This document shows, piece after piece, positions 1 to 64,000 of a stretch of DNA of 64,000 bases. A model generated the notes under the pieces. The model was not told the origin of the DNA and did not search any database. It worked only from the letters and a program-made list of their open reading frames with translations. This DNA is from Erythrobacter crassostreae (GTDB taxonomy: Bacteria; Pseudomonadota; Alphaproteobacteria; Sphingomonadales; Sphingomonadaceae). The DNA lies in NCBI RefSeq assembly GCF_019204045.1, contig NZ_JAGSPC010000001.1, positions 310,001 through 374,000 of the forward strand, in the 5' to 3' direction. The position numbers and the translations under genes were made by a program. Within the stretch, counting starts at the first letter, position 1. Each line of letters starts with the position of its first letter.

Positions 1-1
1 C

Positions 2-163
2 GATACGCGGTTTCGCGCTGGTCTTTCTAACTTCCTCGAAGTGCTTGAAGCCCGCCGTGCAGCCGATGCCAGCGGTGAACGAGCAGCCGCAGCGTTGGGC
101 CGTGCCCAACGCGCCCGTATCCTGCTGTGGCAGGCATTGGGCGGCGACAGTTCCGAGAGCTAG
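2..163 (+). CDS. Outer-membrane efflux factor, TolC/NodT family (C-terminal fragment)
   Basis: This is the last 53 codons of a gene cut by the left edge; frame 2 is open to a TAG at 161-163. The residues include FRAGLSNFLEVLEARRA and end LLWQALGGDSSES. That is the typical C-terminal pattern of RND-efflux outer-membrane channel proteins, where the repeat 'Y.AG..s.leVL.AqR' is followed by 'alyrALGGG'. The protein would be the outer-membrane exit duct of a tripartite efflux pump. Its stop overlaps the convergent stop of the HupE-like gene. Family assignment rests on a short fragment. Confidence 0.75.
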   Translation, partial: DTRFRAGLSNFLEVLEARRAADASGERAAAALGRAQRARILLWQALGGDSSES

Positions 164-1161
164 CCCAGCAGCCTTTCAAACAGCCAGAAACTGCCAGTGA
201 TACCGATTGCGTAAGTCGCAAAACGGATCGCAGGTGTCTCGGCCATTGGCACCGCGCGTTTGAGCACAGCGAGCAACGCCATAAGTGCCGCGATGACGAT
301 CAACTGCCCTGCCTCGACGCCAACATTGAACGCCAACAGCGCGCTTGCAATCTCGCCTTGCGGCAGACCGATATCGGCGAGCGCACCGGCAAAGCCGAAG
401 CCGTGGAGCAGACCGAATGCAAAGGCGACCAGCCACGGCATCCGCCGCGTCCATGTGTGATGGTTCGGTTCACGAATGGCGCGGATCACTTCGACCGCCA
501 GAAACACAATCGAAAGCGCAATCAAGGCCTCGACCGGTCGGCTTGGCATGCCCGCATAGCCTAAAGTTGTCGCAACCAGAGTGATGGAGTGGGCCACCGT
601 GAACGCTGTTGCCGCTTTGACAACCGCCCATCCGCTACGGACAAGAAACACAAGCGCGATCACAAACAGCAAGTGATCCCAGCCGAACAGGATATGTTCC
701 GCGCCGATCACGAAATAATCGCGAGCGACGGCCCATGTATCGGGTTTCGCAGCGATGGTGGCTGTGGGTGTATCGCTGGTGAGCCGGAATGTCTGGGTGG
801 GCCGTTCCAACGGCGAAACGCGCGCAATTGCGTCTGCATTTCCGATAAGGTCGCTTAAGCCGAAGGTCTCTTCCGCTAGATCGCCTTTACAAAGGAGCGT
901 GGCACTCCCGAGCAATGCCAGCGGCGCGGCTCGCTGCACGGCATCGCCATGCATTTCGCAGCTTTTGGGAATGACGGGCTGCGCCAGTATTCGCGGCCCG
1001 CCGCGGGTGTTTGCGGCTACGGGGATCTTCCATTCGAGCGACCACTGCCCTGCACTGCGCTCGGTCAATTCCACCACTGCGGGACGCAGTTCATCGGCGG
1101 CGAGGGGCGCAGCGAAAGCCGCGAGCACTGATATCAGCAAAGCCCGCAGCGGTAGTTTCAC
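160..1161 (-). CDS. HupE/UreJ-like membrane protein
   Basis: A 333-residue protein with an N-terminal signal peptide (about residues 1-22), a periplasmic domain of about 120 residues and a C-terminal block of about six membrane helices. The motifs GAEHILFGWDHLLFVIAL, TVAHSITL and LLHGFGFAGAL are characteristic of the HupE/UreJ_2 family, whose better-known members are nickel/cobalt permeases of hydrogenase and urease systems. The His and Asp residues in these motifs are the likely metal ligands. The ATG start overlaps the stop of the parvulin gene by 4 bases (ATGA), so the two are translationally coupled. No hydrogenase or urease gene is nearby, so the metal and client are unknown. Confidence 0.82.
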   Translation of the reverse strand: MKLPLRALLISVLAAFAAPLAADELRPAVVELTERSAGQWSLEWKIPVAANTRGGPRILAQPVIPKSCEMHGDAVQRAAPLALLGSATLLCKGDLAEETFGLSDLIGNADAIARVSPLERPTQTFRLTSDTPTATIAAKPDTWAVARDYFVIGAEHILFGWDHLLFVIALVFLVRSGWAVVKAATAFTVAHSITLVATTLGYAGMPSRPVEALIALSIVFLAVEVIRAIREPNHHTWTRRMPWLVAFAFGLLHGFGFAGALADIGLPQGEIASALLAFNVGVEAGQLIVIAALMALLAVLKRAVPMAETPAIRFATYAIGITGSFWLFERLLG

Positions 1162-1967
1162 CGGTCAATCTCGATGCGGTATGCATCGCGGAGTAGGTCG
1201 AAAGCGCGCTCTTTCCGCTCGGCTACCTGCGCGCTTCTCCAGTCGTTTGAGAGTTGCTGGCGCAGCGCATCAAAGCCGGTTTCGCCCGCGCTGCGTTCAC
1301 GCAGGCGCACAATGTGCCAGCCAAATCCGGATCGCAGAGGCCCCCGCCAGTCCTCGCCTGTTTCCAGCGCGGCCAATACTCCGCTAAATTCCTCGCCAAA
1401 CTGCGCGCGAATGTCCCGCTGCGAGGCTGATTTCATGGTGGGAGGCAGGCTGATCGCCTCTCCAATGCCCTGCCAGCCGTCCGACCCTAAAACCCGCCCC
1501 AAAGCAGCTTCAGCGGCAGTCTTGTCCGTGAAATAGAGCTGATCAAAGCTGGAATTGAGCGCGGTTTGATACCGCTCTTTGTTGTCGTCCAAAAACGCCT
1601 GCAGCGTCGCGTCGTCAGGCTCCGCCATTTCGGCGGCGGCGCCCGCAGCCATATCCATCTTGCTAACCAGCCGCCGCCGGACAATTGCGTCGTCTTGATC
1701 CAGTCCAAGCCGCAACGCTTCTCGGTAGAGAACTTCATCACGCACATATTGCTCAATCTGCGCGTCAAGCTCGGCATCTGTTGGCGAGCGGCCCATCGTC
1801 CGCTCAAATTGCAGCGCAAGCTCCGCCTGAGCATTTCGATCCACGTCGATCACGCGCGATGAAGGATCGACTGCCGTGCCGCCCGTCCACGCGAAAAATG
1901 CATAGACCAGTGCGCCTGCGATCAGGAAATGGACCAGAGGTTCACGGGTCCAGCGCGGCATTGTCAT
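1158..1967 (-). CDS. Membrane-anchored parvulin-type peptidyl-prolyl isomerase
   Basis: A 269-residue protein with an N-terminal anchor (LVHFLIAGALVYAFFAW), an alpha-helical SurA/PpiD-like chaperone region (RTMGRSPTDAELDAQIEQYV, then DEVLYREAL) and a degenerate rotamase domain near the end (LRSGFGWHIVRLRER). It probably folds exported or membrane proteins from the periplasmic face. I chose the ATG at 1967 because the upstream in-frame ATG at 2030 would overlap the DUF3604 gene by about 50 bases, while 1967 lies 10 bases after its stop. It is the middle gene of the DUF3604-PPIase-HupE operon. Confidence 0.82.
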   Translation of the reverse strand: MTMPRWTREPLVHFLIAGALVYAFFAWTGGTAVDPSSRVIDVDRNAQAELALQFERTMGRSPTDAELDAQIEQYVRDEVLYREALRLGLDQDDAIVRRRLVSKMDMAAGAAAEMAEPDDATLQAFLDDNKERYQTALNSSFDQLYFTDKTAAEAALGRVLGSDGWQGIGEAISLPPTMKSASQRDIRAQFGEEFSGVLAALETGEDWRGPLRSGFGWHIVRLRERSAGETGFDALRQQLSNDWRSAQVAERKERAFDLLRDAYRIEIDR

Positions 1968-1977
1968 GGGGCCGGCC

Positions 1978-3885
1978 TCAGGCGCTTGGTCTGAGCCAGA
2001 TCGGCGACGTATATGCCCGTTCCTGAGCAACGCTATCGGCCATTGCCTCGTCGCTCAATGTGATCCCGAAACGCACCGCATCGAACAGCGACCAGCGCGG
2101 CGTCGGGATCTCCAGAACGCGAACATAATAAAACGCACGCTGACCTTCCGCAAAGTCGGGATCGGTCCAGACACTGCGCAATTCCGCCGCGCCAATATCA
2201 TTGGTGTATGTCGCCGCTTCGCGGTCCACTGTGTCGCCTACTGCGGGAACTTTGCCGCCAAAAACAGCGCGGCTTTCCATGTCGCTCCACACGACATCGT
2301 AAACCTGTTCCTGCATTTCGCCTGCGCTATCGAGATAGCCTTTGACGATCTGAACGCGGTCGAGATTGGCACCATCTGGGTCCTTCAGCGCGCTGATCAT
2401 AAAGCGCGGTGCATCTGCTCCGCTGGTCAGTTCGCCGCCCATCGGCACGCCCTCGCTGTAGCCTTTGCGCACCCAGTCGCCGTCCCAATCCGCGTCTTCA
2501 AATCCGAAACCGCCGAACACTCGCACGCTCATGCGCGGGCCGGTGGTGGCGTAGACCTCCCGGCGCTGGAACGCGTCGAAGATTTCGGCCCGTGTGTTGC
2601 CCCGTGCCCAAGCCGCAGCATAGCCGCCAGCCAGATAATTCCAGCCGAAACGGCCAACGCGCGTGCCAAGGTTCTGCGCAGCGACCGCCCGATCTTCGGA
2701 TGCTGGTTCGTTGCCGGTATGCTTGCCCCAGAAATTGTCCTCATCGCCGGTCGCCAGTGATGTGTGGCTGTCGGTCGATCCGACCATGCCGAACGCATAA
2801 GGGTTCGCGCCCAGTTGCTCTTCGAGCGAAAGCCCGCGCTTCAACGCTTCGCGGACATAGGAGCCTGCGAGCATATCGTCGGTGGTTTTGGCGGTTAGAG
2901 GCAGGTTGCCCAGTTCCCAGCCCTTCACGCCAAATCCGGCCATCTCATCATTGGGCGAAAGGAACGGATGTGTTTCGCTGTCACCCTTGATCTGGGTTAC
3001 CTCCACAACCGGCTCGGCAGCGGCCCGCTTTGCGGCATAAGCAGCCGTCATCGGCGATCCATCCGGCATTGTCATTTCAAACATCAACCCATTGGACAGG
3101 TTGGAATTGTGCGGAATGGCGAGCGCCTGTCCGCCAGTGTCTTTCGCGTAAGCTGCCATGTAATCCCACAGCTGCTCTGCCGTCGTGCTCAGGCCGGGAA
3201 ACGGCAAAACCTGACTGGTTCTGTCGCTGCCATCGCGGAACATCACCACACGGTGGAGATTGTTTCCGTCCGGCATCAGAGTCCATTCAAAGCCCGCAAT
3301 TGCGCTGAATTCGCCCGGAGTGTTGTAACGATCAAGCGTGCCCAGATGCGTGGTCCAGATGTCCCGTGTGTTCTCTTCGCTTGCCTCGGGATCGCGCAGG
3401 GCCTCGGGCAAATCACCATTCGCCGCTGCGGTAATCAGTTCGGCAATGGCGAGCTGTGACTGCTCGGGGCTTTCATGCATCATGTCATGCCAGCGCAGCA
3501 GCGTTTCGTCCTGAATCAGAAAGCGCGGTGCATCATAAAGCCGGCGCGTGGCACCAAGACCGTCAGAATGGTCGGCGATCACAAGAAAATCGAGCGGCCG
3601 CGCGAGCTTCGCCTCCGCACCGGTTGTCGCCGTAACAGTGTCACCGCGCGCGAACTGCAAGGCTTCTTCAGGGCCAAGCCGTACGCCGAAACCAAATGCG
3701 TCAATCGAGTTATCAGTATGGAGGTGGGTATCGCCCCAATATGGACGGTCAGGAAACTCGGCGAGTTCAATCGTGCCCTCACCATCGCCGCTTTGCGCTT
3801 CATCGACCGGCATCAGGCTGTCACAAGCAGATAGAGCCAACGCAGAAATGCCCGCTAGCGCGAATTTCGTCCAATTGCGCATCAT
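1978..3885 (-). CDS. DUF3604 lipoprotein, PHP-like putative metal-dependent hydrolase
   Basis: A 635-residue protein with a lipoprotein signal ending in LALSAC, so it is probably tethered to a membrane. The sequence YWGDTHLHTDNS is a PHP-like HxH metal motif. It is followed by VIADHSD, IPHNSN and STDSHTS, which provide further His/Asp ligands typical of DUF3604. I chose the tandem ATG at 3885/3882 because GGAGGAG lies just upstream; a longer reading from 3912 has no such site and would spoil the signal peptide. It is the first gene of an operon with the parvulin and the HupE-like permease. The substrate is unknown; a phosphoesterase-type activity is inference from the motif only. Confidence 0.85.
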   Translation of the reverse strand: MMRNWTKFALAGISALALSACDSLMPVDEAQSGDGEGTIELAEFPDRPYWGDTHLHTDNSIDAFGFGVRLGPEEALQFARGDTVTATTGAEAKLARPLDFLVIADHSDGLGATRRLYDAPRFLIQDETLLRWHDMMHESPEQSQLAIAELITAAANGDLPEALRDPEASEENTRDIWTTHLGTLDRYNTPGEFSAIAGFEWTLMPDGNNLHRVVMFRDGSDRTSQVLPFPGLSTTAEQLWDYMAAYAKDTGGQALAIPHNSNLSNGLMFEMTMPDGSPMTAAYAAKRAAAEPVVEVTQIKGDSETHPFLSPNDEMAGFGVKGWELGNLPLTAKTTDDMLAGSYVREALKRGLSLEEQLGANPYAFGMVGSTDSHTSLATGDEDNFWGKHTGNEPASEDRAVAAQNLGTRVGRFGWNYLAGGYAAAWARGNTRAEIFDAFQRREVYATTGPRMSVRVFGGFGFEDADWDGDWVRKGYSEGVPMGGELTSGADAPRFMISALKDPDGANLDRVQIVKGYLDSAGEMQEQVYDVVWSDMESRAVFGGKVPAVGDTVDREAATYTNDIGAAELRSVWTDPDFAEGQRAFYYVRVLEIPTPRWSLFDAVRFGITLSDEAMADSVAQERAYTSPIWLRPSA

Positions 3886-3941
3886 GCGCTCCTCCCTCTC
3901 AAATCCCTCCAATCAACCCTGCGCCCGAAACTTACCGTTCG

Positions 3942-4391
3942 TCAAGTAGAGCGGCGAAGCAAAGCTGATCTCTCGCAGCGGCACACCACCTCATCGCGCT
4001 GGTTCAACAACTCATGCGTGAAGGTGACGATGCCCGCTTCAGGACGCGATTTGCTTTCCCTGAGCTCCTTCACCTCGCTTTGCGCGTGCATGGTATCCCC
4101 GATGAACACCGGTTTCGGCGTCACAACTTTATCAAAGCCAAGATTGGCGACCAGCGTGCCCAGCGTCGTATCGCCGACCGACAGACCGACCAGCAATGAA
4201 AACGTGAAAGTCGAATTCACAAGGATCTGGCCAAAGCCGCTTTCTTTCGCAGCTTCGACATCCAAATGGAGCGGCTGCGGGTTGTGGGTCATGGTCGAGA
4301 ACAGAAGATTATCCGTCTCGGTCACCGTGCGGCGGATTTCGTGCTCGATCCGGTCACCCACCTGCCATTCGTCAAAGAATTTGCCTGCCAT
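3942..4391 (-). CDS. MaoC-family dehydratase
   Basis: A 149-residue hot-dog-fold protein of the MaoC / (R)-specific enoyl-CoA hydratase type. The segment [22 protein letters not shown] carries the catalytic Asn/His neighbourhood of the family (the usual form is D..PlH.D). [19 protein letters not shown] is also typical. It lies 3 bases downstream of the CaiB-type CoA-transferase gene, so the two form an operon that probably acts on a branched or dicarboxylic acyl-CoA. The precise substrate cannot be read from sequence. Confidence 0.85.
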
Positions 4392-4394
4392 GGT

Positions 4395-5474
4395 TCAGCC
4401 TTTCGTCCAGCCAGCAACGGTTTGCGCGCCATCATCCGCACTGGACCGCACGGCTCCCGGCGTCCGGCTGAAACGCGGCGCCGGAGCTGTGTGCCATGCG
4501 CCGTCATGTTCGACGAATGCGCCCCGCGCTTTCATATGCGGGTGCTCACGCGCTTCATCTAGGCCCATGACAGGCGCGAAACACGCGTCGCTTCCTTCTA
4601 ACAATTCGCACCACTCATCGCGGGTTTTGGTGACGAACAAGGCCGCCATTTTTTCAGCGTAGTCATCCCAATTCGCGGGGTTCATCTGGCCTTCGGCAAG
4701 CTCTGCCGGAGCGCCCGATTTGGCTAGCAATTCAGCGTAAAATTGCGGCTCAATCGCGCCGAGCGAAACCTCTTTCCCATCTGCACATTTGAAGCAGCGA
4801 TAGAAGTGCGATGCTCCGCCCAACAGACCTTTTCCGCGCTCTGTCGTGCGAACCGCCGATTTGGGTAAGCCGAAGAAAAAACTCATCAGGCTGGTCGTGC
4901 CATCAATGATAGCCGCATCAACAACCTGACCTTTGCCGGAGCGTTCGCGTTCATACAAAGCGGCCATGATGCCGAACGCGCAGTACATTGATCCTCCGCC
5001 AAAATCGCCGACAAGGTTTTGGGGTGGTACGGCGGTTTCGCCTGCTTTCCCGATGGCGTCGAGCGCGCCGGTAAGCGCGATATAGTTGATGTCGTGCCCG
5101 GCCGTCTGAGCCAGCGGCCCGTCCTGCCCCCAGCCGGTCATCCGGGCATAAATGAGCCGCGGGTTATCAGCGAGCAGCTCGTCCGGCCCTAGGCCAAGCC
5201 GCTCCATTACGCCCGGTCGCAGACCTTCGATCAAAACATCAGCCTTGCTCGCGGCCTCGCGGCAAAAGGCCTTGCCCTCTTCGCTTTTCAAATCAGCCGT
5301 CACACGGTTTCGCGCGCGTTCGACAACAGGGTTCATCACGCCGCCGCCGGGCCGATCAATCCGCACAACTTCCGCGCCGAGATCGGCGAGCAGCATGGCC
5401 ACATGCGGGCCCGGGCCAATGCCTGCAAATTCGATCACTTTGAGGCCGGTAAGCGGGCCGGTGGGGTTGGTCAT
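4395..5474 (-). CDS. CaiB/BaiF family CoA-transferase
   Basis: A 359-residue class III CoA-transferase of the CaiB/BaiF/alpha-methylacyl-CoA racemase family. It starts MTNPTGPLTGLKVIEFAG and has the family motif LADLGAEVVRIDRPGG. The conserved GQVVDAAIIDG contains Asp186, the expected nucleophile position that carries the acyl group in this family. The frame stays open upstream to 6380, but the homology begins at the ATG at 5474, and AGGAGAG lies just before it. It probably transfers CoA to, or racemises, the same acyl-CoA handled by the downstream MaoC protein. Confidence 0.88.
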   Translation of the reverse strand: MTNPTGPLTGLKVIEFAGIGPGPHVAMLLADLGAEVVRIDRPGGGVMNPVVERARNRVTADLKSEEGKAFCREAASKADVLIEGLRPGVMERLGLGPDELLADNPRLIYARMTGWGQDGPLAQTAGHDINYIALTGALDAIGKAGETAVPPQNLVGDFGGGSMYCAFGIMAALYERERSGKGQVVDAAIIDGTTSLMSFFFGLPKSAVRTTERGKGLLGGASHFYRCFKCADGKEVSLGAIEPQFYAELLAKSGAPAELAEGQMNPANWDDYAEKMAALFVTKTRDEWCELLEGSDACFAPVMGLDEAREHPHMKARGAFVEHDGAWHTAPAPRFSRTPGAVRSSADDGAQTVAGWTKG

Positions 5475-5625
5475 GAAAAGCTCTCCTCTTGGGCCGGACT
5501 TCTGACGCGAGACGCCGATGAGAGCAAGAGGCCGCACGACATTCGCGCGCGATTGACAGCGAAGCCTCGCGCGCAATACTGCCTGCAAAGCGCAATTGTG
5601 CGGGCAAGCTGACAGGTGTTGGATA

Positions 5626-6084
5626 GTGGGCAGAGCCACAAAACGGGTCTTGGCCGCAGCATCAGGCGGCGGACATTTCGAACAGCTAATGCTGCTGCGA
5701 AAGACGCTGGAACTGCACGATATCCACTTTGCCACGACAGACCGCGATGTGGCCGTCCAGCACGGAATTACAGGCGCGGCGATCTTGCCCGATTGCAACA
5801 AAAACCGCCCTTTTCGCTCGGCTTGGTGCGGGATTGTCGCGCTCTGGCTAGTAATAAAACTGCGACCCGATATTGTCATTTCGACCGGAGCAGCGCCCGG
5901 TTTTTTCTGTATTCTCGCGGGCCGTTTGGTTGGAGCGAGAACGCTCTGGATCGATAGCGTTGCCAACGCAGACAAACTCTCGATGTGCGGGCGGCTCTCT
6001 TTGACGTTTGCCCATAAATGCCTGACCCAGTGGGAACACCTTGCCGGCGATCCAGAACCGGTATTCCGCGGGGCCCTGCTGTGA
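5626..6084 (+). CDS. pssD: Split glycosyltransferase, membrane subunit (PssD/Alg14-like)
   Basis: About 152 residues with the Alg14/PssD pattern: a glycine-rich N-terminus (VLAAASGGGHFEQLMLL), RPDIVISTGAAPGFF and LWIDSVANADKLS. In this family the subunit anchors the catalytic partner to the inner membrane and binds the lipid-linked acceptor. The start is uncertain. I prefer GTG at 5626, which gives the usual short lead-in, but TTG codons at 5596 and 5620 are also possible. The stop overlaps the GTG of the next gene (GTGA). It opens the plus-strand part of the polysaccharide locus. Confidence 0.8.
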   Translation: MGRATKRVLAAASGGGHFEQLMLLRKTLELHDIHFATTDRDVAVQHGITGAAILPDCNKNRPFRSAWCGIVALWLVIKLRPDIVISTGAAPGFFCILAGRLVGARTLWIDSVANADKLSMCGRLSLTFAHKCLTQWEHLAGDPEPVFRGALL

Positions 6085-6563
6085 TCCTCGTCACCGTTGG
6101 AATGCAGCTCGGTTTTGACCGGCTGATATCGGCGATGGATGCCCTTGCCCCGACGCTTGGGATGCCGGTTGTCGCACAAACCGGGCCAAGCAGATTTACG
6201 CCTACTAACATGGATGCGCACAACCGGATCGCGCCGGACAAATTTGAAAAACTTGTCCAGCAGTCGCGGCTGATCGTAAGTCATGCCGGGATTGGCACGG
6301 TGCTGACCGCGCAACGGTTTGGAAAGCCGATCATCCTGATGCCGCGCCGCGCCGAATTGGGCGAGCATCGTAATGATCATCAGTTGGCGACGGCGAACAA
6401 ATTGGATGGCCGATCAGGCATTCTAGTAGCCATGGATCAGACCGAATTGGCCGACCGGATAGCAGATGGTTTGGCGCTGAAAGCCTTCCGGTCAAATCCC
6501 GATTCCGGATCGCGGCAATTACGTTCTACAGTCGCGCGGTTCATCGAAACCGGGCATTTATGA
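6081..6563 (+). CDS. pssE: Split glycosyltransferase, catalytic subunit (PssE/Alg13-like)
   Basis: About 160 residues matching the C-terminal half of GT28 glycosyltransferases. VILVTVGMQLGFDRLI opens the fold, and VSHAGIGTVLTAQRFGKPIILMPR forms the nucleotide-sugar binding site, as in Alg13 and rhizobial PssE. I start it at GTG 6081, four bases overlapping the pssD stop; the longer in-frame reading from 6018 would lie inside pssD. With PssD it should make one two-chain enzyme that adds an early sugar (often glucuronic acid in rhizobia) to the lipid carrier. The donor sugar here is not known. Confidence 0.82.
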   Translation: MILVTVGMQLGFDRLISAMDALAPTLGMPVVAQTGPSRFTPTNMDAHNRIAPDKFEKLVQQSRLIVSHAGIGTVLTAQRFGKPIILMPRRAELGEHRNDHQLATANKLDGRSGILVAMDQTELADRIADGLALKAFRSNPDSGSRQLRSTVARFIETGHL

Positions 6564-6689
6564 CCCTTTCGGCCGCTTTAGGTGCCTTTCTGCCCCTTTT
6601 GTAAAAACGGTAAAAATCGCATCAAGGATAACGTGATTTTAAGGGCTTTGAACGCATGAAACCCGCGTAATTTCGGGAAATTCGAGTTC

Positions 6690-7994
6690 ATGAACGCACC
6701 TTTTGATACTTCTACCGCCATCGGCCTTGATGCGGTCAGTCAGCCAGCGCCAGATCATCAGATCGCGGTAATCGGGCTGGGCTATATCGGCCTGCCGACC
6801 GCCGCCGTCCTTGCCAGCTATGGCTGGAACGTATGCGGTGTCGATGTCTCTGAAAAAGTTGTTAAAACTGTCAATGCTGGCGGTGTTCACATCGAAGAGC
6901 GTGATCTCGATCAGCTCGTACAAACCGCGACAGATACGGGCCGCCTTACAGCATCCACATCGGTGCCAACCGCGCATTATTACATGATTGCTGTCCCAAC
7001 CCCGTTGGGCGAGGATAACACCCCCGATATCGCCTATGTAGAGGCCGCCGCACGCTCCATCGCACCGCAAATTCTGCCGGGTGCCTGTGTGATCGTGGAA
7101 AGCACTTCGCCGGTTGGAACGATGGAGAAAGTCGCTGATATTATTGCCGAATTGCGGCCAGACCTAAAAGTACCGCGCTTTGGAGATCATGAAGGCGGCG
7201 ACATTGCTCTGGCCTATTGCCCAGAGCGCGTTCTTCCCGGCAAAATCGTGCATGAACTCGTCGCCAATGACCGGGTTATCGGCGGGGTAACACCTGCCTG
7301 CGCAGAACGGGCGGTCAACCTCTATGCAAGTTTCGTAAAAGGCGATTGCCTCAGCACAAATTCGCGCATCGCAGAAACAGTCAAGTTAGTCGAAAACAGC
7401 TTCCGCGATGTGAACATCGCCTTCGCAAACGAGCTGTCGATGATCGCCGACGAAATCGGTGTCGATGTCTGGGATGTCATCCGCCTCGCCAACCGGCACC
7501 CGCGCGTTAACATCCTGCAGCCCGGCCCCGGCGTCGGCGGACATTGCATCGCAGTCGATCCTTGGTTCCTAGTCGCAGGCGCCCCTAAAGCGGCACGGCT
7601 TGTCCGCACCGCCCGCGAGGTCAATGACCATAAAGCTATCCATACCGAACAACGGATTCGCGGCCTCCTGCAGGTCGCTCCGCAGGCTAAAGTCGCGGTG
7701 TTAGGGTTGGCATTCAAGCCGGACATCGATGATTTCCGGGAGAGCCCCGCCCTCGAAATCGCCGAGGCGCTGGCAAAAGATTGCGGCGACCGGATGCTCA
7801 TTGTCGAACCCTTCGCCGAAGAACTGACAGAAGAGCTATCGAGCGCCGGAGCAAAGCTGACCACCCTTGACGAGGCGCTTGCTAAGGCGGAAATCGTCGT
7901 TGTGCTAGTCGATCACACCGCTTTCAAACATCTCACCCAGGCAGACCTGTCAGGAAAGATCACATTCGACACGCGAGGAATGCTCAAACAATGA
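6690..7994 (+). CDS. wecC: UDP-N-acetyl-D-mannosamine dehydrogenase
   Basis: A 434-residue UDP-sugar dehydrogenase that oxidises UDP-ManNAc to UDP-ManNAcA with NAD+. The Rossmann motif VIGLGYIGLPTA is near residue 26. KLVENSFRDVNIAFANE gives the conserved Lys at about 232, and GPGVGGHCIAVDP gives the catalytic Cys at 286. The last third is the UDP-binding domain (GLAFKPDIDDFRESPALEIA). It overlaps wecB by 4 bases (ATGA), so oxidation directly follows the epimerase product. The 126-base gap before it probably holds a promoter. Confidence 0.92.
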   Translation: MNAPFDTSTAIGLDAVSQPAPDHQIAVIGLGYIGLPTAAVLASYGWNVCGVDVSEKVVKTVNAGGVHIEERDLDQLVQTATDTGRLTASTSVPTAHYYMIAVPTPLGEDNTPDIAYVEAAARSIAPQILPGACVIVESTSPVGTMEKVADIIAELRPDLKVPRFGDHEGGDIALAYCPERVLPGKIVHELVANDRVIGGVTPACAERAVNLYASFVKGDCLSTNSRIAETVKLVENSFRDVNIAFANELSMIADEIGVDVWDVIRLANRHPRVNILQPGPGVGGHCIAVDPWFLVAGAPKAARLVRTAREVNDHKAIHTEQRIRGLLQVAPQAKVAVLGLAFKPDIDDFRESPALEIAEALAKDCGDRMLIVEPFAEELTEELSSAGAKLTTLDEALAKAEIVVVLVDHTAFKHLTQADLSGKITFDTRGMLKQ

Positions 7995-9127
7995 GCCAAG
8001 CGAGGTCACGCCCCAAGATCATGGTCACATTTGGGACCCGACCCGAGGCGATCAAGATGTTTCCCGTGGTGCAGGCGCTGCGCGAGGCAGGTCGTTCCGA
8101 CGTATGCGTCGCGGTAACCGCACAGCATCGCGAAATGCTCGATCAGGTAATGGATATTGCGGGCATTGAGCCTGACATCGATCTCGATCTGATGCAGCCA
8201 GGGCAGAGCCTCGATGCCCTGTCGGCGAGAATTATCACGCGCTTTGGCGAGGCTCTTGATGCGGAAAAACCCGACCGCGTTCTGGTCCACGGCGACACCC
8301 TAACAACAATGATGGCAACGCTCGCCTGCTATTTCCGCCGCATTCCTGTTGGTCATGTCGAAGCGGGCCTTCGCAGCGGCGATATCTATTCACCGTGGCC
8401 GGAAGAGGTGAATCGCAAGGTTACTGGCGCGGTGGCCGATTTGCACTTCGCTCCGACGGCGAACGCCGCCGCCGCATTGCGCGCAGAAAACGTGCCCGAA
8501 AGCGCTATCCACATCACCGGCAACACGGTGATCGACGCATTGCTGGTCGCTCGCGCGAAAGTCGCGGCAGATCCGTCGCTCGCGCCTGCCCTTGCGCCTT
8601 TGAAAGAGCGTTTTGCGGGCAAGCGTATCGTAGCTGTTACAGCCCACCGCCGCGAGAATTTTGGCGATGGCATGCAGCAAATCGCAGCCGCGTTGAAAAG
8701 GCTCGCAGGCCGGGAAGATATCGCAATCATCTATCCCATGCATCCGAACCCGAATGTTGTTGAAGTGATGCGTCCGGAACTCTCCGGTATTGATAATATC
8801 GCATTGATCGAACCGCTCGATTATCTTGGCTTTGTCGCGATGATGGAGGTTTCCGACATTGTGCTGACAGATAGCGGCGGCATTCAGGAAGAAGCGCCAA
8901 GCCTTGGCAAGCCGGTTCTGGTCATGCGTGATACGACCGAGAGGCCCGAAGGCGTTTCTGCCGGGACAGCGTTACTGACGGGTGCGAACACCAATGCGAT
9001 TGTCCGCGAAGTGAGCAAATTGCTAAACGATCCGATCGCCTATGATGCAATGTCAAAAGCGCACAACCCCTATGGCGACGGCACTGCAAGCCGCCAAATC
9101 GCCGAGATCATCGCAAAAGCGCACTAA
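7991..9127 (+). CDS. wecB: UDP-N-acetylglucosamine 2-epimerase (non-hydrolysing)
   Basis: A 378-residue epimerase that interconverts UDP-GlcNAc and UDP-ManNAc. Family marks are VTFGTRPEAIKMFPV at the N-terminus, GHVEAGLRSGDIYSPWPEE, VTAHRRENFGDG and LTDSGGIQEEAPSLGKPVL. Length is normal. Together with wecC it supplies UDP-ManNAcA, suggesting the polymer contains an acidic amino sugar. Its TAA stop overlaps the stop of the next gene, which is on the other strand. Confidence 0.93.
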   Translation: MSQARSRPKIMVTFGTRPEAIKMFPVVQALREAGRSDVCVAVTAQHREMLDQVMDIAGIEPDIDLDLMQPGQSLDALSARIITRFGEALDAEKPDRVLVHGDTLTTMMATLACYFRRIPVGHVEAGLRSGDIYSPWPEEVNRKVTGAVADLHFAPTANAAAALRAENVPESAIHITGNTVIDALLVARAKVAADPSLAPALAPLKERFAGKRIVAVTAHRRENFGDGMQQIAAALKRLAGREDIAIIYPMHPNPNVVEVMRPELSGIDNIALIEPLDYLGFVAMMEVSDIVLTDSGGIQEEAPSLGKPVLVMRDTTERPEGVSAGTALLTGANTNAIVREVSKLLNDPIAYDAMSKAHNPYGDGTASRQIAEIIAKAH

Positions 9128-9669
9128 CTTAGCGCGCGAACCACTTTGACGTAATAAACCGCAGCCGCGCCGACCGCCAAACTCAGGCCGAGATCTCCGA
9201 TCCAGTTCAGTTTTAGCGGTCCGTAAAGCAACGCATCGATCGAATGGAGTGAGATCAATCGGAGCGCGACAAGTACGATCATCGCTCCGCATGCTGCAAC
9301 GGCTGCGCTCAATGCCAAATCGCGCCGACCGCGCTCAGCGCGCAAACGTCTGAAAAAGATGACTGAGGCGCCCACCAAACTTAGCGCAAAAACTCCGGCT
9401 GCGATCATTCTCTGAAAGTCCCTGCGATCACCATACTTCGCGTCGTCTACCAGCAGGGCCCGCAGTTCATCTCTCACTATATTTTCGATGTCGAATACCC
9501 GCAAGGCGATCAGTGCCGCGAAAAGAAGAGCGATCCCAAACCAAACACGGCAATGCAATGCCGCTTGTGAGAACTTTACCGCAGTGATCGCTGCGAAAAC
9601 GGCCATCGCGACTACAGGCGCATATATTCCAGCGGCGAATAGGCTCAACCATGTCGGTCCGGCGGACAT
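9124..9669 (-). CDS. Small membrane protein of unknown function
   Basis: About 181 residues with four likely membrane helices (near WLSLFAAGIYAPVVAMAVFA, VWFGIALLFAALIAL, AGVFALSLVGASVIFF and AACGAMIVLVALRLI) and a fifth hydrophobic stretch at the C-terminus. I start at ATG 9669 because AGGGAG precedes it; the frame is open to 9765. No family recognised. It is on the opposite strand between wecB and the wza-like gene and may not belong to the polysaccharide pathway. Confidence 0.6.
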   Translation of the reverse strand: MSAGPTWLSLFAAGIYAPVVAMAVFAAITAVKFSQAALHCRVWFGIALLFAALIALRVFDIENIVRDELRALLVDDAKYGDRRDFQRMIAAGVFALSLVGASVIFFRRLRAERGRRDLALSAAVAACGAMIVLVALRLISLHSIDALLYGPLKLNWIGDLGLSLAVGAAAVYYVKVVRALS

Positions 9670-9871
9670 ATCAGATGCTCCCTGAAACTGTAGATCGCTG
9701 CAACAAGCCTGCCTTAGCTTTGTTGGCGCACGTTGCCGAGCGCACATTCTAGTGCACCGCGACAAAAGGTTAGATTAGCGGGGCGCAGACACGAGAGTTT
9801 ACCATAAGCTGTATTGCTCCCGCCAAACCAAGCCCCTAAACCGGTCATCTTCGGGAAAAGGGACAGCTGCA

Positions 9872-10591
9872 ATGGGCAGTTCGGGATCAATTGCGAAAAC
9901 TGCCTTAGCTGCGCTCAGCCTGTTCATGTTGAGCGCCTGCGCCTCCACGCCCGGTCCCCGGATAGGATTGGCTGCATCGGACCCGATCAGCGAGCTCGGT
10001 CAGGATGAGTTTTCGAATTCGCGCGCGGTAATTTACCTGCTGCGTCCGTCAGACAAAATTTCAGTCAATGTCTACCGCGAGCCGGACTTGACGATGGAAG
10101 CGGTGCAGATCGGCGTCGAAGGCAATGTGTCTTTGCCGCTGCTCGGATCGATCAAGGCTGCGGGGATGACCGCCGAGCAATTTGAAGACGACGTGACCCA
10201 GCGGCTGGCAGCGGTTGGCCTTAGGCAACCAATGGTTAGCGTCAATATCGCAGAATATGCCTCGCATCTTGTGACGGTAGAAGGCGCCATTGGACAGGCC
10301 GGTGTCTACCCATTCCAGCCGGGCGCACGATTATCTTCAGCCATTGCGATGGCCCGCGGCCCCAGCCGCACAGCCAATACGCAGCAGGTCGCCGTGTTCC
10401 GGGAAACCGATGACGGCGTGACAGTGGCAAAGTTCGACTACCAGCAAGTGAGTCAGGGCGTCATGCTTGACCCTGTGCTGGAGCCAGGTGACAGGGTTGT
10501 GGTGGGAACCGATGGCCTTTCCGTTTTTTGGCAGGATTTCCTTCGCGCGCTTCCTGCCTTTGGCATTTTTGCCAGCCCATCGAATTTCTGA
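9872..10591 (+). CDS. Polysaccharide export lipoprotein (Wza/OPX family)
   Basis: A 239-residue protein with a lipoprotein signal ending in FMLSAC, then the Poly_export domain (YLLRPSDKISVNVYREPDLT) and an SLBB-type domain (HLVTVEGAIGQAGVYPFQPGARLSSAIAMARG, in part). It should form the periplasmic and outer-membrane channel for the polymer. It is shorter than E. coli Wza (about 380 residues), as is common in alphaproteobacterial OPX proteins that have one SLBB repeat. It sits 8 bases before its inner-membrane partner. Confidence 0.88.
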   Translation: MGSSGSIAKTALAALSLFMLSACASTPGPRIGLAASDPISELGQDEFSNSRAVIYLLRPSDKISVNVYREPDLTMEAVQIGVEGNVSLPLLGSIKAAGMTAEQFEDDVTQRLAAVGLRQPMVSVNIAEYASHLVTVEGAIGQAGVYPFQPGARLSSAIAMARGPSRTANTQQVAVFRETDDGVTVAKFDYQQVSQGVMLDPVLEPGDRVVVGTDGLSVFWQDFLRALPAFGIFASPSNF

Positions 10592-10599
10592 TTTAGACC

Positions 10600-12804
10600 A
10601 TGAGTGATCAAGCTATAACCAACCCTCCAGAGCCCGAAAATCGCGGAACGTGGCTTGATAAATACATGCCCGAAAATCGAATGGCTACGCAGTCGCAGCA
10701 AGGCAAATTGATCAGTCTACCTACGATCCGCGGAATTTTGTTCCGCCAACGTTGGCTGATTGCCGGAATCATGGTCGCTGCTGCAATCGCGGGCCTGATC
10801 GTCACTCTTCTGGCAACGCCGATGTACGAAGCACGATCGAGCGTCAGGATCGAACCTTATGGTTCCTACATTGTCGAAGGCCAAAATGTAGAACAGGGCA
10901 TCTCCTCAAATCAGGTCTATGACCTGCTCTCGACCCAGATCAGCATCATCAACAGTCGTAGCCTCGCCCAGACTGTCGCTGAGAATTTAAATCTCGGCGA
11001 GCGCTACGATTTGCTCGGCGGTGATATCGATGAGAACCGCCCGCCGAACCTCTCAGATGAGGCTTGGGCTGAATCCAAGCAGGGGATGGCCGCCTCGATC
11101 CTTTACGGTTCTGTCGGAGCCGAATTGCCTTCGGACAACTGGATTATCGAGATCATCTACCGCTCCGAAAATCCAGTTCTCGCGGCCGAAATGGCCAACG
11201 CTTACGCAGAAGCATTCGCTGCGTTTGAAACGCGCGACACGCTCGACGGCAATGAATACGCCCAGACCGTGCTACGCGAGCGGATTGAAACTGTGCGGCA
11301 GCGGCTGAAAGATGCCGAAGACAACGCCAACACGTATGCCCGCAAGAACGGCATTGTTGTTCAAGCCACTCCCCGGGAAGATGGTGAAGGTACGGTGACC
11401 GTCACATCCAGCAATCTGGCCAGCATCAATGCCAGCGCCTCCGCCGCGACAGCAAACCGTATCGCAGCGGAGCAACGCTGGCGGTCCGTTCAAGGTCTGC
11501 CCGCAAGCCAGCTTCCCGAAGTACAGGGAAATCCGGTTCTTCAAGAATTGATCGCAGAGCGCACGAACAAGCAGGCCGAACTTGTCGACCTGAGACAGCG
11601 CTACACCGACGAATTTCCGCGCGTTCAAAACTTGCTCGGCCAAATTTCAGCGCTTGATGCACAGATCGATCAAAGCAGCGGTGCGATCAAAGCCGCCGTG
11701 CGCAATGCCTATATTGTCGCGAGAAATCAGGAACAGGCGCTGCAGCGTGAACTGAATTCTGCGACCGGCGACACGTTGGCCGAACAAGATCGGCAAGTTC
11801 AATACAGCGTACTGGAGCGCGAAGCGCAGGCATTGCGGGATCAGTTGCAGGCTTTGCTGACCCGGTTCAATGAAGTCAGCACTGCTGCCAACGTACAGTC
11901 CGGTTTGATCAATCCGCTTGATATGGCGGTGGTGCCGGGATCACCCTATGCGCCCAGTTTGATGCGCAATTTGGGGCTGTCGCTTGTTTTAGGAGCGGCG
12001 TTTGCCGCGGGCCTTGCGGTGCTGCGTGAAACGCTGGACGATTTGGTTCGCTCTTTCGAAGAGGTCGAAGACAAGCTCGGTCTCCCCCTGCTTGGGCATA
12101 CGCCATTTGTTGCCGAAGCCGATTTGGATACGGAGGGGGAAAACCGGTTCAGTGCTCTCATTGAGGCCTATGCCTCCATCAGGTCCACAATCGACTTTGC
12201 GATTCCGCGCGATAAGAACGTCATCCAGCTAACCAGCAGCCAAGCCGCTGAAGGTAAATCGACGACCGCTGTCATTCTAGCCGAACTTTTTGCCGGTGTC
12301 GGACGAAAAACTTTGCTGATCGATGGCGATCTCCGCCACCCGACAGTTGCCCAGCTTGTGGGCAAGGAGCGTCCCGAAATCGGATTTGTTGAGGTTTTAC
12401 TCGGTCAAGCCGATCTCAAATCGGCAATTATCAGCGGCGTTCACGAGAACCTGGATATTTTGCCGGTTGGCAAAGTTCCGGGCAATCCGACTGAGCTTTT
12501 CGCGTCCAAACAGCTTGATGATTTCATCGCGAAGTATCGCCAAGAATATTCTTTGATCGTGTTCGATTCCTCCCCAATTCTGGGTCTGGCTGATGCGCCA
12601 ATGCTTGCGCGCAAAGTCGATGCCACGATTTTCGTGATGGAGGCCAACCGCGTTAACTTCGGTCAGGCTCGCTCCGCCATTAAGCGGCTATCGGCAAATG
12701 GCGGCAATCCGGTCGGCGCGATCCTTACAAAGTACCGCGCGTTGGAGGCAGGCCAAGACTATAATTATCAGTACGGTTATTACGAGTATGAAAGCTCGAA
12801 ATAG
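10600..12804 (+). CDS. Chain-length regulator with tyrosine autokinase domain (Wzc/GumC-like)
   Basis: A 734-residue fusion. A Wzz domain with first membrane helix (near 50-75) is followed by a long coiled-coil periplasmic region (about 200-430). A second helix (near 460) leads into a cytoplasmic BY-kinase domain. The Walker A motif SSQAAEGKST places the ATP-binding Lys at 553. LLIDGDLRHP (Walker A') and LIVFDSSP (Walker B) follow. The C-terminus has a tyrosine cluster (YNYQYGYYEYESSK), the usual autophosphorylation tail. It controls polymer length and export with the Wza-like partner 8 bases upstream. Confidence 0.92.
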   Translation: MSDQAITNPPEPENRGTWLDKYMPENRMATQSQQGKLISLPTIRGILFRQRWLIAGIMVAAAIAGLIVTLLATPMYEARSSVRIEPYGSYIVEGQNVEQGISSNQVYDLLSTQISIINSRSLAQTVAENLNLGERYDLLGGDIDENRPPNLSDEAWAESKQGMAASILYGSVGAELPSDNWIIEIIYRSENPVLAAEMANAYAEAFAAFETRDTLDGNEYAQTVLRERIETVRQRLKDAEDNANTYARKNGIVVQATPREDGEGTVTVTSSNLASINASASAATANRIAAEQRWRSVQGLPASQLPEVQGNPVLQELIAERTNKQAELVDLRQRYTDEFPRVQNLLGQISALDAQIDQSSGAIKAAVRNAYIVARNQEQALQRELNSATGDTLAEQDRQVQYSVLEREAQALRDQLQALLTRFNEVSTAANVQSGLINPLDMAVVPGSPYAPSLMRNLGLSLVLGAAFAAGLAVLRETLDDLVRSFEEVEDKLGLPLLGHTPFVAEADLDTEGENRFSALIEAYASIRSTIDFAIPRDKNVIQLTSSQAAEGKSTTAVILAELFAGVGRKTLLIDGDLRHPTVAQLVGKERPEIGFVEVLLGQADLKSAIISGVHENLDILPVGKVPGNPTELFASKQLDDFIAKYRQEYSLIVFDSSPILGLADAPMLARKVDATIFVMEANRVNFGQARSAIKRLSANGGNPVGAILTKYRALEAGQDYNYQYGYYEYESSK

Positions 12805-12824
12805 GCTGTCTGTCAGGAACGACA

Positions 12825-13703
12825 ATGTTGAACCTAGACAAGCACTGCACGGTAATCATCCCGGCCTTCAATGAAGAAGCAGTGATCGCGCGCTGCCTCT
12901 CAAGCCTTTTGGATACCGCGCCGCCTGATCATAAAATGGAAGTCATTGTCGCAGCGAATGGATGCGTGGATTCGACTGTCCAGATCGCTGCGGAGACTGC
13001 GCTTGACGCCACCATACTGGACATCAAAAAACCGTCCAAAACAGGTGCGATCAATGCCGCCAACGCGCAGGCCAATCACTATCCGCGGATATATCTCGAT
13101 GCTGATATCGAATGCAGCTACTCGGTCATTGTCGCATTGGTGAACGCGCTTGGCGAGAGTGGGACCATGGCAGCGGCGCCGGCCATTCGTTTGGACACCG
13201 ATCACTCCGATCTGCTTGTAAAAGCCTATTACCGAGTGTGGTTGAAACAACCTTATGCCAGCAGTGGAAATGGCGGTGCAGGTTGTTATGCGCTGTCGCG
13301 AACTGCCATCAATGAGGCGGGAGAATTCCCGGATATCATCGGTGACGACATATGGATTCACACTCGTTTCGAGCAGGCTCAAAAACGCTATGTCAGCGAA
13401 GACAAGTCGGGCAACCCGGTCTTCACTATTGTCCGCCCGCCCAAAAATGTGTTGGATCTGATCAAAGTCGAGGCCCGGAAACAAGTTGGAAATGCCGAGA
13501 TCACCCGGCTCTTCCCGAGCCCGCATGGGGCCCAACTTAGAGGTACTGGAGGGATCAGTGCTGCATTCAGAAGTGGCAACCGACTGCTCGATATTTTCGT
13601 GTTTTTCGCCATCAAGCTAAGCGCGCGATTGCTTGCGCAAGTAAACAGGTTGCTCGGGCGAGGCTCTGCGTGGTCACGAGATGTGAGCGCTCGCCAACCA
13701 TGA
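12825..13703 (+). CDS. Family 2 glycosyltransferase
   Basis: A 292-residue GT-A enzyme. CTVIIPAFNEEAVIARCLSS is the nucleotide-sugar binding start. KTGAINAANAQA and IYLDADIEC supply the acidic DxD metal motif, and a GDDIWIHTRF segment provides the ED-like catalytic region. It has a hydrophobic C-terminal segment (LLDIFVFFAIKLSARLLAQV) that may associate with the membrane. It follows the autokinase by about 20 bases and overlaps the next glycosyltransferase start (ATGA). The sugar is unknown. Confidence 0.85.
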   Translation: MLNLDKHCTVIIPAFNEEAVIARCLSSLLDTAPPDHKMEVIVAANGCVDSTVQIAAETALDATILDIKKPSKTGAINAANAQANHYPRIYLDADIECSYSVIVALVNALGESGTMAAAPAIRLDTDHSDLLVKAYYRVWLKQPYASSGNGGAGCYALSRTAINEAGEFPDIIGDDIWIHTRFEQAQKRYVSEDKSGNPVFTIVRPPKNVLDLIKVEARKQVGNAEITRLFPSPHGAQLRGTGGISAAFRSGNRLLDIFVFFAIKLSARLLAQVNRLLGRGSAWSRDVSARQP

Positions 13704-14704
13704 CCAAGCCCGAAACTTCGTCGCCTCGGATTAGCATTCTGATCGTCGGCTATAATTCAGCCGCGCTTATTGCGGTCTGCATAGGCTCGATTGCTGAAGC
13801 TAACACGAAAACCGCCTGCGAAATCCTGTTTATTGACAATGGAGACGGGTCAACGGAGTCGCTTGTTGCCGCGACATTTCCCAACGTCATTATTCTACCA
13901 AGTCGAGGGAATATTGGGTTCGCCGCAGCCAACAACCTGCTCGCAAAGCAAGCAAAGGGAGACTTCTTGCTGCTGCTGAACCCAGATGTTGAACTGCAAC
14001 CTTGCGCGATTGACGCATTGATGCAGGCCACATTGGATCACAGCGCAGCATCAGCATGGGGCGGCGTAACGCTGGACGCAAACGGAGCTCCTGACCTAGG
14101 CAATCGAGTGCATATCCCATCGATAAGCGAATTGGCGAGTCGGCTGACGGGCAAGTCACAGGCCAGCATCGGCGAGGCAAGAGGCTGCATTTCGGACGCC
14201 CGTGTGGAAGTTTTAAGCGGCAGCTTTGTTATGCTTGCGCGGGAAGCATGGGACCAGGCAGGCGGGCTGGATGAGCGTTACTTCCTGTATTGCGAGGAAG
14301 TGGATTTGTTCGTCCGCCTTGCATCCAAGGGCCACTCATTCTGGCGCGTTGCAGCAGCGCAGTGTTATCACAACATCGGCCATGGAGAGGTCATCTCCCC
14401 AATACGAATGCTCTATCGCGCGGCGGGAACGATGCAGTTTGCTCGGATTCATTGGAGCCGTTGGAGGCAGGAACTAGCGTTCTTGTTACTATGGGCTGGT
14501 GCGCTGCAGCGTTTCCTAATCGGTCGAATGCTCGGTCGCTGGCGCCCGAAATGGCCAAGAGTGGCAAAAGGGCACAGGGACATCGCCTTGCGCCCTTCAT
14601 CTTGGCGATACGGCTATGATCCGGAGCGCGGGTTGCTCTCCAAGGTTAATCCTGAACGGCCAGCGAACGCGAAGAACGCCGCGCAAAAGAGCGACACAGT
14701 ATGA
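13700..14704 (+). CDS. Family 2 glycosyltransferase, rhamnosyltransferase-like
   Basis: About 334 residues. ISILIVGYNSAALIAVCIGS, GNIGFAAANNLLAKQAKGD and LLLLNPDVEL are the hallmarks of the WbbL/RfbF-like rhamnosyltransferase branch of GT2. I start at ATG 13700, which overlaps the previous stop as ATGA; an in-frame GTG at 13670 would overlap much further. With rfbABCD in the same locus, transfer of rhamnose is a reasonable guess but not shown. The stop overlaps the next ATG by 4 bases. Confidence 0.85.
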   Translation: MTKPETSSPRISILIVGYNSAALIAVCIGSIAEANTKTACEILFIDNGDGSTESLVAATFPNVIILPSRGNIGFAAANNLLAKQAKGDFLLLLNPDVELQPCAIDALMQATLDHSAASAWGGVTLDANGAPDLGNRVHIPSISELASRLTGKSQASIGEARGCISDARVEVLSGSFVMLAREAWDQAGGLDERYFLYCEEVDLFVRLASKGHSFWRVAAAQCYHNIGHGEVISPIRMLYRAAGTMQFARIHWSRWRQELAFLLLWAGALQRFLIGRMLGRWRPKWPRVAKGHRDIALRPSSWRYGYDPERGLLSKVNPERPANAKNAAQKSDTV

Positions 14705-16158
14705 CCGCAGTTCTAGACCCCTCAAATGTTCTCGAGGGCAAATATGTAATTTCCAAGTCGCGTGATTGGCCCGAGGGGCTAAAGGAAACTCGGCTAACTC
14801 CTATTTGGTCTTTGGCGACCGATGATGATCTGAACATCGTGGAGATTCAAAGCGGCGGGCAGCGCCGGGGCTGGCTTATCGGCGTTGTGGTGGATCTCGA
14901 CGCGAAGTCGGTGTGTATGAATAGCCTTGTGCTTGAGACAGGCGAAAGCCTCGAATCTATCTGGGAAGCGATCTGCAGGCGATGCGCAGGCAGTTGGCTA
15001 TGCATTCTGGATCACGGTCACGAGATCGAGGTCCGACCGGACGCGAGCGCAACCATTGGCGCGGTCTACGACCCGGACAAGCGGCGCATCGCGTCGCATG
15101 CCTTTCTCCTCACAGGTGACGCATATTCGGCGCGCCTCAAAGAAAGTGAGCGCAGTGTCAACGGAGTAGACCGCGATGGCTGGTTCACAGGCGGATTGAC
15201 CGCGCATTCAGGCATCATGCGCTTACTTCCAAACCACTGCTTGGGCACAATTGATTTCGTCCCGGTCCGTGTGCCTCAGAACATGCCGGACTATCAAATT
15301 GATGTTGGCGCAATTCTTGATGAAATTGCATCAGAGATCAGCGACACCGTCACTGCTTTGGCGTCTGATAAACCGACGACAGTCTGCCTTACAGGCGGAA
15401 ATGAAACGCGCGCATTGCTTGCATCATTGCGTTGTTCGGCCAAGTCACTTCCGTTCATGACAATCGACTACCCGCAATCAATCGATGCTGTGTTAGCGGG
15501 AAGACTGGCAGTGATCGCCAATCTGGATCACTCAACGAGATCTCGCATCGAGGCCACAGAGCAAGAGAAGCAGGAATGGCGCATCGGTGCTGGTCATGCG
15601 ATGGCTGGTGCGAACAAAGATTACTTCCCATCAGTATCACCTCTAGCAGGTCAATATCTGGTCGGTGGATTGGGCGGTGAAGTCGGTCGCGGTTTCCTGT
15701 GGCCAACTGAGCTTGAAGCCGACGACAACGTTTCGACCGACCTTATTCTTGCGCGTCTCAAAATGCCGCGAAGCCAATCAAATTTCGATGTGGTGCGAAA
15801 CTGGCATGCGAACCTACCGTCAGGGCTCGACGCTTTTCAGGTGCTCGATCTGGCATATCTGGAATTGAGAATGGGGCCATGGGCGTTTGGTCAGCCCAGA
15901 ATGCGCGCAGCACCTCGATCGATCCATCCGCTAATCTCTTACACGCAATTTTCTCGGATGTTTTCAATTTCGCCTGCAATCCGGGCACGCGACCAGATGC
16001 TCTTGGAAATTACCAAGCGACAATGGCCGGAATTGCTGGATATCCCGATCAACAAGCACGGCGATTGGCGAGATTTTTGGAATGATTTTGTGCGGGCGGT
16101 GTCGAGCCCGTCGCGGGTTCTGCGAAAGATCAAGCACGTATTGCTGTCTAAGCTTTAG
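14701..16158 (+). CDS. Degenerate asparagine-synthetase-like protein
   Basis: A 485-residue protein built like a class B asparagine synthetase. It has an N-terminal Ntn-like half without the catalytic Cys2, and a C-terminal PP-loop half. The PP-loop reads VCLTGGNETRALLA, where an active enzyme has SGGxDSS, so the key Asp and Ser are Glu and Thr. LVGGLGGEVGRGF resembles the downstream GxxGDE segment but is also altered. It is coupled to the glycosyltransferase upstream (ATGA). It may be an inactive or altered amide-forming enzyme that decorates the polymer, or a scaffold; function is not known. Confidence 0.65.
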   Translation: MTAVLDPSNVLEGKYVISKSRDWPEGLKETRLTPIWSLATDDDLNIVEIQSGGQRRGWLIGVVVDLDAKSVCMNSLVLETGESLESIWEAICRRCAGSWLCILDHGHEIEVRPDASATIGAVYDPDKRRIASHAFLLTGDAYSARLKESERSVNGVDRDGWFTGGLTAHSGIMRLLPNHCLGTIDFVPVRVPQNMPDYQIDVGAILDEIASEISDTVTALASDKPTTVCLTGGNETRALLASLRCSAKSLPFMTIDYPQSIDAVLAGRLAVIANLDHSTRSRIEATEQEKQEWRIGAGHAMAGANKDYFPSVSPLAGQYLVGGLGGEVGRGFLWPTELEADDNVSTDLILARLKMPRSQSNFDVVRNWHANLPSGLDAFQVLDLAYLELRMGPWAFGQPRMRAAPRSIHPLISYTQFSRMFSISPAIRARDQMLLEITKRQWPELLDIPINKHGDWRDFWNDFVRAVSSPSRVLRKIKHVLLSKL

Positions 16159-17459
16159 CTCAATTTAGCCTCAGTGCGGATGGGTCTGATCACCACCCCT
16201 CCCAAGCTGACGGCGATGCCCAGCAACACGAAAAACCAAACTAGCGCAGACAACCAGAGCGACACAGAATTCACGCCCAGCGCAAAGATAGCGAGCGAAA
16301 TCGCTACTCCGCGCATCAGGCGCGCATCATCGGGAGCCATGTTCCGGGAATTCAAAGCTACCGTAATGATCCCGATCAGCGTGGCTGAAATTAACAGAAT
16401 GGCTTCAGGCAAACCAAATCGCAGCGCCATAATCAGCCAAAAATGATCGAAGGAATCGGACCGCATCCAAGACGGCCGGTCCCAATTGGCATACCCGATC
16501 CCGAACCACGGATTGTTTGCGATATTCTCTGTGCCATACTGCCAGATCAATACGCGGTTATACGCCGATACCGTATTGAGCGAAGCATAGCGAACGAGAA
16601 GCCCATAGGTTCCTGTGTTGCTGGTCAGCTCAACAAGCACATAGACAATGGCGGCGACGGCTAGAAACACTCGCCAAGTGAGGTTGATGATCTGTTCCGC
16701 TAACCAGTCATAGGCGCGCAAGAACGCCCCGGCCAAAACGCCGAGCAGGGCAGCCGAACTCATTGTAAAAATACCGCCGAACGATGCACCAACACCAAGA
16801 TATTTGGGCCAACCGCGAATTCCCGACATCAAGAAAAGCGGGAGGAAACTCGCCAGAAAAATTCCCGCCAGAATCGGGTGGGGGAACGAGGCCGCGCCGC
16901 GCATCAAGCCCAATCGAATATCATCGCGCAAAGGGTTTGGTGCGCCCGTTAATGACGAAGCCAATGGCTGCAAAATGCGCACGTGAGTCACAGATTCCGC
17001 CACAATGATCGCGCTGATGAAGGCGATCCCTGGCGAGATCAGGATCAGGAGCATGCGAAAGTCGCGCGGCGTTTGAATGCAGACACGCGCCAAGAAATAA
17101 GCGAGCGCCATATCGACGGTGTGCGCCCCGCCTTGCACCATAGAAGTTAGCGCCGATCCGCTCGTCATATAGGACGCAAGCCAGATCCAAGCAGCTGCGA
17201 GAACAACCAGCAAATCGGGCAGCGTGAACCGCAAGCTGCCGCGCAATCCGCGGGCCGTTAAAAACAAGGCAGCTCCCATCAGGAAGATGCGGAATGGCGA
17301 AAGATATATCCCGGCCAGCGTCACATTGAATTGAGCGGGAATCAGCAGCGCGTAAATCAAGCTTGTTAGCAGAGCCACTGGCAACAGATCGGAACTGCCT
17401 TGACGCACCGCGGGTCCTGGCGGGACTATTTCAGTGGCAGATGAGGAGATAGATTGCAC
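16155..17459 (-). CDS. O-antigen ligase/polymerase-like membrane protein (Wzy/WaaL type)
   Basis: A 434-residue polytopic protein with about ten to twelve membrane helices. It has a large external loop containing YNRVLIWQYGTENIANNPWFG and IGYANWDRPSW, the position and style of the Wzy/WaaL catalytic loop. It should join repeat units or attach polymer on the periplasmic side. The start is a GTG at 17459 that lies in an 8-base-pair hairpin (see separate entry). It converges with the asparagine-synthetase-like gene, overlapping by 4 bases, and diverges from the spike genes. Confidence 0.82.
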   Translation of the reverse strand: MQSISSSATEIVPPGPAVRQGSSDLLPVALLTSLIYALLIPAQFNVTLAGIYLSPFRIFLMGAALFLTARGLRGSLRFTLPDLLVVLAAAWIWLASYMTSGSALTSMVQGGAHTVDMALAYFLARVCIQTPRDFRMLLILISPGIAFISAIIVAESVTHVRILQPLASSLTGAPNPLRDDIRLGLMRGAASFPHPILAGIFLASFLPLFLMSGIRGWPKYLGVGASFGGIFTMSSAALLGVLAGAFLRAYDWLAEQIINLTWRVFLAVAAIVYVLVELTSNTGTYGLLVRYASLNTVSAYNRVLIWQYGTENIANNPWFGIGYANWDRPSWMRSDSFDHFWLIMALRFGLPEAILLISATLIGIITVALNSRNMAPDDARLMRGVAISLAIFALGVNSVSLWLSALVWFFVLLGIAVSLGGVVIRPIRTEAKLS

Positions 17460-17478
17460 ACCGATTGCGTATCGGTGT
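17458..17478 (-). promoter_or_regulatory. Hairpin at the start codon of the Wzy-like gene
   Basis: An inverted repeat, ACACCGAT-ACGCA-ATCGGTGT on the minus strand, makes a perfect 8-bp stem with a 5-base loop. It lies between a GAGGG Shine-Dalgarno-like sequence (17481-17485) and the GTG start (17457-17459), and its 3' arm covers the first two bases of the start codon. It could limit translation or act as an operator palindrome. The structure is seen; the role is inference. Confidence 0.4.
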
Positions 17479-17631
17479 TTCCCTCATTTTCATAGCGTGT
17501 TCTCTGGCAGGCAAGATCATTCTTGGCCTTGATCCGACAAAAGAAGCACCACAATCGCGCAGAAAGCATTTTCCTACATATAACCCATATGGTTCATAAG
17601 ACTAGAAATCTCTCACCCGAAAGGCCTTTCT

Positions 17632-17898
17632 ATGTCTGACGAATTCGCTACTCTCGCGCAGTCTCCTCTCACCCCCAGTGAACACGCATTTGCGGTCACA
17701 CCCGATGATGTCGTTGCGCTGCCAACCATTCCAAAATATCTCTATGTCGGCACTGGCGGCTCCATTGCCTTGCGGACAAAAGATGCATCGGCAGATGTGT
17801 CCTTTCTGAATGTGCCGGATGGCGGGTACCTCTACGTTCGCGCCGAATTTGTTCGCGCCAGCGGCACCACCGCAACCGACATCGTGGCCTGCGCTTAA
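17632..17898 (+). CDS. Phage/GTA-type spike base protein (RCAP_rcc01079/GhsA-like)
   Basis: An 88-residue protein without a signal peptide. The run HAFAVTPDDVVALPTIPKYL followed by YVGTGGSIAL, and the ending RASGTTATDIVACA, match the pattern I know for the 'spike base protein, RCAP_rcc01079 family'. That family's founding member is the base of the head spike of the Rhodobacter capsulatus gene transfer agent. GAAAGG precedes the ATG. Its TAA overlaps the ATG of the large fibre gene by one base (TAATG), so the two are made together. No other phage or GTA gene is visible in the window. Assignment is from memory of the family. Confidence 0.72.
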   Translation: MSDEFATLAQSPLTPSEHAFAVTPDDVVALPTIPKYLYVGTGGSIALRTKDASADVSFLNVPDGGYLYVRAEFVRASGTTATDIVACA

Positions 17899-20540
17899 TG
17901 ATTGGCCGCGCTCTTATTCAAGAAGCCCACCGAGGGGCACGCATGGCCAATGCGGCCACGCTGTTCTCAGGCATAGTCTACGGGCAAGTCGCAAGCCATG
18001 ATGCGGGCACAGACGGTGATTGGTTTGTAGACGGCGACAACGGTGATGATACGAATACCGGCACATCGACCAGCAGCGCATTTGAGACAGTCGGAGCCGC
18101 AATTGGCGCCGCTGACGCCAGCAACGGCGATCAGACGGTCCGCATCATGGGGCACAATGTCCGCTACCGTGAAGAAGTTGATTATATCTGGAACGGAGGC
18201 GGACCAACTAGCCTTTCGATCAAAGCTTATGGATCAGATCGCCCTGTTATTTCTGGCGCAGAGCCGCTGACAGGCTGGACAAACTGCGGTGCCAGTGATG
18301 CAAACACAGTCGGTCCGAACTGGCCGGAAATCCACAAAGTCACCGTGAATACCGCTGATTTCCCGGCTCCTAAATATTGGCGCACTCTGATGACTGAGTC
18401 AGGATCCGCGCTAAAGATTTGCGGGCTGCGCCGCGCTGATCGCTCATTCCCAGACTTCTTCTTTGATAACATCGATCAAACGATCAGCGAGGCTGATGAA
18501 ACGGATCTAACCTTCGGGCTTCGCGAAGCGACGTACTACGATACGATCGCGCACCCTTCACTGCTTGGAGGCTTCACGGATACACAGCTCGAGCAGACCA
18601 CGGCCATCATGTATGCCTTTCCGAACATCGCGTACTTTCAGGAAGTGACCAGTGTCTTTGGCCAAGTCTTGCAATTGGAACAGCGAGACTTCCGCCCTAA
18701 CTCAGCCGGAGAAAACGGGGCCTACGCCCTTCTCAATGTGCTGCCAGCAATGCAGCGGGGCGAGTGGGGATACCAAGATCACGGTAACGGTACGGTCACC
18801 TTCTACGTTTGGCCGCGCAAAGCAAACAATCTGACCGGCCGCATGGAACTTGCTGTCCGGACCCGCGGCCTTCGGATCTATCGCTCGCTGTCTGACACTC
18901 CTTGCGCGATTGAGGGCATAAATTTTGAGATGTTCGCAGGCGAAGAGAATGGCGGCCTCCCCCTCGGTCTAGACGGCCTCAGCGATCTCACAGGAAACAC
19001 GGCCACCATCAAGCATTGCCAGCTGCGCCTGTTCGCTGGTGAAAAAGGCATGGAGATCAAATTTCAGGAACAGGGCGTCGAGATTGAGAACGTCACCTTC
19101 CGCGACGGAATTGGTTTCGGCATGCAGACGATTGCTGCGACCGATAAGCCGCTGTTCAACTATCGGATCCGAAACTGTCAGGCGCAGGATTTGTCTCAAA
19201 CAGGCTTTAGGATGTTCGGTGTCCGCGATTGTGTGATGACCGACATTCGCTCCCAGCGAACAAGCGGGGGCGGCCATGCCAATGCAATCAATTTTTATAG
19301 CGGCTGCGACAAATGCGTGGTCCTAAATTATCAAGGAGGCGTGCAGGAACGCGACCGCCTCTATGAGGGATACGGTACAAACCAGCGTTCTTCGAATATC
19401 TATTTCCTACACAGCACTTTTAGCCCGGCAAGCGACGGCCGCGGCTACGTAGATCAATCTAACGCCGGCGGCATCGACCAGCCCAATATTGGCGAAGGCG
19501 GCGGTCTGATAAATTGCTGGGTGCCTGACATGCCCGACCGTCGCGGATCGCAGGGCAATGGAGGGATCGCGGTCGGCAGAGATATTATGCCATGGGCAAT
19601 TTACAACTGCGTCGCCCCGGCAATCGTCAACACGGGCGGTACGGTAGAGCGCAAGGGCAACATTCTGACCAACTCCAGTGTGACCGGTGATCCAAGCGAA
19701 GCGCTGGGCGCCGCATCAGGCGAGAACGCGATTTATGCAGATGTGGCCGCATCAAACTGGCGTTCGCGGGCGGGGTCACCGCTCACGTCGGCGACAGGCA
19801 CAGATGCAAGCGCAATAATATTGTCGCTTGAAGGATGGTTTCCAAACGAGGATTTCCGCCGGGACGCCAATGGTAAGGTTTGGAACCCAGCCAATCCCGG
19901 TGTCGGCCCGTTCGGTACGGCTTGGCCAGAGACTCGCGAGCAATATGCTGCGCCGCAGGTTTCGCTCGTACCGACGGAGTACCTGGTTCAGGGCTCTACG
20001 GCAGGGTACTTTGTCGATCCATCAAACGTTCCGTCTGGCACCGCACGCTTAACCTTTCGCGGAAGGTTCAGGTTTCCGACCGCATCACTCTCAGGAGGTC
20101 GTCTGTTTTCGCAGGAAAGCACAGGGTGCGATTTCAATCTGCAGAATGATGGCAGCGTGCGCGCCGGTGTCGAGGACGGCACTGGTGCGAAAATGTTGAA
20201 CAATGACTTGATCCTGCCCGCAGGCACTATTGTAGCCAACCAATGGCTCGATATTGAATTCGATGTCGATCAGCTCGCGGGACAGGCCATTGTTTCCGTG
20301 AACGGATCAACGACGACAACCGCGTTCACCGGAGCGGGCAGCAATGGGCTCTTCCAAAGCAGCAGAGAGGTTTCATTCCTCGCCACGTCGGGTGGCGGTG
20401 GTGCAGTCCCCCAAGGAACCGAGATTGCCGATCTGGAAGTCGATTTCGATGGGGTCTTGCACAAAGCGATCTCAAACGCTGCGGTGAACGCCAATTCTGA
20501 CAATTGGCACCGCGGCGGAGAATTTGCCGGCCAACCTTAA
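17898..20540 (+). CDS. Large beta-helix spike/fibre protein (GhsB-like candidate)
   Basis: An 880-residue protein with no signal peptide. After a short N-terminal segment comes WFVDGDNGDDTNTGTST, a frequent start of right-handed beta-helix proteins of the pectate-lyase type. A long middle (about 130-640) has repeated short turns such as IEGINFEMF, IENVTFRDGIGFGMQT and YRIRNCQAQDLSQTGFRMFG, fitting stacked beta-helix coils. The last 200 residues (TARLTFRGRFRFP ... IVANQWLDIEFDVDQLAGQA) look like a concanavalin/LamG-type jelly roll. This build suits a polysaccharide-binding or cutting spike. Together with the upstream base protein it resembles the GTA head spike pair; a secreted polysaccharide lyase or epimerase is less likely without a signal peptide. 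Confidence 0.68.
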   Translation: MIGRALIQEAHRGARMANAATLFSGIVYGQVASHDAGTDGDWFVDGDNGDDTNTGTSTSSAFETVGAAIGAADASNGDQTVRIMGHNVRYREEVDYIWNGGGPTSLSIKAYGSDRPVISGAEPLTGWTNCGASDANTVGPNWPEIHKVTVNTADFPAPKYWRTLMTESGSALKICGLRRADRSFPDFFFDNIDQTISEADETDLTFGLREATYYDTIAHPSLLGGFTDTQLEQTTAIMYAFPNIAYFQEVTSVFGQVLQLEQRDFRPNSAGENGAYALLNVLPAMQRGEWGYQDHGNGTVTFYVWPRKANNLTGRMELAVRTRGLRIYRSLSDTPCAIEGINFEMFAGEENGGLPLGLDGLSDLTGNTATIKHCQLRLFAGEKGMEIKFQEQGVEIENVTFRDGIGFGMQTIAATDKPLFNYRIRNCQAQDLSQTGFRMFGVRDCVMTDIRSQRTSGGGHANAINFYSGCDKCVVLNYQGGVQERDRLYEGYGTNQRSSNIYFLHSTFSPASDGRGYVDQSNAGGIDQPNIGEGGGLINCWVPDMPDRRGSQGNGGIAVGRDIMPWAIYNCVAPAIVNTGGTVERKGNILTNSSVTGDPSEALGAASGENAIYADVAASNWRSRAGSPLTSATGTDASAIILSLEGWFPNEDFRRDANGKVWNPANPGVGPFGTAWPETREQYAAPQVSLVPTEYLVQGSTAGYFVDPSNVPSGTARLTFRGRFRFPTASLSGGRLFSQESTGCDFNLQNDGSVRAGVEDGTGAKMLNNDLILPAGTIVANQWLDIEFDVDQLAGQAIVSVNGSTTTTAFTGAGSNGLFQSSREVSFLATSGGGGAVPQGTEIADLEVDFDGVLHKAISNAAVNANSDNWHRGGEFAGQP

Positions 20541-20562
20541 ACGGTAGCGGCAAGCCAGCCCA

Positions 20563-21351
20563 TTAGCTGTCGAGGTGACGAACCAGTTCGCGCGGGTCAA
20601 TCGAGGGATCGGTAGCCCGCGCGAGCCTACGCCGAAGCGAGCGCCATATCCGCCACTTGCCGCGTAGGATTGGCAGGATTGAACGGGTCAACGGCGTGGT
20701 CATCGTTCTGACAGGCAAAGTGCCGCTCCATTTGTTCCGCATGTAATTCCAGGCGTCTGTGTATCCGCCACTATAGGATTGCACCGGCCTGCTGTTATGG
20801 ATCACCGGGATGTCGGCGACATAGACCTTCATCCCGGCGGCGCGGGCGGTGAGAACGATGTCGGCCGCATAGAAATGGAAATGCGGCAGACCTTCATCGA
20901 ATTTCAGTCCGCTTGCGCATCTTAGAATGATAACAAATTCGTCGATACACTTGGCCTCAATAGGGTGATCGAAAGGGCCACCCAACCGCTGGCTCAATCC
21001 AGAAGACCATGCGTGACCGACATATTCGCCCGATTGTCCAACTCCCCAAGCGCCGATCACGCCCCAGTCGGGATCTTCTCGCTCAATGGCAGATACAGCG
21101 CGATGCAGATTCTTTTCCCAGCCGTCCGGCAAGAATACATCTTGATGAGCGAAAACCACTATATCAGCCGAGCAATCGTCGAGACCCTGATTGTAGGCTT
21201 TCGACGCGCAAGCCGCGCCGCGATAACAGCTTAATGAAGCACCCCCACCGGAGATAATCGGCGAGCGAACCAAGTTATTGGCGAGAACGGCATCATCATT
21301 GACTGCCGCCACAAAGTGCAAGTCCAAGGCAATCTCAGGACCGTGAGTCAC
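20563..21351 (-). CDS. Glycosyltransferase, GT2-like
   Basis: About 262 residues. The segment SKAYNQGLDDCSADIVVFAH followed by QDVFLPDGWEKNL is the pattern of the Glyco_tranf_2_5-type family, in which HQD replaces the usual DxD. HFHFYAADIVLTARAAGMKV follows. I start at GTG 21351, which overlaps the methyltransferase stop as GTGA; a TTG at 21372 is also in frame. It is the last gene of the minus-strand block of the polysaccharide locus. Sugar not known. Confidence 0.75.
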   Translation of the reverse strand: MTHGPEIALDLHFVAAVNDDAVLANNLVRSPIISGGGASLSCYRGAACASKAYNQGLDDCSADIVVFAHQDVFLPDGWEKNLHRAVSAIEREDPDWGVIGAWGVGQSGEYVGHAWSSGLSQRLGGPFDHPIEAKCIDEFVIILRCASGLKFDEGLPHFHFYAADIVLTARAAGMKVYVADIPVIHNSRPVQSYSGGYTDAWNYMRNKWSGTLPVRTMTTPLTRSILPILRGKWRIWRSLRRRLARATDPSIDPRELVRHLDS

Positions 21352-22052
21352 GCTTTGCGCCCGATGATGCAAATCTGGACCATTGTCAGGTGCTTAAACC
21401 GGTTCAAAGTCAGCAAATTGAACAGCCGCCCAGCTCTGCCTGGACGGCCCATCGGCTGCAGACTGTCAACGCGGATGCCTGCATCCTCGAACATGCTGCG
21501 ATAGCTGTTCTGAGTAAACCATCGCAAATGGGTTCGATCCATCACTCCGGTATCGGTAAGCTCCCAGCGGTCAGCAATCAGCTCGCGAACAATCTTCATC
21601 TGCGCAACATTCGGCGAGCTGGCGAGGACTATAGCGCCCGGTTTAAGCTTCGCGGCGACGCTCTGCACCGCTGACCAAGGATCGACCAGATGTTCGAGCA
21701 CTTCGCTCATCAAGACGGCATCAAAATACCCGTCAGGCCATGGCAATTCCAGTCGCTCAACGTCGCCTTTAATCACTTCGGTAAGACGCGTTTGAGCGAG
21801 GTCAGCCGCAGCCGTTGCGATCTCCACTCCGAAATATCTATCGCAGCGTCCTTCTGCGAGAGCAGCAGCCCCCGTCTCGCCCGATCCACACCCAATCTCA
21901 AGCACGTGCGGGGTCGCATCGCGCGAAAGAAGGTCAACAAAGTCCCTCCGCACACCGCCAAAATATTGTGGCGCTTTGCGCGCGTATGCATCGCTGCTTG
22001 AACGGCTCTGCGCCGGTGTTGAATTGGAGTTTCTAACCATCAAGCGTGCCAT
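21348..22052 (-). CDS. Class I SAM-dependent methyltransferase
   Basis: A 234-residue Rossmann methyltransferase. VLEIGCGSGETGAAAL is motif I, and FDAVLMSEVLEHLVDPWSAV and LKPGAIVLASSPNVAQMKIV follow. It resembles the methyltransferases that cap or decorate sugars in O-antigen clusters. The start may be ATG 22052 or ATG 22040; both overlap the flippase stop. The neighbour downstream is a glycosyltransferase coupled by GTGA, so the likely target is a sugar hydroxyl or the chain end. Confidence 0.82.
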   Translation of the reverse strand: MARLMVRNSNSTPAQSRSSSDAYARKAPQYFGGVRRDFVDLLSRDATPHVLEIGCGSGETGAAALAEGRCDRYFGVEIATAAADLAQTRLTEVIKGDVERLELPWPDGYFDAVLMSEVLEHLVDPWSAVQSVAAKLKPGAIVLASSPNVAQMKIVRELIADRWELTDTGVMDRTHLRWFTQNSYRSMFEDAGIRVDSLQPMGRPGRAGRLFNLLTLNRFKHLTMVQICIIGRKA

Positions 22053-23487
22053 AGACCTTTGATACGATATTCGCGATCAATGACCGACACCTTACTCGCA
22101 AATCTTGCGAGATCAGCAAGGCAACGAAGATACCGGGAAGACTGGTAACGGCGGCTGCAGCAACGGTAAGCCCTAAATGCGCGAACGGATCAAAGCTCGC
22201 ATTGAGAACGATCAGCGCAGCGGACAAGATCACGAAAATCAGCCCGAAAGTAAGGCTAGATCGTGCCGCCGCTGGCGCTCTTCGGCTCACCTGAAACAGG
22301 GCCAACATTGTGGCAGCAACATCGCCGGCACACATACAGGCCGCCACACAGACAATTCCGTATCCCCAAGACAGCGCGAAGAATGCTGCCACTAGCCCGC
22401 TAACCCGAAGGATATTTGCGGCTAAGATATCGCTCGTCCCGCCGCGGCTCAAAGAAATCACAACACACCACGATCGCAGCACAGTTGCACCAGCCAATAT
22501 GGCAAGGAAGGTGACCAGCAGCGGCGGAACGGCATAATCTGCACCGAACAGCACAGCGACCAAAGGCGCTCCCAATGTGGCGAGCGGAAACAGCACTGAG
22601 GACAGCAGCACCAGGCAGGCTGCCCCGGTGGTTTTGCATCGCTCAGCATACAGTTCTGCATCATCGCGCGCTTCGGACAACAGGGGCAAGAAAAGGTTGC
22701 CGCACAGGCGAGCGAAGAACACGCTGATGCCGCCGGTAAGCGCAGCAACCGCGGCATAACCCGCTAGCTCGCGCATGCCGCTCATTGTGCCGATGATGAT
22801 CCGGTCACCTTGGGTTGCAAGAAAGATGACGATACCGTTGAGCAAAAGCGGCCAGCCGTAAACGAGCACCGCGCGCATTGCTCCACCATCAAAGCCAAGC
22901 CGATATGGCGTCTTAGCAAGGACATGCGACAACACCACCGAGACAATCGAGGTCAGGACGCATCCCGCTGCGATTGCAACGTAGTTTTGTGTCGCATAAG
23001 CGAGCACAATCGTGAGCAGCACGCCAGGCACTAAGCCGCCCAATTGAACTTTTACATATGCGCCAAAATGCATTGAACGCTGCCGTGCGAGTGGGTCGAG
23101 GTGTCGGAAACCCTCGATCACAGGAATGATAGCCGCACAGGCGTAAAACCAGCCGAGTTCCGGATTGCCGAACTTTGCAGCAATCCAATGTGCGAGTAGC
23201 AATATCGCCGCCCCCATCAAAATGCCGCGCGCCGCCAGTACGGTCGCAAGCGTTGGCATTGTGTCAGCCAATTCGCGCTCTCGCGCCTGAATAAGGTACT
23301 TCTCGATCCCAAGATCGCTGATCAATGCAAATGTGCTGACCACCAATAAGAATGTGACGCTGATACCGAAAAACTCCGGACCCAAAAAACGGGCGACCAG
23401 CAAGATGCGCACGAATACGAGCGCATGTTCGGCGATGTAACCGAGCCCAAGCGTCGAGCCTGCTTTCAAGAAGCGATCTTGCGCCAA
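22033..23487 (-). CDS. Oligosaccharide flippase (Wzx/MATE-like)
   Basis: A 484-residue protein with about 12-14 membrane helices. The N-terminal FLKAGSTLGLGYIAEHALVF and ARFLGPEFFGISVTFLLVV match the polysaccharide-synthesis flippase family. It should flip lipid-linked repeat units to the periplasmic face, where the Wzy-like protein acts. It lies 4 bases downstream of the iron-sulfur protein gene and overlaps the methyltransferase start. Confidence 0.85.
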   Translation of the reverse strand: MAQDRFLKAGSTLGLGYIAEHALVFVRILLVARFLGPEFFGISVTFLLVVSTFALISDLGIEKYLIQARERELADTMPTLATVLAARGILMGAAILLLAHWIAAKFGNPELGWFYACAAIIPVIEGFRHLDPLARQRSMHFGAYVKVQLGGLVPGVLLTIVLAYATQNYVAIAAGCVLTSIVSVVLSHVLAKTPYRLGFDGGAMRAVLVYGWPLLLNGIVIFLATQGDRIIIGTMSGMRELAGYAAVAALTGGISVFFARLCGNLFLPLLSEARDDAELYAERCKTTGAACLVLLSSVLFPLATLGAPLVAVLFGADYAVPPLLVTFLAILAGATVLRSWCVVISLSRGGTSDILAANILRVSGLVAAFFALSWGYGIVCVAACMCAGDVAATMLALFQVSRRAPAAARSSLTFGLIFVILSAALIVLNASFDPFAHLGLTVAAAAVTSLPGIFVALLISQDLRVRCRSLIANIVSKVYGTLDG

Positions 23488-23491
23488 GCTG

Positions 23492-24748
23492 TCAGCCAGC
23501 CTCCTGTTTTGAAAGCAGTCTGCGCAAGGTACCGAGCATACTGCGTAGATTGCCGATTAGCCCGAGCAAGCGGGCGTTCTGCGCCAATTCCAGATTTTCG
23601 AAGCGCGGCGTCCGCCTGCCGCTGACGACCATTGCCGCCAGCCGTGATAGCACAAGCCCTTTCCGCCGCGCCTGATAAGGCTGCATGTTTGCGATCTCCT
23701 CAACCGTGACATGCTCGGCGATCAAATGGCCTTCGTCGATGGCACGGCTGACCAATGCCTCCCCGCGTTTGGTTCGGGTCATGACGATGCTTCTGCCCTC
23801 CGACTCTTCAAAAACAGGCTCACCACTCTCGTCGCAATACCACCCGTCTGCGCAAACTATATCGGCGAATTCTCCGACCCCGTCAGGGCAAATCTTGCAT
23901 CGGAATTGCAGATGCCGGTTCAGAATGCTGCCCCAGCTTGTGTCGTAATCCATCGAAAGCTTGCTACCGCCGGACATCTGAGCGGTGGCATATCCAGGCC
24001 AGCCGTCACCGCGATACCGAAACTCTTTGATATCGCTTTCATCCTCCACACCCATCTCGCGAAGCAATTGAGAGGTTCCGTGATGGCTCGGCACGCCAGC
24101 ACACATGAAGGCAATCATGTATGGAACTTTCTCATCGACACGTGGATCATGTCTGGCGAGCTGCCGCAAGGCCGCCACGTCACACGGTTTCCCAACAAAC
24201 GCGAAGCGTTTTGGTCCATCCAGCCGAGCGCCGATGTCTTCCAATGGTGATGACGGCGCGTAACGTGATCCCGCCGCGTGAAAAACGTCATCCCGTCCGG
24301 TACTGATGGCAAGAGAATTTCGGATCGGGGAATGCTCCGAGACTGATGTGTGGAGCACGTAGTCGACTTCGCCATGCTCAAGCAAATGGAGCAGAATTGC
24401 CGAAAGCCCGCCACCTGATGACGCTCTATGGCGGAGTGAAACATCGCTGCTCCACCCCAATCGCGCCTTGATCAGGGGCCCCCAAATTGCATGGTATTCT
24501 GCTTCATGTTCGGCGGGCTCATGCCGGATATTCACGCCTGGGCAAGCCTGATCGATCAGGCTTGCCTGAATGGCACTGATCTCAGTCCGCTGCTCCGGAC
24601 GTCTAAATCCGTTTTCGGCGTCGATCATGCGAATTGACGGGGGCTCGGTGGCGCAAAGACCGGCACACAATCCGCAACCAGAACACAGTCCGTCAGATTT
24701 GATCCGGTCGATATCAAACACCACGCGCCACCAAATCCGCTGCGACAT
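23492..24748 (-). CDS. Ferredoxin/F420-hydrogenase beta-subunit-like protein of polysaccharide loci
   Basis: A 418-residue protein with an N-terminal cluster motif CSGCGLCAGLC, which supplies four Cys for a 4Fe-4S centre, then FrhB-like N- and C-terminal domains (SSGGGLSAILLHLLEHGEVD; GKPCDVAALRQLARHDP; CKICPDGVGEFADIVCADGW). Such proteins recur next to polysaccharide pyruvyl transferases; their reaction is unsettled. The ATG at 24748 overlaps the pyruvyl transferase end by 35 bases; a GTG at 24721, overlapping by 8, is an alternative. A redox step on a sugar or carrier is inference. Confidence 0.8.
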   Translation of the reverse strand: MSQRIWWRVVFDIDRIKSDGLCSGCGLCAGLCATEPPSIRMIDAENGFRRPEQRTEISAIQASLIDQACPGVNIRHEPAEHEAEYHAIWGPLIKARLGWSSDVSLRHRASSGGGLSAILLHLLEHGEVDYVLHTSVSEHSPIRNSLAISTGRDDVFHAAGSRYAPSSPLEDIGARLDGPKRFAFVGKPCDVAALRQLARHDPRVDEKVPYMIAFMCAGVPSHHGTSQLLREMGVEDESDIKEFRYRGDGWPGYATAQMSGGSKLSMDYDTSWGSILNRHLQFRCKICPDGVGEFADIVCADGWYCDESGEPVFEESEGRSIVMTRTKRGEALVSRAIDEGHLIAEHVTVEEIANMQPYQARRKGLVLSRLAAMVVSGRRTPRFENLELAQNARLLGLIGNLRSMLGTLRRLLSKQEAG

Positions 24749-25916
24749 GGTCTAGAAAGATCTGATACGTTCGAAGTCTGCCCTGCGCCTCTTTATTGGC
24801 TGCGGCCGTCTGCGTTTGAAGCGCGGGCAGATCGGCAAGCGCGGCATCGAAGCGATCAAGTACAGTTTCATTCGTTTCTGTCGTGAGATCAGAATTCCAA
24901 CGGTAGCCAAGCGAGCCAAATAGCCCGCTAAACTTTCGACTATACCCAAGCGGCAAGACTGCGGTCCCAGATGAAAGCGCCGCAATGGTCGAATGCATAC
25001 GGCTACCAGCGAACAGATCGAGCCCGGCAATATAACTCTTCGCTTGCGATGGCCCCGAAAAGCGCGGCGGCAGGATGACGCTTGGGAAACGGTCTCTCAG
25101 CATTTCTGCCAGCGCATAGTCATCTTCATGAGGCGTTGCCGCGGCCAGCACATGCGGGACCAAATGCAGCTCGATCCGCGGGGCATTCACAAGGCGGCTC
25201 ATAATTCCATCGACCAGCGCCGGATAGTCGACTGAAAGGCGAATGCGGTCACCGGTCGCAATATCACGGCGGTACAACAAGGCGGAGACATTGAGGCCCG
25301 CCCTGATCGGACCACTTGCGAGACTTCGGGCGTCCTTGTCCGGATCGGATGTGAACGGCAGCGCGAACGCCACATCGGTCGTTAGCGACGAAGCGGAAGC
25401 AATGCCCAATTCGCCAAGCAAATCGAATGACGGCTCGTCCCGGGCAAATACGTGCTTGGCAAGCTTTAGGACACCGACCGCCTCAGCCCGCGCAGTCGCT
25501 GTATGAAATGGGCCGATTGTCTGGGGGCTAAGCACAAGGGGAACGCCGTGCAATCGAGCTGCCACCTTAGATGCAATTATCAGTTGAAACCGCCGCGCCG
25601 AATAGATGTCCGAAAAGCTATCACCGCCGCCGATATCGAAGATGATATCGCACCGCCTAAAAGCCTTGTGAAGTGCCGAAAACGGGTTCGCCAAAGCTTT
25701 GTAGCCGACATTCGTGAAGTCGGTCTCATAAGCGATTTCATGGCTGTAATCGAAGGCGCCGCGCATGCCCAGACAATGAAAAACTGGACGCCGCCCAGTC
25801 TTCTCGACTGCCGCTGCGATCAAGTTGGCGTTCGCCACTGTGAGCGCCCCAACACCAAGATTTTCGTTGAAACAGGAATGCCAGAGCAAACCGATATGAA
25901 GCGGCTTTTGCTGCAA
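24714..25916 (-). CDS. Polysaccharide pyruvyl transferase family protein
   Basis: A 400-residue member of the PS_pyruv_trans family, which transfers pyruvate from phosphoenolpyruvate to form ketals on sugars. Seen motifs are IIFDIGGGDSFSDIYS, PLVLSPQTIGPF and FAGSRMHSTIAALSSGTAVL (the conserved R.H segment). Pyruvate ketals would add acidity to the polymer. The gene overlaps the iron-sulfur protein gene and follows the acyltransferase by 7 bases, so the three are co-expressed. Confidence 0.87.
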   Translation of the reverse strand: MQQKPLHIGLLWHSCFNENLGVGALTVANANLIAAAVEKTGRRPVFHCLGMRGAFDYSHEIAYETDFTNVGYKALANPFSALHKAFRRCDIIFDIGGGDSFSDIYSARRFQLIIASKVAARLHGVPLVLSPQTIGPFHTATARAEAVGVLKLAKHVFARDEPSFDLLGELGIASASSLTTDVAFALPFTSDPDKDARSLASGPIRAGLNVSALLYRRDIATGDRIRLSVDYPALVDGIMSRLVNAPRIELHLVPHVLAAATPHEDDYALAEMLRDRFPSVILPPRFSGPSQAKSYIAGLDLFAGSRMHSTIAALSSGTAVLPLGYSRKFSGLFGSLGYRWNSDLTTETNETVLDRFDAALADLPALQTQTAAANKEAQGRLRTYQIFLDHVAADLVARGV

Positions 25917-25923
25917 CGGGATG

Positions 25924-26424
25924 TCAGCCTTTCATTCGATCAGGCAAAGCCCCGGCCGCAGGATCGCTATTGCGCAATTCGCGCTCGGTAACGTCTGCAT
26001 CCATGAAACGGCCAAATGCACCGACTTCGATATCGCTTTGGATGATCTTTGCAGGGTTGCCCGCCACAATCGAACGGGCAGGCACATTGCGGGTCACAAC
26101 GCTGCCCGCACCAATCACGCAATTGTCGCCGATTTCGACACCTGGGAGGATCAGGCTTTCGCCGCCTATAAAGCAGTTCTTACCAATTCTAGTGTGAACA
26201 TAGAGCCCTCGGGTCCGGTCGTGAGTCATAATGCGCGCATTGAATGCGACATATGTCTTTTCACCAATATGGACGCCGCGCGGAAATGTGTAATCCGGCT
26301 TTGCGCTCAGCGACATTTCCACCGAAGGATGAATGTCCATCTTCATGACTGCGCGAAATAATTTCAGGCGCGCTCCGGTGAGCAGCCTGCGAAGGAAAGA
26401 AAGCCTGCTGAGGCTAAAGCTCAT
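25924..26424 (-). CDS. Left-handed beta-helix O-acetyltransferase
   Basis: A 166-residue hexapeptide-repeat acyltransferase of the WcaF/LacA/serine acetyltransferase type. The repeats IGKNCFIGGESLILPGVEIG and DNCVIGAGSVVTRNVPARSI are clear, followed by the usual VAGNPAKII end of the helix. It probably acetylates a sugar of the repeat unit using acetyl-CoA. It sits between rfbB (72 bases upstream) and the pyruvyl transferase. Confidence 0.85.
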   Translation of the reverse strand: MSFSLSRLSFLRRLLTGARLKLFRAVMKMDIHPSVEMSLSAKPDYTFPRGVHIGEKTYVAFNARIMTHDRTRGLYVHTRIGKNCFIGGESLILPGVEIGDNCVIGAGSVVTRNVPARSIVAGNPAKIIQSDIEVGAFGRFMDADVTERELRNSDPAAGALPDRMKG

Positions 26425-26496
26425 CGTTTCTCTCCATTCAGGTTCAATGCTGGATCGGCATACACGATTGGATCGGGTTGGCCGATCGGGATCACT

Positions 26497-27549
26497 CTAG
26501 CGCGCTAGGAGCGGTCTCCACCAGTCTTCATGATCGAGATACCAACGCAAGGTTTGCCGTAAACCTGCATCGAAACCATGCCGGGCAGAATAGCCAAGCT
26601 CGGCCCGAGCCTTGGTCTCATCGATCGCATAGCGCCGATCATGTCCGGCTCTATCGGTAACGAATGCCTTCAGACTGTCGCTCTTTCCACCTTTTGCGGC
26701 TGGCGCATCCGGATAGCGAGCGTCGAGCCCTTCCACTTCCTCAAATGCGAGATCAACCTCGCGGCAGATGGCATCAATCACTGCCATATTGGGAAGCTCC
26801 GCTCCGCCACCGATATTGTAAGTTTCGCCGGGCTGTCCATCTTTCAAACACGCCTCGATCCCGCGGCAATGGTCTTCGACGTGAAGCCAGTCGCGCACGT
26901 TCATCCCATCACCATAAATCGGCAGTGGCCTGCCAGAAAGTGCATTGAGAAAGAACAGAGGGATTAGTTTTTCCGGATACTGATAGGGGCCGTAATTGTT
27001 GGAGCAATTGCTGGTCGTAACATTGAGCCCAAACGTGTGATGGTAAGCGCGAACCAGGTGATCGGAGGCTGCCTTTGATGCGGAATAGGGAGAATTTGGC
27101 GCATATGGCGTCATTTCGCTGAATGCTGGATCATTCGGACCAAGCGATCCGAAAACCTCATCGGTAGAGATGTGGTGAAACCGGTGATCTTTGCCCGCGC
27201 CGTCCAGCCACACGGCACGCGCCGCTTTGAGCAAACTGTTGGTGCCGAGTATGTTGGTGTCGATAAACTCGTCCGGTCCAGTAATGGATCGATCAACATG
27301 GCTTTCCGCTGCAAAATGAACGATCGTATCGCACTTACGCTCGTGCAGCAGCTTCTCTACCAACGCGGTATCGCGAATATCGCCTTCGACCAGTTCACAT
27401 GACGGCGCGCCGTCGAGAGTTGATCGATTCCCAGCATAGGTCAGCGCATCGAGAACGATGACCGTGTCATCGGGATGGTTCGCATTCCAATAATGGACAA
27501 AGTTGCCGCCGATAAAGCCGGCACCGCCGGTAACAAGCAAGTTAGCCAA
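26497..27549 (-). CDS. rfbB: dTDP-glucose 4,6-dehydratase
   Basis: A 350-residue extended SDR enzyme, second step of dTDP-L-rhamnose synthesis. TGGAGFIGGNFV binds NAD+, STDEVFG carries the catalytic Thr-Asp-Glu, and YSASKAASDHLV is the YxxxK site. Length is normal. The start overlaps the rfbD stop by 8 bases. It ends the rfbA-C-D-B series. Confidence 0.94.
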   Translation of the reverse strand: MANLLVTGGAGFIGGNFVHYWNANHPDDTVIVLDALTYAGNRSTLDGAPSCELVEGDIRDTALVEKLLHERKCDTIVHFAAESHVDRSITGPDEFIDTNILGTNSLLKAARAVWLDGAGKDHRFHHISTDEVFGSLGPNDPAFSEMTPYAPNSPYSASKAASDHLVRAYHHTFGLNVTTSNCSNNYGPYQYPEKLIPLFFLNALSGRPLPIYGDGMNVRDWLHVEDHCRGIEACLKDGQPGETYNIGGGAELPNMAVIDAICREVDLAFEEVEGLDARYPDAPAAKGGKSDSLKAFVTDRAGHDRRYAIDETKARAELGYSARHGFDAGLRQTLRWYLDHEDWWRPLLAR

Positions 27550-28399
27550 GGGCCTTTTCCTCTTTCAGCATCCTGCGAAGATTCTCCCGCCAATGGACGG
27601 GCTCGTCCGCCAAAACCATGCGTGTCTTGCTGCAATCAAGCAACGAAAAAGCCGGACGCTGCGCCGGTGTTGGGTACTCTTCAGTAGCAATCGGGCGGAT
27701 GCGCGGTTTCGTATCAATCAATCCCAAAGCAAGCGCTTCTTCGGATATTGCGACCGCAAAATCATACCAGCTGGCAACTCCGGCATCGCTGTGGTGATAT
27801 GTACCCTCTGCCCCTCGCCCAACCAAAGCCCAGATTGTCTGGGCCAGCCCGGTCGCGAGCGTAGGCGCGCCGATCTGATCGACGACAACATTCAGTTCAT
27901 CTCTCTCCTTCATCAAACGTATCATGGTCCGGACAAAGTTTGCGCCGCCTGCTTCATAAACCCATGCGGTCCGCACCAAAAGGTCGCCTGCGCGAAGATG
28001 GCCTTCGCCCTCGGCTTTTGTCCGGCCGTAAGCGGAAACGGGCGCTTTTTGATCTTCCGGTTGGTAGGCGAGCGGCGATGTTCCATCGAACACGAAATCC
28101 GTCGAAACATGGACAAGTTTGCCGCCGGATTGGTCCAAGGCATTGGCCATCACGCCAACGGCATCGGCATTGATAGACCGGGCCAGCTCCTCTTCGCTCT
28201 CAGCCTTGTCTACCGCCGTATAAGCGGCAGCATTGATCAATATATCGGGATTTTCCGAAGCCACTTTCTCGCGCAGCGCCCCGCTATCAGTCAGATCGCA
28301 CTGTTCGGCATCAAGAGCGGTGATCAGGGTACTATCAGGAGCCGTACGCCTCAACGCGCCGCCCAATTGCCCCTTGGCTCCGGTGATCAGGACCTTCAT
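27542..28399 (-). CDS. rfbD: dTDP-4-dehydrorhamnose reductase
   Basis: A 285-residue SDR, last step of dTDP-L-rhamnose synthesis. [16 protein letters not shown] is the NADPH-binding start; VSTDFVFDG and YGRTKAEGE (YxxxK) follow. The ATG at 28399 overlaps the rfbC stop as ATGA; the frame is open upstream to 28480 but that part lies inside rfbC and has no family likeness. Confidence 0.93.
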   Translation of the reverse strand: MKVLITGAKGQLGGALRRTAPDSTLITALDAEQCDLTDSGALREKVASENPDILINAAAYTAVDKAESEEELARSINADAVGVMANALDQSGGKLVHVSTDFVFDGTSPLAYQPEDQKAPVSAYGRTKAEGEGHLRAGDLLVRTAWVYEAGGANFVRTMIRLMKERDELNVVVDQIGAPTLATGLAQTIWALVGRGAEGTYHHSDAGVASWYDFAVAISEEALALGLIDTKPRIRPIATEEYPTPAQRPAFSLLDCSKTRMVLADEPVHWRENLRRMLKEEKALG

Positions 28400-28941
28400 G
28401 TGAAAGCCGCGATGTTGCCGAGTGCTTGTCCGCCACGATCCTTGTCCGAGATGATCGGCTTCAAGCCATCGAGCGGCCATGCGACACCAACCGCCGGATC
28501 ATCCCAAGCCAAAGTATGCTCAGCCTGAGGCGCATAGGGAGCGGTGCATTTGTACAAGAAGTCAGTGTCGTCTTCGAGGGTCAGGAAACCATGTGCGAAC
28601 CCTTCAGGCACCCATAGCTGCCGCTTATTTGCCGCTGAAAGCTCGACACCCGTCCACTTGCCGAAATGGGCCGAAGATTGCCGCAGATCGACCACAACGT
28701 CGAACACTGCCCCGCTTGTCACACGGACCAATTTTCCTTGCGGATCGGGGTTCTGGAAATGCAGCCCTCGCAGCACACCTTTTTGCGAGCGAGAATGGTT
28801 GTCCTGAACAAATGTCAGATCAAAACCGGCATCGCGAAAATGGCTCTCGTTCCATGTCTCCATGAAAAAGCCGCGCTCATCGCCAAAAACGCGCGGCTCG
28901 ATAATCATCGGTCCGGGAATGTCGCAAGGCACCAGCTTCAT
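28396..28941 (-). CDS. rfbC: dTDP-4-dehydrorhamnose 3,5-epimerase
   Basis: A 181-residue cupin-fold epimerase, third step of dTDP-L-rhamnose synthesis. Clear family segments are [35 protein letters not shown] (catalytic His), [16 protein letters not shown] and [14 protein letters not shown]. It is coupled to rfbA by ATGA overlap and to rfbD in the same way. Confidence 0.95.
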
Positions 28942-29828
28942 GGTAGTGTCGGATTTTCCAAAAGGGCGAGCAGGTATTCACCGTAACCTGACTTACGCAG
29001 TGGTTCTGCAATCCGCGCAAGTTCGGCATCGTTGATGAAATTCTGGCGCCAAGCGATCTCTTCGGGGCAGGCGATTTTAAGGCCCTGACGCTCTTCGGTG
29101 ATACGAACATAAGTCGCAGCGTCCAAAAGCGAAGAATGTGTGCCGGTATCCAACCAAGCGAACCCTCGCCCCATGATTTCTACCGAGAGCGCGCTGTCAT
29201 CGAGATACAGACGGTTGAGATCTGTAATTTCTAACTCGCCGCGCGGAGAGGGCTTTAGGCTACGCGCTCGTTCCACAACTGTCTCATCATAGAAATAGAG
29301 CCCGGTGACGGCGTAGTTCGACTTGGGCGATTTGGGCTTTTCCTCAATCGACCTTGCATTGCCCTTTCCATCAAAGTCCACCACCCCAAAGCTTTCGGGA
29401 TTGGTGACCCGGTAGGCGAATACACTCGCGCCGCTCTCTTTCGTATCAGCGTTCTGCAACAAATCCGGCAGACCGTGCCCGTAAAAAATGTTGTCGCCCA
29501 GAATTAGCGCGCTTGGCCCGTCAGCAACAAAATCTGCACCGATATGAAACGCCTGGGCAAGACCTTCGGGGTCGGGCTGAACGGCATAGCTAAGAGCCAC
29601 CCCGAAATCGGAACCATCGCCCAAAACCCGCTGGAATTGGTCAGCATCTTCAGGGGTGGTTATGATCAAGATGTCCTGAATACCCGCGAGCATCAGCGTG
29701 CTGAGCGGATAATAGATCATCGGCTTGTCATAGATTGGCATCAACTGCTTTGAGACACCGCGCGTGAGCGGATAAAGGCGCGTGCCTGACCCACCTGCCA
29801 GAATGATGCCTTTGCGGGCCGCTGTCAT
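28938..29828 (-). CDS. rfbA: Glucose-1-phosphate thymidylyltransferase
   Basis: A 296-residue nucleotidyltransferase, first step of dTDP-L-rhamnose synthesis. [20 protein letters not shown] is the dTTP-binding signature; [16 protein letters not shown] and [11 protein letters not shown] also match. It is first in the rfbA-rfbC-rfbD-rfbB operon. The 183 bases between it and the divergent nucleotidyltransferase at 30012 probably carry promoters for both directions. Confidence 0.95.
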
Positions 29829-30011
29829 TCTACTTCGTCCCCAGAATTGATCGTAAGCCTATGCTGGATTGCATTGCAGCAGGGTAAGTGGCGGTCAATG
29901 CCTATCGCCTGCCTTACGGAGCGCCGCCCACAGCCGTGCAGCACTGGCCAAACCGCGCCGAGTTCATCATAATCGGGTGCTCCGCTTCGGGAATGAGCAG
30001 CCACCCTTCAC

Positions 30012-31169
30012 ATGATGACGCAAGTCGAAGCTATAGATCGGTACTTTGCAGGGTGCATACGCTGCGTTCTGAATGGCCAAACCGCACCCGCGTGGCCGGT
30101 TGGGCTGGACACGCAATCTTCGGCGGCAAAGCAGCGCCTTGAATATCACGGTATTGCACTGCTTCTTGCTCAAAGTGCGCCGCCCTTGACCGGCTGGCCC
30201 AAGGACCTGGCTGATACTTTGCAAGACGAAGCTCGGCTTCAGGCGCTTTGGGAAGCTGACCACATTGTTGCAGTTGCCCGATTGATCGAGAGTTTGCATC
30301 AAGCGGATATCACCTCGCTGGTTATGAAAGGCACCGCTCTCGCCTATTCAATCTATCCCGAACCGGCGCTTCGCCGCCGCGGCGATACGGATCTTTTGAT
30401 TGAGAGCGACAAACGAGACGAGGTCCGCGAGGTTTTCCGACAATGCGGTTTCGACCCCGGGGCCGATCGCCGCGTCCTCCAAGAAGACTGGGTGTTTCAC
30501 TCACCCGCAGGCTTTTCCCATCAAATCGATCTGCACTGGGCGCCCAGTTCGAGCATGGCAATTTCGGGCGGCATTGCGTGCGACCACCCGCGCCAACGCG
30601 CGATTGCGCTCCCTTCGCTTTCTCCCAACGCGATGGGGACAGGCCTGATTGATACCTTTGTCCAAACTTGCATCAATCGCACCGCGCACGAAGCATTTGG
30701 TTACTTGATCGAGGGCGAAAAGCTTTTCGAAGGGGATAGGCTGATCTGGGCAGTCGATCTGCATAGTCTTGCGCTCCGATTTTCGGCGGCAGACTGGCAG
30801 GCGCTTACGCGTATTGCGGCGCGGTGGGGCGCGGCACAATCAGTACTATCAGGGATCAACTTTGCACAAAGGGCATTGGATACTGAAATTCCGCGGACTG
30901 TCATTCGTGAGCTCACGAGCAGCGCACAATCTGCGAACTCGGTCTCAACCCATTACAACGAGGCAAGCCCGCTCCGGAGACTTACCGACGACCTGGAAGC
31001 TGCGGCGGGTATGTCGCTAAAACTAGCAGTCTTAACCGAGCACACACTACCAAGCCGCCGGTTCATGCAAAGCCGCTATCCCGGTTCTGCATCTTGGCCA
31101 CTCCCGGCTCTGCACTTAAGGCGCTTTCTTGACGGCACAGTAAGAATGTTGCTGGGCAGTAGGCGATGA
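30012..31169 (+). CDS. Nucleotidyltransferase-fold protein of a lasso-peptide cluster
   Basis: A 385-residue protein of the uncharacterised nucleotidyltransferase family NTP_transf_5. LVMKGTALAYSIYPEPALRR followed by RGDTDLLIE gives the core, in which the D-x-D is the metal site, and HQIDLHW gives the third acidic residue. Proteins of this family recur in lasso-peptide clusters that carry HprK-like kinases; their role is not settled, and modifying the phosphate group is one proposal. It overlaps the ABC exporter by 4 bases (ATGA). Its start could be ATG 30012 or 30015. Confidence 0.78.
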   Translation: MMTQVEAIDRYFAGCIRCVLNGQTAPAWPVGLDTQSSAAKQRLEYHGIALLLAQSAPPLTGWPKDLADTLQDEARLQALWEADHIVAVARLIESLHQADITSLVMKGTALAYSIYPEPALRRRGDTDLLIESDKRDEVREVFRQCGFDPGADRRVLQEDWVFHSPAGFSHQIDLHWAPSSSMAISGGIACDHPRQRAIALPSLSPNAMGTGLIDTFVQTCINRTAHEAFGYLIEGEKLFEGDRLIWAVDLHSLALRFSAADWQALTRIAARWGAAQSVLSGINFAQRALDTEIPRTVIRELTSSAQSANSVSTHYNEASPLRRLTDDLEAAAGMSLKLAVLTEHTLPSRRFMQSRYPGSASWPLPALHLRRFLDGTVRMLLGSRR

Positions 31170-32833
31170 AGCTCGCATTTCTTTGGCAACGCGCGAAACA
31201 GTTTCGCGGCGAACTGATACTGATCAGCAGTCTGTCGATTGCAAGCTCGCTTGTGACACTAGCAATCCCATGGCTTGCCGGTCAGTTGTTGGGCGGCGTG
31301 GTCGGCGGCTTTCAACAGGACCTGAAAGTAACTCTAGGGCTGCTGGTCTCCGCCCTTGTCAGCATGACAGTGCTGAACATCACCTCATCGATAGTCTCGT
31401 CCGCGGCCTCGCTCAGAATTCTCGTGCAGCTTCGAGAAGAAGTCTACAACCACGTTAATCTGATGCCGATGGCGTTTCATGACAGGCGCAAGAGCGGTGA
31501 CGTGTTGGCGCTCATGACGTCAGAAGTCGGCGGTTTGAGCGGCTTTCTTGCCACCACACTTACAAACGTTCCTTCGATGATGCTGACTGCAGCCGGAGCA
31601 GTCGTCCTTCTGTTTCTCATCGATCCGACTGTGGCAATTCTGGTGCCTATCCTTGTGCCGCTATTCTTCATCGTGATGAAGCTTGTCGGGCGGAATCTGA
31701 GAGTGATCGCGCAGCAGGCGAGAAAAGCCGAGGTGTCTGTTTTTGCGACTGCGGAAAGTGACCTCGGGATGGTTTCCGCAATCAAGGCATTTGCCACAGA
31801 AAGATATCACCGCGGCGCCTATTCAAAGGCGGTCAAAACTTCGCAAAAGATATCATTCCGTCAGGCTCGGATAAGAGCTTTCATTGGCCCGATTGTAGCT
31901 CTGATCGCGGCACTTGCTGCCATCGCTGTACTCATCATCGGCAGTGACGCGCTTGCAACCGGAGACCGGACACCGGGCGAGCTATTTGCATTTCTCTTAT
32001 ACGCAGCGTTGCTGACACGGCCCGTGGGCGGCCTAGCCGATATATACGGCAGCTATCAGGTGGCACGGGGAACGCTTTCACGCCTTGAGGCGGTCCTCGA
32101 ATTGGAGCCTGAGCCTGGCCACAACAGCGGATCAAAGCTGGATCGCGCTGCGGGGGGCATCATCTTCGAGAATGTTCAGTTTTCTTACCCAGCGCGACCT
32201 CAGGTGCTCAATGGGCTCAACTTATCGATAAAACCGGGCGAAATCGTCGCTCTTATGGGAGACAATGGCGTTGGTAAGTCGACCCTCGTGAAGCTGCTGC
32301 TCAGGTACTACCGTGCGGATGGTGGCCGGATCATGCTCGACGGGACAGACATCACCGAAATCCAGATTCAGGATTTGCGCCGCCAATTTGGTTACGTCCC
32401 TCAGAGGCCAATGTTGTTCAATGGCACCATCGCGCGCAACATCGCCTTTGGACAGCCAAGCATATCTGGCGACCAAGCAACGGATGCGATGTCTCGCGCC
32501 GTGAAACTCTCCCAGGCAGAAAATTTCATCGCCGATCTGCCCAAAGGTCTTGAGACGGAAATTGGTGATCACGGCGTTCGCCTTTCAGGCGGGCAAGGAC
32601 AGAGGATTGCCTTGGCGCGTGCGCTCTATCGCGATCCGCCGATCTATATTCTCGATGAAGCCACCAGCATGTATGATCTGGATAGCGAAGCAGCCTTTGT
32701 AGAGGACTGTATTGACGCCCTTAGAGATCGCACCGTTATCTTGATTACGCACCGCCCTGCGAGCCTCGCTCTTGCTGACAGGGTGCTGGAAGTCTCGTAC
32801 AACGAGGTCACCGATGTGACAGGAAAATTCTAG
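31166..32833 (+). CDS. ABC exporter, fused membrane and ATPase domains (lasso D-type)
   Basis: A 555-residue half-transporter: six membrane helices in residues 1-300, then an ATPase domain. GDNGVGKST is Walker A (Lys371), LSGGQGQRIALARAL the signature, and IYILDEATS Walker B. There is no C39 peptidase domain at the N-terminus, so it cannot itself cut a leader. Because of its position it is the likely exporter and immunity factor for the lasso peptide. Its stop lies 9 bases from the convergent stop of the PqqD-like gene. Confidence 0.85.
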   Translation: MKLAFLWQRAKQFRGELILISSLSIASSLVTLAIPWLAGQLLGGVVGGFQQDLKVTLGLLVSALVSMTVLNITSSIVSSAASLRILVQLREEVYNHVNLMPMAFHDRRKSGDVLALMTSEVGGLSGFLATTLTNVPSMMLTAAGAVVLLFLIDPTVAILVPILVPLFFIVMKLVGRNLRVIAQQARKAEVSVFATAESDLGMVSAIKAFATERYHRGAYSKAVKTSQKISFRQARIRAFIGPIVALIAALAAIAVLIIGSDALATGDRTPGELFAFLLYAALLTRPVGGLADIYGSYQVARGTLSRLEAVLELEPEPGHNSGSKLDRAAGGIIFENVQFSYPARPQVLNGLNLSIKPGEIVALMGDNGVGKSTLVKLLLRYYRADGGRIMLDGTDITEIQIQDLRRQFGYVPQRPMLFNGTIARNIAFGQPSISGDQATDAMSRAVKLSQAENFIADLPKGLETEIGDHGVRLSGGQGQRIALARALYRDPPIYILDEATSMYDLDSEAAFVEDCIDALRDRTVILITHRPASLALADRVLEVSYNEVTDVTGKF

Positions 32834-32842
32834 CAGTCGCCC

Positions 32843-33124
32843 TCAAGCAGACTTTAGAGCAACCAATTCTCGCTCTTTAAGGTCGTTAAGAAGAGCAAGC
32901 ATATCCCGTTCAATCAGATCACGCGATGCGTCAAATTCCTCTTCGATGACGTCACACATTTCCGTCAAGCTGCGAGACTTCTCGCTCAGCAAGGACCAAA
33001 TGCGCCCGCCTACAGAATCGAGCCCAAAATACTGCCCGCTCTTGAGATCAAGCAGGACTGTCTCGCCGCTAACCTCGCGGGCAACGACATCTTCGGATGC
33101 AGAGTATCGATCAGTTAGTTTCAT
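32843..33124 (-). CDS. PqqD-like RRE protein (lasso B1)
   Basis: A 93-residue stand-alone PqqD-family protein. DVVAREVSGETVLLDLKSGQ followed by YFGLDSVGGRIWSLLSE is the standard beta-strand/helix pattern of the RiPP recognition element. In lasso clusters this protein (B1) binds the leader peptide and hands it to the processing enzymes. It overlaps the kinase stop by 14 bases and is last in the minus-strand operon. Its usual partner, the B2 peptidase, is not next to it. Confidence 0.85.
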   Translation of the reverse strand: MKLTDRYSASEDVVAREVSGETVLLDLKSGQYFGLDSVGGRIWSLLSEKSRSLTEMCDVIEEEFDASRDLIERDMLALLNDLKERELVALKSA

Positions 33125-33971
33125 GCGGGGCCAGTCCTTGCGAGACGTTAAATATCGCGCTGATTACGTTAGGCAAAGTCGAATAATCTCGCGGATAGTC
33201 CAAACTGAATGTCGGTATTGCTTCAACCAACTCGCCTATACGATTGAAATGTGATTCCAGGCGCTGACGGTCTTCGACATCTAGGATGAAGCCGTGCTGC
33301 ATCAATCCTTGCAATGCAGCGGACGAAGACAATGGTTCAAGCGCAAGCGCGGCTTCATGGTCTGCGCCCAGCATAAACATCGCACACAGATTGTGCGGCT
33401 GATCGGCGAACGGAAGATGATCCGCAGCGTCAATGCGCTGCTTGCCGTCGACGTCAGAGAAACCGACGTCGCTACCTAACAAATATTCGGCACTATCTTT
33501 GAAAAGGCGAAGGCCCGCACTGTTTGGCAATAGGCGGTAGCCATTTGCCCTTTGGTCCAGTTCCACGACATCCTCAGCCATGAACGGATAGCCCGATTTT
33601 GCAAAGGCACCGGCAAGTGTCGTTTTCCCGCTACGTGAATGGCCGAGAAAGGCAATCGCGCCTGACGGTGTTCGAACGCCGCTCCCGTGGAGGAACACGC
33701 CGCCATTATGATTGCCTAGAAGCGGAACGATTGAATTGTCGAACAGCTTTTGAACAAGATTTTCGCTGCCCTCTGAAACGGGAACGGCCGCGACTGCCCC
33801 AGTCTCCCCATCAATTTCAAAATCGGCTTCGTCAGGAAATCTAAGTTTGAAACCGCCGCTCGTGCGATGAAACTCGCAAACACAATCACCATTCGGCGAA
33901 ATCCAGCGATCGTAAGGACTGGTGGCCAATTGTGCTTGCTTGCGAGGCTGCCCCATCGTCAAATGGGTCAT
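33111..33971 (-). CDS. HprK-like serine kinase of the lasso cluster
   Basis: About 286 residues, related to HPr kinase. GGVFLHGSGVRTPSGAIAFL leads into the P-loop GHSRSGKTT (Lys about 116), then FMAEDVVELD. Kinases of this type in lasso clusters phosphorylate a Ser of the precursor, in known cases at the C-terminus. Here the precursor ends in Met, so the site must differ if the kinase is active. I start at ATG 33971, which overlaps the methyltransferase stop as ATGA; ATG 33983 is also in frame. Confidence 0.8.
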   Translation of the reverse strand: MTHLTMGQPRKQAQLATSPYDRWISPNGDCVCEFHRTSGGFKLRFPDEADFEIDGETGAVAAVPVSEGSENLVQKLFDNSIVPLLGNHNGGVFLHGSGVRTPSGAIAFLGHSRSGKTTLAGAFAKSGYPFMAEDVVELDQRANGYRLLPNSAGLRLFKDSAEYLLGSDVGFSDVDGKQRIDAADHLPFADQPHNLCAMFMLGADHEAALALEPLSSSAALQGLMQHGFILDVEDRQRLESHFNRIGELVEAIPTFSLDYPRDYSTLPNVISAIFNVSQGLAPHETN

Positions 33972-35089
33972 GAAACGGCGCAACGTTTTAGAATGTCTCT
34001 TACCAGATTGCGGGTGCCCTGCTGACTAGGCATCAAATCAGGGCGGTCGCGCATTACGGTTTCTTCAATTTGCGCCGCAGTGCGCTGGCCATCGACCAGC
34101 GATAATATGTACTGGCTTGCCTGTGCGTTGTCATTCAAACGAAGCGGCCCGTCCAGTGTCGCACGATCAGCCTCGGCCAAAATAGTGGTCGCCCAGTTCG
34201 ATTGCTTTTGCGTTGGGCCGCCGCGCGGTGTGATATCCCACGCCAAGAAGTTGCCCTCAGGCCTCGCTCTGATCGTAACTGAAATGCGATCACCTCTCTG
34301 CACATCGAAAGGTCGGGCAATGGGGAAAAATGCCTGAGAACGCTTGATGCCGTTCGGGTCCAGAGGCGAATTCGTCATCCAGACATCATTACCAAGATGC
34401 GACTTGAACCATCCCGCCAAACCATCGAAGCGGCCTGACGAGGTAATCTCTATCTCAGCTTCGAAAGAAAAGTATTCTGGCGTGTCAGCGTTCAGAGTTA
34501 TCTGGCCCAGCTCAACCGGCGCACTGCACAATTCTCCCGGAGCAAACTCATGTGGGTATTTCGTATTTCGCGCCTGCTCATCAATCCAATGAAACACTTT
34601 CGGAACGATATCATCAGACCAAGCCGCTGCCTTTTCATGGCAAGCATCCGATGACACACCCGCAATTTGCAAAACCAGTTTGTCCGGCATGATCGCGCCG
34701 CCGGGTTTGAGCATGCGCTTTGCTGCATCGCGGACCATGTCGATGATACCGTAATCGATCCCGAAATAGCCGATATGATCACAGATCAGCGCATCGACGG
34801 GCTCGGCCAGTTCTGCGCGAAATGTGCTGCTGGCGATACAGGTATAGTGTTTGTCTAGCCCCGCTTTACGCACGGTCTCTTGCGCCAAATAGATCGCGTC
34901 GCTGCTGTCTATGCCCCAAACGTGGCTGGCCCCCACCTCAAGGCAAAAAATGCCGAGCACTCCGACCCCGCAGCCCAGATCGGCAACGGTATCATCAGGT
35001 GCAATGCAATCTGAAATCGCTGAGCGGTAAAGATCGCTGCGGTTGGCTAAACCAAGGTAGTGGACATGTTCGGCAAGACTATCCGACAT
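33968..35089 (-). CDS. PRMT-like methyltransferase with C-terminal PqqD-like domain
   Basis: A 373-residue protein. Residues about 25-130 form a SAM-binding domain (VADLGCGVGVLGIFCLEVGA; VWGIDSSD), and 140-300 have the beta-barrel style of protein arginine methyltransferases. Where PRMTs have the double-Glu loop SEWMGY...E, this protein reads CDHIGYFGIDY, so both Glu are replaced. The last 60 residues (QYILSLVDGQRTAAQIEETV and on) look like a PqqD/winged-helix unit that could hold the leader peptide. It lies 71 bases after the precursor and is coupled to the kinase. The core has no Arg, so methylation of a carboxylate is more plausible; this is inference. Confidence 0.72.
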   Translation of the reverse strand: MSDSLAEHVHYLGLANRSDLYRSAISDCIAPDDTVADLGCGVGVLGIFCLEVGASHVWGIDSSDAIYLAQETVRKAGLDKHYTCIASSTFRAELAEPVDALICDHIGYFGIDYGIIDMVRDAAKRMLKPGGAIMPDKLVLQIAGVSSDACHEKAAAWSDDIVPKVFHWIDEQARNTKYPHEFAPGELCSAPVELGQITLNADTPEYFSFEAEIEITSSGRFDGLAGWFKSHLGNDVWMTNSPLDPNGIKRSQAFFPIARPFDVQRGDRISVTIRARPEGNFLAWDITPRGGPTQKQSNWATTILAEADRATLDGPLRLNDNAQASQYILSLVDGQRTAAQIEETVMRDRPDLMPSQQGTRNLVRDILKRCAVS

Positions 35090-35160
35090 AAAGACTCACC
35101 CACTCTCAAAATCTATGTCGCTACGGGCAAACTACTGTCCGGATTGAACAGGTGAGAGAT

Positions 35161-35298
35161 TTACATCATCATGTCTACGCCGCCAACCATGCTGCCGCCC
35201 GAGTCATTTGAAAGCGTGCTGACGCTTCCGCCGGTCAGATTGCGGACCGAGCCATAGGCATTCAGTTTTGGCGAGGAATATGTGCGCTTTTTTGTCAT
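35161..35298 (-). CDS. Lasso peptide precursor
   Basis: A 45-residue protein. The leader has Y7, P10, L12, G16 and T22, an exact fit to the lasso motif YxxPxLxxxGxxxxxTx. Thr at -2 places the cleavage after G23, so the core is residues 24-45: it starts GSVSTLSND and ends GGVDMMM. G24 is core position 1 and D32 is core position 9, which allows the Gly1-Asp9 nine-residue macrolactam ring of class II lasso peptides. The 13-residue tail has no aromatic or charged bulky residue; only four Met could act as plugs. AAGG lies 10 bases before the ATG. The gene is 45 bases after the cyclase gene. Confidence 0.88.
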   Translation of the reverse strand: MTKKRTYSSPKLNAYGSVRNLTGGSVSTLSNDSGGSMVGGVDMMM

Positions 35299-35343
35299 GG
35301 TTAAAACCTTTGCCAGCTCAGTTATTCTACTGTGCAACGTAGT

Positions 35344-37203
35344 CTATCGTTCATTGGAATTCTGCAAAAAACTTGTAACAAGATAACAGCCCCAATACGG
35401 CCAGTCCCAGATATCGTCAAAATCGTGTTCTATCCGTAACGTGTTAAACGCGCTGAACTGTTCAGAATTAACCAGCGGCGCGAGGACACCAGACATTTCT
35501 GTCTGACACATCCTCAGTATAGCCTGATCATGCTTCGCCTCTGGAAAAGATGCCTTGTCTGGCCGGTCCACCACAGCATCAGGCATAAATCCTCTCATCG
35601 CTTCCCTGTGTAGCCACTTGGTTTGCCCGTTTCGAAACTTCACGTCTTCGGGCACCGAAGCTGCAAACTCGATAAACTGACGGGTGCACATCGGGCTTCT
35701 GCCCTCAAGGCCAAGCCGCGCTCTCTGACGCGCCATAAGATCGAATGATCTTTGGTTTAGCTTCGCATCCAGCGTCCGCGCATTGGCGTTAGCAATTTCG
35801 TCAAAAGGCAGCGCTGCCAAATAACTGGTCTTGGTCGAGCGGACAGAAGCGGCATACTCCGCATCAAGGTATTGGACCGGATCTACCATCAGGCTGCCGT
35901 AGTCAGAACGAGATCGCTTTAATGCCAAGCGAACCGGTTTAGGAAGAGCCGCCAAGATCATTTTGCGCAGCGCAAACCCTACCGAAGAACGCGTGCCATA
36001 GGTGGCTATGTCGCGGCGCAGATTCTTGAGAAATCGCCGAACCTGACGCGATTGGATTGTTTGATGATAATATCCGAAACTACCATCCAGCCATTGATCA
36101 CCGCCCTGCCCATTCAGCGTAACTCTCGCCCCGTCTTTTGCCATTGCTTGCTCCATCAAGATGGAGTGCGAAGCGTTGGTGTAGGTTGGTAGATCACGCT
36201 CACGTTTGCCTTCGGCATCAAACCAGTCGAGGTCAGGCCGGAACAACTCACTTTCAGTCAGATCGCTATCTGTGAAATCCGTCACAGACCGGGCAAAGGC
36301 GATCTCATCAGATTCAGCGCCCGCCTCACCGCGTAGGGTATAGGCTCTGATTTCGGGTGCAGGCAGCGTACCCATCATATCGTGGGCTAAGGCATAGATT
36401 GCCGATGAATCGAGGCCCCCGCTGACTTCGATCGCAAGTGGTAAATGAGTGCGTGATGTTCGGCGGATCGCATCGCGGAGCACATCGCGGTATGCCTCGA
36501 TATATTCCTCATCAGAGCGATAATGCCTGATCGGCTGTGACGGCAGGCTGTAGTACCGACGGACCTCTATTTGCCCCGGGGAGGTTATGAGACAATGCGA
36601 TGCATTCAGCCGCTTCACCCCTTTCCAAGGCGTCCTGTCTACCGAATACGTTTCGCCTACCATTGCCTCGGCCAAGTAGTCATAATCGAAGTCAGGCTGG
36701 CGATCGAGCCCAGCCAAAACTGCGGCGATGCTAGAGGCCGCAATAAGAGCCTCGCCGTTTTGACAATAGAATAGCGGGCGCAGACCCTGATGGTCGCGGG
36801 CACAGAACAAAGTCTGACGGCGACAGTCCGCAATCACAAACGCAAATTCGCCTTCGGTCCTTAGAGCACAATCGTCTCCCCATTCTTCATAGGATCGCAG
36901 GACCAGTTCTTCATCTGAGCGGTTTCTTAAGCTGGCACCTCGATCAAGCAATTCTCGGCGCAGTTCTGCGCAATTGGTCAGGAAACCGTCGAACACCAAC
37001 GCTCGCTGGCCATCTTCGGAGCAATGCGGTTGATTGGCATCTTTGGCTTCAGCAGTTGTGAAAAGGGTGCAAGCTGAAAGCCCCATTTTCCCATTGGACC
37101 ATTGGTCGCGCGCATCGTGCGGATTGCGGGACAGGACATCTGTCATCGATTGCATCCGCACCGATAGAAGACCGTCTGCAAAGACTGCAGCAATTCCGGT
37201 CAT
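35344..37203 (-). CDS. Asparagine-synthetase-like lasso cyclase (C protein)
   Basis: A 619-residue protein with an N-terminal Ntn glutaminase-like domain and a C-terminal synthetase domain. EVSGGLDSSAIYAL (around residue 262) is an intact PP-loop for ATP, and NGQGGDQWLDGS is the second conserved segment. Residue 2 is Thr, not the catalytic Cys of glutaminases, as expected when the amine comes from the peptide rather than glutamine. It should activate Asp9 of the core with ATP and close the ring onto Gly1. It is the first gene of the minus-strand operon, upstream of the precursor, which is not the most usual order. Confidence 0.88.
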   Translation of the reverse strand: MTGIAAVFADGLLSVRMQSMTDVLSRNPHDARDQWSNGKMGLSACTLFTTAEAKDANQPHCSEDGQRALVFDGFLTNCAELRRELLDRGASLRNRSDEELVLRSYEEWGDDCALRTEGEFAFVIADCRRQTLFCARDHQGLRPLFYCQNGEALIAASSIAAVLAGLDRQPDFDYDYLAEAMVGETYSVDRTPWKGVKRLNASHCLITSPGQIEVRRYYSLPSQPIRHYRSDEEYIEAYRDVLRDAIRRTSRTHLPLAIEVSGGLDSSAIYALAHDMMGTLPAPEIRAYTLRGEAGAESDEIAFARSVTDFTDSDLTESELFRPDLDWFDAEGKRERDLPTYTNASHSILMEQAMAKDGARVTLNGQGGDQWLDGSFGYYHQTIQSRQVRRFLKNLRRDIATYGTRSSVGFALRKMILAALPKPVRLALKRSRSDYGSLMVDPVQYLDAEYAASVRSTKTSYLAALPFDEIANANARTLDAKLNQRSFDLMARQRARLGLEGRSPMCTRQFIEFAASVPEDVKFRNGQTKWLHREAMRGFMPDAVVDRPDKASFPEAKHDQAILRMCQTEMSGVLAPLVNSEQFSAFNTLRIEHDFDDIWDWPYWGCYLVTSFLQNSNER

Positions 37204-37463
37204 TGGAAACCCGATCCTCTCCTTAACGCCGATCCGGCCGGCGTGATCGCTTTAACGAAGCGCGTCGTTGAACTTCCGCATATGCGTCTCAAAAGATTCA
37301 GTCCATCTCTGCAGGAATTGCCCCGCTGACTGAATCGCGGCAAACATCACTTTGAACCTCATGACAAAGAACCTCTGTTGTTTTCTGCCTCCTTAGGCTT
37401 GCGTTGAGTTCTTCTGTGTATTGCCCTAATGTGATTTTAGTTATCGCAAGAAAGACGTTTACG
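37204..37463. other. Intergenic region between lasso cyclase and exported protein genes
   Basis: A 260-base stretch between divergent genes that must hold the promoter of the lasso operon (leftward) and of the small exported protein gene (rightward). I see no convincing operator palindrome or extra coding region in it. An AAGAAAG sequence about 10 bases before 37464 may be the ribosome-binding site of the rightward gene. Confidence 0.5.
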
Positions 37464-37751
37464 ATGATCAAAACCGCATCTCGTTTGACCCTTACGGTTG
37501 CAACCGTAAGCATGGCCTTTCTGCCGGTTGCGGCGCACGCCAACACGCGTGCCGGCGACAATGGCACCGTCTACGGTGCCGAAGCATCATCGGCAGGCGC
37601 AATTTTCGGCGCTGTCTATGATGATGAAGAGATTTCTTTCGCTCTCGGTGACGTCTTGGCTGTCGTCGCAGGAATCCTCGCTGGCACTGCGATTATCACG
37701 CTCCTTTCCGGCACTGCTGACAATAGCCCGGATCAATCCCGCGGGACCTGA
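37464..37751 (+). CDS. Small exported protein of unknown function
   Basis: A 95-residue protein with a signal peptide ending near VAAHA and a hydrophobic C-terminal helix (LGDVLAVVAGILAGTAIITL). The middle is rich in Gly, Ala and acidic residues. No family recognised. The ATG at 37464 is preferred over an upstream in-frame start at 37404 because it gives a proper signal peptide. It precedes an O-antigen ligase-like gene by 56 bases, so it probably belongs to polysaccharide or envelope assembly. Confidence 0.6.
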   Translation: MIKTASRLTLTVATVSMAFLPVAAHANTRAGDNGTVYGAEASSAGAIFGAVYDDEEISFALGDVLAVVAGILAGTAIITLLSGTADNSPDQSRGT

Positions 37752-37807
37752 AACCTCGGCATTGTGTCCGGCAAGGCTGATCAGCCCCAAGGATTGGCGC
37801 CTCTCGA

Positions 37808-39163
37808 TTGACTAATTCTGCTCTGTCCAAGCAATCAGCCCTGATTGCGATTGCCGCAATCATTTGCATTGCAGCCGTGATGGGCGGAGGCGGCGTGCGC
37901 TATGGCATAGCGAACCTCACAGTCCAGTTGACGGCTCTCGCATTTGCGGCGTTCCATTGCCCTGCAATCTTTGCATTTTGGAAAACTGCACCTGCATCTT
38001 TACGGGTCTTGATCGCTCTTTCAGCTCTTCTTCCTCTTGCTCAACTCATCCCACTTCCGGAGAGCGTTTGGACTTCTTTGCCCGGCCGCGAGCTGGTGCA
38101 GCAATCGTTTGCGCTAACCGGTCACAGCGGCTGGGTTCCTCTCAGCGTTGACCCAATTCGTACGACAGTCGCACTAACCGGCATCATCGTCCCGCTTGCC
38201 ATATTGATGGTCGGTTGGTCATTGAAACGCCGCCAGTTGCTGATGCTAGGCTGGCTGATCGTCGCGATCGGCTTGGTCAATGTTCTGATCGGCATTCCAC
38301 AAGTTTTGGCCGGAGTGTCGGCCCTCCCGATCTACCCCGAGCCTGGACCAGATGATGTACTCTACGGGTTGTTTGCCAATCGAAACTCCACGGGACTGTT
38401 TCTAGTGGCTGCATTTACGCTTGCCGCGATCCTGCCCTCACCAAAGAAGCATGCCGCCGTGCTTCCTGTCCGTCTGGCTCTCTGCTTGCTGTTCCTTGTC
38501 GCGATTGTGCTGACCCGATCTCGCACCGCCCTAGTGTTGGCTATGATACCAATCGCGATGGCCATGCTTCGCTCAGTATTGGTCTTTCGCAGCAGCACCA
38601 ACGGCCAGACCAGAAAATCGCCGTCTGTTCGCTTTGTGACGTTTGGAGCAATTGCACTGTGTATCGCTGCCGCTGCCACAACTTTAAGCATGGCCCCGGG
38701 CAGGGTCGCCGATACTATGGAGCGGTTTCAGGCCCAAAGCGATGCACGCGCCTATATCTGGAAGGATGCGACTTATTCCGCTTCTCGCTACTGGCCGGCG
38801 GGAACGGGCATGGGCACGTTCGACGAAGTTTTTCAGACGGACGAGTCGTTAGAAAACGTGACCGAGCGGCGCGCCGGACGCGCTCATAACGACTATCTAG
38901 AGGTCGCGATCGAAGCCGGAGCAACGGGGATCATCCTGATCGCGGCGTGGCTGATAATGATTGCCTGGCTTGCATGGCGCGCTCGCAATTCCGAGCGGCG
39001 CTGGGCCGCATGGGCTGGAGGAGCAATTCTGCTAGCCATCGCCCTTCAATCGATAACTGACTACCCCTTGCGCAACCAATCCATGCTGGCTCTGGCAAGC
39101 TTTGCATTCCTTCTACTGGCGCGCATCGGAACCCGCCGCGGTGAGAATGAACATGATCGGTAA
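37808..39163 (+). CDS. O-antigen ligase-like membrane protein
   Basis: A 451-residue protein with about twelve membrane helices. SRTALVLAMIPIAMAMLRSV and the large loop with YIWKDATYSASRYWPAGTGM and HNDYLEVAIEAGATGI are the Wzy_C/O-antigen ligase pattern, with the H-N-D-Y-L-E segment well kept. It starts at TTG 37808 with AAGGA about 12 bases before. It is the second ligase/polymerase-like gene in the window and overlaps the next gene. Confidence 0.82.
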   Translation: MTNSALSKQSALIAIAAIICIAAVMGGGGVRYGIANLTVQLTALAFAAFHCPAIFAFWKTAPASLRVLIALSALLPLAQLIPLPESVWTSLPGRELVQQSFALTGHSGWVPLSVDPIRTTVALTGIIVPLAILMVGWSLKRRQLLMLGWLIVAIGLVNVLIGIPQVLAGVSALPIYPEPGPDDVLYGLFANRNSTGLFLVAAFTLAAILPSPKKHAAVLPVRLALCLLFLVAIVLTRSRTALVLAMIPIAMAMLRSVLVFRSSTNGQTRKSPSVRFVTFGAIALCIAAAATTLSMAPGRVADTMERFQAQSDARAYIWKDATYSASRYWPAGTGMGTFDEVFQTDESLENVTERRAGRAHNDYLEVAIEAGATGIILIAAWLIMIAWLAWRARNSERRWAAWAGGAILLAIALQSITDYPLRNQSMLALASFAFLLLARIGTRRGENEHDR

Positions 39164-39872
39164 GATGATCTGGTATGCGGCCATCTTGCTGATCGGCGCG
39201 GTCACTACTGCGGTACAGCTAGATCGCCAGTCTGCAGCGACACCCACATTGGCAGAATTTGTCCCGAAGCCTGCACGTGGATTTGCGCAGGCTCAATTGG
39301 CCGCACGCGCGCTGCAATCCGGACCTTCGGAACTGGCTGTGAAAGAAGCTGAATTGTTGGTCGAGCGCCGTCCGATACCGGCTGAACCCCTCAGACTGCT
39401 AGCGCAGGCCAAATTCTCAGCAGGCCAGTCCGAAGCGGGACTCCTTACCATCCAGATCGCCGCTCGACGCGGCTGGCGCGACCCTGCCGCGCAAGAAACG
39501 ATGCTTCGCCTTGCCATTGCGGCGGGAGATGAGGCCGAGGCCGCCAGGCGTTATACAGCCCTCTTCCTCCAAAGCGGAACACAAGATGCTCTCCTAGTGG
39601 AATTGGGTGCTACGCTATTCGAGACGACAGATGGACCGGCGGCGCGAACCCTCATCGAAATCGTCAGCGCGAACGACCGATGGCCCGACACATTCCTCAG
39701 GCGCGGCCAAAGGGTGTTGCGACCAGGAACATTTGTCGAGATTGTTGGAGAAGCAGCTTGGCACGGCGCAGATTTCTCCTGCGAAATTCTGATCGACTTG
39801 GGCCCGTCGCTAACTCGCCGAGATACAACCGCAGGTAAAAAATGGACCGAATTGATGCAAAAACACTGCTGA
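39147..39872 (+). CDS. Membrane-anchored protein with TPR-like helices, unknown function
   Basis: About 241 residues. An N-terminal anchor (MIWYAAILLIGAVTTAVQL) is followed by alpha-helical repeats (SELAVKEAELLVERRPIPAE; PLRLLAQAKFSAGQSEAGLL; AARRYTALFLQSGTQDALLV) of the TPR kind. Start is ATG 39147 or 39153; both overlap the ligase gene end, so the two are coupled. It may be a periplasmic partner of the ligase. Confidence 0.65.
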   Translation: MNMIGKMIWYAAILLIGAVTTAVQLDRQSAATPTLAEFVPKPARGFAQAQLAARALQSGPSELAVKEAELLVERRPIPAEPLRLLAQAKFSAGQSEAGLLTIQIAARRGWRDPAAQETMLRLAIAAGDEAEAARRYTALFLQSGTQDALLVELGATLFETTDGPAARTLIEIVSANDRWPDTFLRRGQRVLRPGTFVEIVGEAAWHGADFSCEILIDLGPSLTRRDTTAGKKWTELMQKHC

Positions 39873-40124
39873 GCCACTAAGAATTCAAATTAATGGCCGC
39901 GCTCATCATGTATCGGCCTTGGCTTTGCACCGAGTCTAGATTACGTATCGCTCTATCGGTTAAAGCAATATGGCCCCCACTTTCATTGGCCGTCCAAATG
40001 TGTCCCTATTGGCTTGGCATGCGATTGCAGGCAAACGCTGGCGAACAATCGCGATTAAAAACGGTCACTTCTTTGCAATTTCTGGGCTTTTTACAACCGT
40101 AGCGATCAGAGATGAATGAGTAAA
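39873..40124. other. Intergenic region before tRNA-Leu
   Basis: A 252-base stretch with no supported gene. A 69-codon open frame at 39893-40102 has odd composition, no ribosome-binding site and no likeness to anything, so I left it out. No clear terminator is visible. Confidence 0.5.
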
Positions 40125-40210
40125 TGGTGCCAGAAGAGGACTCGAACCTCCACATCCTTGCGAATACGTGCACCTGAAGCACGCGCGTCTACCAATTCCG
40201 CCATCTGGGC
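40125..40210 (-). tRNA. tRNA-Leu (anticodon CAG)
   Basis: Read on the minus strand the gene begins GCCCAGATGGCGGAATTGG, has the D-arm, an anticodon stem CGTGC/GCACG around the loop TTCAGGT (anticodon CAG), and a long variable arm (ATTC-GCAA-GGAT). The T-arm is GGAGG-TTCGAGT-CCTCT, and CCA is encoded. The long variable arm and the anticodon mark it as leucine. The 3' acceptor strand reads TCTGGC before ACCA, one G short of a full 7-bp match with GCCCAGA. Confidence 0.88.
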
Positions 40211-40401
40211 ACCGGAGCGGCGAGTCGTCTAGGGCAGGCCGCTGGGTAGGAGCGCGCCAATAGCTATCCGCGCGCAGCTCTGTCAACGTCATTCGTATAA
40301 CAGAAATTGCGATTCAGAGCGCGGGAACGCTTGCCCAACGCGCCGCGTTGAAGCATTGGCACCCCGACACGAATTGCATGAACGCACGGGATCACACGAT
40401 C

Positions 40402-41367
40402 ATGACCAACACTTCGCCTCTCTCCGAAAAGCTCGTCACTGTTTTTGGTGGCGGCGGTTATATTGGCAACTATGTCGCGCAAAGCCTTTTGGAGCGTGGC
40501 GCACGCTTGCGCATTGCCAGCCGCAATCCGGAGAAAGCGCACTCTTTGCAGCCTCTGGCTAATCTGGGCCAACTGCAATTTGCACGCTGCGATATCACAA
40601 AAGAAGAAAACGTCGCAGCGGCCCTGCACGGAGCCGACTACGTCGTGAACCTTGTTGGTGCGTTTTCCGGTGATCTGGAAGAACTGATGGGTGAAGCGCC
40701 GGGCACGATGGCTCGGCTTGCCAAAGGCGCCGGTGTGGCCGGTTTCGTTCATGTCAGTGCAATTGGCCCAGACGCCCAATCGAGCGCAGCCTATGCCCGT
40801 GGGAAAGCGCAGGGCGAAACGGCTGTACTTGAAGCCTTTCCCGAAGCGACAATCATGCGCCCGTCGATTGTCTTCGGCAAAGACGACAATTTCCTCAACA
40901 TGTTCGGCCAAATGATCGAAATGATGCCGGTGCTTCCGGTGTTCGGTCCCGACGCCAAACTGCAGCTGGTGTTTGCCGATGATGTTGCAGAAGCAATCGC
41001 CGTCGCTTTGGAAAACCCCACAAAACACGGCGGTCAAATTTTCGAACTGGGTGGGCCAGAACAGCTTTCGATGATGCAGATCAATGAGCGGATTGCTGAA
41101 GCACAGGGACGCAGCCGCCGCTTTATCGCGATGCCGGATGGTATTTCGTCAATCTTTGCAAGCCTTCCGGGCACCCCGATGAGTAAGGACCAATGGACCC
41201 TACTTAAACCGGGCAGCACAGTTTCAGGCGAGCATAAGACCTTCGCTGATCTTGGTATCGAGCCACGCCCGCTTGGTGCGTTCCTCGACAAATGGATGAC
41301 ACGCTACCGCAAGTTCGGCCGTTTTGGCCGGAGCAATGATCGCGCCAAGGACCGTGCGGCTGTTTAA
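40402..41367 (+). CDS. NDUFA9-like NAD(P)-binding protein (complex I-associated family)
   Basis: About 321 residues, atypical SDR. LVTVFGGGGYIGNYVAQSL is the nucleotide-binding start, and NLVGAFSGDLEELMG, VHVSAIGPDAQSSAAYARGK and ATIMRPSIVFGKDDNFLNMF are hallmarks of the complex I NDUFA9 subunit family found in alphaproteobacteria. It may help assemble or stabilise NADH dehydrogenase. ATG 40402 fits the family start; ATG 40378 is an alternative. Confidence 0.85.
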   Translation: MTNTSPLSEKLVTVFGGGGYIGNYVAQSLLERGARLRIASRNPEKAHSLQPLANLGQLQFARCDITKEENVAAALHGADYVVNLVGAFSGDLEELMGEAPGTMARLAKGAGVAGFVHVSAIGPDAQSSAAYARGKAQGETAVLEAFPEATIMRPSIVFGKDDNFLNMFGQMIEMMPVLPVFGPDAKLQLVFADDVAEAIAVALENPTKHGGQIFELGGPEQLSMMQINERIAEAQGRSRRFIAMPDGISSIFASLPGTPMSKDQWTLLKPGSTVSGEHKTFADLGIEPRPLGAFLDKWMTRYRKFGRFGRSNDRAKDRAAV

Positions 41368-41385
41368 CGCCGCGAGGTCACCGGG

Positions 41386-42270
41386 TTACAAATTCGCCGA
41401 ATATAGCGTCAGCAGGTCGGCATAGGCCTTTTCTGCGGCTGGTTCAGCGTATGCGGGGCTGTCCGGAACGGTCCACCCGTGATCGCCAGCATACACTTCT
41501 ACCTTGGCCTGACGGTCAGCAGCCGCAGCGGCATTCGCAAAGTCAGTCTTCACCTCTGGCGCCTCTGCATCGTCATCCTGAGCGACCGCAATAAGGAATG
41601 CTGCGGTTGCCGAGCCAAGGGTGTTGTGCGGGCTCAACGGATCATCACCGCGCACTAGCCCGCCGCCGTGAAAGCTTGCAGCGGCTTTGACCCGACTAGG
41701 CGCGGCAGCCGCGCTCCACACTGTAAATGGCCCGCCCATGCAATAGCCTTGCGTGCCAATTCCTCGCGATGTGTCGACCTGAGGTTGGGCATCGAGCCAT
41801 GTGACAATGCTTTGCGCATCACGCTGAATTGCTTCGGCAGTGAGCTTCTCACGCCATGGGCCAACTTTGGAGAAGCCCTCAGCCTCAATGAAACTTGCAA
41901 AATCAGCAAACTGTTCACCCGCTACATCGCGGTAATAGGGGTTCACTACGAGCACGGCATACCCCTCGCTCGCGAGGCGCATGGCCATTTCGAGTTTGGA
42001 TTGCCGCACTCCGGCAATGTCTGGCCACATGATAATTGCGGGGTATTCTTCGCCTTGCTCGGGATAGACAAGAAACCCGTCCATGGTGCCATCTTCTGTC
42101 GCGAAGGATACCTCGTCACTGAACATGGATAGGCCGCTTGGCTGTTCTTCACCCTCACCGCCAGATGTTGGCGCACAGGCCGCGACAGCGGCAGCCCCCG
42201 CAAGCGCCCCAAACTGCCGGCGACTAATTGCTTCTTTCGCCCAGTCCTTAAGTTTCGCCTCATCGCACAT
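41386..42270 (-). CDS. Dienelactone hydrolase family protein, exported
   Basis: A 294-residue alpha/beta hydrolase. The N-terminus SRRQFGALAGAAAVAACAP has the twin-arginine and lipobox features of a Tat-exported lipoprotein. GTQGYCMGGPFTVW carries the nucleophile Cys of the DLH family; the Asp and His (VYAGDHGWTVPDS) are in place. The substrate is unknown. It diverges from the PQQ dehydrogenase gene. Confidence 0.85.
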   Translation of the reverse strand: MCDEAKLKDWAKEAISRRQFGALAGAAAVAACAPTSGGEGEEQPSGLSMFSDEVSFATEDGTMDGFLVYPEQGEEYPAIIMWPDIAGVRQSKLEMAMRLASEGYAVLVVNPYYRDVAGEQFADFASFIEAEGFSKVGPWREKLTAEAIQRDAQSIVTWLDAQPQVDTSRGIGTQGYCMGGPFTVWSAAAAPSRVKAAASFHGGGLVRGDDPLSPHNTLGSATAAFLIAVAQDDDAEAPEVKTDFANAAAAADRQAKVEVYAGDHGWTVPDSPAYAEPAAEKAYADLLTLYSANL

Positions 42271-42380
42271 GGTGATCGCTCCTGCAGTTTGTGTTTCCAG
42301 CCTTCAATAGGCCGCAGGCTTACCGATGGACAAGTGACGATTGACGCGGCAACATGCTCTACGAGAGGGAGAACTACCAA

Positions 42381-44546
42381 ATGTCGATGAGGAAATGGGC
42401 CTTGCCCGTGCTGGCGCTTGGCGCCCTGTCGGTGACCGCTTGCAACGAAATGTTCGAGGCGGAAACAGGAGGCGGCATTACAAGCGCAATGTTGGTTGGT
42501 GCGGATAGCGATCATGCCAACTGGATCACGCATGGCCGGAACTATTCCGAGCAACGGTTTTCCCCGCTTGATGAAATCAACGCTGAAAATGTCGGTGAGC
42601 TGGGTTTGGCATGGTTCTCCGATATGGACACCGCACGCGGTCAGGAAGCGACCCCGCTTGTGATGGATGGAAAGCTCTATGTCACAACCGCATGGAGCAA
42701 GGTGAAAGCCTTCAATGCAGCCACTGGCGAACCGCTGTGGGATTACGATCCGAAAGTTCCGGGTGAAACCGCCGTCAAAGCCTGCTGCGACACTGTAAAT
42801 CGCGGATTGGCTGCTTACGGCGACAGCCTGTTTCTCGGCACGTTAGATGGCCGTCTGGTCGCGCTGGATCGCGACAGCGGCGATGTGAAATGGGAAACAG
42901 TGACTGTTGACCAAAGCCAAAGTTACACAGTGACCGGCGCCCCGCGGGTCATCGACGGCAAAGTAATCATCGGCAATGGCGGCGCTGAATTTGGCGTGCG
43001 CGGTTACATTGCTGCCTATGATGTGAATGACGGCAGCGAGCTATGGCGCTTTTACACCGTGCCCGATGGCAATGAGGGCGGTGAAAGCCCGCAATATATG
43101 CAAGACGCAGCCGAAACTTGGAACACCGAAGTTCTCGCCGGAAACGACGCCATTGGCGGCGGCGGTACGGTGTGGGATTCAATGGCTTACGATCCCGATC
43201 TCGACTTGCTGTATATCGGTGTTGGTAATGGGTCTCCTTGGAACCGCGCATACCGGTCTCCGGGCGAAGATGGCACAGGCGAAGGCGACAATCTCTACCT
43301 ATCGAGCATAGTCGCGATCCGTCCGAGCACCGGCGAATATGTCTGGCATTATCAGACCACACCGGGCGAAACGTGGGATTACACCGCGACCCAGCACATC
43401 ATCTTGGCTGATATGGAAATCGATGGAGAAGAGCGTCAGGTTCTGATGCAGGCCCCGAAAAACGGCTTCTTCTACGTGATCGACCGGGCGACAGGAGAAT
43501 TCATAAGCGGCGAACCTTATGTAGCGGTAAACTGGGCGACCGGCATAGGCGAAGACGGGCGTCCAATCGAAAACCCCGAAACGCGGATCGACAAGACAGG
43601 TCAGCCTGCGATTGTTACGCCGGGCGCACTGGGCGGCCACAACTGGCATCCGATGGCGTATCACCCTGATGAAAACCTTGTCTACATTCCCGCGTTCGAA
43701 GCCGGGATGGTTTACGCTCCTGAAGAAAACTGGAAGCCGGACCGCGCGCGCGGTTTCAACGTTGGTTTCGACCTTGGCGCAGGCGATCTGCCTCCTGATT
43801 TGGGCATCCGACGCGAAGTCGCAGGAACGCTGCGCGGCATGCTGGTTGCTTGGGATCCGGTAGCTCAGGAAGCGAAATGGACAGTCGAGCATCCCGGTCC
43901 TTGGAACGGCGGCTTGCTCGCGACAGCTGGCGGCCTGGTGTTCCAAGGCACAGCTGGAAGCGAGTTCAATGCATATTCGGCAAATTCAGGCGAAAAACTT
44001 TGGAGCTTTGGCGCGCAAACCGGTGTCGTTGCACCGCCGATCACCTACACAGTCGATGGCGAGCAATATGTGGCTGTTCTGGCTGGTTGGGGCGGCGCCT
44101 ATGCGATCACAGTAGATGGTGAGCTTTTGGATGCAAAAGCACCTGTCCGCAATGTCTCACGGCTGCTTGTATTCAAGCTGGGTGCTGATGGCGAATTGCC
44201 TGCAGAAATGGAACTCGCCAAGCTACCGCTTGACCCACCACCAAGCCGCGCGAGCGCAGAAACGATTGCACTCGGAGCCGAGAAATACGCGCGCTATTGC
44301 ACCGTATGCCATGCGCCTGCAGCGGTAGGCTCAACTGTGTTACCTGATCTGCGCCGTGCTGGTTCACTTGGCAATGCAGGAGCGTGGGAAGCTGTCGTGC
44401 ATGGCGGTATCCTAAAGGATAACGGAATGGTTTCTTTCGCTGACTCGCTCAGCAAAGAGGAGATTCAGGCTATCCGTGAATATGTTATCTTCCGTGCTAA
44501 TCAGGACAAAGTGATGGAACAGCCAGGGGATGTTGCAAGGCGTTGA
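42381..44546 (+). CDS. PQQ-dependent quinohaemoprotein dehydrogenase
   Basis: About 721 residues. A lipoprotein-like signal (ALGALSVTAC) precedes an eight-bladed PQQ propeller. AVKACCDTVNRG contains the vicinal Cys pair that sits by PQQ. The C-terminal domain has CTVCHA, a haem c site, so this is a type II quinohaemoprotein alcohol dehydrogenase. Acting in the periplasm, it would pass electrons from alcohols to a cytochrome. AGGGAG 9 bases before ATG 42381 fixes the start. No pqq synthesis genes are in the window. Confidence 0.9.
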   Translation: MSMRKWALPVLALGALSVTACNEMFEAETGGGITSAMLVGADSDHANWITHGRNYSEQRFSPLDEINAENVGELGLAWFSDMDTARGQEATPLVMDGKLYVTTAWSKVKAFNAATGEPLWDYDPKVPGETAVKACCDTVNRGLAAYGDSLFLGTLDGRLVALDRDSGDVKWETVTVDQSQSYTVTGAPRVIDGKVIIGNGGAEFGVRGYIAAYDVNDGSELWRFYTVPDGNEGGESPQYMQDAAETWNTEVLAGNDAIGGGGTVWDSMAYDPDLDLLYIGVGNGSPWNRAYRSPGEDGTGEGDNLYLSSIVAIRPSTGEYVWHYQTTPGETWDYTATQHIILADMEIDGEERQVLMQAPKNGFFYVIDRATGEFISGEPYVAVNWATGIGEDGRPIENPETRIDKTGQPAIVTPGALGGHNWHPMAYHPDENLVYIPAFEAGMVYAPEENWKPDRARGFNVGFDLGAGDLPPDLGIRREVAGTLRGMLVAWDPVAQEAKWTVEHPGPWNGGLLATAGGLVFQGTAGSEFNAYSANSGEKLWSFGAQTGVVAPPITYTVDGEQYVAVLAGWGGAYAITVDGELLDAKAPVRNVSRLLVFKLGADGELPAEMELAKLPLDPPPSRASAETIALGAEKYARYCTVCHAPAAVGSTVLPDLRRAGSLGNAGAWEAVVHGGILKDNGMVSFADSLSKEEIQAIREYVIFRANQDKVMEQPGDVARR

Positions 44547-44555
44547 AGCCGCCGG

Positions 44556-44960
44556 TTACGCGCTGGAAAAATTCAGTTCGAGCAGCACGTTGTTCGGGTC
44601 AGAGGTGAATATCTGCTTCAGCCCTGCCGATGGTACCTCGTTGATCTTGTAATTCGCCCTGCGCGCATCGAGCCGCGATTTCACTTCGTCAAAATCGGCA
44701 CATCGCAAAGCGACATGATGGATCGCGCCAGTTTCTGCACCGGGATCAACTTCCCGGTCATATTGACGCGGGAAATCGACCGAATTGAGATGCAGGATGG
44801 CGATGCCATTCTGGTCGTACATCCAGCGCACCTGATCTGGGCGCATGTGCGGCGGTCCATCGCGCTCTTCAAGATCAAGCAAGTCGGCGTAGAAACGTGC
44901 AGTTTCGAATAGCCGGTCGGTGATTATGTTCACGTGATCCAATCGTTCGACAATCATCAC
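44556..44960 (-). CDS. VOC-family (glyoxalase-like) protein
   Basis: A 134-residue protein with the paired beta-alpha-beta-beta-beta units of the vicinal oxygen chelate fold. RLDHVNIITDRLFETARFYA opens it, with His as a metal ligand, and IHHVALRCADF and NNVLLELNF follow with further ligand positions. The substrate cannot be told. It lies 10 bases downstream of purU. Confidence 0.8.
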   Translation of the reverse strand: MMIVERLDHVNIITDRLFETARFYADLLDLEERDGPPHMRPDQVRWMYDQNGIAILHLNSVDFPRQYDREVDPGAETGAIHHVALRCADFDEVKSRLDARRANYKINEVPSAGLKQIFTSDPNNVLLELNFSSA

Positions 44961-44970
44961 TATCCCCGCC

Positions 44971-45837
44971 TTATGCTCTGAAAATCACCGTCCGGCCGCC
45001 ATTCATAAGCACACGTTCTTCGACAAAAAGGCGTACTGCTTCGGCCAGCACCCGTCGCTCGATATCGCGCCCTTTGCATACAAGGTCTGCCGCGCTGTCG
45101 GCGTGAGTGATGCGTTCGACGTCCTGATGGATGATCGGCCCTTCATCCAGATCAGCGGTCACGAAATGAGCCGTTGCACCGATAATTTTGACCCCGCGCT
45201 CGTGTGCCTGATGGTATGGCCGCGCACCCTTGAAGCCGGGCAGGAAGCTGTGGTGGATATTGATGCAGCGCCCTGAAAAATGCGCGGATTGCTCATCGGA
45301 GAAAATCTGCATGTAGCGGGCCAGCACGACCAACTCGGCATCGGCTTCACTAGCGATCTGGCGGACCTGTGCCTCCTGATCCGCCTTTGTGTCTTTCGAA
45401 ACAGGCAGGTGATGATACGGGATACCAGCAAGGTCGATATCGGTCGTCGCTTCGCGTGGATGGTTGGAAATTATCGCAACCGGATCGATATTCAGCTCGC
45501 CCGTACGCCAGCGATAGAGCAAATCGACAAGGCAATGGTCGAATTTGCTGACCATGATGATTGTCCGACGGGGCCGATCTTGCGATACAATCGTCCAATC
45601 CATCGCATAGTCAGCAGCGAACTTTGAAAAGGCTGCGCGAAGGGTGTCTGGACCAGTACCGATCGGATCAAAAGCGACGCGCATAAAGAACCGATCAACC
45701 GAGACTGCGCCGGTCCGGTCGCAAAACTGCTGCGCGTCAACGATGTTGCATCCGCGCTCAAATAGAAACCCGGTTACGCGTGCCGTGATACCGGGACGAT
45801 CTTCGCAACTCAGCGTCAGGATCAGCGGATCGGCCAT
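44971..45837 (-). CDS. purU: Formyltetrahydrofolate deformylase
   Basis: About 288 residues. An N-terminal ACT domain (ILTLSCEDRPGITARVTGFL) is followed by a formyltransferase-like domain with NIHHSFLPGFKGARPYHQAH and GATAHFVTADLDEGPII, the PurU signature. It releases formate from 10-formyl-THF. I start at ATG 45837, one base after the upstream stop; a TTG at 45849 is less likely. PurT, which uses formate, is encoded 1.6 kb away. Confidence 0.93.
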   Translation of the reverse strand: MADPLILTLSCEDRPGITARVTGFLFERGCNIVDAQQFCDRTGAVSVDRFFMRVAFDPIGTGPDTLRAAFSKFAADYAMDWTIVSQDRPRRTIIMVSKFDHCLVDLLYRWRTGELNIDPVAIISNHPREATTDIDLAGIPYHHLPVSKDTKADQEAQVRQIASEADAELVVLARYMQIFSDEQSAHFSGRCINIHHSFLPGFKGARPYHQAHERGVKIIGATAHFVTADLDEGPIIHQDVERITHADSAADLVCKGRDIERRVLAEAVRLFVEERVLMNGGRTVIFRA

Positions 45838-45838
45838 C

Positions 45839-46849
45839 TTACCGACCAATCAAGGCCGCTTCACATTGCTGCATCAGTTGGGCGATAATATCAGCGGCTG
45901 GCTCTTCTGCTTTGACCATACCAACGCTTTGTCCGGCCATCAAAGAACCGTTCTCGATATCACCGTCAATCACCGCGCGGCGCAGTGCGCCTGCCCAATA
46001 ATGTTCGATCTGCAGCTGCGCCTCGCCCATATTGACCTCTTCGCGGTCCAGCAGACCGGCCACTTCGATCTGTTTTGCTGTGAATTCTTCTGTGCCCTTG
46101 TTCTTTAGCGCACGCACAGGGATCACCGGCAGTCGCGGATCAACCTGAACGCTGGCTTCGGCATCGCGAGCCTTGGCTCGGAAAAATGCTTTCTTAAAAT
46201 CCGCATGCGCGATGCTTTCGGATGCACAGGCGAACCGTGTGCCGAGCTGAACCCCGCAAGCGCCCATTTCAAGATAGCTTGCGATGGCTTCGCCGCGGCC
46301 AATACCGCCCGCCACAAACACCACGTGATCATCAGCCAGCTCCGGCAAAAATTCCTGTGCCAGCACGCTGGTGGATACTGGGCCGATATGGCCACCAGCT
46401 TCCATTCCTTCGATCACCAAAGCGTCTCCGCCCGACCGAAGTAGTTTTTTCGCAAGCGCAAGCGTCGGCGCAAAAACAATGACCTTGGCGCCAAATTCCT
46501 TGATCGCTTCGACGCTTCCTTTGGGCGGGATCCCACCGGCAAGAACAACATGCGTGACGCCGTGCTTTTTGCAGACGGCGATCAAGTCAAACAATTGCGG
46601 GTGCATGGTGATCAGGTTCACACCGAACGGCTTGTCCGTCATCGCCCTGGTCGCCGCGATTTCTCCATCGAGCAGTTCTGGCGTCATCGCACCGCAGGCG
46701 ATCACGCCAAATCCGCCAGCGTTGGAAATCGCCGATACAAGGTTACGTTCGGAAACCCAGCTCATCGCACCGCAAAGGATTGCAGTCTCGCAGCCTAGGA
46801 ATTCAGTGCCGCGCTGCATCATTGCTGCGCTCTTTGGAAATTTACTCAT
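45839..46849 (-). CDS. FMN-dependent nitronate monooxygenase/enoyl reductase-like protein
   Basis: A 336-residue TIM-barrel flavoprotein. ILCGAMSWVSERNLVSAISN, GVNLITMHPQLFDLI, EGMEAGGHIGPVSTSVL (catalytic His region) and VFVAGGIGRGEAIASYL match the nitronate monooxygenase / YrpB family. Its exact substrate is unclear. It is the first gene of the operon with purU and the VOC protein. Confidence 0.85.
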   Translation of the reverse strand: MSKFPKSAAMMQRGTEFLGCETAILCGAMSWVSERNLVSAISNAGGFGVIACGAMTPELLDGEIAATRAMTDKPFGVNLITMHPQLFDLIAVCKKHGVTHVVLAGGIPPKGSVEAIKEFGAKVIVFAPTLALAKKLLRSGGDALVIEGMEAGGHIGPVSTSVLAQEFLPELADDHVVFVAGGIGRGEAIASYLEMGACGVQLGTRFACASESIAHADFKKAFFRAKARDAEASVQVDPRLPVIPVRALKNKGTEEFTAKQIEVAGLLDREEVNMGEAQLQIEHYWAGALRRAVIDGDIENGSLMAGQSVGMVKAEEPAADIIAQLMQQCEAALIGR

Positions 46850-47078
46850 GGTAGCGGCGATTAGTCAGGAAATTGACATATGGCAATGCGCTGAAAAGTG
46901 GGACGGCAACCACCAGAGCGCACAATTATTACAGCGCAGAGTAACCAAATGTTGAACACCCTCGAACTGCTCAACGTCGGGTCGGCATCACCCTCCCCCC
47001 TGAAAAAGCTGGCCCGACAGTCTTCTTGCACCGCCGAAACAAAACCCCGTTCAAGTTTGAGAGAGAGAGTATCCTGAC

Positions 47079-47438
47079 ATGTTCAATCGTAAGACCCTAA
47101 CCGCCGTCGCAATTGGTTTTGCTGCACTCAATGCAGCCCCCTTGGCCGCTCAATCGAATGCGCAGACCAGCATAGAAGTTCAGACCGGCGCCTATAACCT
47201 CGCCAGCAAAGAAGGCCAAAGAGCATTGGATGCCGAACTAAAATCTGCGGTACGCGAAGTTTGCGGCGTGCATCCCACATTGCGCGATATCCATGAGATT
47301 CGGGACTACCGCAGCTGCGTGACCAATGCAGAGGCCAGTTTCCAGCAGGATCGCGATTTCGTCATCGCTCAAGCAGAGGCGCGCGATGCTGCACGTATGG
47401 CGATCAGCGAAGAAGATCGCACGTCCACCGACGGCTGA
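47079..47438 (+). CDS. UrcA-family protein
   Basis: A 119-residue exported protein with a signal peptide ending near APLAAQ. YNLASKEGQRALDAELKSAV followed by REVCG, and the later YRSCVTNAEA, match the UrcA family, with its two conserved Cys probably forming a disulfide. Function unknown. The 229 bases before it, shared with a divergent gene, contain a GAGAGAGAG run near the ATG that may serve as ribosome-binding site. Confidence 0.82.
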   Translation: MFNRKTLTAVAIGFAALNAAPLAAQSNAQTSIEVQTGAYNLASKEGQRALDAELKSAVREVCGVHPTLRDIHEIRDYRSCVTNAEASFQQDRDFVIAQAEARDAARMAISEEDRTSTDG

Positions 47439-47456
47439 TCTCAACCGGTCCATAAC

Positions 47457-48635
47457 TCAGTTTGAATAGCTGATCTTGATCCGCTTGGCCGCTTCACCGG
47501 CGAGGCTTCGTGCCTCGTCGGTGTTGTCTCCTAAAGCCAGCGCGACACCCATCCGCCGAAAGGGCCGTGTGATGGGTTTGCCGAAAATTCGAATGTCGAC
47601 ATCGGCATCCACTTCGAGAGCCTCGGCAACACCCTCAAACCCAAAATCTGTGCTATCTCGGTCGGCCAGAACAACCGCGGAGGCACCAGGCTTTGCCAGA
47701 ATTGCAGGCTCAACAGGAAGCCCCATGATCGCGCGCGCATGCAGGTCGAATTCAGACAGTTCCTGCGAAATTAAAGTCACCATGCCGGTATCATGCGGAC
47801 GGGGTGACAATTCCGAGAAGATGACATCTTCACCGCGCACGAAGAATTCAACTCCGTAAAGGCCCCAGCCGCGGCCATTACCTTGCAATGCCTCAACTAC
47901 CGTCGTCGCCATTTGCTGAGCTTTCGACAAGGCATCATTGCTCATCGCTGCGGGCTGCCAGCTTTCCTGATAATCGCCCCGTTCTTGCCGGTGGCCGATT
48001 GGAGGACAAAAGCTGATCCCCGCTTTGTGCCGGACTGTAAGGACAGCTATTTCGTAATCGAAGGCAATGAATTCCTCTACGATTACTCGCGGCCGATCGC
48101 CGCGCATATTAGCAACCGCATAGTTCCACGCGGCTTCCAAACCATCCGGATCATCAATTTTACTTTGGCCTTTGCCAGAGGATGACATCACCGGTTTGAT
48201 CACACAGGGAAAACCCGCATATTCGGCTCCGATGCAGACCTCTTCAAAACTTTCTGCATAGCGATAGCGAGAGGTCACCAGACCCAATTCTTGCGCGGCA
48301 AGGTCGCGGATTGCATCGCGATTCATTGTAAGCTGTGTAGCTCGAGCGGAAGGGACCACGTTGAAGCCCTCGCCTTCAAGATCGGCGAGCACTTCTGTTC
48401 GGATGGCCTCAACCTCGGGCACTATGTAATCCGGCTTATGTTTGAGAGCTGCTGCACGCAGAGCCTCACCATCAAGCATGGAGAAGACCTCGCGTCCGTC
48501 GGCCATCTGCATGGCAGGTGCATCGTCATAGGCATCGCATGCGATCACACGCGCGCCTAGCCGTTTCGCAGAAATCACAAACTCACGGCCCAATTCGCCT
48601 GAGCCGAGTAACAGAATCGTTGCAGTAAGAGCCAT
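47457..48635 (-). CDS. purT: Formate-dependent phosphoribosylglycinamide formyltransferase
   Basis: A 392-residue ATP-grasp enzyme, the same length as E. coli PurT. LLLGSGELGREFVISAKRLG opens it; PCVIKPVMSSSGKGQSKI is the ATP-binding loop and FFVRGEDVIFSELSPRPHDT the metal site. It makes formyl-GAR from GAR, formate and ATP in purine synthesis. ATG 48635 gives the family length; the frame continues to 48689 without likeness. Confidence 0.94.
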   Translation of the reverse strand: MALTATILLLGSGELGREFVISAKRLGARVIACDAYDDAPAMQMADGREVFSMLDGEALRAAALKHKPDYIVPEVEAIRTEVLADLEGEGFNVVPSARATQLTMNRDAIRDLAAQELGLVTSRYRYAESFEEVCIGAEYAGFPCVIKPVMSSSGKGQSKIDDPDGLEAAWNYAVANMRGDRPRVIVEEFIAFDYEIAVLTVRHKAGISFCPPIGHRQERGDYQESWQPAAMSNDALSKAQQMATTVVEALQGNGRGWGLYGVEFFVRGEDVIFSELSPRPHDTGMVTLISQELSEFDLHARAIMGLPVEPAILAKPGASAVVLADRDSTDFGFEGVAEALEVDADVDIRIFGKPITRPFRRMGVALALGDNTDEARSLAGEAAKRIKISYSN

Positions 48636-48646
48636 GGCCGGCAGGC

Positions 48647-49636
48647 CTAGCGCGAGGAGACTGCAACTCCAACCGCGTTGTGAATGCATGCGCTGTCATT
48701 GCTGGCGCCCGGATAACTAACACCCCCGTGGTATCCACATTCGCCAACTTGCCTGCCACCGCCAGCCCGCGCCATCACCAATGCCAACTCAGCTTGCCGC
48801 AACGTCCAATCGACGGTGCATTCTAGACGAGCAAGGCCTGCGCTAGCTGTCAGTTTCGGCGAGCGCGACGAGGCAGGCAGAGCAAGTTCACCGAACGTCT
48901 TGAGGACATCTTCTGCCCAAAGGCGGGTGGATGTCGCCGTCATTTCCGGCACAATTACAGCGAGCCGTTCATTGTCGAATTGTGCGATTTCATAACCTGG
49001 AAGTGCCATCGCCTCTATGAACTTGGCAAAGCCCCACATGATCTCGTCTGCGGTCCGCTGGCCGTATTGCATGATCAACGAGCGCATCCGGTCGACCGCA
49101 AAGATCACCACGTTCTCGGTTCCGCCTCTCGCGAGGCGGCGGCGCAAATTCTCGCAAAAGGCGTGTCGGTTCAAAAGGCCGGTAAGCGGATCGGTAACGG
49201 CGCGGCTATGCAGTTCACCTTCTACCGCACGTTTATACTGAACGGAGCGGATGAGCCCGAGCGCACCTTGGACCTGACCATGCTCATCATCGATCCGGCG
49301 GATGCTCAAGGCGTACCATCGCCGGCAATCAATCGCGCCAAATTCGTATGCTGGATCGGCAACGACAACCGGAAATTCAAACCAGCCTTGCGAAGTACTA
49401 CCCGCCGTCACCTGCTCGACGAATGCTCCCAGCGCAGAACCGTGCTCGCCCTCCGCCAGATCGGATATGTGCGGCATAACCAGCATTGATGATAAATCAT
49501 GGCCCAAATGAACCACATTTTCCGACGCAAATACAATAAACCCATTTGCATCCAATCTGACGACAACGTCACCCGAACACTCTTCAACCAGACCGTGCAG
49601 CACACGGCCCTCCACATCACTCAAACCAATTTTCAT
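48647..49636 (-). CDS. PAS and degenerate GGDEF domain protein
   Basis: A 329-residue protein. Residues about 20-130 look like a PAS sensor (VVVRLDANGFIVFASENVV), and 140-300 are a GGDEF domain (AVTDPLTGLLNRHAFCENLR). The active-site position reads AQFDNERLAVIVPE where a diguanylate cyclase has GGDEF, so it should not make c-di-GMP. It may instead bind a nucleotide or act as a sensor. It lies 11 bases upstream of purT. Confidence 0.82.
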   Translation of the reverse strand: MKIGLSDVEGRVLHGLVEECSGDVVVRLDANGFIVFASENVVHLGHDLSSMLVMPHISDLAEGEHGSALGAFVEQVTAGSTSQGWFEFPVVVADPAYEFGAIDCRRWYALSIRRIDDEHGQVQGALGLIRSVQYKRAVEGELHSRAVTDPLTGLLNRHAFCENLRRRLARGGTENVVIFAVDRMRSLIMQYGQRTADEIMWGFAKFIEAMALPGYEIAQFDNERLAVIVPEMTATSTRLWAEDVLKTFGELALPASSRSPKLTASAGLARLECTVDWTLRQAELALVMARAGGGRQVGECGYHGGVSYPGASNDSACIHNAVGVAVSSR

Positions 49637-49689
49637 GCCGAAATGCCCCCGGCGTTAGCGACCAAACCTATGCCCATCCATCAATCAGA

Positions 49690-49860
49690 GAATCAATAGT
49701 TAGCTAACACTTGACTTATCTAAAATGCAGAACCCCTTAAATTTCCGCACTTTCAAGTATTATCTGTTAGTCTATTGACTTTTATTGACTAAAAAACGAA
49801 TCAACATTGATTTTTGTTTACCATAAAATCGGATTTTTTCGCGTTTCCTAATTGTAAAAC
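49690..49860. promoter_or_regulatory. AT-rich upstream region with repeated TTGACT
   Basis: This stretch between the PilZ-HTH and GGDEF genes is clearly richer in A+T than its surroundings. TTGACT occurs three times (from 49711, about 49775 and about 49785), the last two as tandem repeats 10 bases apart (TCTATTGACT and TTTATTGACT). It is upstream of the leftward PAS-GGDEF gene, so it probably contains that promoter. The spacing of one helical turn could suit a dimeric regulator; no binding protein is known. Confidence 0.35.
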
Positions 49861-49876
49861 TCTGAAAAAGGCTCTC

Positions 49877-50545
49877 TCAAACCTCGATCATTATGCGAAT
49901 GCTGCGGGGGTCCGCTCCGTAAGTAGTCGCAATACGTAAGCGAGCATCCTCGATAACGCTTCGCCCTTTATCGCCATCCCGACTGTCGGACAGTTCGTCG
50001 ATTGATACGTCCAAAGCAGACGCAATTGCTTCGATCCGCTCTGGAAGCGGCCTCGCCTTACCTTTCTCCCATGCCCAAACCGTCGGCTTGCTGACCTCCA
50101 GAGAGGCGGCGACATTCGCCAATGTGAGGCCGCGCTCACGCCGCAAACGGTTCAATCGGACGCCGAAAGGCTCGGCCGGGGTCGATGGGAAAGGCAGGCT
50201 ACCGGCAGGCTCATTATGATCGATCAAACTGTGCAATTGTGCAGCGGCCAAAGCGCCTTCCGGCAGGGCATCGGTAAAAGCACATCCGAAAAGATGCTCA
50301 CTCTGCCAGACAATTGCTGCGTCGACCGGTCCCACATCAGGCAGCGCAATCGACAACACTTCCCCAGCATTTAATGTCAGATCGGTTTCCAGCAAAAGTC
50401 CAACCGCGGACAGGTTGTGGACTATAACATTTGCATCGGTCCCGCCTGGCAGGACCCCGCTCGTCTCAAGCTGCATGGCACGGCGCGCATCGCGCCTCTC
50501 GTCAAACACTGCGGCGACCGGATCAAGGTGGGCTTTGAGAACCAT
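49877..50545 (-). CDS. PilZ domain-HTH transcriptional regulator
   Basis: About 222 residues. An N-terminal PilZ-like domain has RRDARRAM (RxxxR) and NLSAVGLLLE (N-x-S-x-x-G), the two c-di-GMP contact motifs. The C-terminal half has an XRE-type helix-turn-helix (LTLANVAASLEVSKPTVWAW). It may link c-di-GMP level to transcription. AGGAG 9 bases before ATG 50545 favours that start over 50572. It sits next to the degenerate GGDEF gene, which may be a target. Confidence 0.8.
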   Translation of the reverse strand: MVLKAHLDPVAAVFDERRDARRAMQLETSGVLPGGTDANVIVHNLSAVGLLLETDLTLNAGEVLSIALPDVGPVDAAIVWQSEHLFGCAFTDALPEGALAAAQLHSLIDHNEPAGSLPFPSTPAEPFGVRLNRLRRERGLTLANVAASLEVSKPTVWAWEKGKARPLPERIEAIASALDVSIDELSDSRDGDKGRSVIEDARLRIATTYGADPRSIRIMIEV

Positions 50546-50730
50546 TGTATGCGACTCCTGAAATGAGCGCATAAGTTCGCGTTAGCAGTCTTAAACAGAT
50601 GCTATCAAATATGGTTAACGGCGACCAAATATGGGCCGCAAAGCGACGAGTTGCCCGATGTTAACCGATCAAGCTTGCGCAGTTGGCTAAACGGGCACAT
50701 TTATCGGCATCCCGAGCGCTATGGACGTAT

Positions 50731-52029
50731 TTAGTCGACAGCATCCAGCCCATACGCAGTATGCAACACGCGCACGGCCAATTCAGTCTCATCTTCATCG
50801 ATTAAAACGCTGACTTTGATCTCGGACGTAGATATGGCCTGAATGTTGATCCCGCGATCGGATAGCGCGCGGAACATCGTGCTAGCGACACCGGCGTGGC
50901 TCTTCATGCCAACGCCAACTACGCTGATTTTCGCGATATGACTGTCGGTGATGATACGGTTGAACCCGATTAGATCGGCTTTGTCTTCCAACATTGCCTG
51001 AGCGCGCGCTAGGTCTGCTTGTGGCACCGTAAAGGTCACGTCAGTCTCGCCTTTATCGCGGCCAACGTTCTGAATAATCATGTCGACATTGATGCTGGCA
51101 TCGGCAAGCGGTTCAAAGATATGTGCCACAGCGCCCGGCTTATCGGGAACCCGGGTCAGGATAATCTTTGCCTCGTTCTTGTCGTGCGCGATGCCTGTTA
51201 CAAGCTGACGTTCCATCAGGCCCTTCTCCACCAATTCATCCATTTCTTCATCCGAGACGATCATCGTCCCGGGCAATTCGTCCGCCGATACCGCATCATC
51301 GCCAACAAAGCTGGAGAGGACTTGAAGTCGTACTCCTTCCTTCATGGCTAGGCCGACAGAGCGGGTTTGCAGCACCTTTGCGCCGACACTGGCAAGCTCC
51401 AGCATCTCTTCATAGGTGACCGCCTTTAGCTTGCGCGCTTTCGCAACGATGCGCGGGTCCGTCGTGTAGACACCGTCAACGTCGGTATAGATGTCGCAGC
51501 GATCCGCGCCCACGGCTGCTGCAACCGCCACGGCCGACGTATCTGATCCGCCACGGCCAAGCGTTGCGATGCGACCTTCAAGAGAGAGACCCTGAAATCC
51601 GGGCACCACCGCGACTTCGCCTGCCTCTATGCTCGCGACCATTTCAGGCGCGTCGATCGTTTCAATCCGGGCTTTCGAGTGCGCGCCGATCGTCTTCATT
51701 GGCATTTGCCAGCCGAGCCAACTGCGCGCCTTACACCCAAGCGATTGAAGCGTAAGCGAAAGCAATCCGCTCGTGACCTGCTCTCCGCTGGCGACGACGA
51801 CATCATATTCCGCTGGGTCATAAATCGCATTTGCCTCGCGGCAGAAATTGATGAGCCGATCCGTCTCACCCGCCATCGCGCTTACAACAACAGCGACTTC
51901 GCTCGAAACACCTTCCGAGTTTTCAGCCGCTTGAGCGCGCACGATATTGGCCACCCGGCGGATTCTCTCCGTCCCGGCCATCGACGTTCCGCCGAATTTC
52001 ATAACAATACGTTGCTTGCTCTTGGCCAA
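50731..52029 (-). CDS. lysC: Aspartate kinase
   Basis: A 432-residue enzyme. IVMKFGGTSMAGTERIRRVA is the kinase start, and TLGRGGSDTSAVAVAAAVGA the substrate loop. The C-terminal third has two ACT domains (VTGIAHDKNEAKIILTRVPD; ISVVGVGMKSHAGVASTMF) for feedback control. It makes aspartyl phosphate for lysine, threonine and methionine. It diverges from ubiG with only 50 bases between the starts. Confidence 0.95.
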   Translation of the reverse strand: MAKSKQRIVMKFGGTSMAGTERIRRVANIVRAQAAENSEGVSSEVAVVVSAMAGETDRLINFCREANAIYDPAEYDVVVASGEQVTSGLLSLTLQSLGCKARSWLGWQMPMKTIGAHSKARIETIDAPEMVASIEAGEVAVVPGFQGLSLEGRIATLGRGGSDTSAVAVAAAVGADRCDIYTDVDGVYTTDPRIVAKARKLKAVTYEEMLELASVGAKVLQTRSVGLAMKEGVRLQVLSSFVGDDAVSADELPGTMIVSDEEMDELVEKGLMERQLVTGIAHDKNEAKIILTRVPDKPGAVAHIFEPLADASINVDMIIQNVGRDKGETDVTFTVPQADLARAQAMLEDKADLIGFNRIITDSHIAKISVVGVGMKSHAGVASTMFRALSDRGINIQAISTSEIKVSVLIDEDETELAVRVLHTAYGLDAVD

Positions 52030-52079
52030 GGCCGAAGCTCCCGCTGGTTAGTGCGCGTTCGCGCTGTTAAGGAGCCTCA

Positions 52080-52820
52080 ATGGGAAACGCAAACGTATCA
52101 AATGTTACTATCCGCCCAGAGGAAGCCGAGTTCTTCTCTGGCTTGGCCCGCGATTGGTGGAATCCAAAGGGGAAAATGGCCTCGCTGCATCAGGTCAATC
52201 CGGTGCGCATGGAGTTTATTCGCGATGCAATTGATGCGCATTGGGGCGGAGACTCCCGTTCGATCAAACCTTTAGATGGCAAGAGCGCTCTGGATATCGG
52301 ATGCGGTGCTGGCTTGGTTTGCGAGCCGCTTTCCCGTCTCGGGGCCAATGTGACCGGGGTTGATGCGTCGGCTGAAAATGTATCTGTTGCTGCCACGCAT
52401 GCCGAAGCGGGCGGCTTGGATGTCCGATACATGGCTGGCGAAGTGGCTGGCCTGGATATCGGCCAGTTCGATCTGGTCACATGCCTTGAGGTGATTGAGC
52501 ATGTTGCGGACAAGCAAGCATTCCTAGCCGATGTCGCAGCAAGGCTCGCGCCCGGAGGGGTGCTTGTTATGTCGACACCCAATCGCACTGCGGCGAGCCG
52601 CGTCTTGCTGGTTGGTGCGGCCGAAGCCGTTGGCTATGTGCCCAAAGGCACGCATCATTGGTCTGATTTTATCACGCCAGAGGAATTTGAAGAGCTGCTT
52701 TCCGGAGTCAGGCTGGAGGTGACTCAGCGCCGCGGCATCGCCTACGGCATCGGCAAGGGACTGCATTTGTCAGATAACGAAGCGCTCAATTACATTCTCA
52801 GCGCGCGGCGCAAAGACTAA
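52080..52820 (+). CDS. ubiG: Ubiquinone biosynthesis O-methyltransferase
   Basis: A 246-residue SAM methyltransferase. FFSGLARDWWNPKGKMASLH followed by QVNPVR is the UbiG-specific start, and ALDIGCGAGLVCEPLSRLGA is motif I. YVPKGTHHWSDFITPEEFEE is also typical. It performs both O-methylations in ubiquinone synthesis. It converges with the DCC gene, overlapping by 4 bases. Confidence 0.94.
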   Translation: MGNANVSNVTIRPEEAEFFSGLARDWWNPKGKMASLHQVNPVRMEFIRDAIDAHWGGDSRSIKPLDGKSALDIGCGAGLVCEPLSRLGANVTGVDASAENVSVAATHAEAGGLDVRYMAGEVAGLDIGQFDLVTCLEVIEHVADKQAFLADVAARLAPGGVLVMSTPNRTAASRVLLVGAAEAVGYVPKGTHHWSDFITPEEFEELLSGVRLEVTQRRGIAYGIGKGLHLSDNEALNYILSARRKD

Positions 52821-53248
52821 AGAATCCGGCTCGCCTGCTCTGGTGTCGGCACCCAGCAAGTCTCTCGCTTGCCGAATATTCTGTACCGATTGCGTGCGAT
52901 GAGATGATAAAGCGGATCGCGCACAACACGCGGAACCAATGATCCAATGCGAGCGATGCGCCATGGCCATCCCATACGATCATAGATCCGGATGACTGCA
53001 TCACTGTCGCGCCAGATCCGGTCAGAATCGAAGACAACAAGGCTCATCGGATCTTTCGGATCCAGCCCGGCACGCCGCATCAATTCGGCGCCTACCTCAT
53101 CCTGCATAGCAGCAAGACGAAACACCTGCCGTCTATCATATTTAAGGACAAACTGAGCGTTCGCGGAGCAGAGCACACACATTCCATCAAAAACAATTAC
53201 GGGATCGTCAGGAACCGGAATTTCGTGTTCGCCCTTAATCAGCGTCAT
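52817..53248 (-). CDS. DCC-family (DUF393) thiol-disulfide oxidoreductase-like protein
   Basis: A 143-residue protein. VIVFDGMCVLCSANAQFVLK contains the DG.C.lC motif that names the DUF393/DCC family, and YHLIARNRYRIFGKRETCWV the conserved C-terminus. Its role is unknown though a redox function is assumed. It is last in the yebC-ruvC operon and starts within the end of the glpQ-like gene (ATGA). Confidence 0.85.
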   Translation of the reverse strand: MTLIKGEHEIPVPDDPVIVFDGMCVLCSANAQFVLKYDRRQVFRLAAMQDEVGAELMRRAGLDPKDPMSLVVFDSDRIWRDSDAVIRIYDRMGWPWRIARIGSLVPRVVRDPLYHLIARNRYRIFGKRETCWVPTPEQASRIL

Positions 53249-54282
53249 TCGCCAGCGAGCTCAATGAACTCCCGAACATTGTCCGTGAAGAAGCCGTCGG
53301 CCCCGCTGGCAATCGCCTTGCTCCAAAGCAGCTTGTACTGACCATCAGCTTCTGGACCGCCCGCGCCCTGAAGTGCTGCAGGAAGAAAACCGTTCTCTTT
53401 GCGTAGCGTCCATGGATGGACTTTCAGGCCAAGAGCGTGGGCATCTGAAACGAATGACGTTTCTTCCATGGTAACGGGATCAAGCACGTAACCAATCCAT
53501 GGGCCCACCCCATCAGCATATAAGGCGATCTCGGTAAGACCGGTCGGCGTGATCATTTCTGCATAGCGCATATCTGTTTCGTCCGCCGGACCACCTTCGG
53601 GGTGGAGTAATTGGACAAGCTTATAGTCGCTACGCTGGTCGAGCCGCTGCAAAACGCCGACTTCAAAGCTCTGAATATAGATCGGATCTTCAGCGCTGAT
53701 GCCGAGATTGCGCAGTTCGAGCAGGACCAGATCGACTATGTCGATGCCCGAGTCTTCAAGTAGGAACGTCGGATGCTTCAGCTCTGGATAGAGCCCGATC
53801 GTGCGGCCGGTTTCGTCTTCCTTGGCACGAATGAGTTGCACGATTTCTTCGAGCGTCGGCACCTGATACAGACCGTTGTAGCGGGTGTTATCAGGCCGTG
53901 ATCCGGGCACTCGCTCCTTCGCGCGCAATGTCCGCAATTCGGCTAATGTGAAGTCTTCTGCGAACCAGCCCGCAACGCGTTGGCCATCGATCGTCTTGTC
54001 ACGGCGCAGATGCTCGAATTCTTCGCGGTCCGCGACATCAGTCGTGCCTGAAAGTTCGTTTTCGTGGCGCGAAACCAGCTTGAGGTCTTTTGTCACCACA
54101 AGGTCTGGCTCGATATAGTCTGCGCCTAGCTCAATCGCTAGCTCATAGGCTGTGAGCGTGTGTTCGGGCCGCTCACCGCTTGCACCGCGATGCGCGATCA
54201 CAAGGGGACCATCATCAGCCACTACGGGCACTGGAAATATGAGAGCGACTGCACATGCGCTCAGGATAAGACTGCGGACCAT
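53245..54282 (-). CDS. Glycerophosphodiester phosphodiesterase, periplasmic
   Basis: A 345-residue protein with a signal peptide ending near VPVVAD. VIAHRGASGERPEHTLTAYE and DYIEPDLVVTKDLKLVSRHE carry the catalytic His and metal-binding Glu and Asp of GDPD/GlpQ. It releases glycerol-3-phosphate from lipid head groups in the periplasm. The start overlaps the arsC-like gene end by 22 bases. Confidence 0.92.
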   Translation of the reverse strand: MVRSLILSACAVALIFPVPVVADDGPLVIAHRGASGERPEHTLTAYELAIELGADYIEPDLVVTKDLKLVSRHENELSGTTDVADREEFEHLRRDKTIDGQRVAGWFAEDFTLAELRTLRAKERVPGSRPDNTRYNGLYQVPTLEEIVQLIRAKEDETGRTIGLYPELKHPTFLLEDSGIDIVDLVLLELRNLGISAEDPIYIQSFEVGVLQRLDQRSDYKLVQLLHPEGGPADETDMRYAEMITPTGLTEIALYADGVGPWIGYVLDPVTMEETSFVSDAHALGLKVHPWTLRKENGFLPAALQGAGGPEADGQYKLLWSKAIASGADGFFTDNVREFIELAGE

Positions 54283-54608
54283 TCATCTTCCTTGAAACCA
54301 ACCAGTATGCCATTTGGAGCCTCGATCACTGGACGTTTGATCATTGAAGGGTGCTGAACCAACAAGGCTACTGCTTTGTGACCATCTGAAGCATCGGCTT
54401 TTTCTGGGTCGGAAAGCTTACGGTATGTCGTACCTCGCTTGTTGAGCACCGTCTCTACGCCTTTCTCGGCAATCCATGCCTCCAGCTTGGACGCCTCGGC
54501 ACCTTCTTTTTTATAGTCGTGAAAGACATATTCGAGGTCATTCGCCTCAAGCCATTTGCGCGCCTTCTTAACCGTGTCGCAATTGGGAATGCCGTAAAAA
54601 TGGATCAT
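54261..54608 (-). CDS. ArsC/Spx-like protein (YffB type)
   Basis: A 115-residue thioredoxin-fold protein. FYGIPNCDTVKKARKWLEAN has the single Cys10 of the family, and the later KRGTTYRKL and HPSMIKRPV fit the YffB/Spx group. YffB members have a glutathione-related role that is unresolved; arsenate reduction is unlikely to be its main task. The ATG overlaps the ruvC stop (ATGA). Confidence 0.85.
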   Translation of the reverse strand: MIHFYGIPNCDTVKKARKWLEANDLEYVFHDYKKEGAEASKLEAWIAEKGVETVLNKRGTTYRKLSDPEKADASDGHKAVALLVQHPSMIKRPVIEAPNGILVGFKEDEWSAVLS

Positions 54609-55102
54609 CGATAACCTCGTTTTCGAATCGACATTGCACCGCTCAGATGCGCGTCTGCAATTGCCACTGCGAGCGCATCCGCTGCATCAGCACCTACTAT
54701 CTCTGCGCCCGGCAGCAATATTTTGAGCATTGCCTGCACTTGTGCCTTGTCGGCGGCGCCAGTTCCTACAACCGCTTTCTTCACCAGCCGGGCCGAATGT
54801 TCGTTGACCTTCAAACCATTTGCACCGCATCCGGCAAGTACGCTGCCCCGCGCCTGTGCAAGCTTGAGGGTTGATTGCGGGTTCTTGTTGACGAATACCT
54901 CCTCACAAGCTGCCCGGTCAGGGGAGTGTGCGATAAGGACAGAGCGCACCGCGTCATGAAGATGATGGAGTCTTTCGACCATCGGTGCCTTTGCGTCGGT
55001 TTTGATTTGACCATTCGCAATATGGGCGATGCGCGAACCTTCGGAACGGATTACTCCCCATCCGGTGCAGCTGAGTGATGGATCAAGACCAAGAATAATC
55101 AC
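54605..55102 (-). CDS. ruvC: Crossover junction endodeoxyribonuclease RuvC
   Basis: A 165-residue Holliday-junction resolvase. MIILGLDPSLSCTGWGVIR holds the first catalytic Asp; CEEVFVNKNPQSTLKLAQAR the Glu; and GADAADALAVAIADAH the last Asp pair. It starts at GTG 55102 with GAGGAAGAG just before. No ruvA or ruvB is in the window. Confidence 0.94.
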   Translation of the reverse strand: MIILGLDPSLSCTGWGVIRSEGSRIAHIANGQIKTDAKAPMVERLHHLHDAVRSVLIAHSPDRAACEEVFVNKNPQSTLKLAQARGSVLAGCGANGLKVNEHSARLVKKAVVGTGAADKAQVQAMLKILLPGAEIVGADAADALAVAIADAHLSGAMSIRKRGYR

Positions 55103-55112
55103 GATCTCTTCC

Positions 55113-55205
55113 TCATAGGCCGATCCTAAAACCCAATCGCCAGAAGATAGCGGTCAAAAACGCCAGGCCTAAAGCAGCCGCGAACAGCCACTCGCGCCAA
55201 CTCAC
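55113..55205 (-). CDS. Candidate 30-residue membrane peptide between yebC and ruvC
   Basis: A GTG at 55205 overlaps the yebC stop as GTGA and opens a 30-codon frame to a TGA at 55113-55115. The product starts [17 protein letters not shown] and is one membrane helix ending in Arg-rich [10 protein letters not shown]. The frame fills exactly the space between two genes whose neighbours are all linked by similar overlaps. This supports a real gene, but it is too short to judge by composition. Confidence 0.45.
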
Positions 55206-55948
55206 GCGTCCAGTTTATCCATCACTTCGTCGCTGATCTCGTAATTGCCCCAAACGGTCTGCACATCATCATCATCATCGAGCACGTCGATAAGCTTGAG
55301 CAAGGTGCCCGCGCCTTTCTCGTCCATCTCAACGGTAATGTTGGGCTTCCACGCGAGCTTTACGTTGGACGCTTCGCCGAGAGCCTTTTCAAGATCACTC
55401 GCGACCTGATGCAGGTCATCGGATGCGGTCCAGATCGTGTGGCCATCGTCAGAGCTTTCGATATCATCAGCGCCAGCTTCCATGGCTGCTTCCAGCACGG
55501 TGTCTTCGTCACCGGCGTCCGCCGAATATTCGATCAGGCCAAGCCGTTCAAAGCCGTGCTGAACGGACCCTTCTGTGCCGAGATTACCGCCATGCTTACT
55601 GAAAGCGGTGCGCACAGCAGTAGCGGTGCGATTGCGGTTGTCTGTCAGCGTTTCGACAATGATTGCGCTGCCGCCTGGGCCATAACCCTCATACCGAACC
55701 TCTTCGTAGCTTTCGTCATCACCAGCGTTTGCCTTATCAATGGCGCGCTGGATGTTGTCTTTTGGCATAGACTGCGACTTGGCAGTGTTTACGGCCAAAC
55801 GCAGGCGCGGATTCATATCGGGATCGGGCGTGCCCATTTTCGCCGCCACCGTGATTTCACGCGATAGTTTGGAAAACAGGTTTGAACGCTTTTTGTCCTG
55901 CGCGCCCTTGCGGTGCATGATGTTTTTGAATTTGGAATGGCCTGCCAT
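55202..55948 (-). CDS. yebC: YebC/PmpR-family regulator
   Basis: A 248-residue protein. [20 protein letters not shown] and [20 protein letters not shown] are diagnostic. Members bind DNA or help ribosomes at proline stretches. It is first in an operon with ruvC, as in many bacteria. The 55 bases between it and the divergent CPBP gene must hold its promoter. Confidence 0.94.
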
Positions 55949-56003
55949 GGGAACTCTTTTTTGTTTGGCTTAAGCGGAATGAAACTGGCATCGCATTAGC
56001 CCG

Positions 56004-56813
56004 ATGAGCGATATGACCACAACCCCTGATACACCCGCAGAAATCGATGCCGTTTTCGGCGATGGCATTGCTGCCTCTTTTCCGCAGCCCAGTTCAGCCA
56101 GAGAAGAATGGCGTGCCTTCGGAACGTTTCTGAAAAACCCGACCCTTCCCGATCACAAGAAGCGCATGGGCAGCGGTGCGCGCGCCATACTACGGATGCT
56201 TGGTCTTGATCTGATTTTCTTGCTGATCTTTATCGCTGCATTGATGACTTTGGTTGCCATCGGCATCAAGCTACCCGAGAATCTGAATAGCTCACTCGAA
56301 ATGTCCATAGGGACCGTGGTCCTCGTGGTGATCGCGGCACCATTGATCGAAGAACTTATCTTTCGCAGCTGGCTGTCGGGCCGCCCGCGTTACCTAATCG
56401 TGCTCCCGATTTTGTTTGTCGCGGGAACAGTCGCGGCGGTCATGGGCGTGTCGAAGACTGGGGAAGAGGCGGAACTTGGCGTTGGATTGTCGCTTCTAGG
56501 CGGCGCTCTCTTCGCGGCAATTGCTACGGCTGTGGTCTGGAAACGCCCCACGCCGCAATGGTTCAAAACGATATTCCCCGGCGCATTCTGGCTTAGCAGT
56601 ATTGCTTTCGCGCTGGTGCACTTCGCCAATTATACCGAGGGGTCAATCCTTGTCTTGCTGCCGTTGGTGTTGCCGCAATTTGTGCTCGGCTCAATCGCGG
56701 CATACCTACGCGTTCACTATGGATTGTGGACCGCCGTTGCCCTCCACGCCGTCCATAACGGGATCGCCATTGGCGTCGCGTTTCTGGCGATGGCGAGCGA
56801 GGGAAGCGCCTAG
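56004..56813 (+). CDS. CPBP-family intramembrane protease-like protein
   Basis: A 269-residue membrane protein with about six to seven helices. [15 protein letters not shown] is motif 1 (EExxxR), [11 protein letters not shown] motif 2 (His), and [12 protein letters not shown] motif 3, all of the CPBP/Abi family of CAAX-like proteases. The target is unknown. It converges with the YbjQ gene, overlapping by 4 bases. Confidence 0.87.
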
Positions 56814-57160
56814 ACTTTGACTGCAGTACCGCTGGCCGACACCATCAGCATTGAACCATTTGCGCCGATCACCTCGTAGTCGAGATCAATCCCGACCACA
56901 GCATTTCCGCCGCGGCTCGCGGCCTCAGCCTGTAGCTCCTCGATGGCCTGATTTCGTGCATCAGCCAAGATGCGTTCATAGCTACCCGAACGACCGCCAA
57001 CGATATCGCGCACACTTGCGAACAGATCACGGAAAACGTTTGCGCCAACAATAACTTCACCGGTTATGACCCCAAGATATTCTTGGATCGGCATCCCTTC
57101 GAGCGTGGGTGTTGTGCTAACGATAATCCCGCGCGCATCTTTCCAAGGTCCGGCCATCAA
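56810..57160 (-). CDS. YbjQ-family (DUF74) heavy-metal-binding-like protein
   Basis: A 116-residue protein. [36 protein letters not shown] and [20 protein letters not shown] are the YbjQ signature. The family forms pentamers; the role is not known. Confidence 0.87.
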
Positions 57161-57231
57161 ATCTCTCCCATCTTTAGTGTGTTATTGATATAATACAGAC
57201 TGAACAGAATTCAACGGTAGGAAACGCAAGG

Positions 57232-57468
57232 TTAGCCCATGCCAAGCGCGGCCTTGTAAGTTTCAAGGATGATTTCCTGCTCGCTTCGATCATCGGGCTT
57301 CATTTTGCGCAGACGCACGATCTGACGCATGATTTTCGCGTCATAACCAACCGCTTTCGCCTCTGCATAGACATCGCGAATGTCGTCGGCGATGCCTTTC
57401 TTTTCTTCTTCAAGACGTTCGATGCGCTCGATCAAAAGGCGCAGGCGGTCATCGGTGGCTTCAGCCAT
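57232..57468 (-). CDS. gapR: GapR-type nucleoid-associated protein (DUF2312)
   Basis: A 78-residue coiled-coil protein. [20 protein letters not shown] and [20 protein letters not shown] are the DUF2312/GapR signature. In Caulobacter this protein binds overtwisted DNA ahead of the replication fork. It lies near pyk, an arrangement common in alphaproteobacteria. Confidence 0.93.
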
Positions 57469-57562
57469 TGTATTCAGTCTCCGGTGGATTGAGAATCAGT
57501 TGGTGCACCGAATACGCGCAGCGGCGGACGCGCGAAAGGGTGCAATCCACATTGATTTAGAA

Positions 57563-57898
57563 TTAGAGCAAGCCTGCCTTGTTCTTGACTACACTCGCTT
57601 CCATCGCTTCGATCTGTTCTGCGGTAGCAGGAGTTTGTTTGGCCGCCTTCCACTCCTCCATCGGCATCCCGTGAATCAGCTCCCGCGACGCAGCTTTGTC
57701 GCCTTCGTACCCGGCATCGCGTATCCAATCGGACAGGCAATTGCGGCAGAACCCCGAAAGCCCCATCAAATCGATGTTTTGCGCATCATGGCGATGACGC
57801 AAATGCCGGACCAACCTGCGAAAGGCCGCTGCAGCGATCGCATCATCCAATTCTTCCAGTGGATCGGGTGAATTCGTATCCGCTATACCGGTTTGCAT
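57563..57898 (-). CDS. DUF1244 protein
   Basis: About 111 residues. FRRLVRHLRHRHDAQNIDLM and GLSGFCRNCLSDWI (a Cys pair, CRNC) followed by HGMPMEEWKAAKQTPATAEQ are the DUF1244 pattern. Function unknown; the Cys pair may bind metal. ATG 57898 has AAGGAA about 9 bases before it. It diverges from pyk with 66 bases between the starts. Confidence 0.88.
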   Translation of the reverse strand: MQTGIADTNSPDPLEELDDAIAAAAFRRLVRHLRHRHDAQNIDLMGLSGFCRNCLSDWIRDAGYEGDKAASRELIHGMPMEEWKAAKQTPATAEQIEAMEASVVKNKAGLL

Positions 57899-57964
57899 GA
57901 GACTATTCCTTGAGTTGCAACACTTCCGTGTCATAGCATCAAATCAAAGAGGGACACGGGATCA

Positions 57965-59446
57965 ATGACGAAACGCGATCATACACGGATCGACCCGCGC
58001 GGGCGCAAGGTCAAAATTTTGGCAACTATCGGTCCGGCGAGCCGATCACCAGAAATGCTACGCCGATTGTTCAAAGCAGGCGCAGACGCCTTCCGTGTGA
58101 ACATGAGCCATGGCGATCACGCCGACCATGAGCAAGCGATCACCGCTATCCGGGCGTTGGAGAAGGAATTTCACCGTCCCATCGCAATTCTGGCTGATCT
58201 TCAGGGGCCGAAACTGCGTGTCGGTACGTTCAAAGATGGCAAAGCAGTCATCAAGCACTCAGCGCATTTCACTCTCGATCGCGATCCCACACCTGGAGAC
58301 GAGAACCGAGTTTGTCTGCCGCATCCCGAGCTGTTCGGGATTATGGAGCGCGGGCAACGGTTGCTCATCAATGACGGAAAAATCCGCTTGAAAGTGAAAG
58401 AAGCGGACGAAAACCGCATCTTCTGCACCGCGGAAGTCGGCGGCGTCATATCGGATCGCAAGGGCGTGAATGTGCCCGATGCCGAAGTCCCGATTCCTGC
58501 ACTCACTGAAAAGGACCGAAAGGACCTAGCCTTTGCAGTCGAGCAAGGTGCGGACTGGATCGCGCTCAGCTTTGTCCAGCGTCCCGATGATATGGCCGAA
58601 GCGCGTAAGCTCGTTACTGCACACGGCGGGAAATCGGTTGCTCTGTGCGCCAAGATCGAAAAGCCAATGGCGGTCAATCGCCTGAACGAAATCATCGAAA
58701 TGTCGGACGGCATAATGGTCGCGCGCGGCGATCTTGGCGTCGAACTGGAGCCGCACGAGGTTCCGCCGCTTCAGAAGAAGATTGTCAACTCGTCACGCCG
58801 TGCAGGCAAACCGGTAATCGTCGCAACACAAATGCTTGAGTCGATGATTGAAAGCCCGATACCGACCCGTGCAGAAGTCTCTGATGTTGCAAATGCAGTC
58901 TATGACGGTGCCGATGCTGTTATGCTGTCGGCCGAAAGTGCGGCGGGCGATTGGCCGCAAGAATCCGTGGCAATGATGCACAGTATTGCACGGCAGGTTG
59001 AAGGTGATGAAGATTATCTGAAACGCGTTCGCTTCCTCGAAACACCGCCGGATTCGACCACGTCAGATGCTCTTGCGCACAGCTGTATGACTATTGCCGA
59101 CACGGTTTCGATCAGCGCGATTACTGTCTTCACCGATTCCGGTTCAACCGCTCGCCGCGTCGCGCGTGAGCGTCCCGATACGCCGGTCTTGGTTCTAACG
59201 CCATCTATGCGGACGGCGCGGCGCGTGGCTTTGCTCTGGGGCACCCATGCCGTTGCGACCAAGGATATCGGCAGCTTTGAAGAGATGATTGCGAAAGGCA
59301 AACGTATGGCTTTGCGGCACGGATTTGGCGAAGCCGGGTCGAAACAGATTGTTTTGGCTGGCGTGCCGTTTGGCACTCCGGGTTCGACCAACCTGCTCCA
59401 TGTGGTGACACTTTCAGGTAACGAGCTGGATCAGCACAGCGAGTGA
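57965..59446 (+). CDS. pyk: Pyruvate kinase
   Basis: A 493-residue glycolytic enzyme. KILATIGPASRSPEMLRRLF opens the barrel, VNMSHGDHADHEQAI and ILADLQGPKLRVGTF follow, and IMVARGDLGVELE holds metal ligands. The C-terminal domain is complete. It makes ATP and pyruvate from phosphoenolpyruvate. Confidence 0.96.
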   Translation: MTKRDHTRIDPRGRKVKILATIGPASRSPEMLRRLFKAGADAFRVNMSHGDHADHEQAITAIRALEKEFHRPIAILADLQGPKLRVGTFKDGKAVIKHSAHFTLDRDPTPGDENRVCLPHPELFGIMERGQRLLINDGKIRLKVKEADENRIFCTAEVGGVISDRKGVNVPDAEVPIPALTEKDRKDLAFAVEQGADWIALSFVQRPDDMAEARKLVTAHGGKSVALCAKIEKPMAVNRLNEIIEMSDGIMVARGDLGVELEPHEVPPLQKKIVNSSRRAGKPVIVATQMLESMIESPIPTRAEVSDVANAVYDGADAVMLSAESAAGDWPQESVAMMHSIARQVEGDEDYLKRVRFLETPPDSTTSDALAHSCMTIADTVSISAITVFTDSGSTARRVARERPDTPVLVLTPSMRTARRVALLWGTHAVATKDIGSFEEMIAKGKRMALRHGFGEAGSKQIVLAGVPFGTPGSTNLLHVVTLSGNELDQHSE

Positions 59447-59468
59447 CGTTGGACCGATGCGCAACCGA

Positions 59469-59849
59469 CTAGCCGCGGCCGAGCGCTTTACCCAAAGCTG
59501 CGGCAGCGGCAGTGTCGAAATATTCACGTAATGCGGTGATCTTGCCGCCGCTTACGTCAGCGACAATACAGATGAGCAGATCAAGGTCACCATGCTTGCC
59601 AAAGCTGGCGCGAACGCGGTGCTCTTCAACGAAGCCAGATGCAGTTTCCGCACAAACAATGTTTTCATAACGAAAATCTGGCGCGGCTTCCTTCACCGCA
59701 ACGGCGAAGTGAAGGATAGTTTCGAGAGGCATCTTTGGGCCGCCATTTTGGCAACCTGTCATGTCGGAAGAGCAAACTGCCCTTGCGGCATCGGCATCGC
59801 CCGCTTGGAAAGCGTCAAAAAGCTGGCGGGCAAGTATGGTGTTGCTCAT
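59469..59849 (-). CDS. NTF2-like (SnoaL-type) protein
   Basis: A 126-residue small alpha+beta protein. LFDAFQAGDADAARAVCSSD, the middle FRYENIVCAETASGFVEEHR and the final ALREYFDTAAA fit the SnoaL/NTF2 fold. Its activity is unknown. It starts inside the end of gltX (ATGA). Confidence 0.78.
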   Translation of the reverse strand: MSNTILARQLFDAFQAGDADAARAVCSSDMTGCQNGGPKMPLETILHFAVAVKEAAPDFRYENIVCAETASGFVEEHRVRASFGKHGDLDLLICIVADVSGGKITALREYFDTAAAAALGKALGRG

Positions 59850-61171
59850 TTCGCAGCGCGCTCCAATCGAGCCTTTGCTTCAGCTTCACCGATAAGCGGC
59901 AACAATTCGCCCATATCCGGTCCATGGTTCATGCCAGTGAGCGCTTGGCGCAGCGGCAAGAACAATGTTTTCCCTTTGCGGCCAGTGCTCTCTTTGAGCG
60001 CAGAGGTGAGAGCCGACCAAGGATCATCGCTCCATCTCAATGTCCGTGCGGCCTCGGCAAGGTATGCTTTGTCGTCGTCGGCAAACTCGGGCTGCTCAAT
60101 CGGTCCAGTAACCAGCCGCCACCATTCGGCAACCTCGCCGACGGTCGCGATGTTGGGCTGTACAGCATGCCAACCGGCCTGATCGATATCTTCCGGCAAC
60201 CTCTCTTTGACGGCCTCATATGGCATTGCATGGACAATGGCGGTGTTGATCCGGTCGAGATCGGCATCGTCAAATCTTGCAGGCGCACGTCCGAATGTCG
60301 AAAGGTCGAATGTGTCGAGCAGAATGGCCCGATCAGTAATTGGTTCTACGGGGAGCGAAGTACCGAGCCGGGAAAGCAGCGCCAGAATGGCTTCAGGCTC
60401 AATCCCTTTCTCCCGGAACACATCACAGCCAAGTGAGCCAAGGCGCTTCGACAGCTTGCCCTCTTTGCCGACAAGCAACGCTTCGTGCGCGAAGCTTGGG
60501 ACAGCGGCGTCCATTGCGGTAAACATCTGAATCTGAACTGCCGTGTTCGAAACATGATCTTCGCCGCGCAGCACCTGCGTCACTCCCATATCCACATCAT
60601 CGACCGTGCTGGGCAGCATATAAAGCCAAGAACCGTCAGCGCGTCTAATTACCGGATCAGATAGCAGCTTGGGGTCAAACTTGGCCGTTCCGCGAACGCC
60701 GTCTTCCCAAACAATCGCTTCGTCATGATCAAGCTTAAACCGCCAGTGAGGTTCAATGCCCGCAGCTTGCTTTGCTTCCCGCTCTTCCTCGGTCAAATCC
60801 AGCGCGCCGCGATCATAGATTGGCGGCAGACCGCGCCCGAGAAGCACTTTCCTTTTCAGCTCCAATTCCTGCTGCGTCTCGTATGCGGGGTATATCCGGC
60901 CCGCATCCTTCAACTGATTGAAGGCAACTTCGTAGCGATCCAATCGCTCAGACTGTCGCTCCTCGCGATCCGCTGCGATGCCAAGCCACGCAAGGTCAGT
61001 GCGGATTGCCTCAACATATTCTTCTTTGCTGCGAGCAGCATCGGTATCGTCGATGCGTAGTATGAATTCTCCGCCCGCTTTTTCAGCAAGCATCCAATTG
61101 TGAAGTGCGGTGCGGATATTGCCGACATGCAGGCGGCCCGTGGGTGATGGTGCGAAGCGGGTAATGGTCAT
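59846..61171 (-). CDS. gltX: Glutamate-tRNA ligase
   Basis: A 441-residue class I synthetase. TRFAPSPTGRLHVGNIRTAL has the HIGH-like motif, FILRIDDTDAARSKEEYVEA the substrate site, and GKLSKRLGS the KMSKS-like motif. ATG 61171 matches the family start; the frame runs on to 61216 without likeness. It is of the shorter type common in this order. Confidence 0.94.
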   Translation of the reverse strand: MTITRFAPSPTGRLHVGNIRTALHNWMLAEKAGGEFILRIDDTDAARSKEEYVEAIRTDLAWLGIAADREERQSERLDRYEVAFNQLKDAGRIYPAYETQQELELKRKVLLGRGLPPIYDRGALDLTEEEREAKQAAGIEPHWRFKLDHDEAIVWEDGVRGTAKFDPKLLSDPVIRRADGSWLYMLPSTVDDVDMGVTQVLRGEDHVSNTAVQIQMFTAMDAAVPSFAHEALLVGKEGKLSKRLGSLGCDVFREKGIEPEAILALLSRLGTSLPVEPITDRAILLDTFDLSTFGRAPARFDDADLDRINTAIVHAMPYEAVKERLPEDIDQAGWHAVQPNIATVGEVAEWWRLVTGPIEQPEFADDDKAYLAEAARTLRWSDDPWSALTSALKESTGRKGKTLFLPLRQALTGMNHGPDMGELLPLIGEAEAKARLERAAK

Positions 61172-61220
61172 GCCGAATGCGGTAGCCAGACGAGCGCGGT
61201 GCGGCAAGGTATTCAATTGG

Positions 61221-61658
61221 TCATAGCGCGCGCGCTTCTGCTGCGATCAGCGCCAGTGTCTTGTCCCAAAGACGGTGCATTCGATCAGGGCGGATTAGGC
61301 CTGCGATAGCGTTCTCGAAACCGGTGCGATCACATTGAGATGCACTGTCTAGCAAAGCACCTATTGCCGTTTCATCGTAAGATAGGAAATGGCAACAGAA
61401 ACGCGAGACATGGATCGGGTCTGGCCAGATATTTGACACTGCTTGCGCGAGTGCCAGCGCCTTGGCCGCCACTTCAACACTGCCGAGCCGTACGACGAGT
61501 TCCGGCAACGGATCCTCCTTGGCCCGCTCGTGCAAGGCAATCAGCCTGAGCGAGTACACAAAGCGCGCCGCTATAGGCGAAAGCGCATTTGTCTGTTTCG
61601 GGCGCTGTAATTCCTTTATCCACGCGGCGGCAGAAGCCGAGTGTGCGCTTTCTCGCAT
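61221..61658 (-). CDS. Protein of unknown function
   Basis: A 145-residue, mainly alpha-helical protein with no signal peptide or membrane helix and four Cys (two adjacent, RFCCHFLSY). I recognise no family. It lies 49 bases upstream of gltX on the same strand and may be co-transcribed. Codon use looks like its neighbours. Confidence 0.6.
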   Translation of the reverse strand: MRESAHSASAAAWIKELQRPKQTNALSPIAARFVYSLRLIALHERAKEDPLPELVVRLGSVEVAAKALALAQAVSNIWPDPIHVSRFCCHFLSYDETAIGALLDSASQCDRTGFENAIAGLIRPDRMHRLWDKTLALIAAEARAL

Positions 61659-61752
61659 TGTACATCTCCGTTATCAGACATGCTGATCTATAGCCTTACT
61701 GCGAATACGTCGCAATAGCATTACTACACTTTTTGTGCTTTGTGAGTTGGGC

Positions 61753-61783
61753 ATTGGTGGTTCAGGAAAAATGTCCTACCAAT
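61753..61783. promoter_or_regulatory. Possible operator upstream of the alginate lyase gene
   Basis: ATTGGT at 61753-61758 and ACCAAT at 61778-61783 form an inverted repeat with 19 bases between, about 35 bases before the lyase start. The half-sites resemble those of GntR/FadR-type regulators, which control alginate use in other marine bacteria. This is a pattern only. Confidence 0.25.
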
Positions 61784-61817
61784 ATGTAAGACAAATTTCC
61801 GGAGATGATGCAGACCA

Positions 61818-62876
61818 ATGGCTTTCGACGAAACTTTTTCACGCGCCTTCACCATCGCCTCAGTGGCGTTTCTGGCGGCCTCTGTTCCGGCAGCAGCAGG
61901 TGACGACGCTCAATTGCCATCGAGTCAATTCGACTTGAGCCATTGGAAAATTACCCTTCCGATGGACGCAAATAAGGATGGCAAGGTTGACGAGAAATCC
62001 GTCTCCGAGATCAAAAAGTACCATCACCCGGACTATTTCTACTTGAATAACGAAGGCGGACTTGTCTTTGCGGCGCCAAACAAAGCGACAACTACGGCGA
62101 ACTCAAGCAATACACGCAGTGAATTGCGCCAGATGATCCGCGGAAAGAATACGCGGATCGACACCCATGATCCGCGCAACAATTTTGCGGTCGAAGCGCG
62201 CAAAGGGGCGGACAAATTTGGTTCCATAGGCGGCAAACTCAATGCGACGCTGACCGTCGATCATGTCGCTCTGAATGCAGGCGAACCCAGCGCGAAAGCG
62301 GCATATTCCGTTGTCGTCGGGCAAATTCATGCGGTCAAACTAAAGAGCACTGCAAGCGGATTTGGATACGGAAACGAGCCGATCAAGATTTACTTCAAGA
62401 AGCTGCCCGGTCACGAAGCTGGCGTTGTATTCTGGAATTATGAGCGGAATTTGGCGAAAGACGACCCGGACCGAAATGACCTTTCGGTGCCAGTATTCGG
62501 CGGGAACTGGGAAACGAAGGAAGACCCTGGCGAAAACGGCATCAAGCTAGGCGAAGAATTCAGCTATGAGATAAACGTCCATCGCAACACGATGTATCTG
62601 ACCTTTCACAACGAACGCTTGGGAACTGTCACTCAATCCCGCAGCTTGGTCCGCGGTGCAGACGCTAAGGACAACCCATACGCATACGGTGGGGATTCGC
62701 TCTACTTCAAAGCGGGCGTCTACAACCAGTGCAGCACGAAAAGTGGCGGCGGCAACTGGTACGCAGCGTGTGCTGGCACGGGCGACTGGGCGGTGGACAA
62801 AGCCAACGGAGATTACGCGCAAGCGACGTTTTCACGCATTGAATTAAGCGATTCAACGCCGCCTGACAGCGAATAG
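61818..62876 (+). CDS. Polysaccharide lyase family 7 (alginate lyase)
   Basis: A 352-residue secreted enzyme with a signal peptide ending near VPAAAG. The three PL7 signature motifs are present: NTRSELRQM, VVGQIHAVK and YFKAGVYNQ. They hold the Arg, Gln-His and Tyr of the active cleft. The Q-I-H form is often linked to a preference for guluronate (polyG), by family knowledge. GGAGATG precedes the ATG. No other alginate-use genes are nearby, so it may act on environmental alginate or on self-made uronic polymer. Confidence 0.92.
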   Translation: MAFDETFSRAFTIASVAFLAASVPAAAGDDAQLPSSQFDLSHWKITLPMDANKDGKVDEKSVSEIKKYHHPDYFYLNNEGGLVFAAPNKATTTANSSNTRSELRQMIRGKNTRIDTHDPRNNFAVEARKGADKFGSIGGKLNATLTVDHVALNAGEPSAKAAYSVVVGQIHAVKLKSTASGFGYGNEPIKIYFKKLPGHEAGVVFWNYERNLAKDDPDRNDLSVPVFGGNWETKEDPGENGIKLGEEFSYEINVHRNTMYLTFHNERLGTVTQSRSLVRGADAKDNPYAYGGDSLYFKAGVYNQCSTKSGGGNWYAACAGTGDWAVDKANGDYAQATFSRIELSDSTPPDSE

Positions 62877-62883
62877 CCAGAAG

Positions 62884-63597
62884 CTATTTTGGCTGGATCG
62901 TAAAGTCATGCTCGATGTAGAGAAAGACTTCGGTCTCGCTTGACTGCTGCCAATACAGATCGCCCTCTAGGCCGCTTATTTCGACCCCGTATCCGCTGCC
63001 AAACATCGCGGCATAGCGGGTCGATTCCTTAGCGATGTGGCGCACGACATCAGCGCGATATTGTTCGGGATCATCGATCGCCAAACCCGTCGTGCCGACA
63101 TCAATGAAGGAGCGTCCTGTTGCAGGAATTCCTTTGACGAATTCTGCGATATCCTTGGCCGTTGCGCGAACACTCGCAGCCTCTCCCTGCAATGGGATGC
63201 GGGCGTAGATTTGCACCCTGCTCGTGTCTGGGCGGTTTCCGCCTCTAACCGGCAGTTCTCGCATGTTGGCGCGGGTCACTGGTTTTAGAGTGTAGCTGCC
63301 TGCGACGAGCGTAATGCCTTCGTTTGCGGCGCGGTCGATTGTCGCAGATAGCATCGCGAAAAGCTCTTCGGCACGGGCATCTCGGTCGCGCGAATCCGAG
63401 CTGACATAAAGTGGGGTGACAAAGTAATCCGCCTTGCGCGTGACGCCTATCGCGGACGGGCCATTATTTGCTGTGAAATAGGCATTCCCAACCGAGCGAT
63501 CTTGCCGTGATCCGGTGACAACAATCGTATCTTGCGCGGCGGCAGGTAGCGGCATTGCAACCGCCATAATCGCGGCGGTTAAAATCAGTCTCTTCAT
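62884..63597 (-). CDS. SIMPL-domain (DUF541) protein
   Basis: A 237-residue exported protein with a signal peptide ending near PAAAQD. DTIVVTGSRQDRSVGNAYFT, ATIDRAANEGITLVAGSYTL and a repeated beta-alpha pattern fit the SIMPL/DUF541 family. Function unknown. It converges with the alginate lyase gene, 7 bases apart. Confidence 0.78.
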   Translation of the reverse strand: MKRLILTAAIMAVAMPLPAAAQDTIVVTGSRQDRSVGNAYFTANNGPSAIGVTRKADYFVTPLYVSSDSRDRDARAEELFAMLSATIDRAANEGITLVAGSYTLKPVTRANMRELPVRGGNRPDTSRVQIYARIPLQGEAASVRATAKDIAEFVKGIPATGRSFIDVGTTGLAIDDPEQYRADVVRHIAKESTRYAAMFGSGYGVEISGLEGDLYWQQSSETEVFLYIEHDFTIQPK

Positions 63598-63660
63598 CTG
63601 TCCCTCCCCTTTTGAGTGATCCTGATCCTAAGACTGCAATTCCGACTGCACAATGAACGG

Positions 63661-63700
63661 CAAAGAAAAGCCCCGCCGGCGCGCTATGCTCCGGCGGGGC
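63661..63700 (-). terminator. Rho-independent terminator of rpoC
   Basis: On the minus strand GCCCCGCCGG (63700-63691) pairs perfectly with CCGGCGGGGC (63679-63670) across an 11-base loop, followed by TTTTCTTTG. It lies about 26 bases after the rpoC stop and before the SIMPL gene start, so it ends the rpoBC transcript. Confidence 0.9.
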
Positions 63701-63726
63701 CTATCGGTTTAGCTTTTCAGCTTTGC

Positions 63727-64000
<274 letters not shown>

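Follow-up and report, generated by a model that had tools for sequence, protein, structure and literature searches.

In a lasso precursor the core is normally the last part of the chain, and the precursor gene adjoins those of its enzymes. Among the described systems, the bsf cluster of Bradymonas sediminis (PMC10368454) holds a precursor, a discrete RRE, a cyclase, an ABC transporter, an HprK-like kinase and a nucleotidyltransferase, as does the locus presented here. Its kinase, BsfK, phosphorylates the ring-side Ser3 and leaves position 2 unmodified; no methyltransferase, satellite precursors or Peptidase_S74 (S74) fusion are described in the text available for this cluster. The pathways of paeninodin and pseudomycoidin (PMC9266682, PMC8498205) share the kinase, and that of pseudomycoidin also has a nucleotidyltransferase and places a hexose on the phospho-Ser; however, both phosphorylate a C-terminal Ser. 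The Lpp RiPP family of Bacillota (PMC13381572) likewise combines an RRE, an HprK-like kinase (acting on core Ser3), an NTP transferase and an MsbA-like transporter. Its leader is cut by an SpI-like peptidase, only approximately one third of the genes for such peptidases show linkage to lasso enzymes, and a look-up of the term in the available text finds no methyltransferase named. SAM methyltransferases do occur as tailoring genes of lasso clusters, as here, e.g. StspM/LasF (PMC9266682) and LihM (PMC13352647), but these are C-terminal-carboxyl O-methyltransferases or PIMT homologues, whereas the enzyme described below has a PRMT fold.

The window, i.e. the whole stretch of DNA that was analysed, covers 64,000 nucleotides of Erythrobacter crassostreae. 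Positions 30012-37203 quite probably form a lasso-peptide cassette held at a fixed site of the exopolysaccharide locus of this genus, with enzymes that would also mature a second precursor some 187 kb away. A preliminary description of this DNA had proposed seven genes, including a 45-residue precursor and an intact SGGLDSS motif in the cyclase. All seven are found there, their frames are open with the catalytic residues retained, and Pfam matches and alignments bear the proposal out. Two genes lie on the forward strand, an NTP_transf_5 nucleotidyltransferase-like gene (30012-31169; PF14907, 93.6 bits; in 45/46 cassettes of the genus) and an ABC exporter with permease and ATPase (31166-32833; ABC_membrane and ABC_tran in Pfam; in 44/46). 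The reverse strand carries a PqqD-like RiPP recognition element, or lasso B1 (32843-33124; PF05402, 70.3 bits), an HprK-like peptide kinase (33111-33983), a PRMT-fold SAM methyltransferase with an altered double-Glu loop (33968-35089), the precursor (35161-35298), which consists of a 23-residue leader and a predicted 22-residue core (35164-35229), and a lasso cyclase of the Asn-synthetase family (35344-37203; Asn_synthase, 136.2 bits, and GATase_7 in Pfam), in which Thr replaces the glutaminase Cys. The cyclase precedes the precursor, as had been stated, and this arrangement is also seen in relatives. Because relatives repeat these genes, mostly in the same order, the cassette is not a product of chance.

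Our counts cover 55 cassettes, 46 from the genus and nine from outside it; the nine, obtained as matches to profiles A1 and A4 among 397 genomes of the family, were not sampled at random. The weaker A1 matches (L039, L041-L046 and L099-L105) do not enter these counts, L029 and L181, one contig by their equal length, were counted once, and the counts of cores exclude L031, L190 and L208, which have no intact cassette precursor. A scan of genome contigs gave one confirmed locus, L029. The assembly of the window's genome is 84% complete.

The assignment of the window's cassette to the lasso peptides is well supported at the level of sequence. The precursor exceeds the cut-off of the NCBI lasso-leader model lasso_leader_L3 (20.3 bits, cut-off 19), and in a comparative alignment its leader has Y(-17), P(-14), L(-12) and T(-2), the last in contrast to Ile(-2) in bsf (PMC10368454). 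The core begins with G1-S2, has its putative ring acid at position 9 (D9) and ends in Met. An Asp or Glu is found at core position 8 or 9 in all 55 cores of the 52 related cassettes; the leader positions YxxPxL...T(-2) were partly built into the precursor search pattern, but the ring acid was not. In addition, the glutaminase Cys is absent from 8/8 cyclases while the PP-loop is present. These three lines support the initial reading as a lasso-type RiPP. That reading had been made to depend on HMM searches placing the cyclase and the RRE in lasso families, and here the outcome is mixed: lasso models are the best NCBIfam matches of both, the cyclase model with 255.7 bits and lasso_PqqD_Bac with 54.6 bits, but both scores are below the curated cut-offs of 525 and 80. 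The cassette thus has the leader and ring acid, the cyclase and the RRE of a lasso cluster and has no B2 leader protease; since B2 is absent, we class it by its sequence as lasso-type and not as a complete lasso cluster.

The kinase has no Pfam match over the cut-off, and its NCBIfam match to HprK_rel_A is weak (21.4 bits, cut-off 200). Its residues H99, K120, D138 and D235 are invariant in 11/11 aligned kinases, but where BsfK has two Asp in a row the window's protein has Glu-Asp (E137-D138). Ser2 is found in 39 of the 40 Asp-type cores and Ser or Thr at position 3 in 15/15 Glu-type cores, a pattern that fits kinases of ring-side Ser such as BsfK (PMC10368454) and LppK (PMC13381572). We tentatively predict a ring-side Ser here too, at Ser2, in contrast to Ser3 in bsf. 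The C-terminal Ser was rejected as a kinase site: a single core of the 55 ends in Ser. With regard to the novelty that had been suggested for the gene set, a kinase and a nucleotidyltransferase have already been described alongside precursor, B1, B2, C and ABC genes in bsf (PMC10368454). The PRMT-fold lasso methyltransferase, in contrast, was not found in the literature searched, nor were the S74-fused satellite precursors described below.

The cassette had also been placed beside an exopolysaccharide locus, and this site proves to be conserved. The usual left neighbours (26497-29828, reverse strand) are what we presume to be the dTDP-rhamnose genes rmlB, rmlD, rmlC and rmlA; a homologous RmlA is found in 37/46 cassettes of the genus. 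The usual right neighbours, on the forward strand, are a small protein with a signal-like N-terminus (37404-37751; in 42/46), which has no Pfam match, and a Wzy_C O-antigen ligase-like protein (37808-39163; PF04932, 63.2 bits). The latter follows the cassette in 43/46, and the remaining three are contigs of 3.1-6.6 kb. Since the site among the sugar-coat genes is fixed, gene deletion could show directly whether the lasso peptide and the exopolysaccharide are linked.

The same site invites a different reading. AsnB-, HprK- and PqqD-like proteins serve exopolysaccharide in exosortase-linked loci, and the enzymes could do so here, or could make a non-lasso peptide of the Lpp type, with an RRE, an HprK-like kinase, an NTP transferase and a transporter but no lasso cyclase. 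The fixed place of the cassette would fit this, and so would the fact that the cyclase weakly resembles the XrtA amidotransferase model (170.7 bits, cut-off 816.9) and the kinase HprK_rel_A, and the existence of Lpp clusters (PMC13381572). Yet 52/55 cassettes hold an intact lasso-type precursor with an invariant ring acid, 42/46 cassettes of the genus hold the cyclase, and the larger part of the set is retained in L097 and L098, where the exopolysaccharide genes are absent, hence we consider this reading highly improbable. A further concern is B2, which is found in bsf (PMC10368454) and in 40/46 cassettes of the genus. In the window, tblastn with B2 proteins gave nothing convincing (best E 0.03) and the B2 profile had no match across 20-50 kb; the tblastn queries from L049, L053, L056 and L057 were wrong-strand frames and carry no weight, nor does the L112 row of the B2 signature comparison, which was a wrong frame. 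The only PF13471 protein in this 84%-complete assembly is without the cassette-type PWRxDC...GGD signature. It was rejected as an obvious cassette B2, as it has no GGD motif and lies in an acyl-CoA dehydrogenase/aminotransferase/sulfotransferase neighbourhood. The sister lineage L031 (genome G009) also has no cassette-type B2 among its three PF13471-type candidates, and its cassette has no precursor. The window's cassette may consequently be decaying, with B2 lost and no mature peptide made, and a clearly broken cassette does exist in the genus (L208, with a stop in the precursor leader and a split kinase frame). We find this unlikely: the window's frames are open and their catalytic residues kept, the methyltransferase, kinase and cyclase of L031 are 67, 55 and 63% identical to those of the window, both genomes have a satellite precursor, B2 is retained in most related cassettes, and another peptidase, the SpI-like LppS, serves other pathways of this kind (PMC13381572).

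We return to the lasso cassette and its methyltransferase. It had been called PRMT-like, which holds at the level of the fold: the AlphaFold model (pLDDT 85.6) matches PRMT3 (8g2g) with a TM of 0.80 on the target and 0.68 on the query, and a profile search against PDB finds PRMT2 (151.5 bits). The double-Glu loop is the defining catalytic motif of protein arginine methyltransferases. It is absent here, the first Glu aligning with Asp104 (invariant in 10/10) and the second with a Tyr in the window's protein. Arginine was rejected as the methylation target; the window's core has none, and a tail Arg is found in 14/33 loci with the enzyme and in 19/19 without it. The favoured target is Met, because a tail Met accompanies the methyltransferase: it is found in 35/36 cores with the enzyme (by locus, 32/33) and in 0/19 without it. 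Longipeptin is not a lasso peptide. S-methylation of Met to a sulfonium has been proposed for LopH in longipeptin A (PMC11285071); the role of LopH is itself predicted, and it possibly founds a new methyltransferase family.

It is also fairly plausible, though less likely than not, that the enzyme acts on the C-terminal carboxylate, as StspM does, on a ring residue or on another side chain, the Met-rich tails being kept for e.g. metal binding or threading. Lasso clusters with C-terminal carboxyl methyltransferases are known (PMC9266682), and LahSB accepts several residue types, Met included, for methylation of the C-terminal carboxyl (PMC11285071). The link to Met also has exceptions: in L098 the methyltransferase is present but Met is missing from the tail, and L212 (G489) is a satellite core with a tail Met in a genome whose cassette is without the enzyme. 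A quick kinase tree shows only four changes of methyltransferase presence, two of them forced by well-supported branches, which is too few for significance; on independent tree pairs the link runs in the same direction in nearly every draw, with two pairs on supported branches, again too few. On the other hand, the C-terminal residue varies freely in the presence of the enzyme, the 36 cores ending in 11 different residues. Gly is as common in tails without the enzyme (19/19) as in those with it (31/33), whereas Met is absent there. Furthermore, the off-cassette precursor-methyltransferase pairs L184 and L188 have a tail Met, while the cassettes of the same genomes, L199 and L200, have neither enzyme nor tail Met. 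At E 1e-15, tblastn gave no match to the methyltransferase in 72,556 plasmid records, leaving carriage on plasmids unsupported.

The pathway probably extends beyond the seven genes of the preliminary description, since the window's genome has a second precursor about 187 kb from the cassette (G000:C1:158190, found with profile A4). It has the same leader end as the precursor in the cassette and a C-terminal Peptidase_S74 autoprotease domain in addition. This satellite site, flanked by an SSS symporter and a TauD-like gene, is occupied by a precursor in 12 genomes, with S74 in 4/4 precursors from genomes with a methyltransferase cassette and in 0/8 from genomes without it. S74 is over the Pfam cut-off in 7/7 fused precursors with an invariant Ser/Lys(+5) dyad, which matches S587/K592 of MYRF (PMC3742440). 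By domain and dyad the fusion appears to be of the Peptidase_S74 intramolecular chaperone type, for which cleavage and trimerisation are predicted. Four S74-fused precursors had no match in NCBIfam, lasso leader included, and the structure model of a fused precursor is of low quality (pLDDT 53.2), with no match of use from Foldseek.

Some genomes look like natural complementation, which we count in favour of a shared pathway: the precursor missing from L031 is matched by satellite precursors in G009 (L133 and L134), and in G481, where the cassette L190 is without cyclase and precursor, L220 holds both a satellite cyclase and two precursors. Against it, G460 has a satellite precursor in a genome without the cassette kinase and G010 has a weaker kinase. 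The match in G513 (L223) reads as degenerate. A bolder model, which we doubt is right in all its parts, is a split lasso system, in which one enzyme hub, retained in the exopolysaccharide locus, matures the precursor beside it as well as satellites dispersed in the genome, an S74 domain of the phage-tailspike type, fused to some satellites, trimerises three precursors and frees the core C-terminus by cutting itself, and the PRMT-fold enzyme turns core Met residues into sulfonium cations. If these enzymes do serve distant precursors, cluster-based mining will miss substrates, and the S74 fusions would be a new way to make a lasso C-terminus; a PRMT-fold enzyme acting on Met would put this fold to a new use.

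Apart from the B2 protease, the enzymes that one expects for a lasso peptide are all present, and the following steps can be proposed from them. The PqqD protein would bind the leader, the kinase would phosphorylate the ring-side Ser2, as BsfK does Ser3, and the nucleotidyltransferase-like protein would decorate this phosphate. The PRMT-fold enzyme would methylate the core tail, most likely at a Met. The leader would be removed by a protease in trans, or by none, the cyclase would join G1 to D9 and the ABC protein would export the product. The same enzymes probably mature the second precursor, the S74 domain of which should trimerise and cut itself off at the Ser of SDRRLK, just past the core.

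Among 12 divergent loci, a loose pattern scan for precursors gave lasso-like candidates in L100, L106, L119 and L120, beside likely chance matches. The single candidate near a distant PRMT-like gene, in L100, is without Met. Such more distant genes (103-123 bits to the methyltransferase profile over L099-L105) lie near divergent lasso-like genes in L100, L101 and L103.

All seven genes of the cassette (window positions 30012-37203) are real open frames and lie where the preliminary description placed them. Family searches assign the nucleotidyltransferase to PF14907 and match the ABC exporter, the PqqD-like protein (the RRE), the Asn-synthetase-like cyclase and the 45-residue precursor. The SAM methyltransferase has weak similarity to the PRMT C-terminal family, and the HprK-like kinase has no Pfam match over the cut-off. 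With 20.3 bits the precursor exceeds the cut-off of 19 set for the NCBIfam lasso-leader model. For the cyclase and the RRE, lasso models score best, but both fall below the curated cut-offs (255.7 bits against 525 for the cyclase, 54.6 against 80 for the RRE). The cassette is likely to be of lasso type, and we consider our account of it, taken as a whole, to be quite probable. Its most unusual features are satellite precursors, encoded away from the cassette, that are fused to a Peptidase_S74 domain, and a link between the methyltransferase and Met.

A kinase profile (E < 1e-60) finds the cassette kinase in 46 of the 114 genomes of the genus, for which lasso clusters are recorded in extracts of an Erythrobacter pan-genome study (PMC9723273). 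We compared 55 cassettes, i.e. all 46 loci of the genus and nine from other genera. Among the 46, PqqD is present in all, the nucleotidyltransferase in 45, the ABC gene in 44, the cyclase in 42, the leader protease B2 (PF13471 family) in 40 and the methyltransferase in 28. An O-antigen-ligase-like gene adjoins 43 of them, the other three being on contigs of 3.1-6.6 kb, and RmlA is found on the opposite side in 37. Outside the genus the ligase accompanies seven of nine cassettes (not L097 and L098). Viewed from the ligase, 19 genomes have a match below 1e-100: the cassette adjoins it in 12, a divergent lasso-like set does so in two (L119 and L120), one genome (G005) has cassette and ligase on different contigs, and in four no cassette is seen beside the ligase (L116, L117, L114 and L118, the last a 5.6-kb contig and too short to count as a clear absence). 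At L114 an ABC gene is the sole remnant.

Several neighbouring features may be recorded here. In 42 of the 46 loci the ligase-like gene adjoins the gene of a small protein (window 37404-37751) that has a signal-like N-terminus and matches no Pfam family. The exopolysaccharide genes at 17898-25916 encode a glycosyltransferase, a flippase (Polysacc_synt_3), an FrhB/FdhB-like protein, a polysaccharide pyruvyl transferase and an 880-residue protein without a Pfam match. A PQQ-dependent alcohol dehydrogenase (42354-44546; TIGR03075, 648.7 bits) lies 5 kb from the cassette, and its proximity to a PqqD-like gene is taken as coincidence. In another genome (G456) the cassette is broken (L208, 8336-9755): the precursor leader is interrupted by a stop codon and the kinase frame is split.

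B2 was not found in the window cassette, nor in those of its close relative L031 and of L191. One close relative carries the label Uncultured Erythrobacter sp. The window's assembly (2.59 Mb, 84% complete) encodes one PF13471 protein, at C1:1833699 on contig 1, in an acyl-CoA dehydrogenase, aminotransferase and sulfotransferase neighbourhood. The PWRxDC...GGD signature of the cassette B2 is missing from this protein and from one in G009 (L108). Either another protease acts, or none is needed, or the cassette is failing. In the Lpp family an SpI-like peptidase cuts the leader, according to extracts of PMC13381572, and pseudomycoidin is made without leader and leader peptidase, to judge by the title of a paper cited in PMC9266682.

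The core counts cover 55 precursors from 52 cassettes; L031, L190 and L208 have no intact precursor. Y(-17), P(-14) and T(-2) occur in all 55 and L(-12) in 54, at leader positions that the search pattern favours; the excerpted text of PMC10368454 likewise numbers positions of the BsfA leader as -17/-14/-12. An acid at core position 8 or 9, which is independent of the pattern, is present in all 55. Ser2 is kept in 39 of 40 cores with a predicted Asp ring acid, and Ser or Thr at position 3 in 15 of 15 Glu-type cores. Since a C-terminal Ser is found in only one of the 55, these sequences make it unlikely that the kinase acts as PadeK does. By analogy, BsfK and LppK may be better models, although BsfK, as excerpted, modifies Ser3 and leaves position 2 untouched (PMC10368454); LppK, from another RiPP family, also modifies Ser3 (extracts of PMC13381572). 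Three cassettes (L195, L196 and L197) each carry two tandem Glu-type precursors.

The methyltransferase had been described as PRMT-like, and both its predicted structure and its profile bear this out at the level of the fold. The model (pLDDT 85.6) matches PRMTs over about 300 residues, with TM scores against PRMT3 (8g2g) of 0.80 on the target and 0.68 on the query, and the profile scores 151.5 bits against PRMT2. PRMTs carry a double-Glu loop as a motif. An Asp invariant in 10/10 family members aligns with the first Glu; at the place of the second the window protein has a Tyr. Of 36 cores accompanied by the methyltransferase, 35 contain a Met in the tail, after the ring acid (the exception is L098), and of 19 without it none does; other residues separate the two classes less well. 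On a quick kinase tree the presence of the enzyme changes at least four times. Well-supported branches require two of these changes, and tail Met follows at both, but the changes are too few for significance. A counter-example is the satellite core L212, which has tail Met although the cassette of its genome carries no methyltransferase. Met S-methylation is proposed or reported for the RiPP longipeptin A in extracts of PMC11285071. Distant PRMT-like genes near divergent lasso-like genes (L100, L101 and L103) lie outside the main set and were left out of these counts; their one candidate precursor, at L100, has no Met. In the open literature searched, 'lasso peptide' and 'arginine methyltransferase' occur together in one paper that, by its listing, is on another subject.

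A search with the precursor profile brings up another precursor in the window genome, at C1:158190. It precedes the window by about 152 kb and lies about 187 kb away from the precursor of the cassette. The two share an identical leader end, GSVRNLTG, and the second core (Ser2, Asp8, Met-rich tail) is followed by Peptidase_S74 (23.9 bits, cut-off 22). The NCBIfam lasso-leader model is silent for this and three other S74-fused satellites, so the lasso reading of C1:158190 rests on the leader shared with cassettes. The site of C1:158190, with an SSS symporter on one side and a TauD-like gene on the other, is occupied by a precursor in 12 genomes: S74-fused and Met-rich in 4/4 with a methyltransferase cassette, and with neither feature in 8/8 whose cassette lacks the enzyme. 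In another genus three cassette precursors are themselves S74-fused: the methyltransferase is present at L093 and L094 and missing at L154 (read as L147). A Ser and a Lys five residues on are invariant in 7/7 S74-fused precursors, a dyad also described for MYRF and endosialidases in extracts of PMC3742440. A phage search with an S74-fused precursor matches 19 records, none covering more than 80% of the query; among the matches listed (10 of 19), all begin at residue 56 or 57, the S74 domain.

Some satellites have enzymes of their own. L184 and L188 carry a methyltransferase that the cassettes of their genomes (L199 and L200) lack, L134 and L220 adjoin their own cyclase, and in G481 cassette L190 has neither cyclase nor precursor and satellite L220 has both. 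Evidence against cassette-satellite pairing comes from three genomes: G460 has a satellite and no cassette kinase, G010 a satellite and a weak kinase match, and the satellite match of G513 reads as degenerate. No paper combining 'lasso peptide' and 'endosialidase' was found in the open literature; most subscription papers and preprints fall outside this scope and novelty is unproven. In the parts searched by term, S74 is not mentioned in PMC13352647, PMC13381572 or PMC8498205, nor 'polysaccharide' in PMC13352647 or PMC8498205. Extracts of PMC10040529 list lasso B2, nucleotidyltransferase and PqqD among Pontixanthobacter/Allopontixanthobacter genes, with a separate tail fiber gene.

Relatives hold further lasso-related genes. 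One family (phmmer/tblastn) of about 290-380 residues precedes the cyclase in 10 methyltransferase cassettes (L034, L035, L090, L095, L096, L182, L183, L186, L187 and L191) and has no match within window 28-40 kb. The two members tested (L035 and L090) have no Pfam match. An HMD...H pattern suggests that the family is a 2OG-Fe(II) oxygenase. In G009 a second, different lasso-like set (L106, 8900-15916) includes 2OG-Fe(II) oxygenase and sulfatase genes. The satellite cores beside stand-alone cyclases at L134 (8268-10324, G009) and L220 (6262-8748, G481) contain two Cys.
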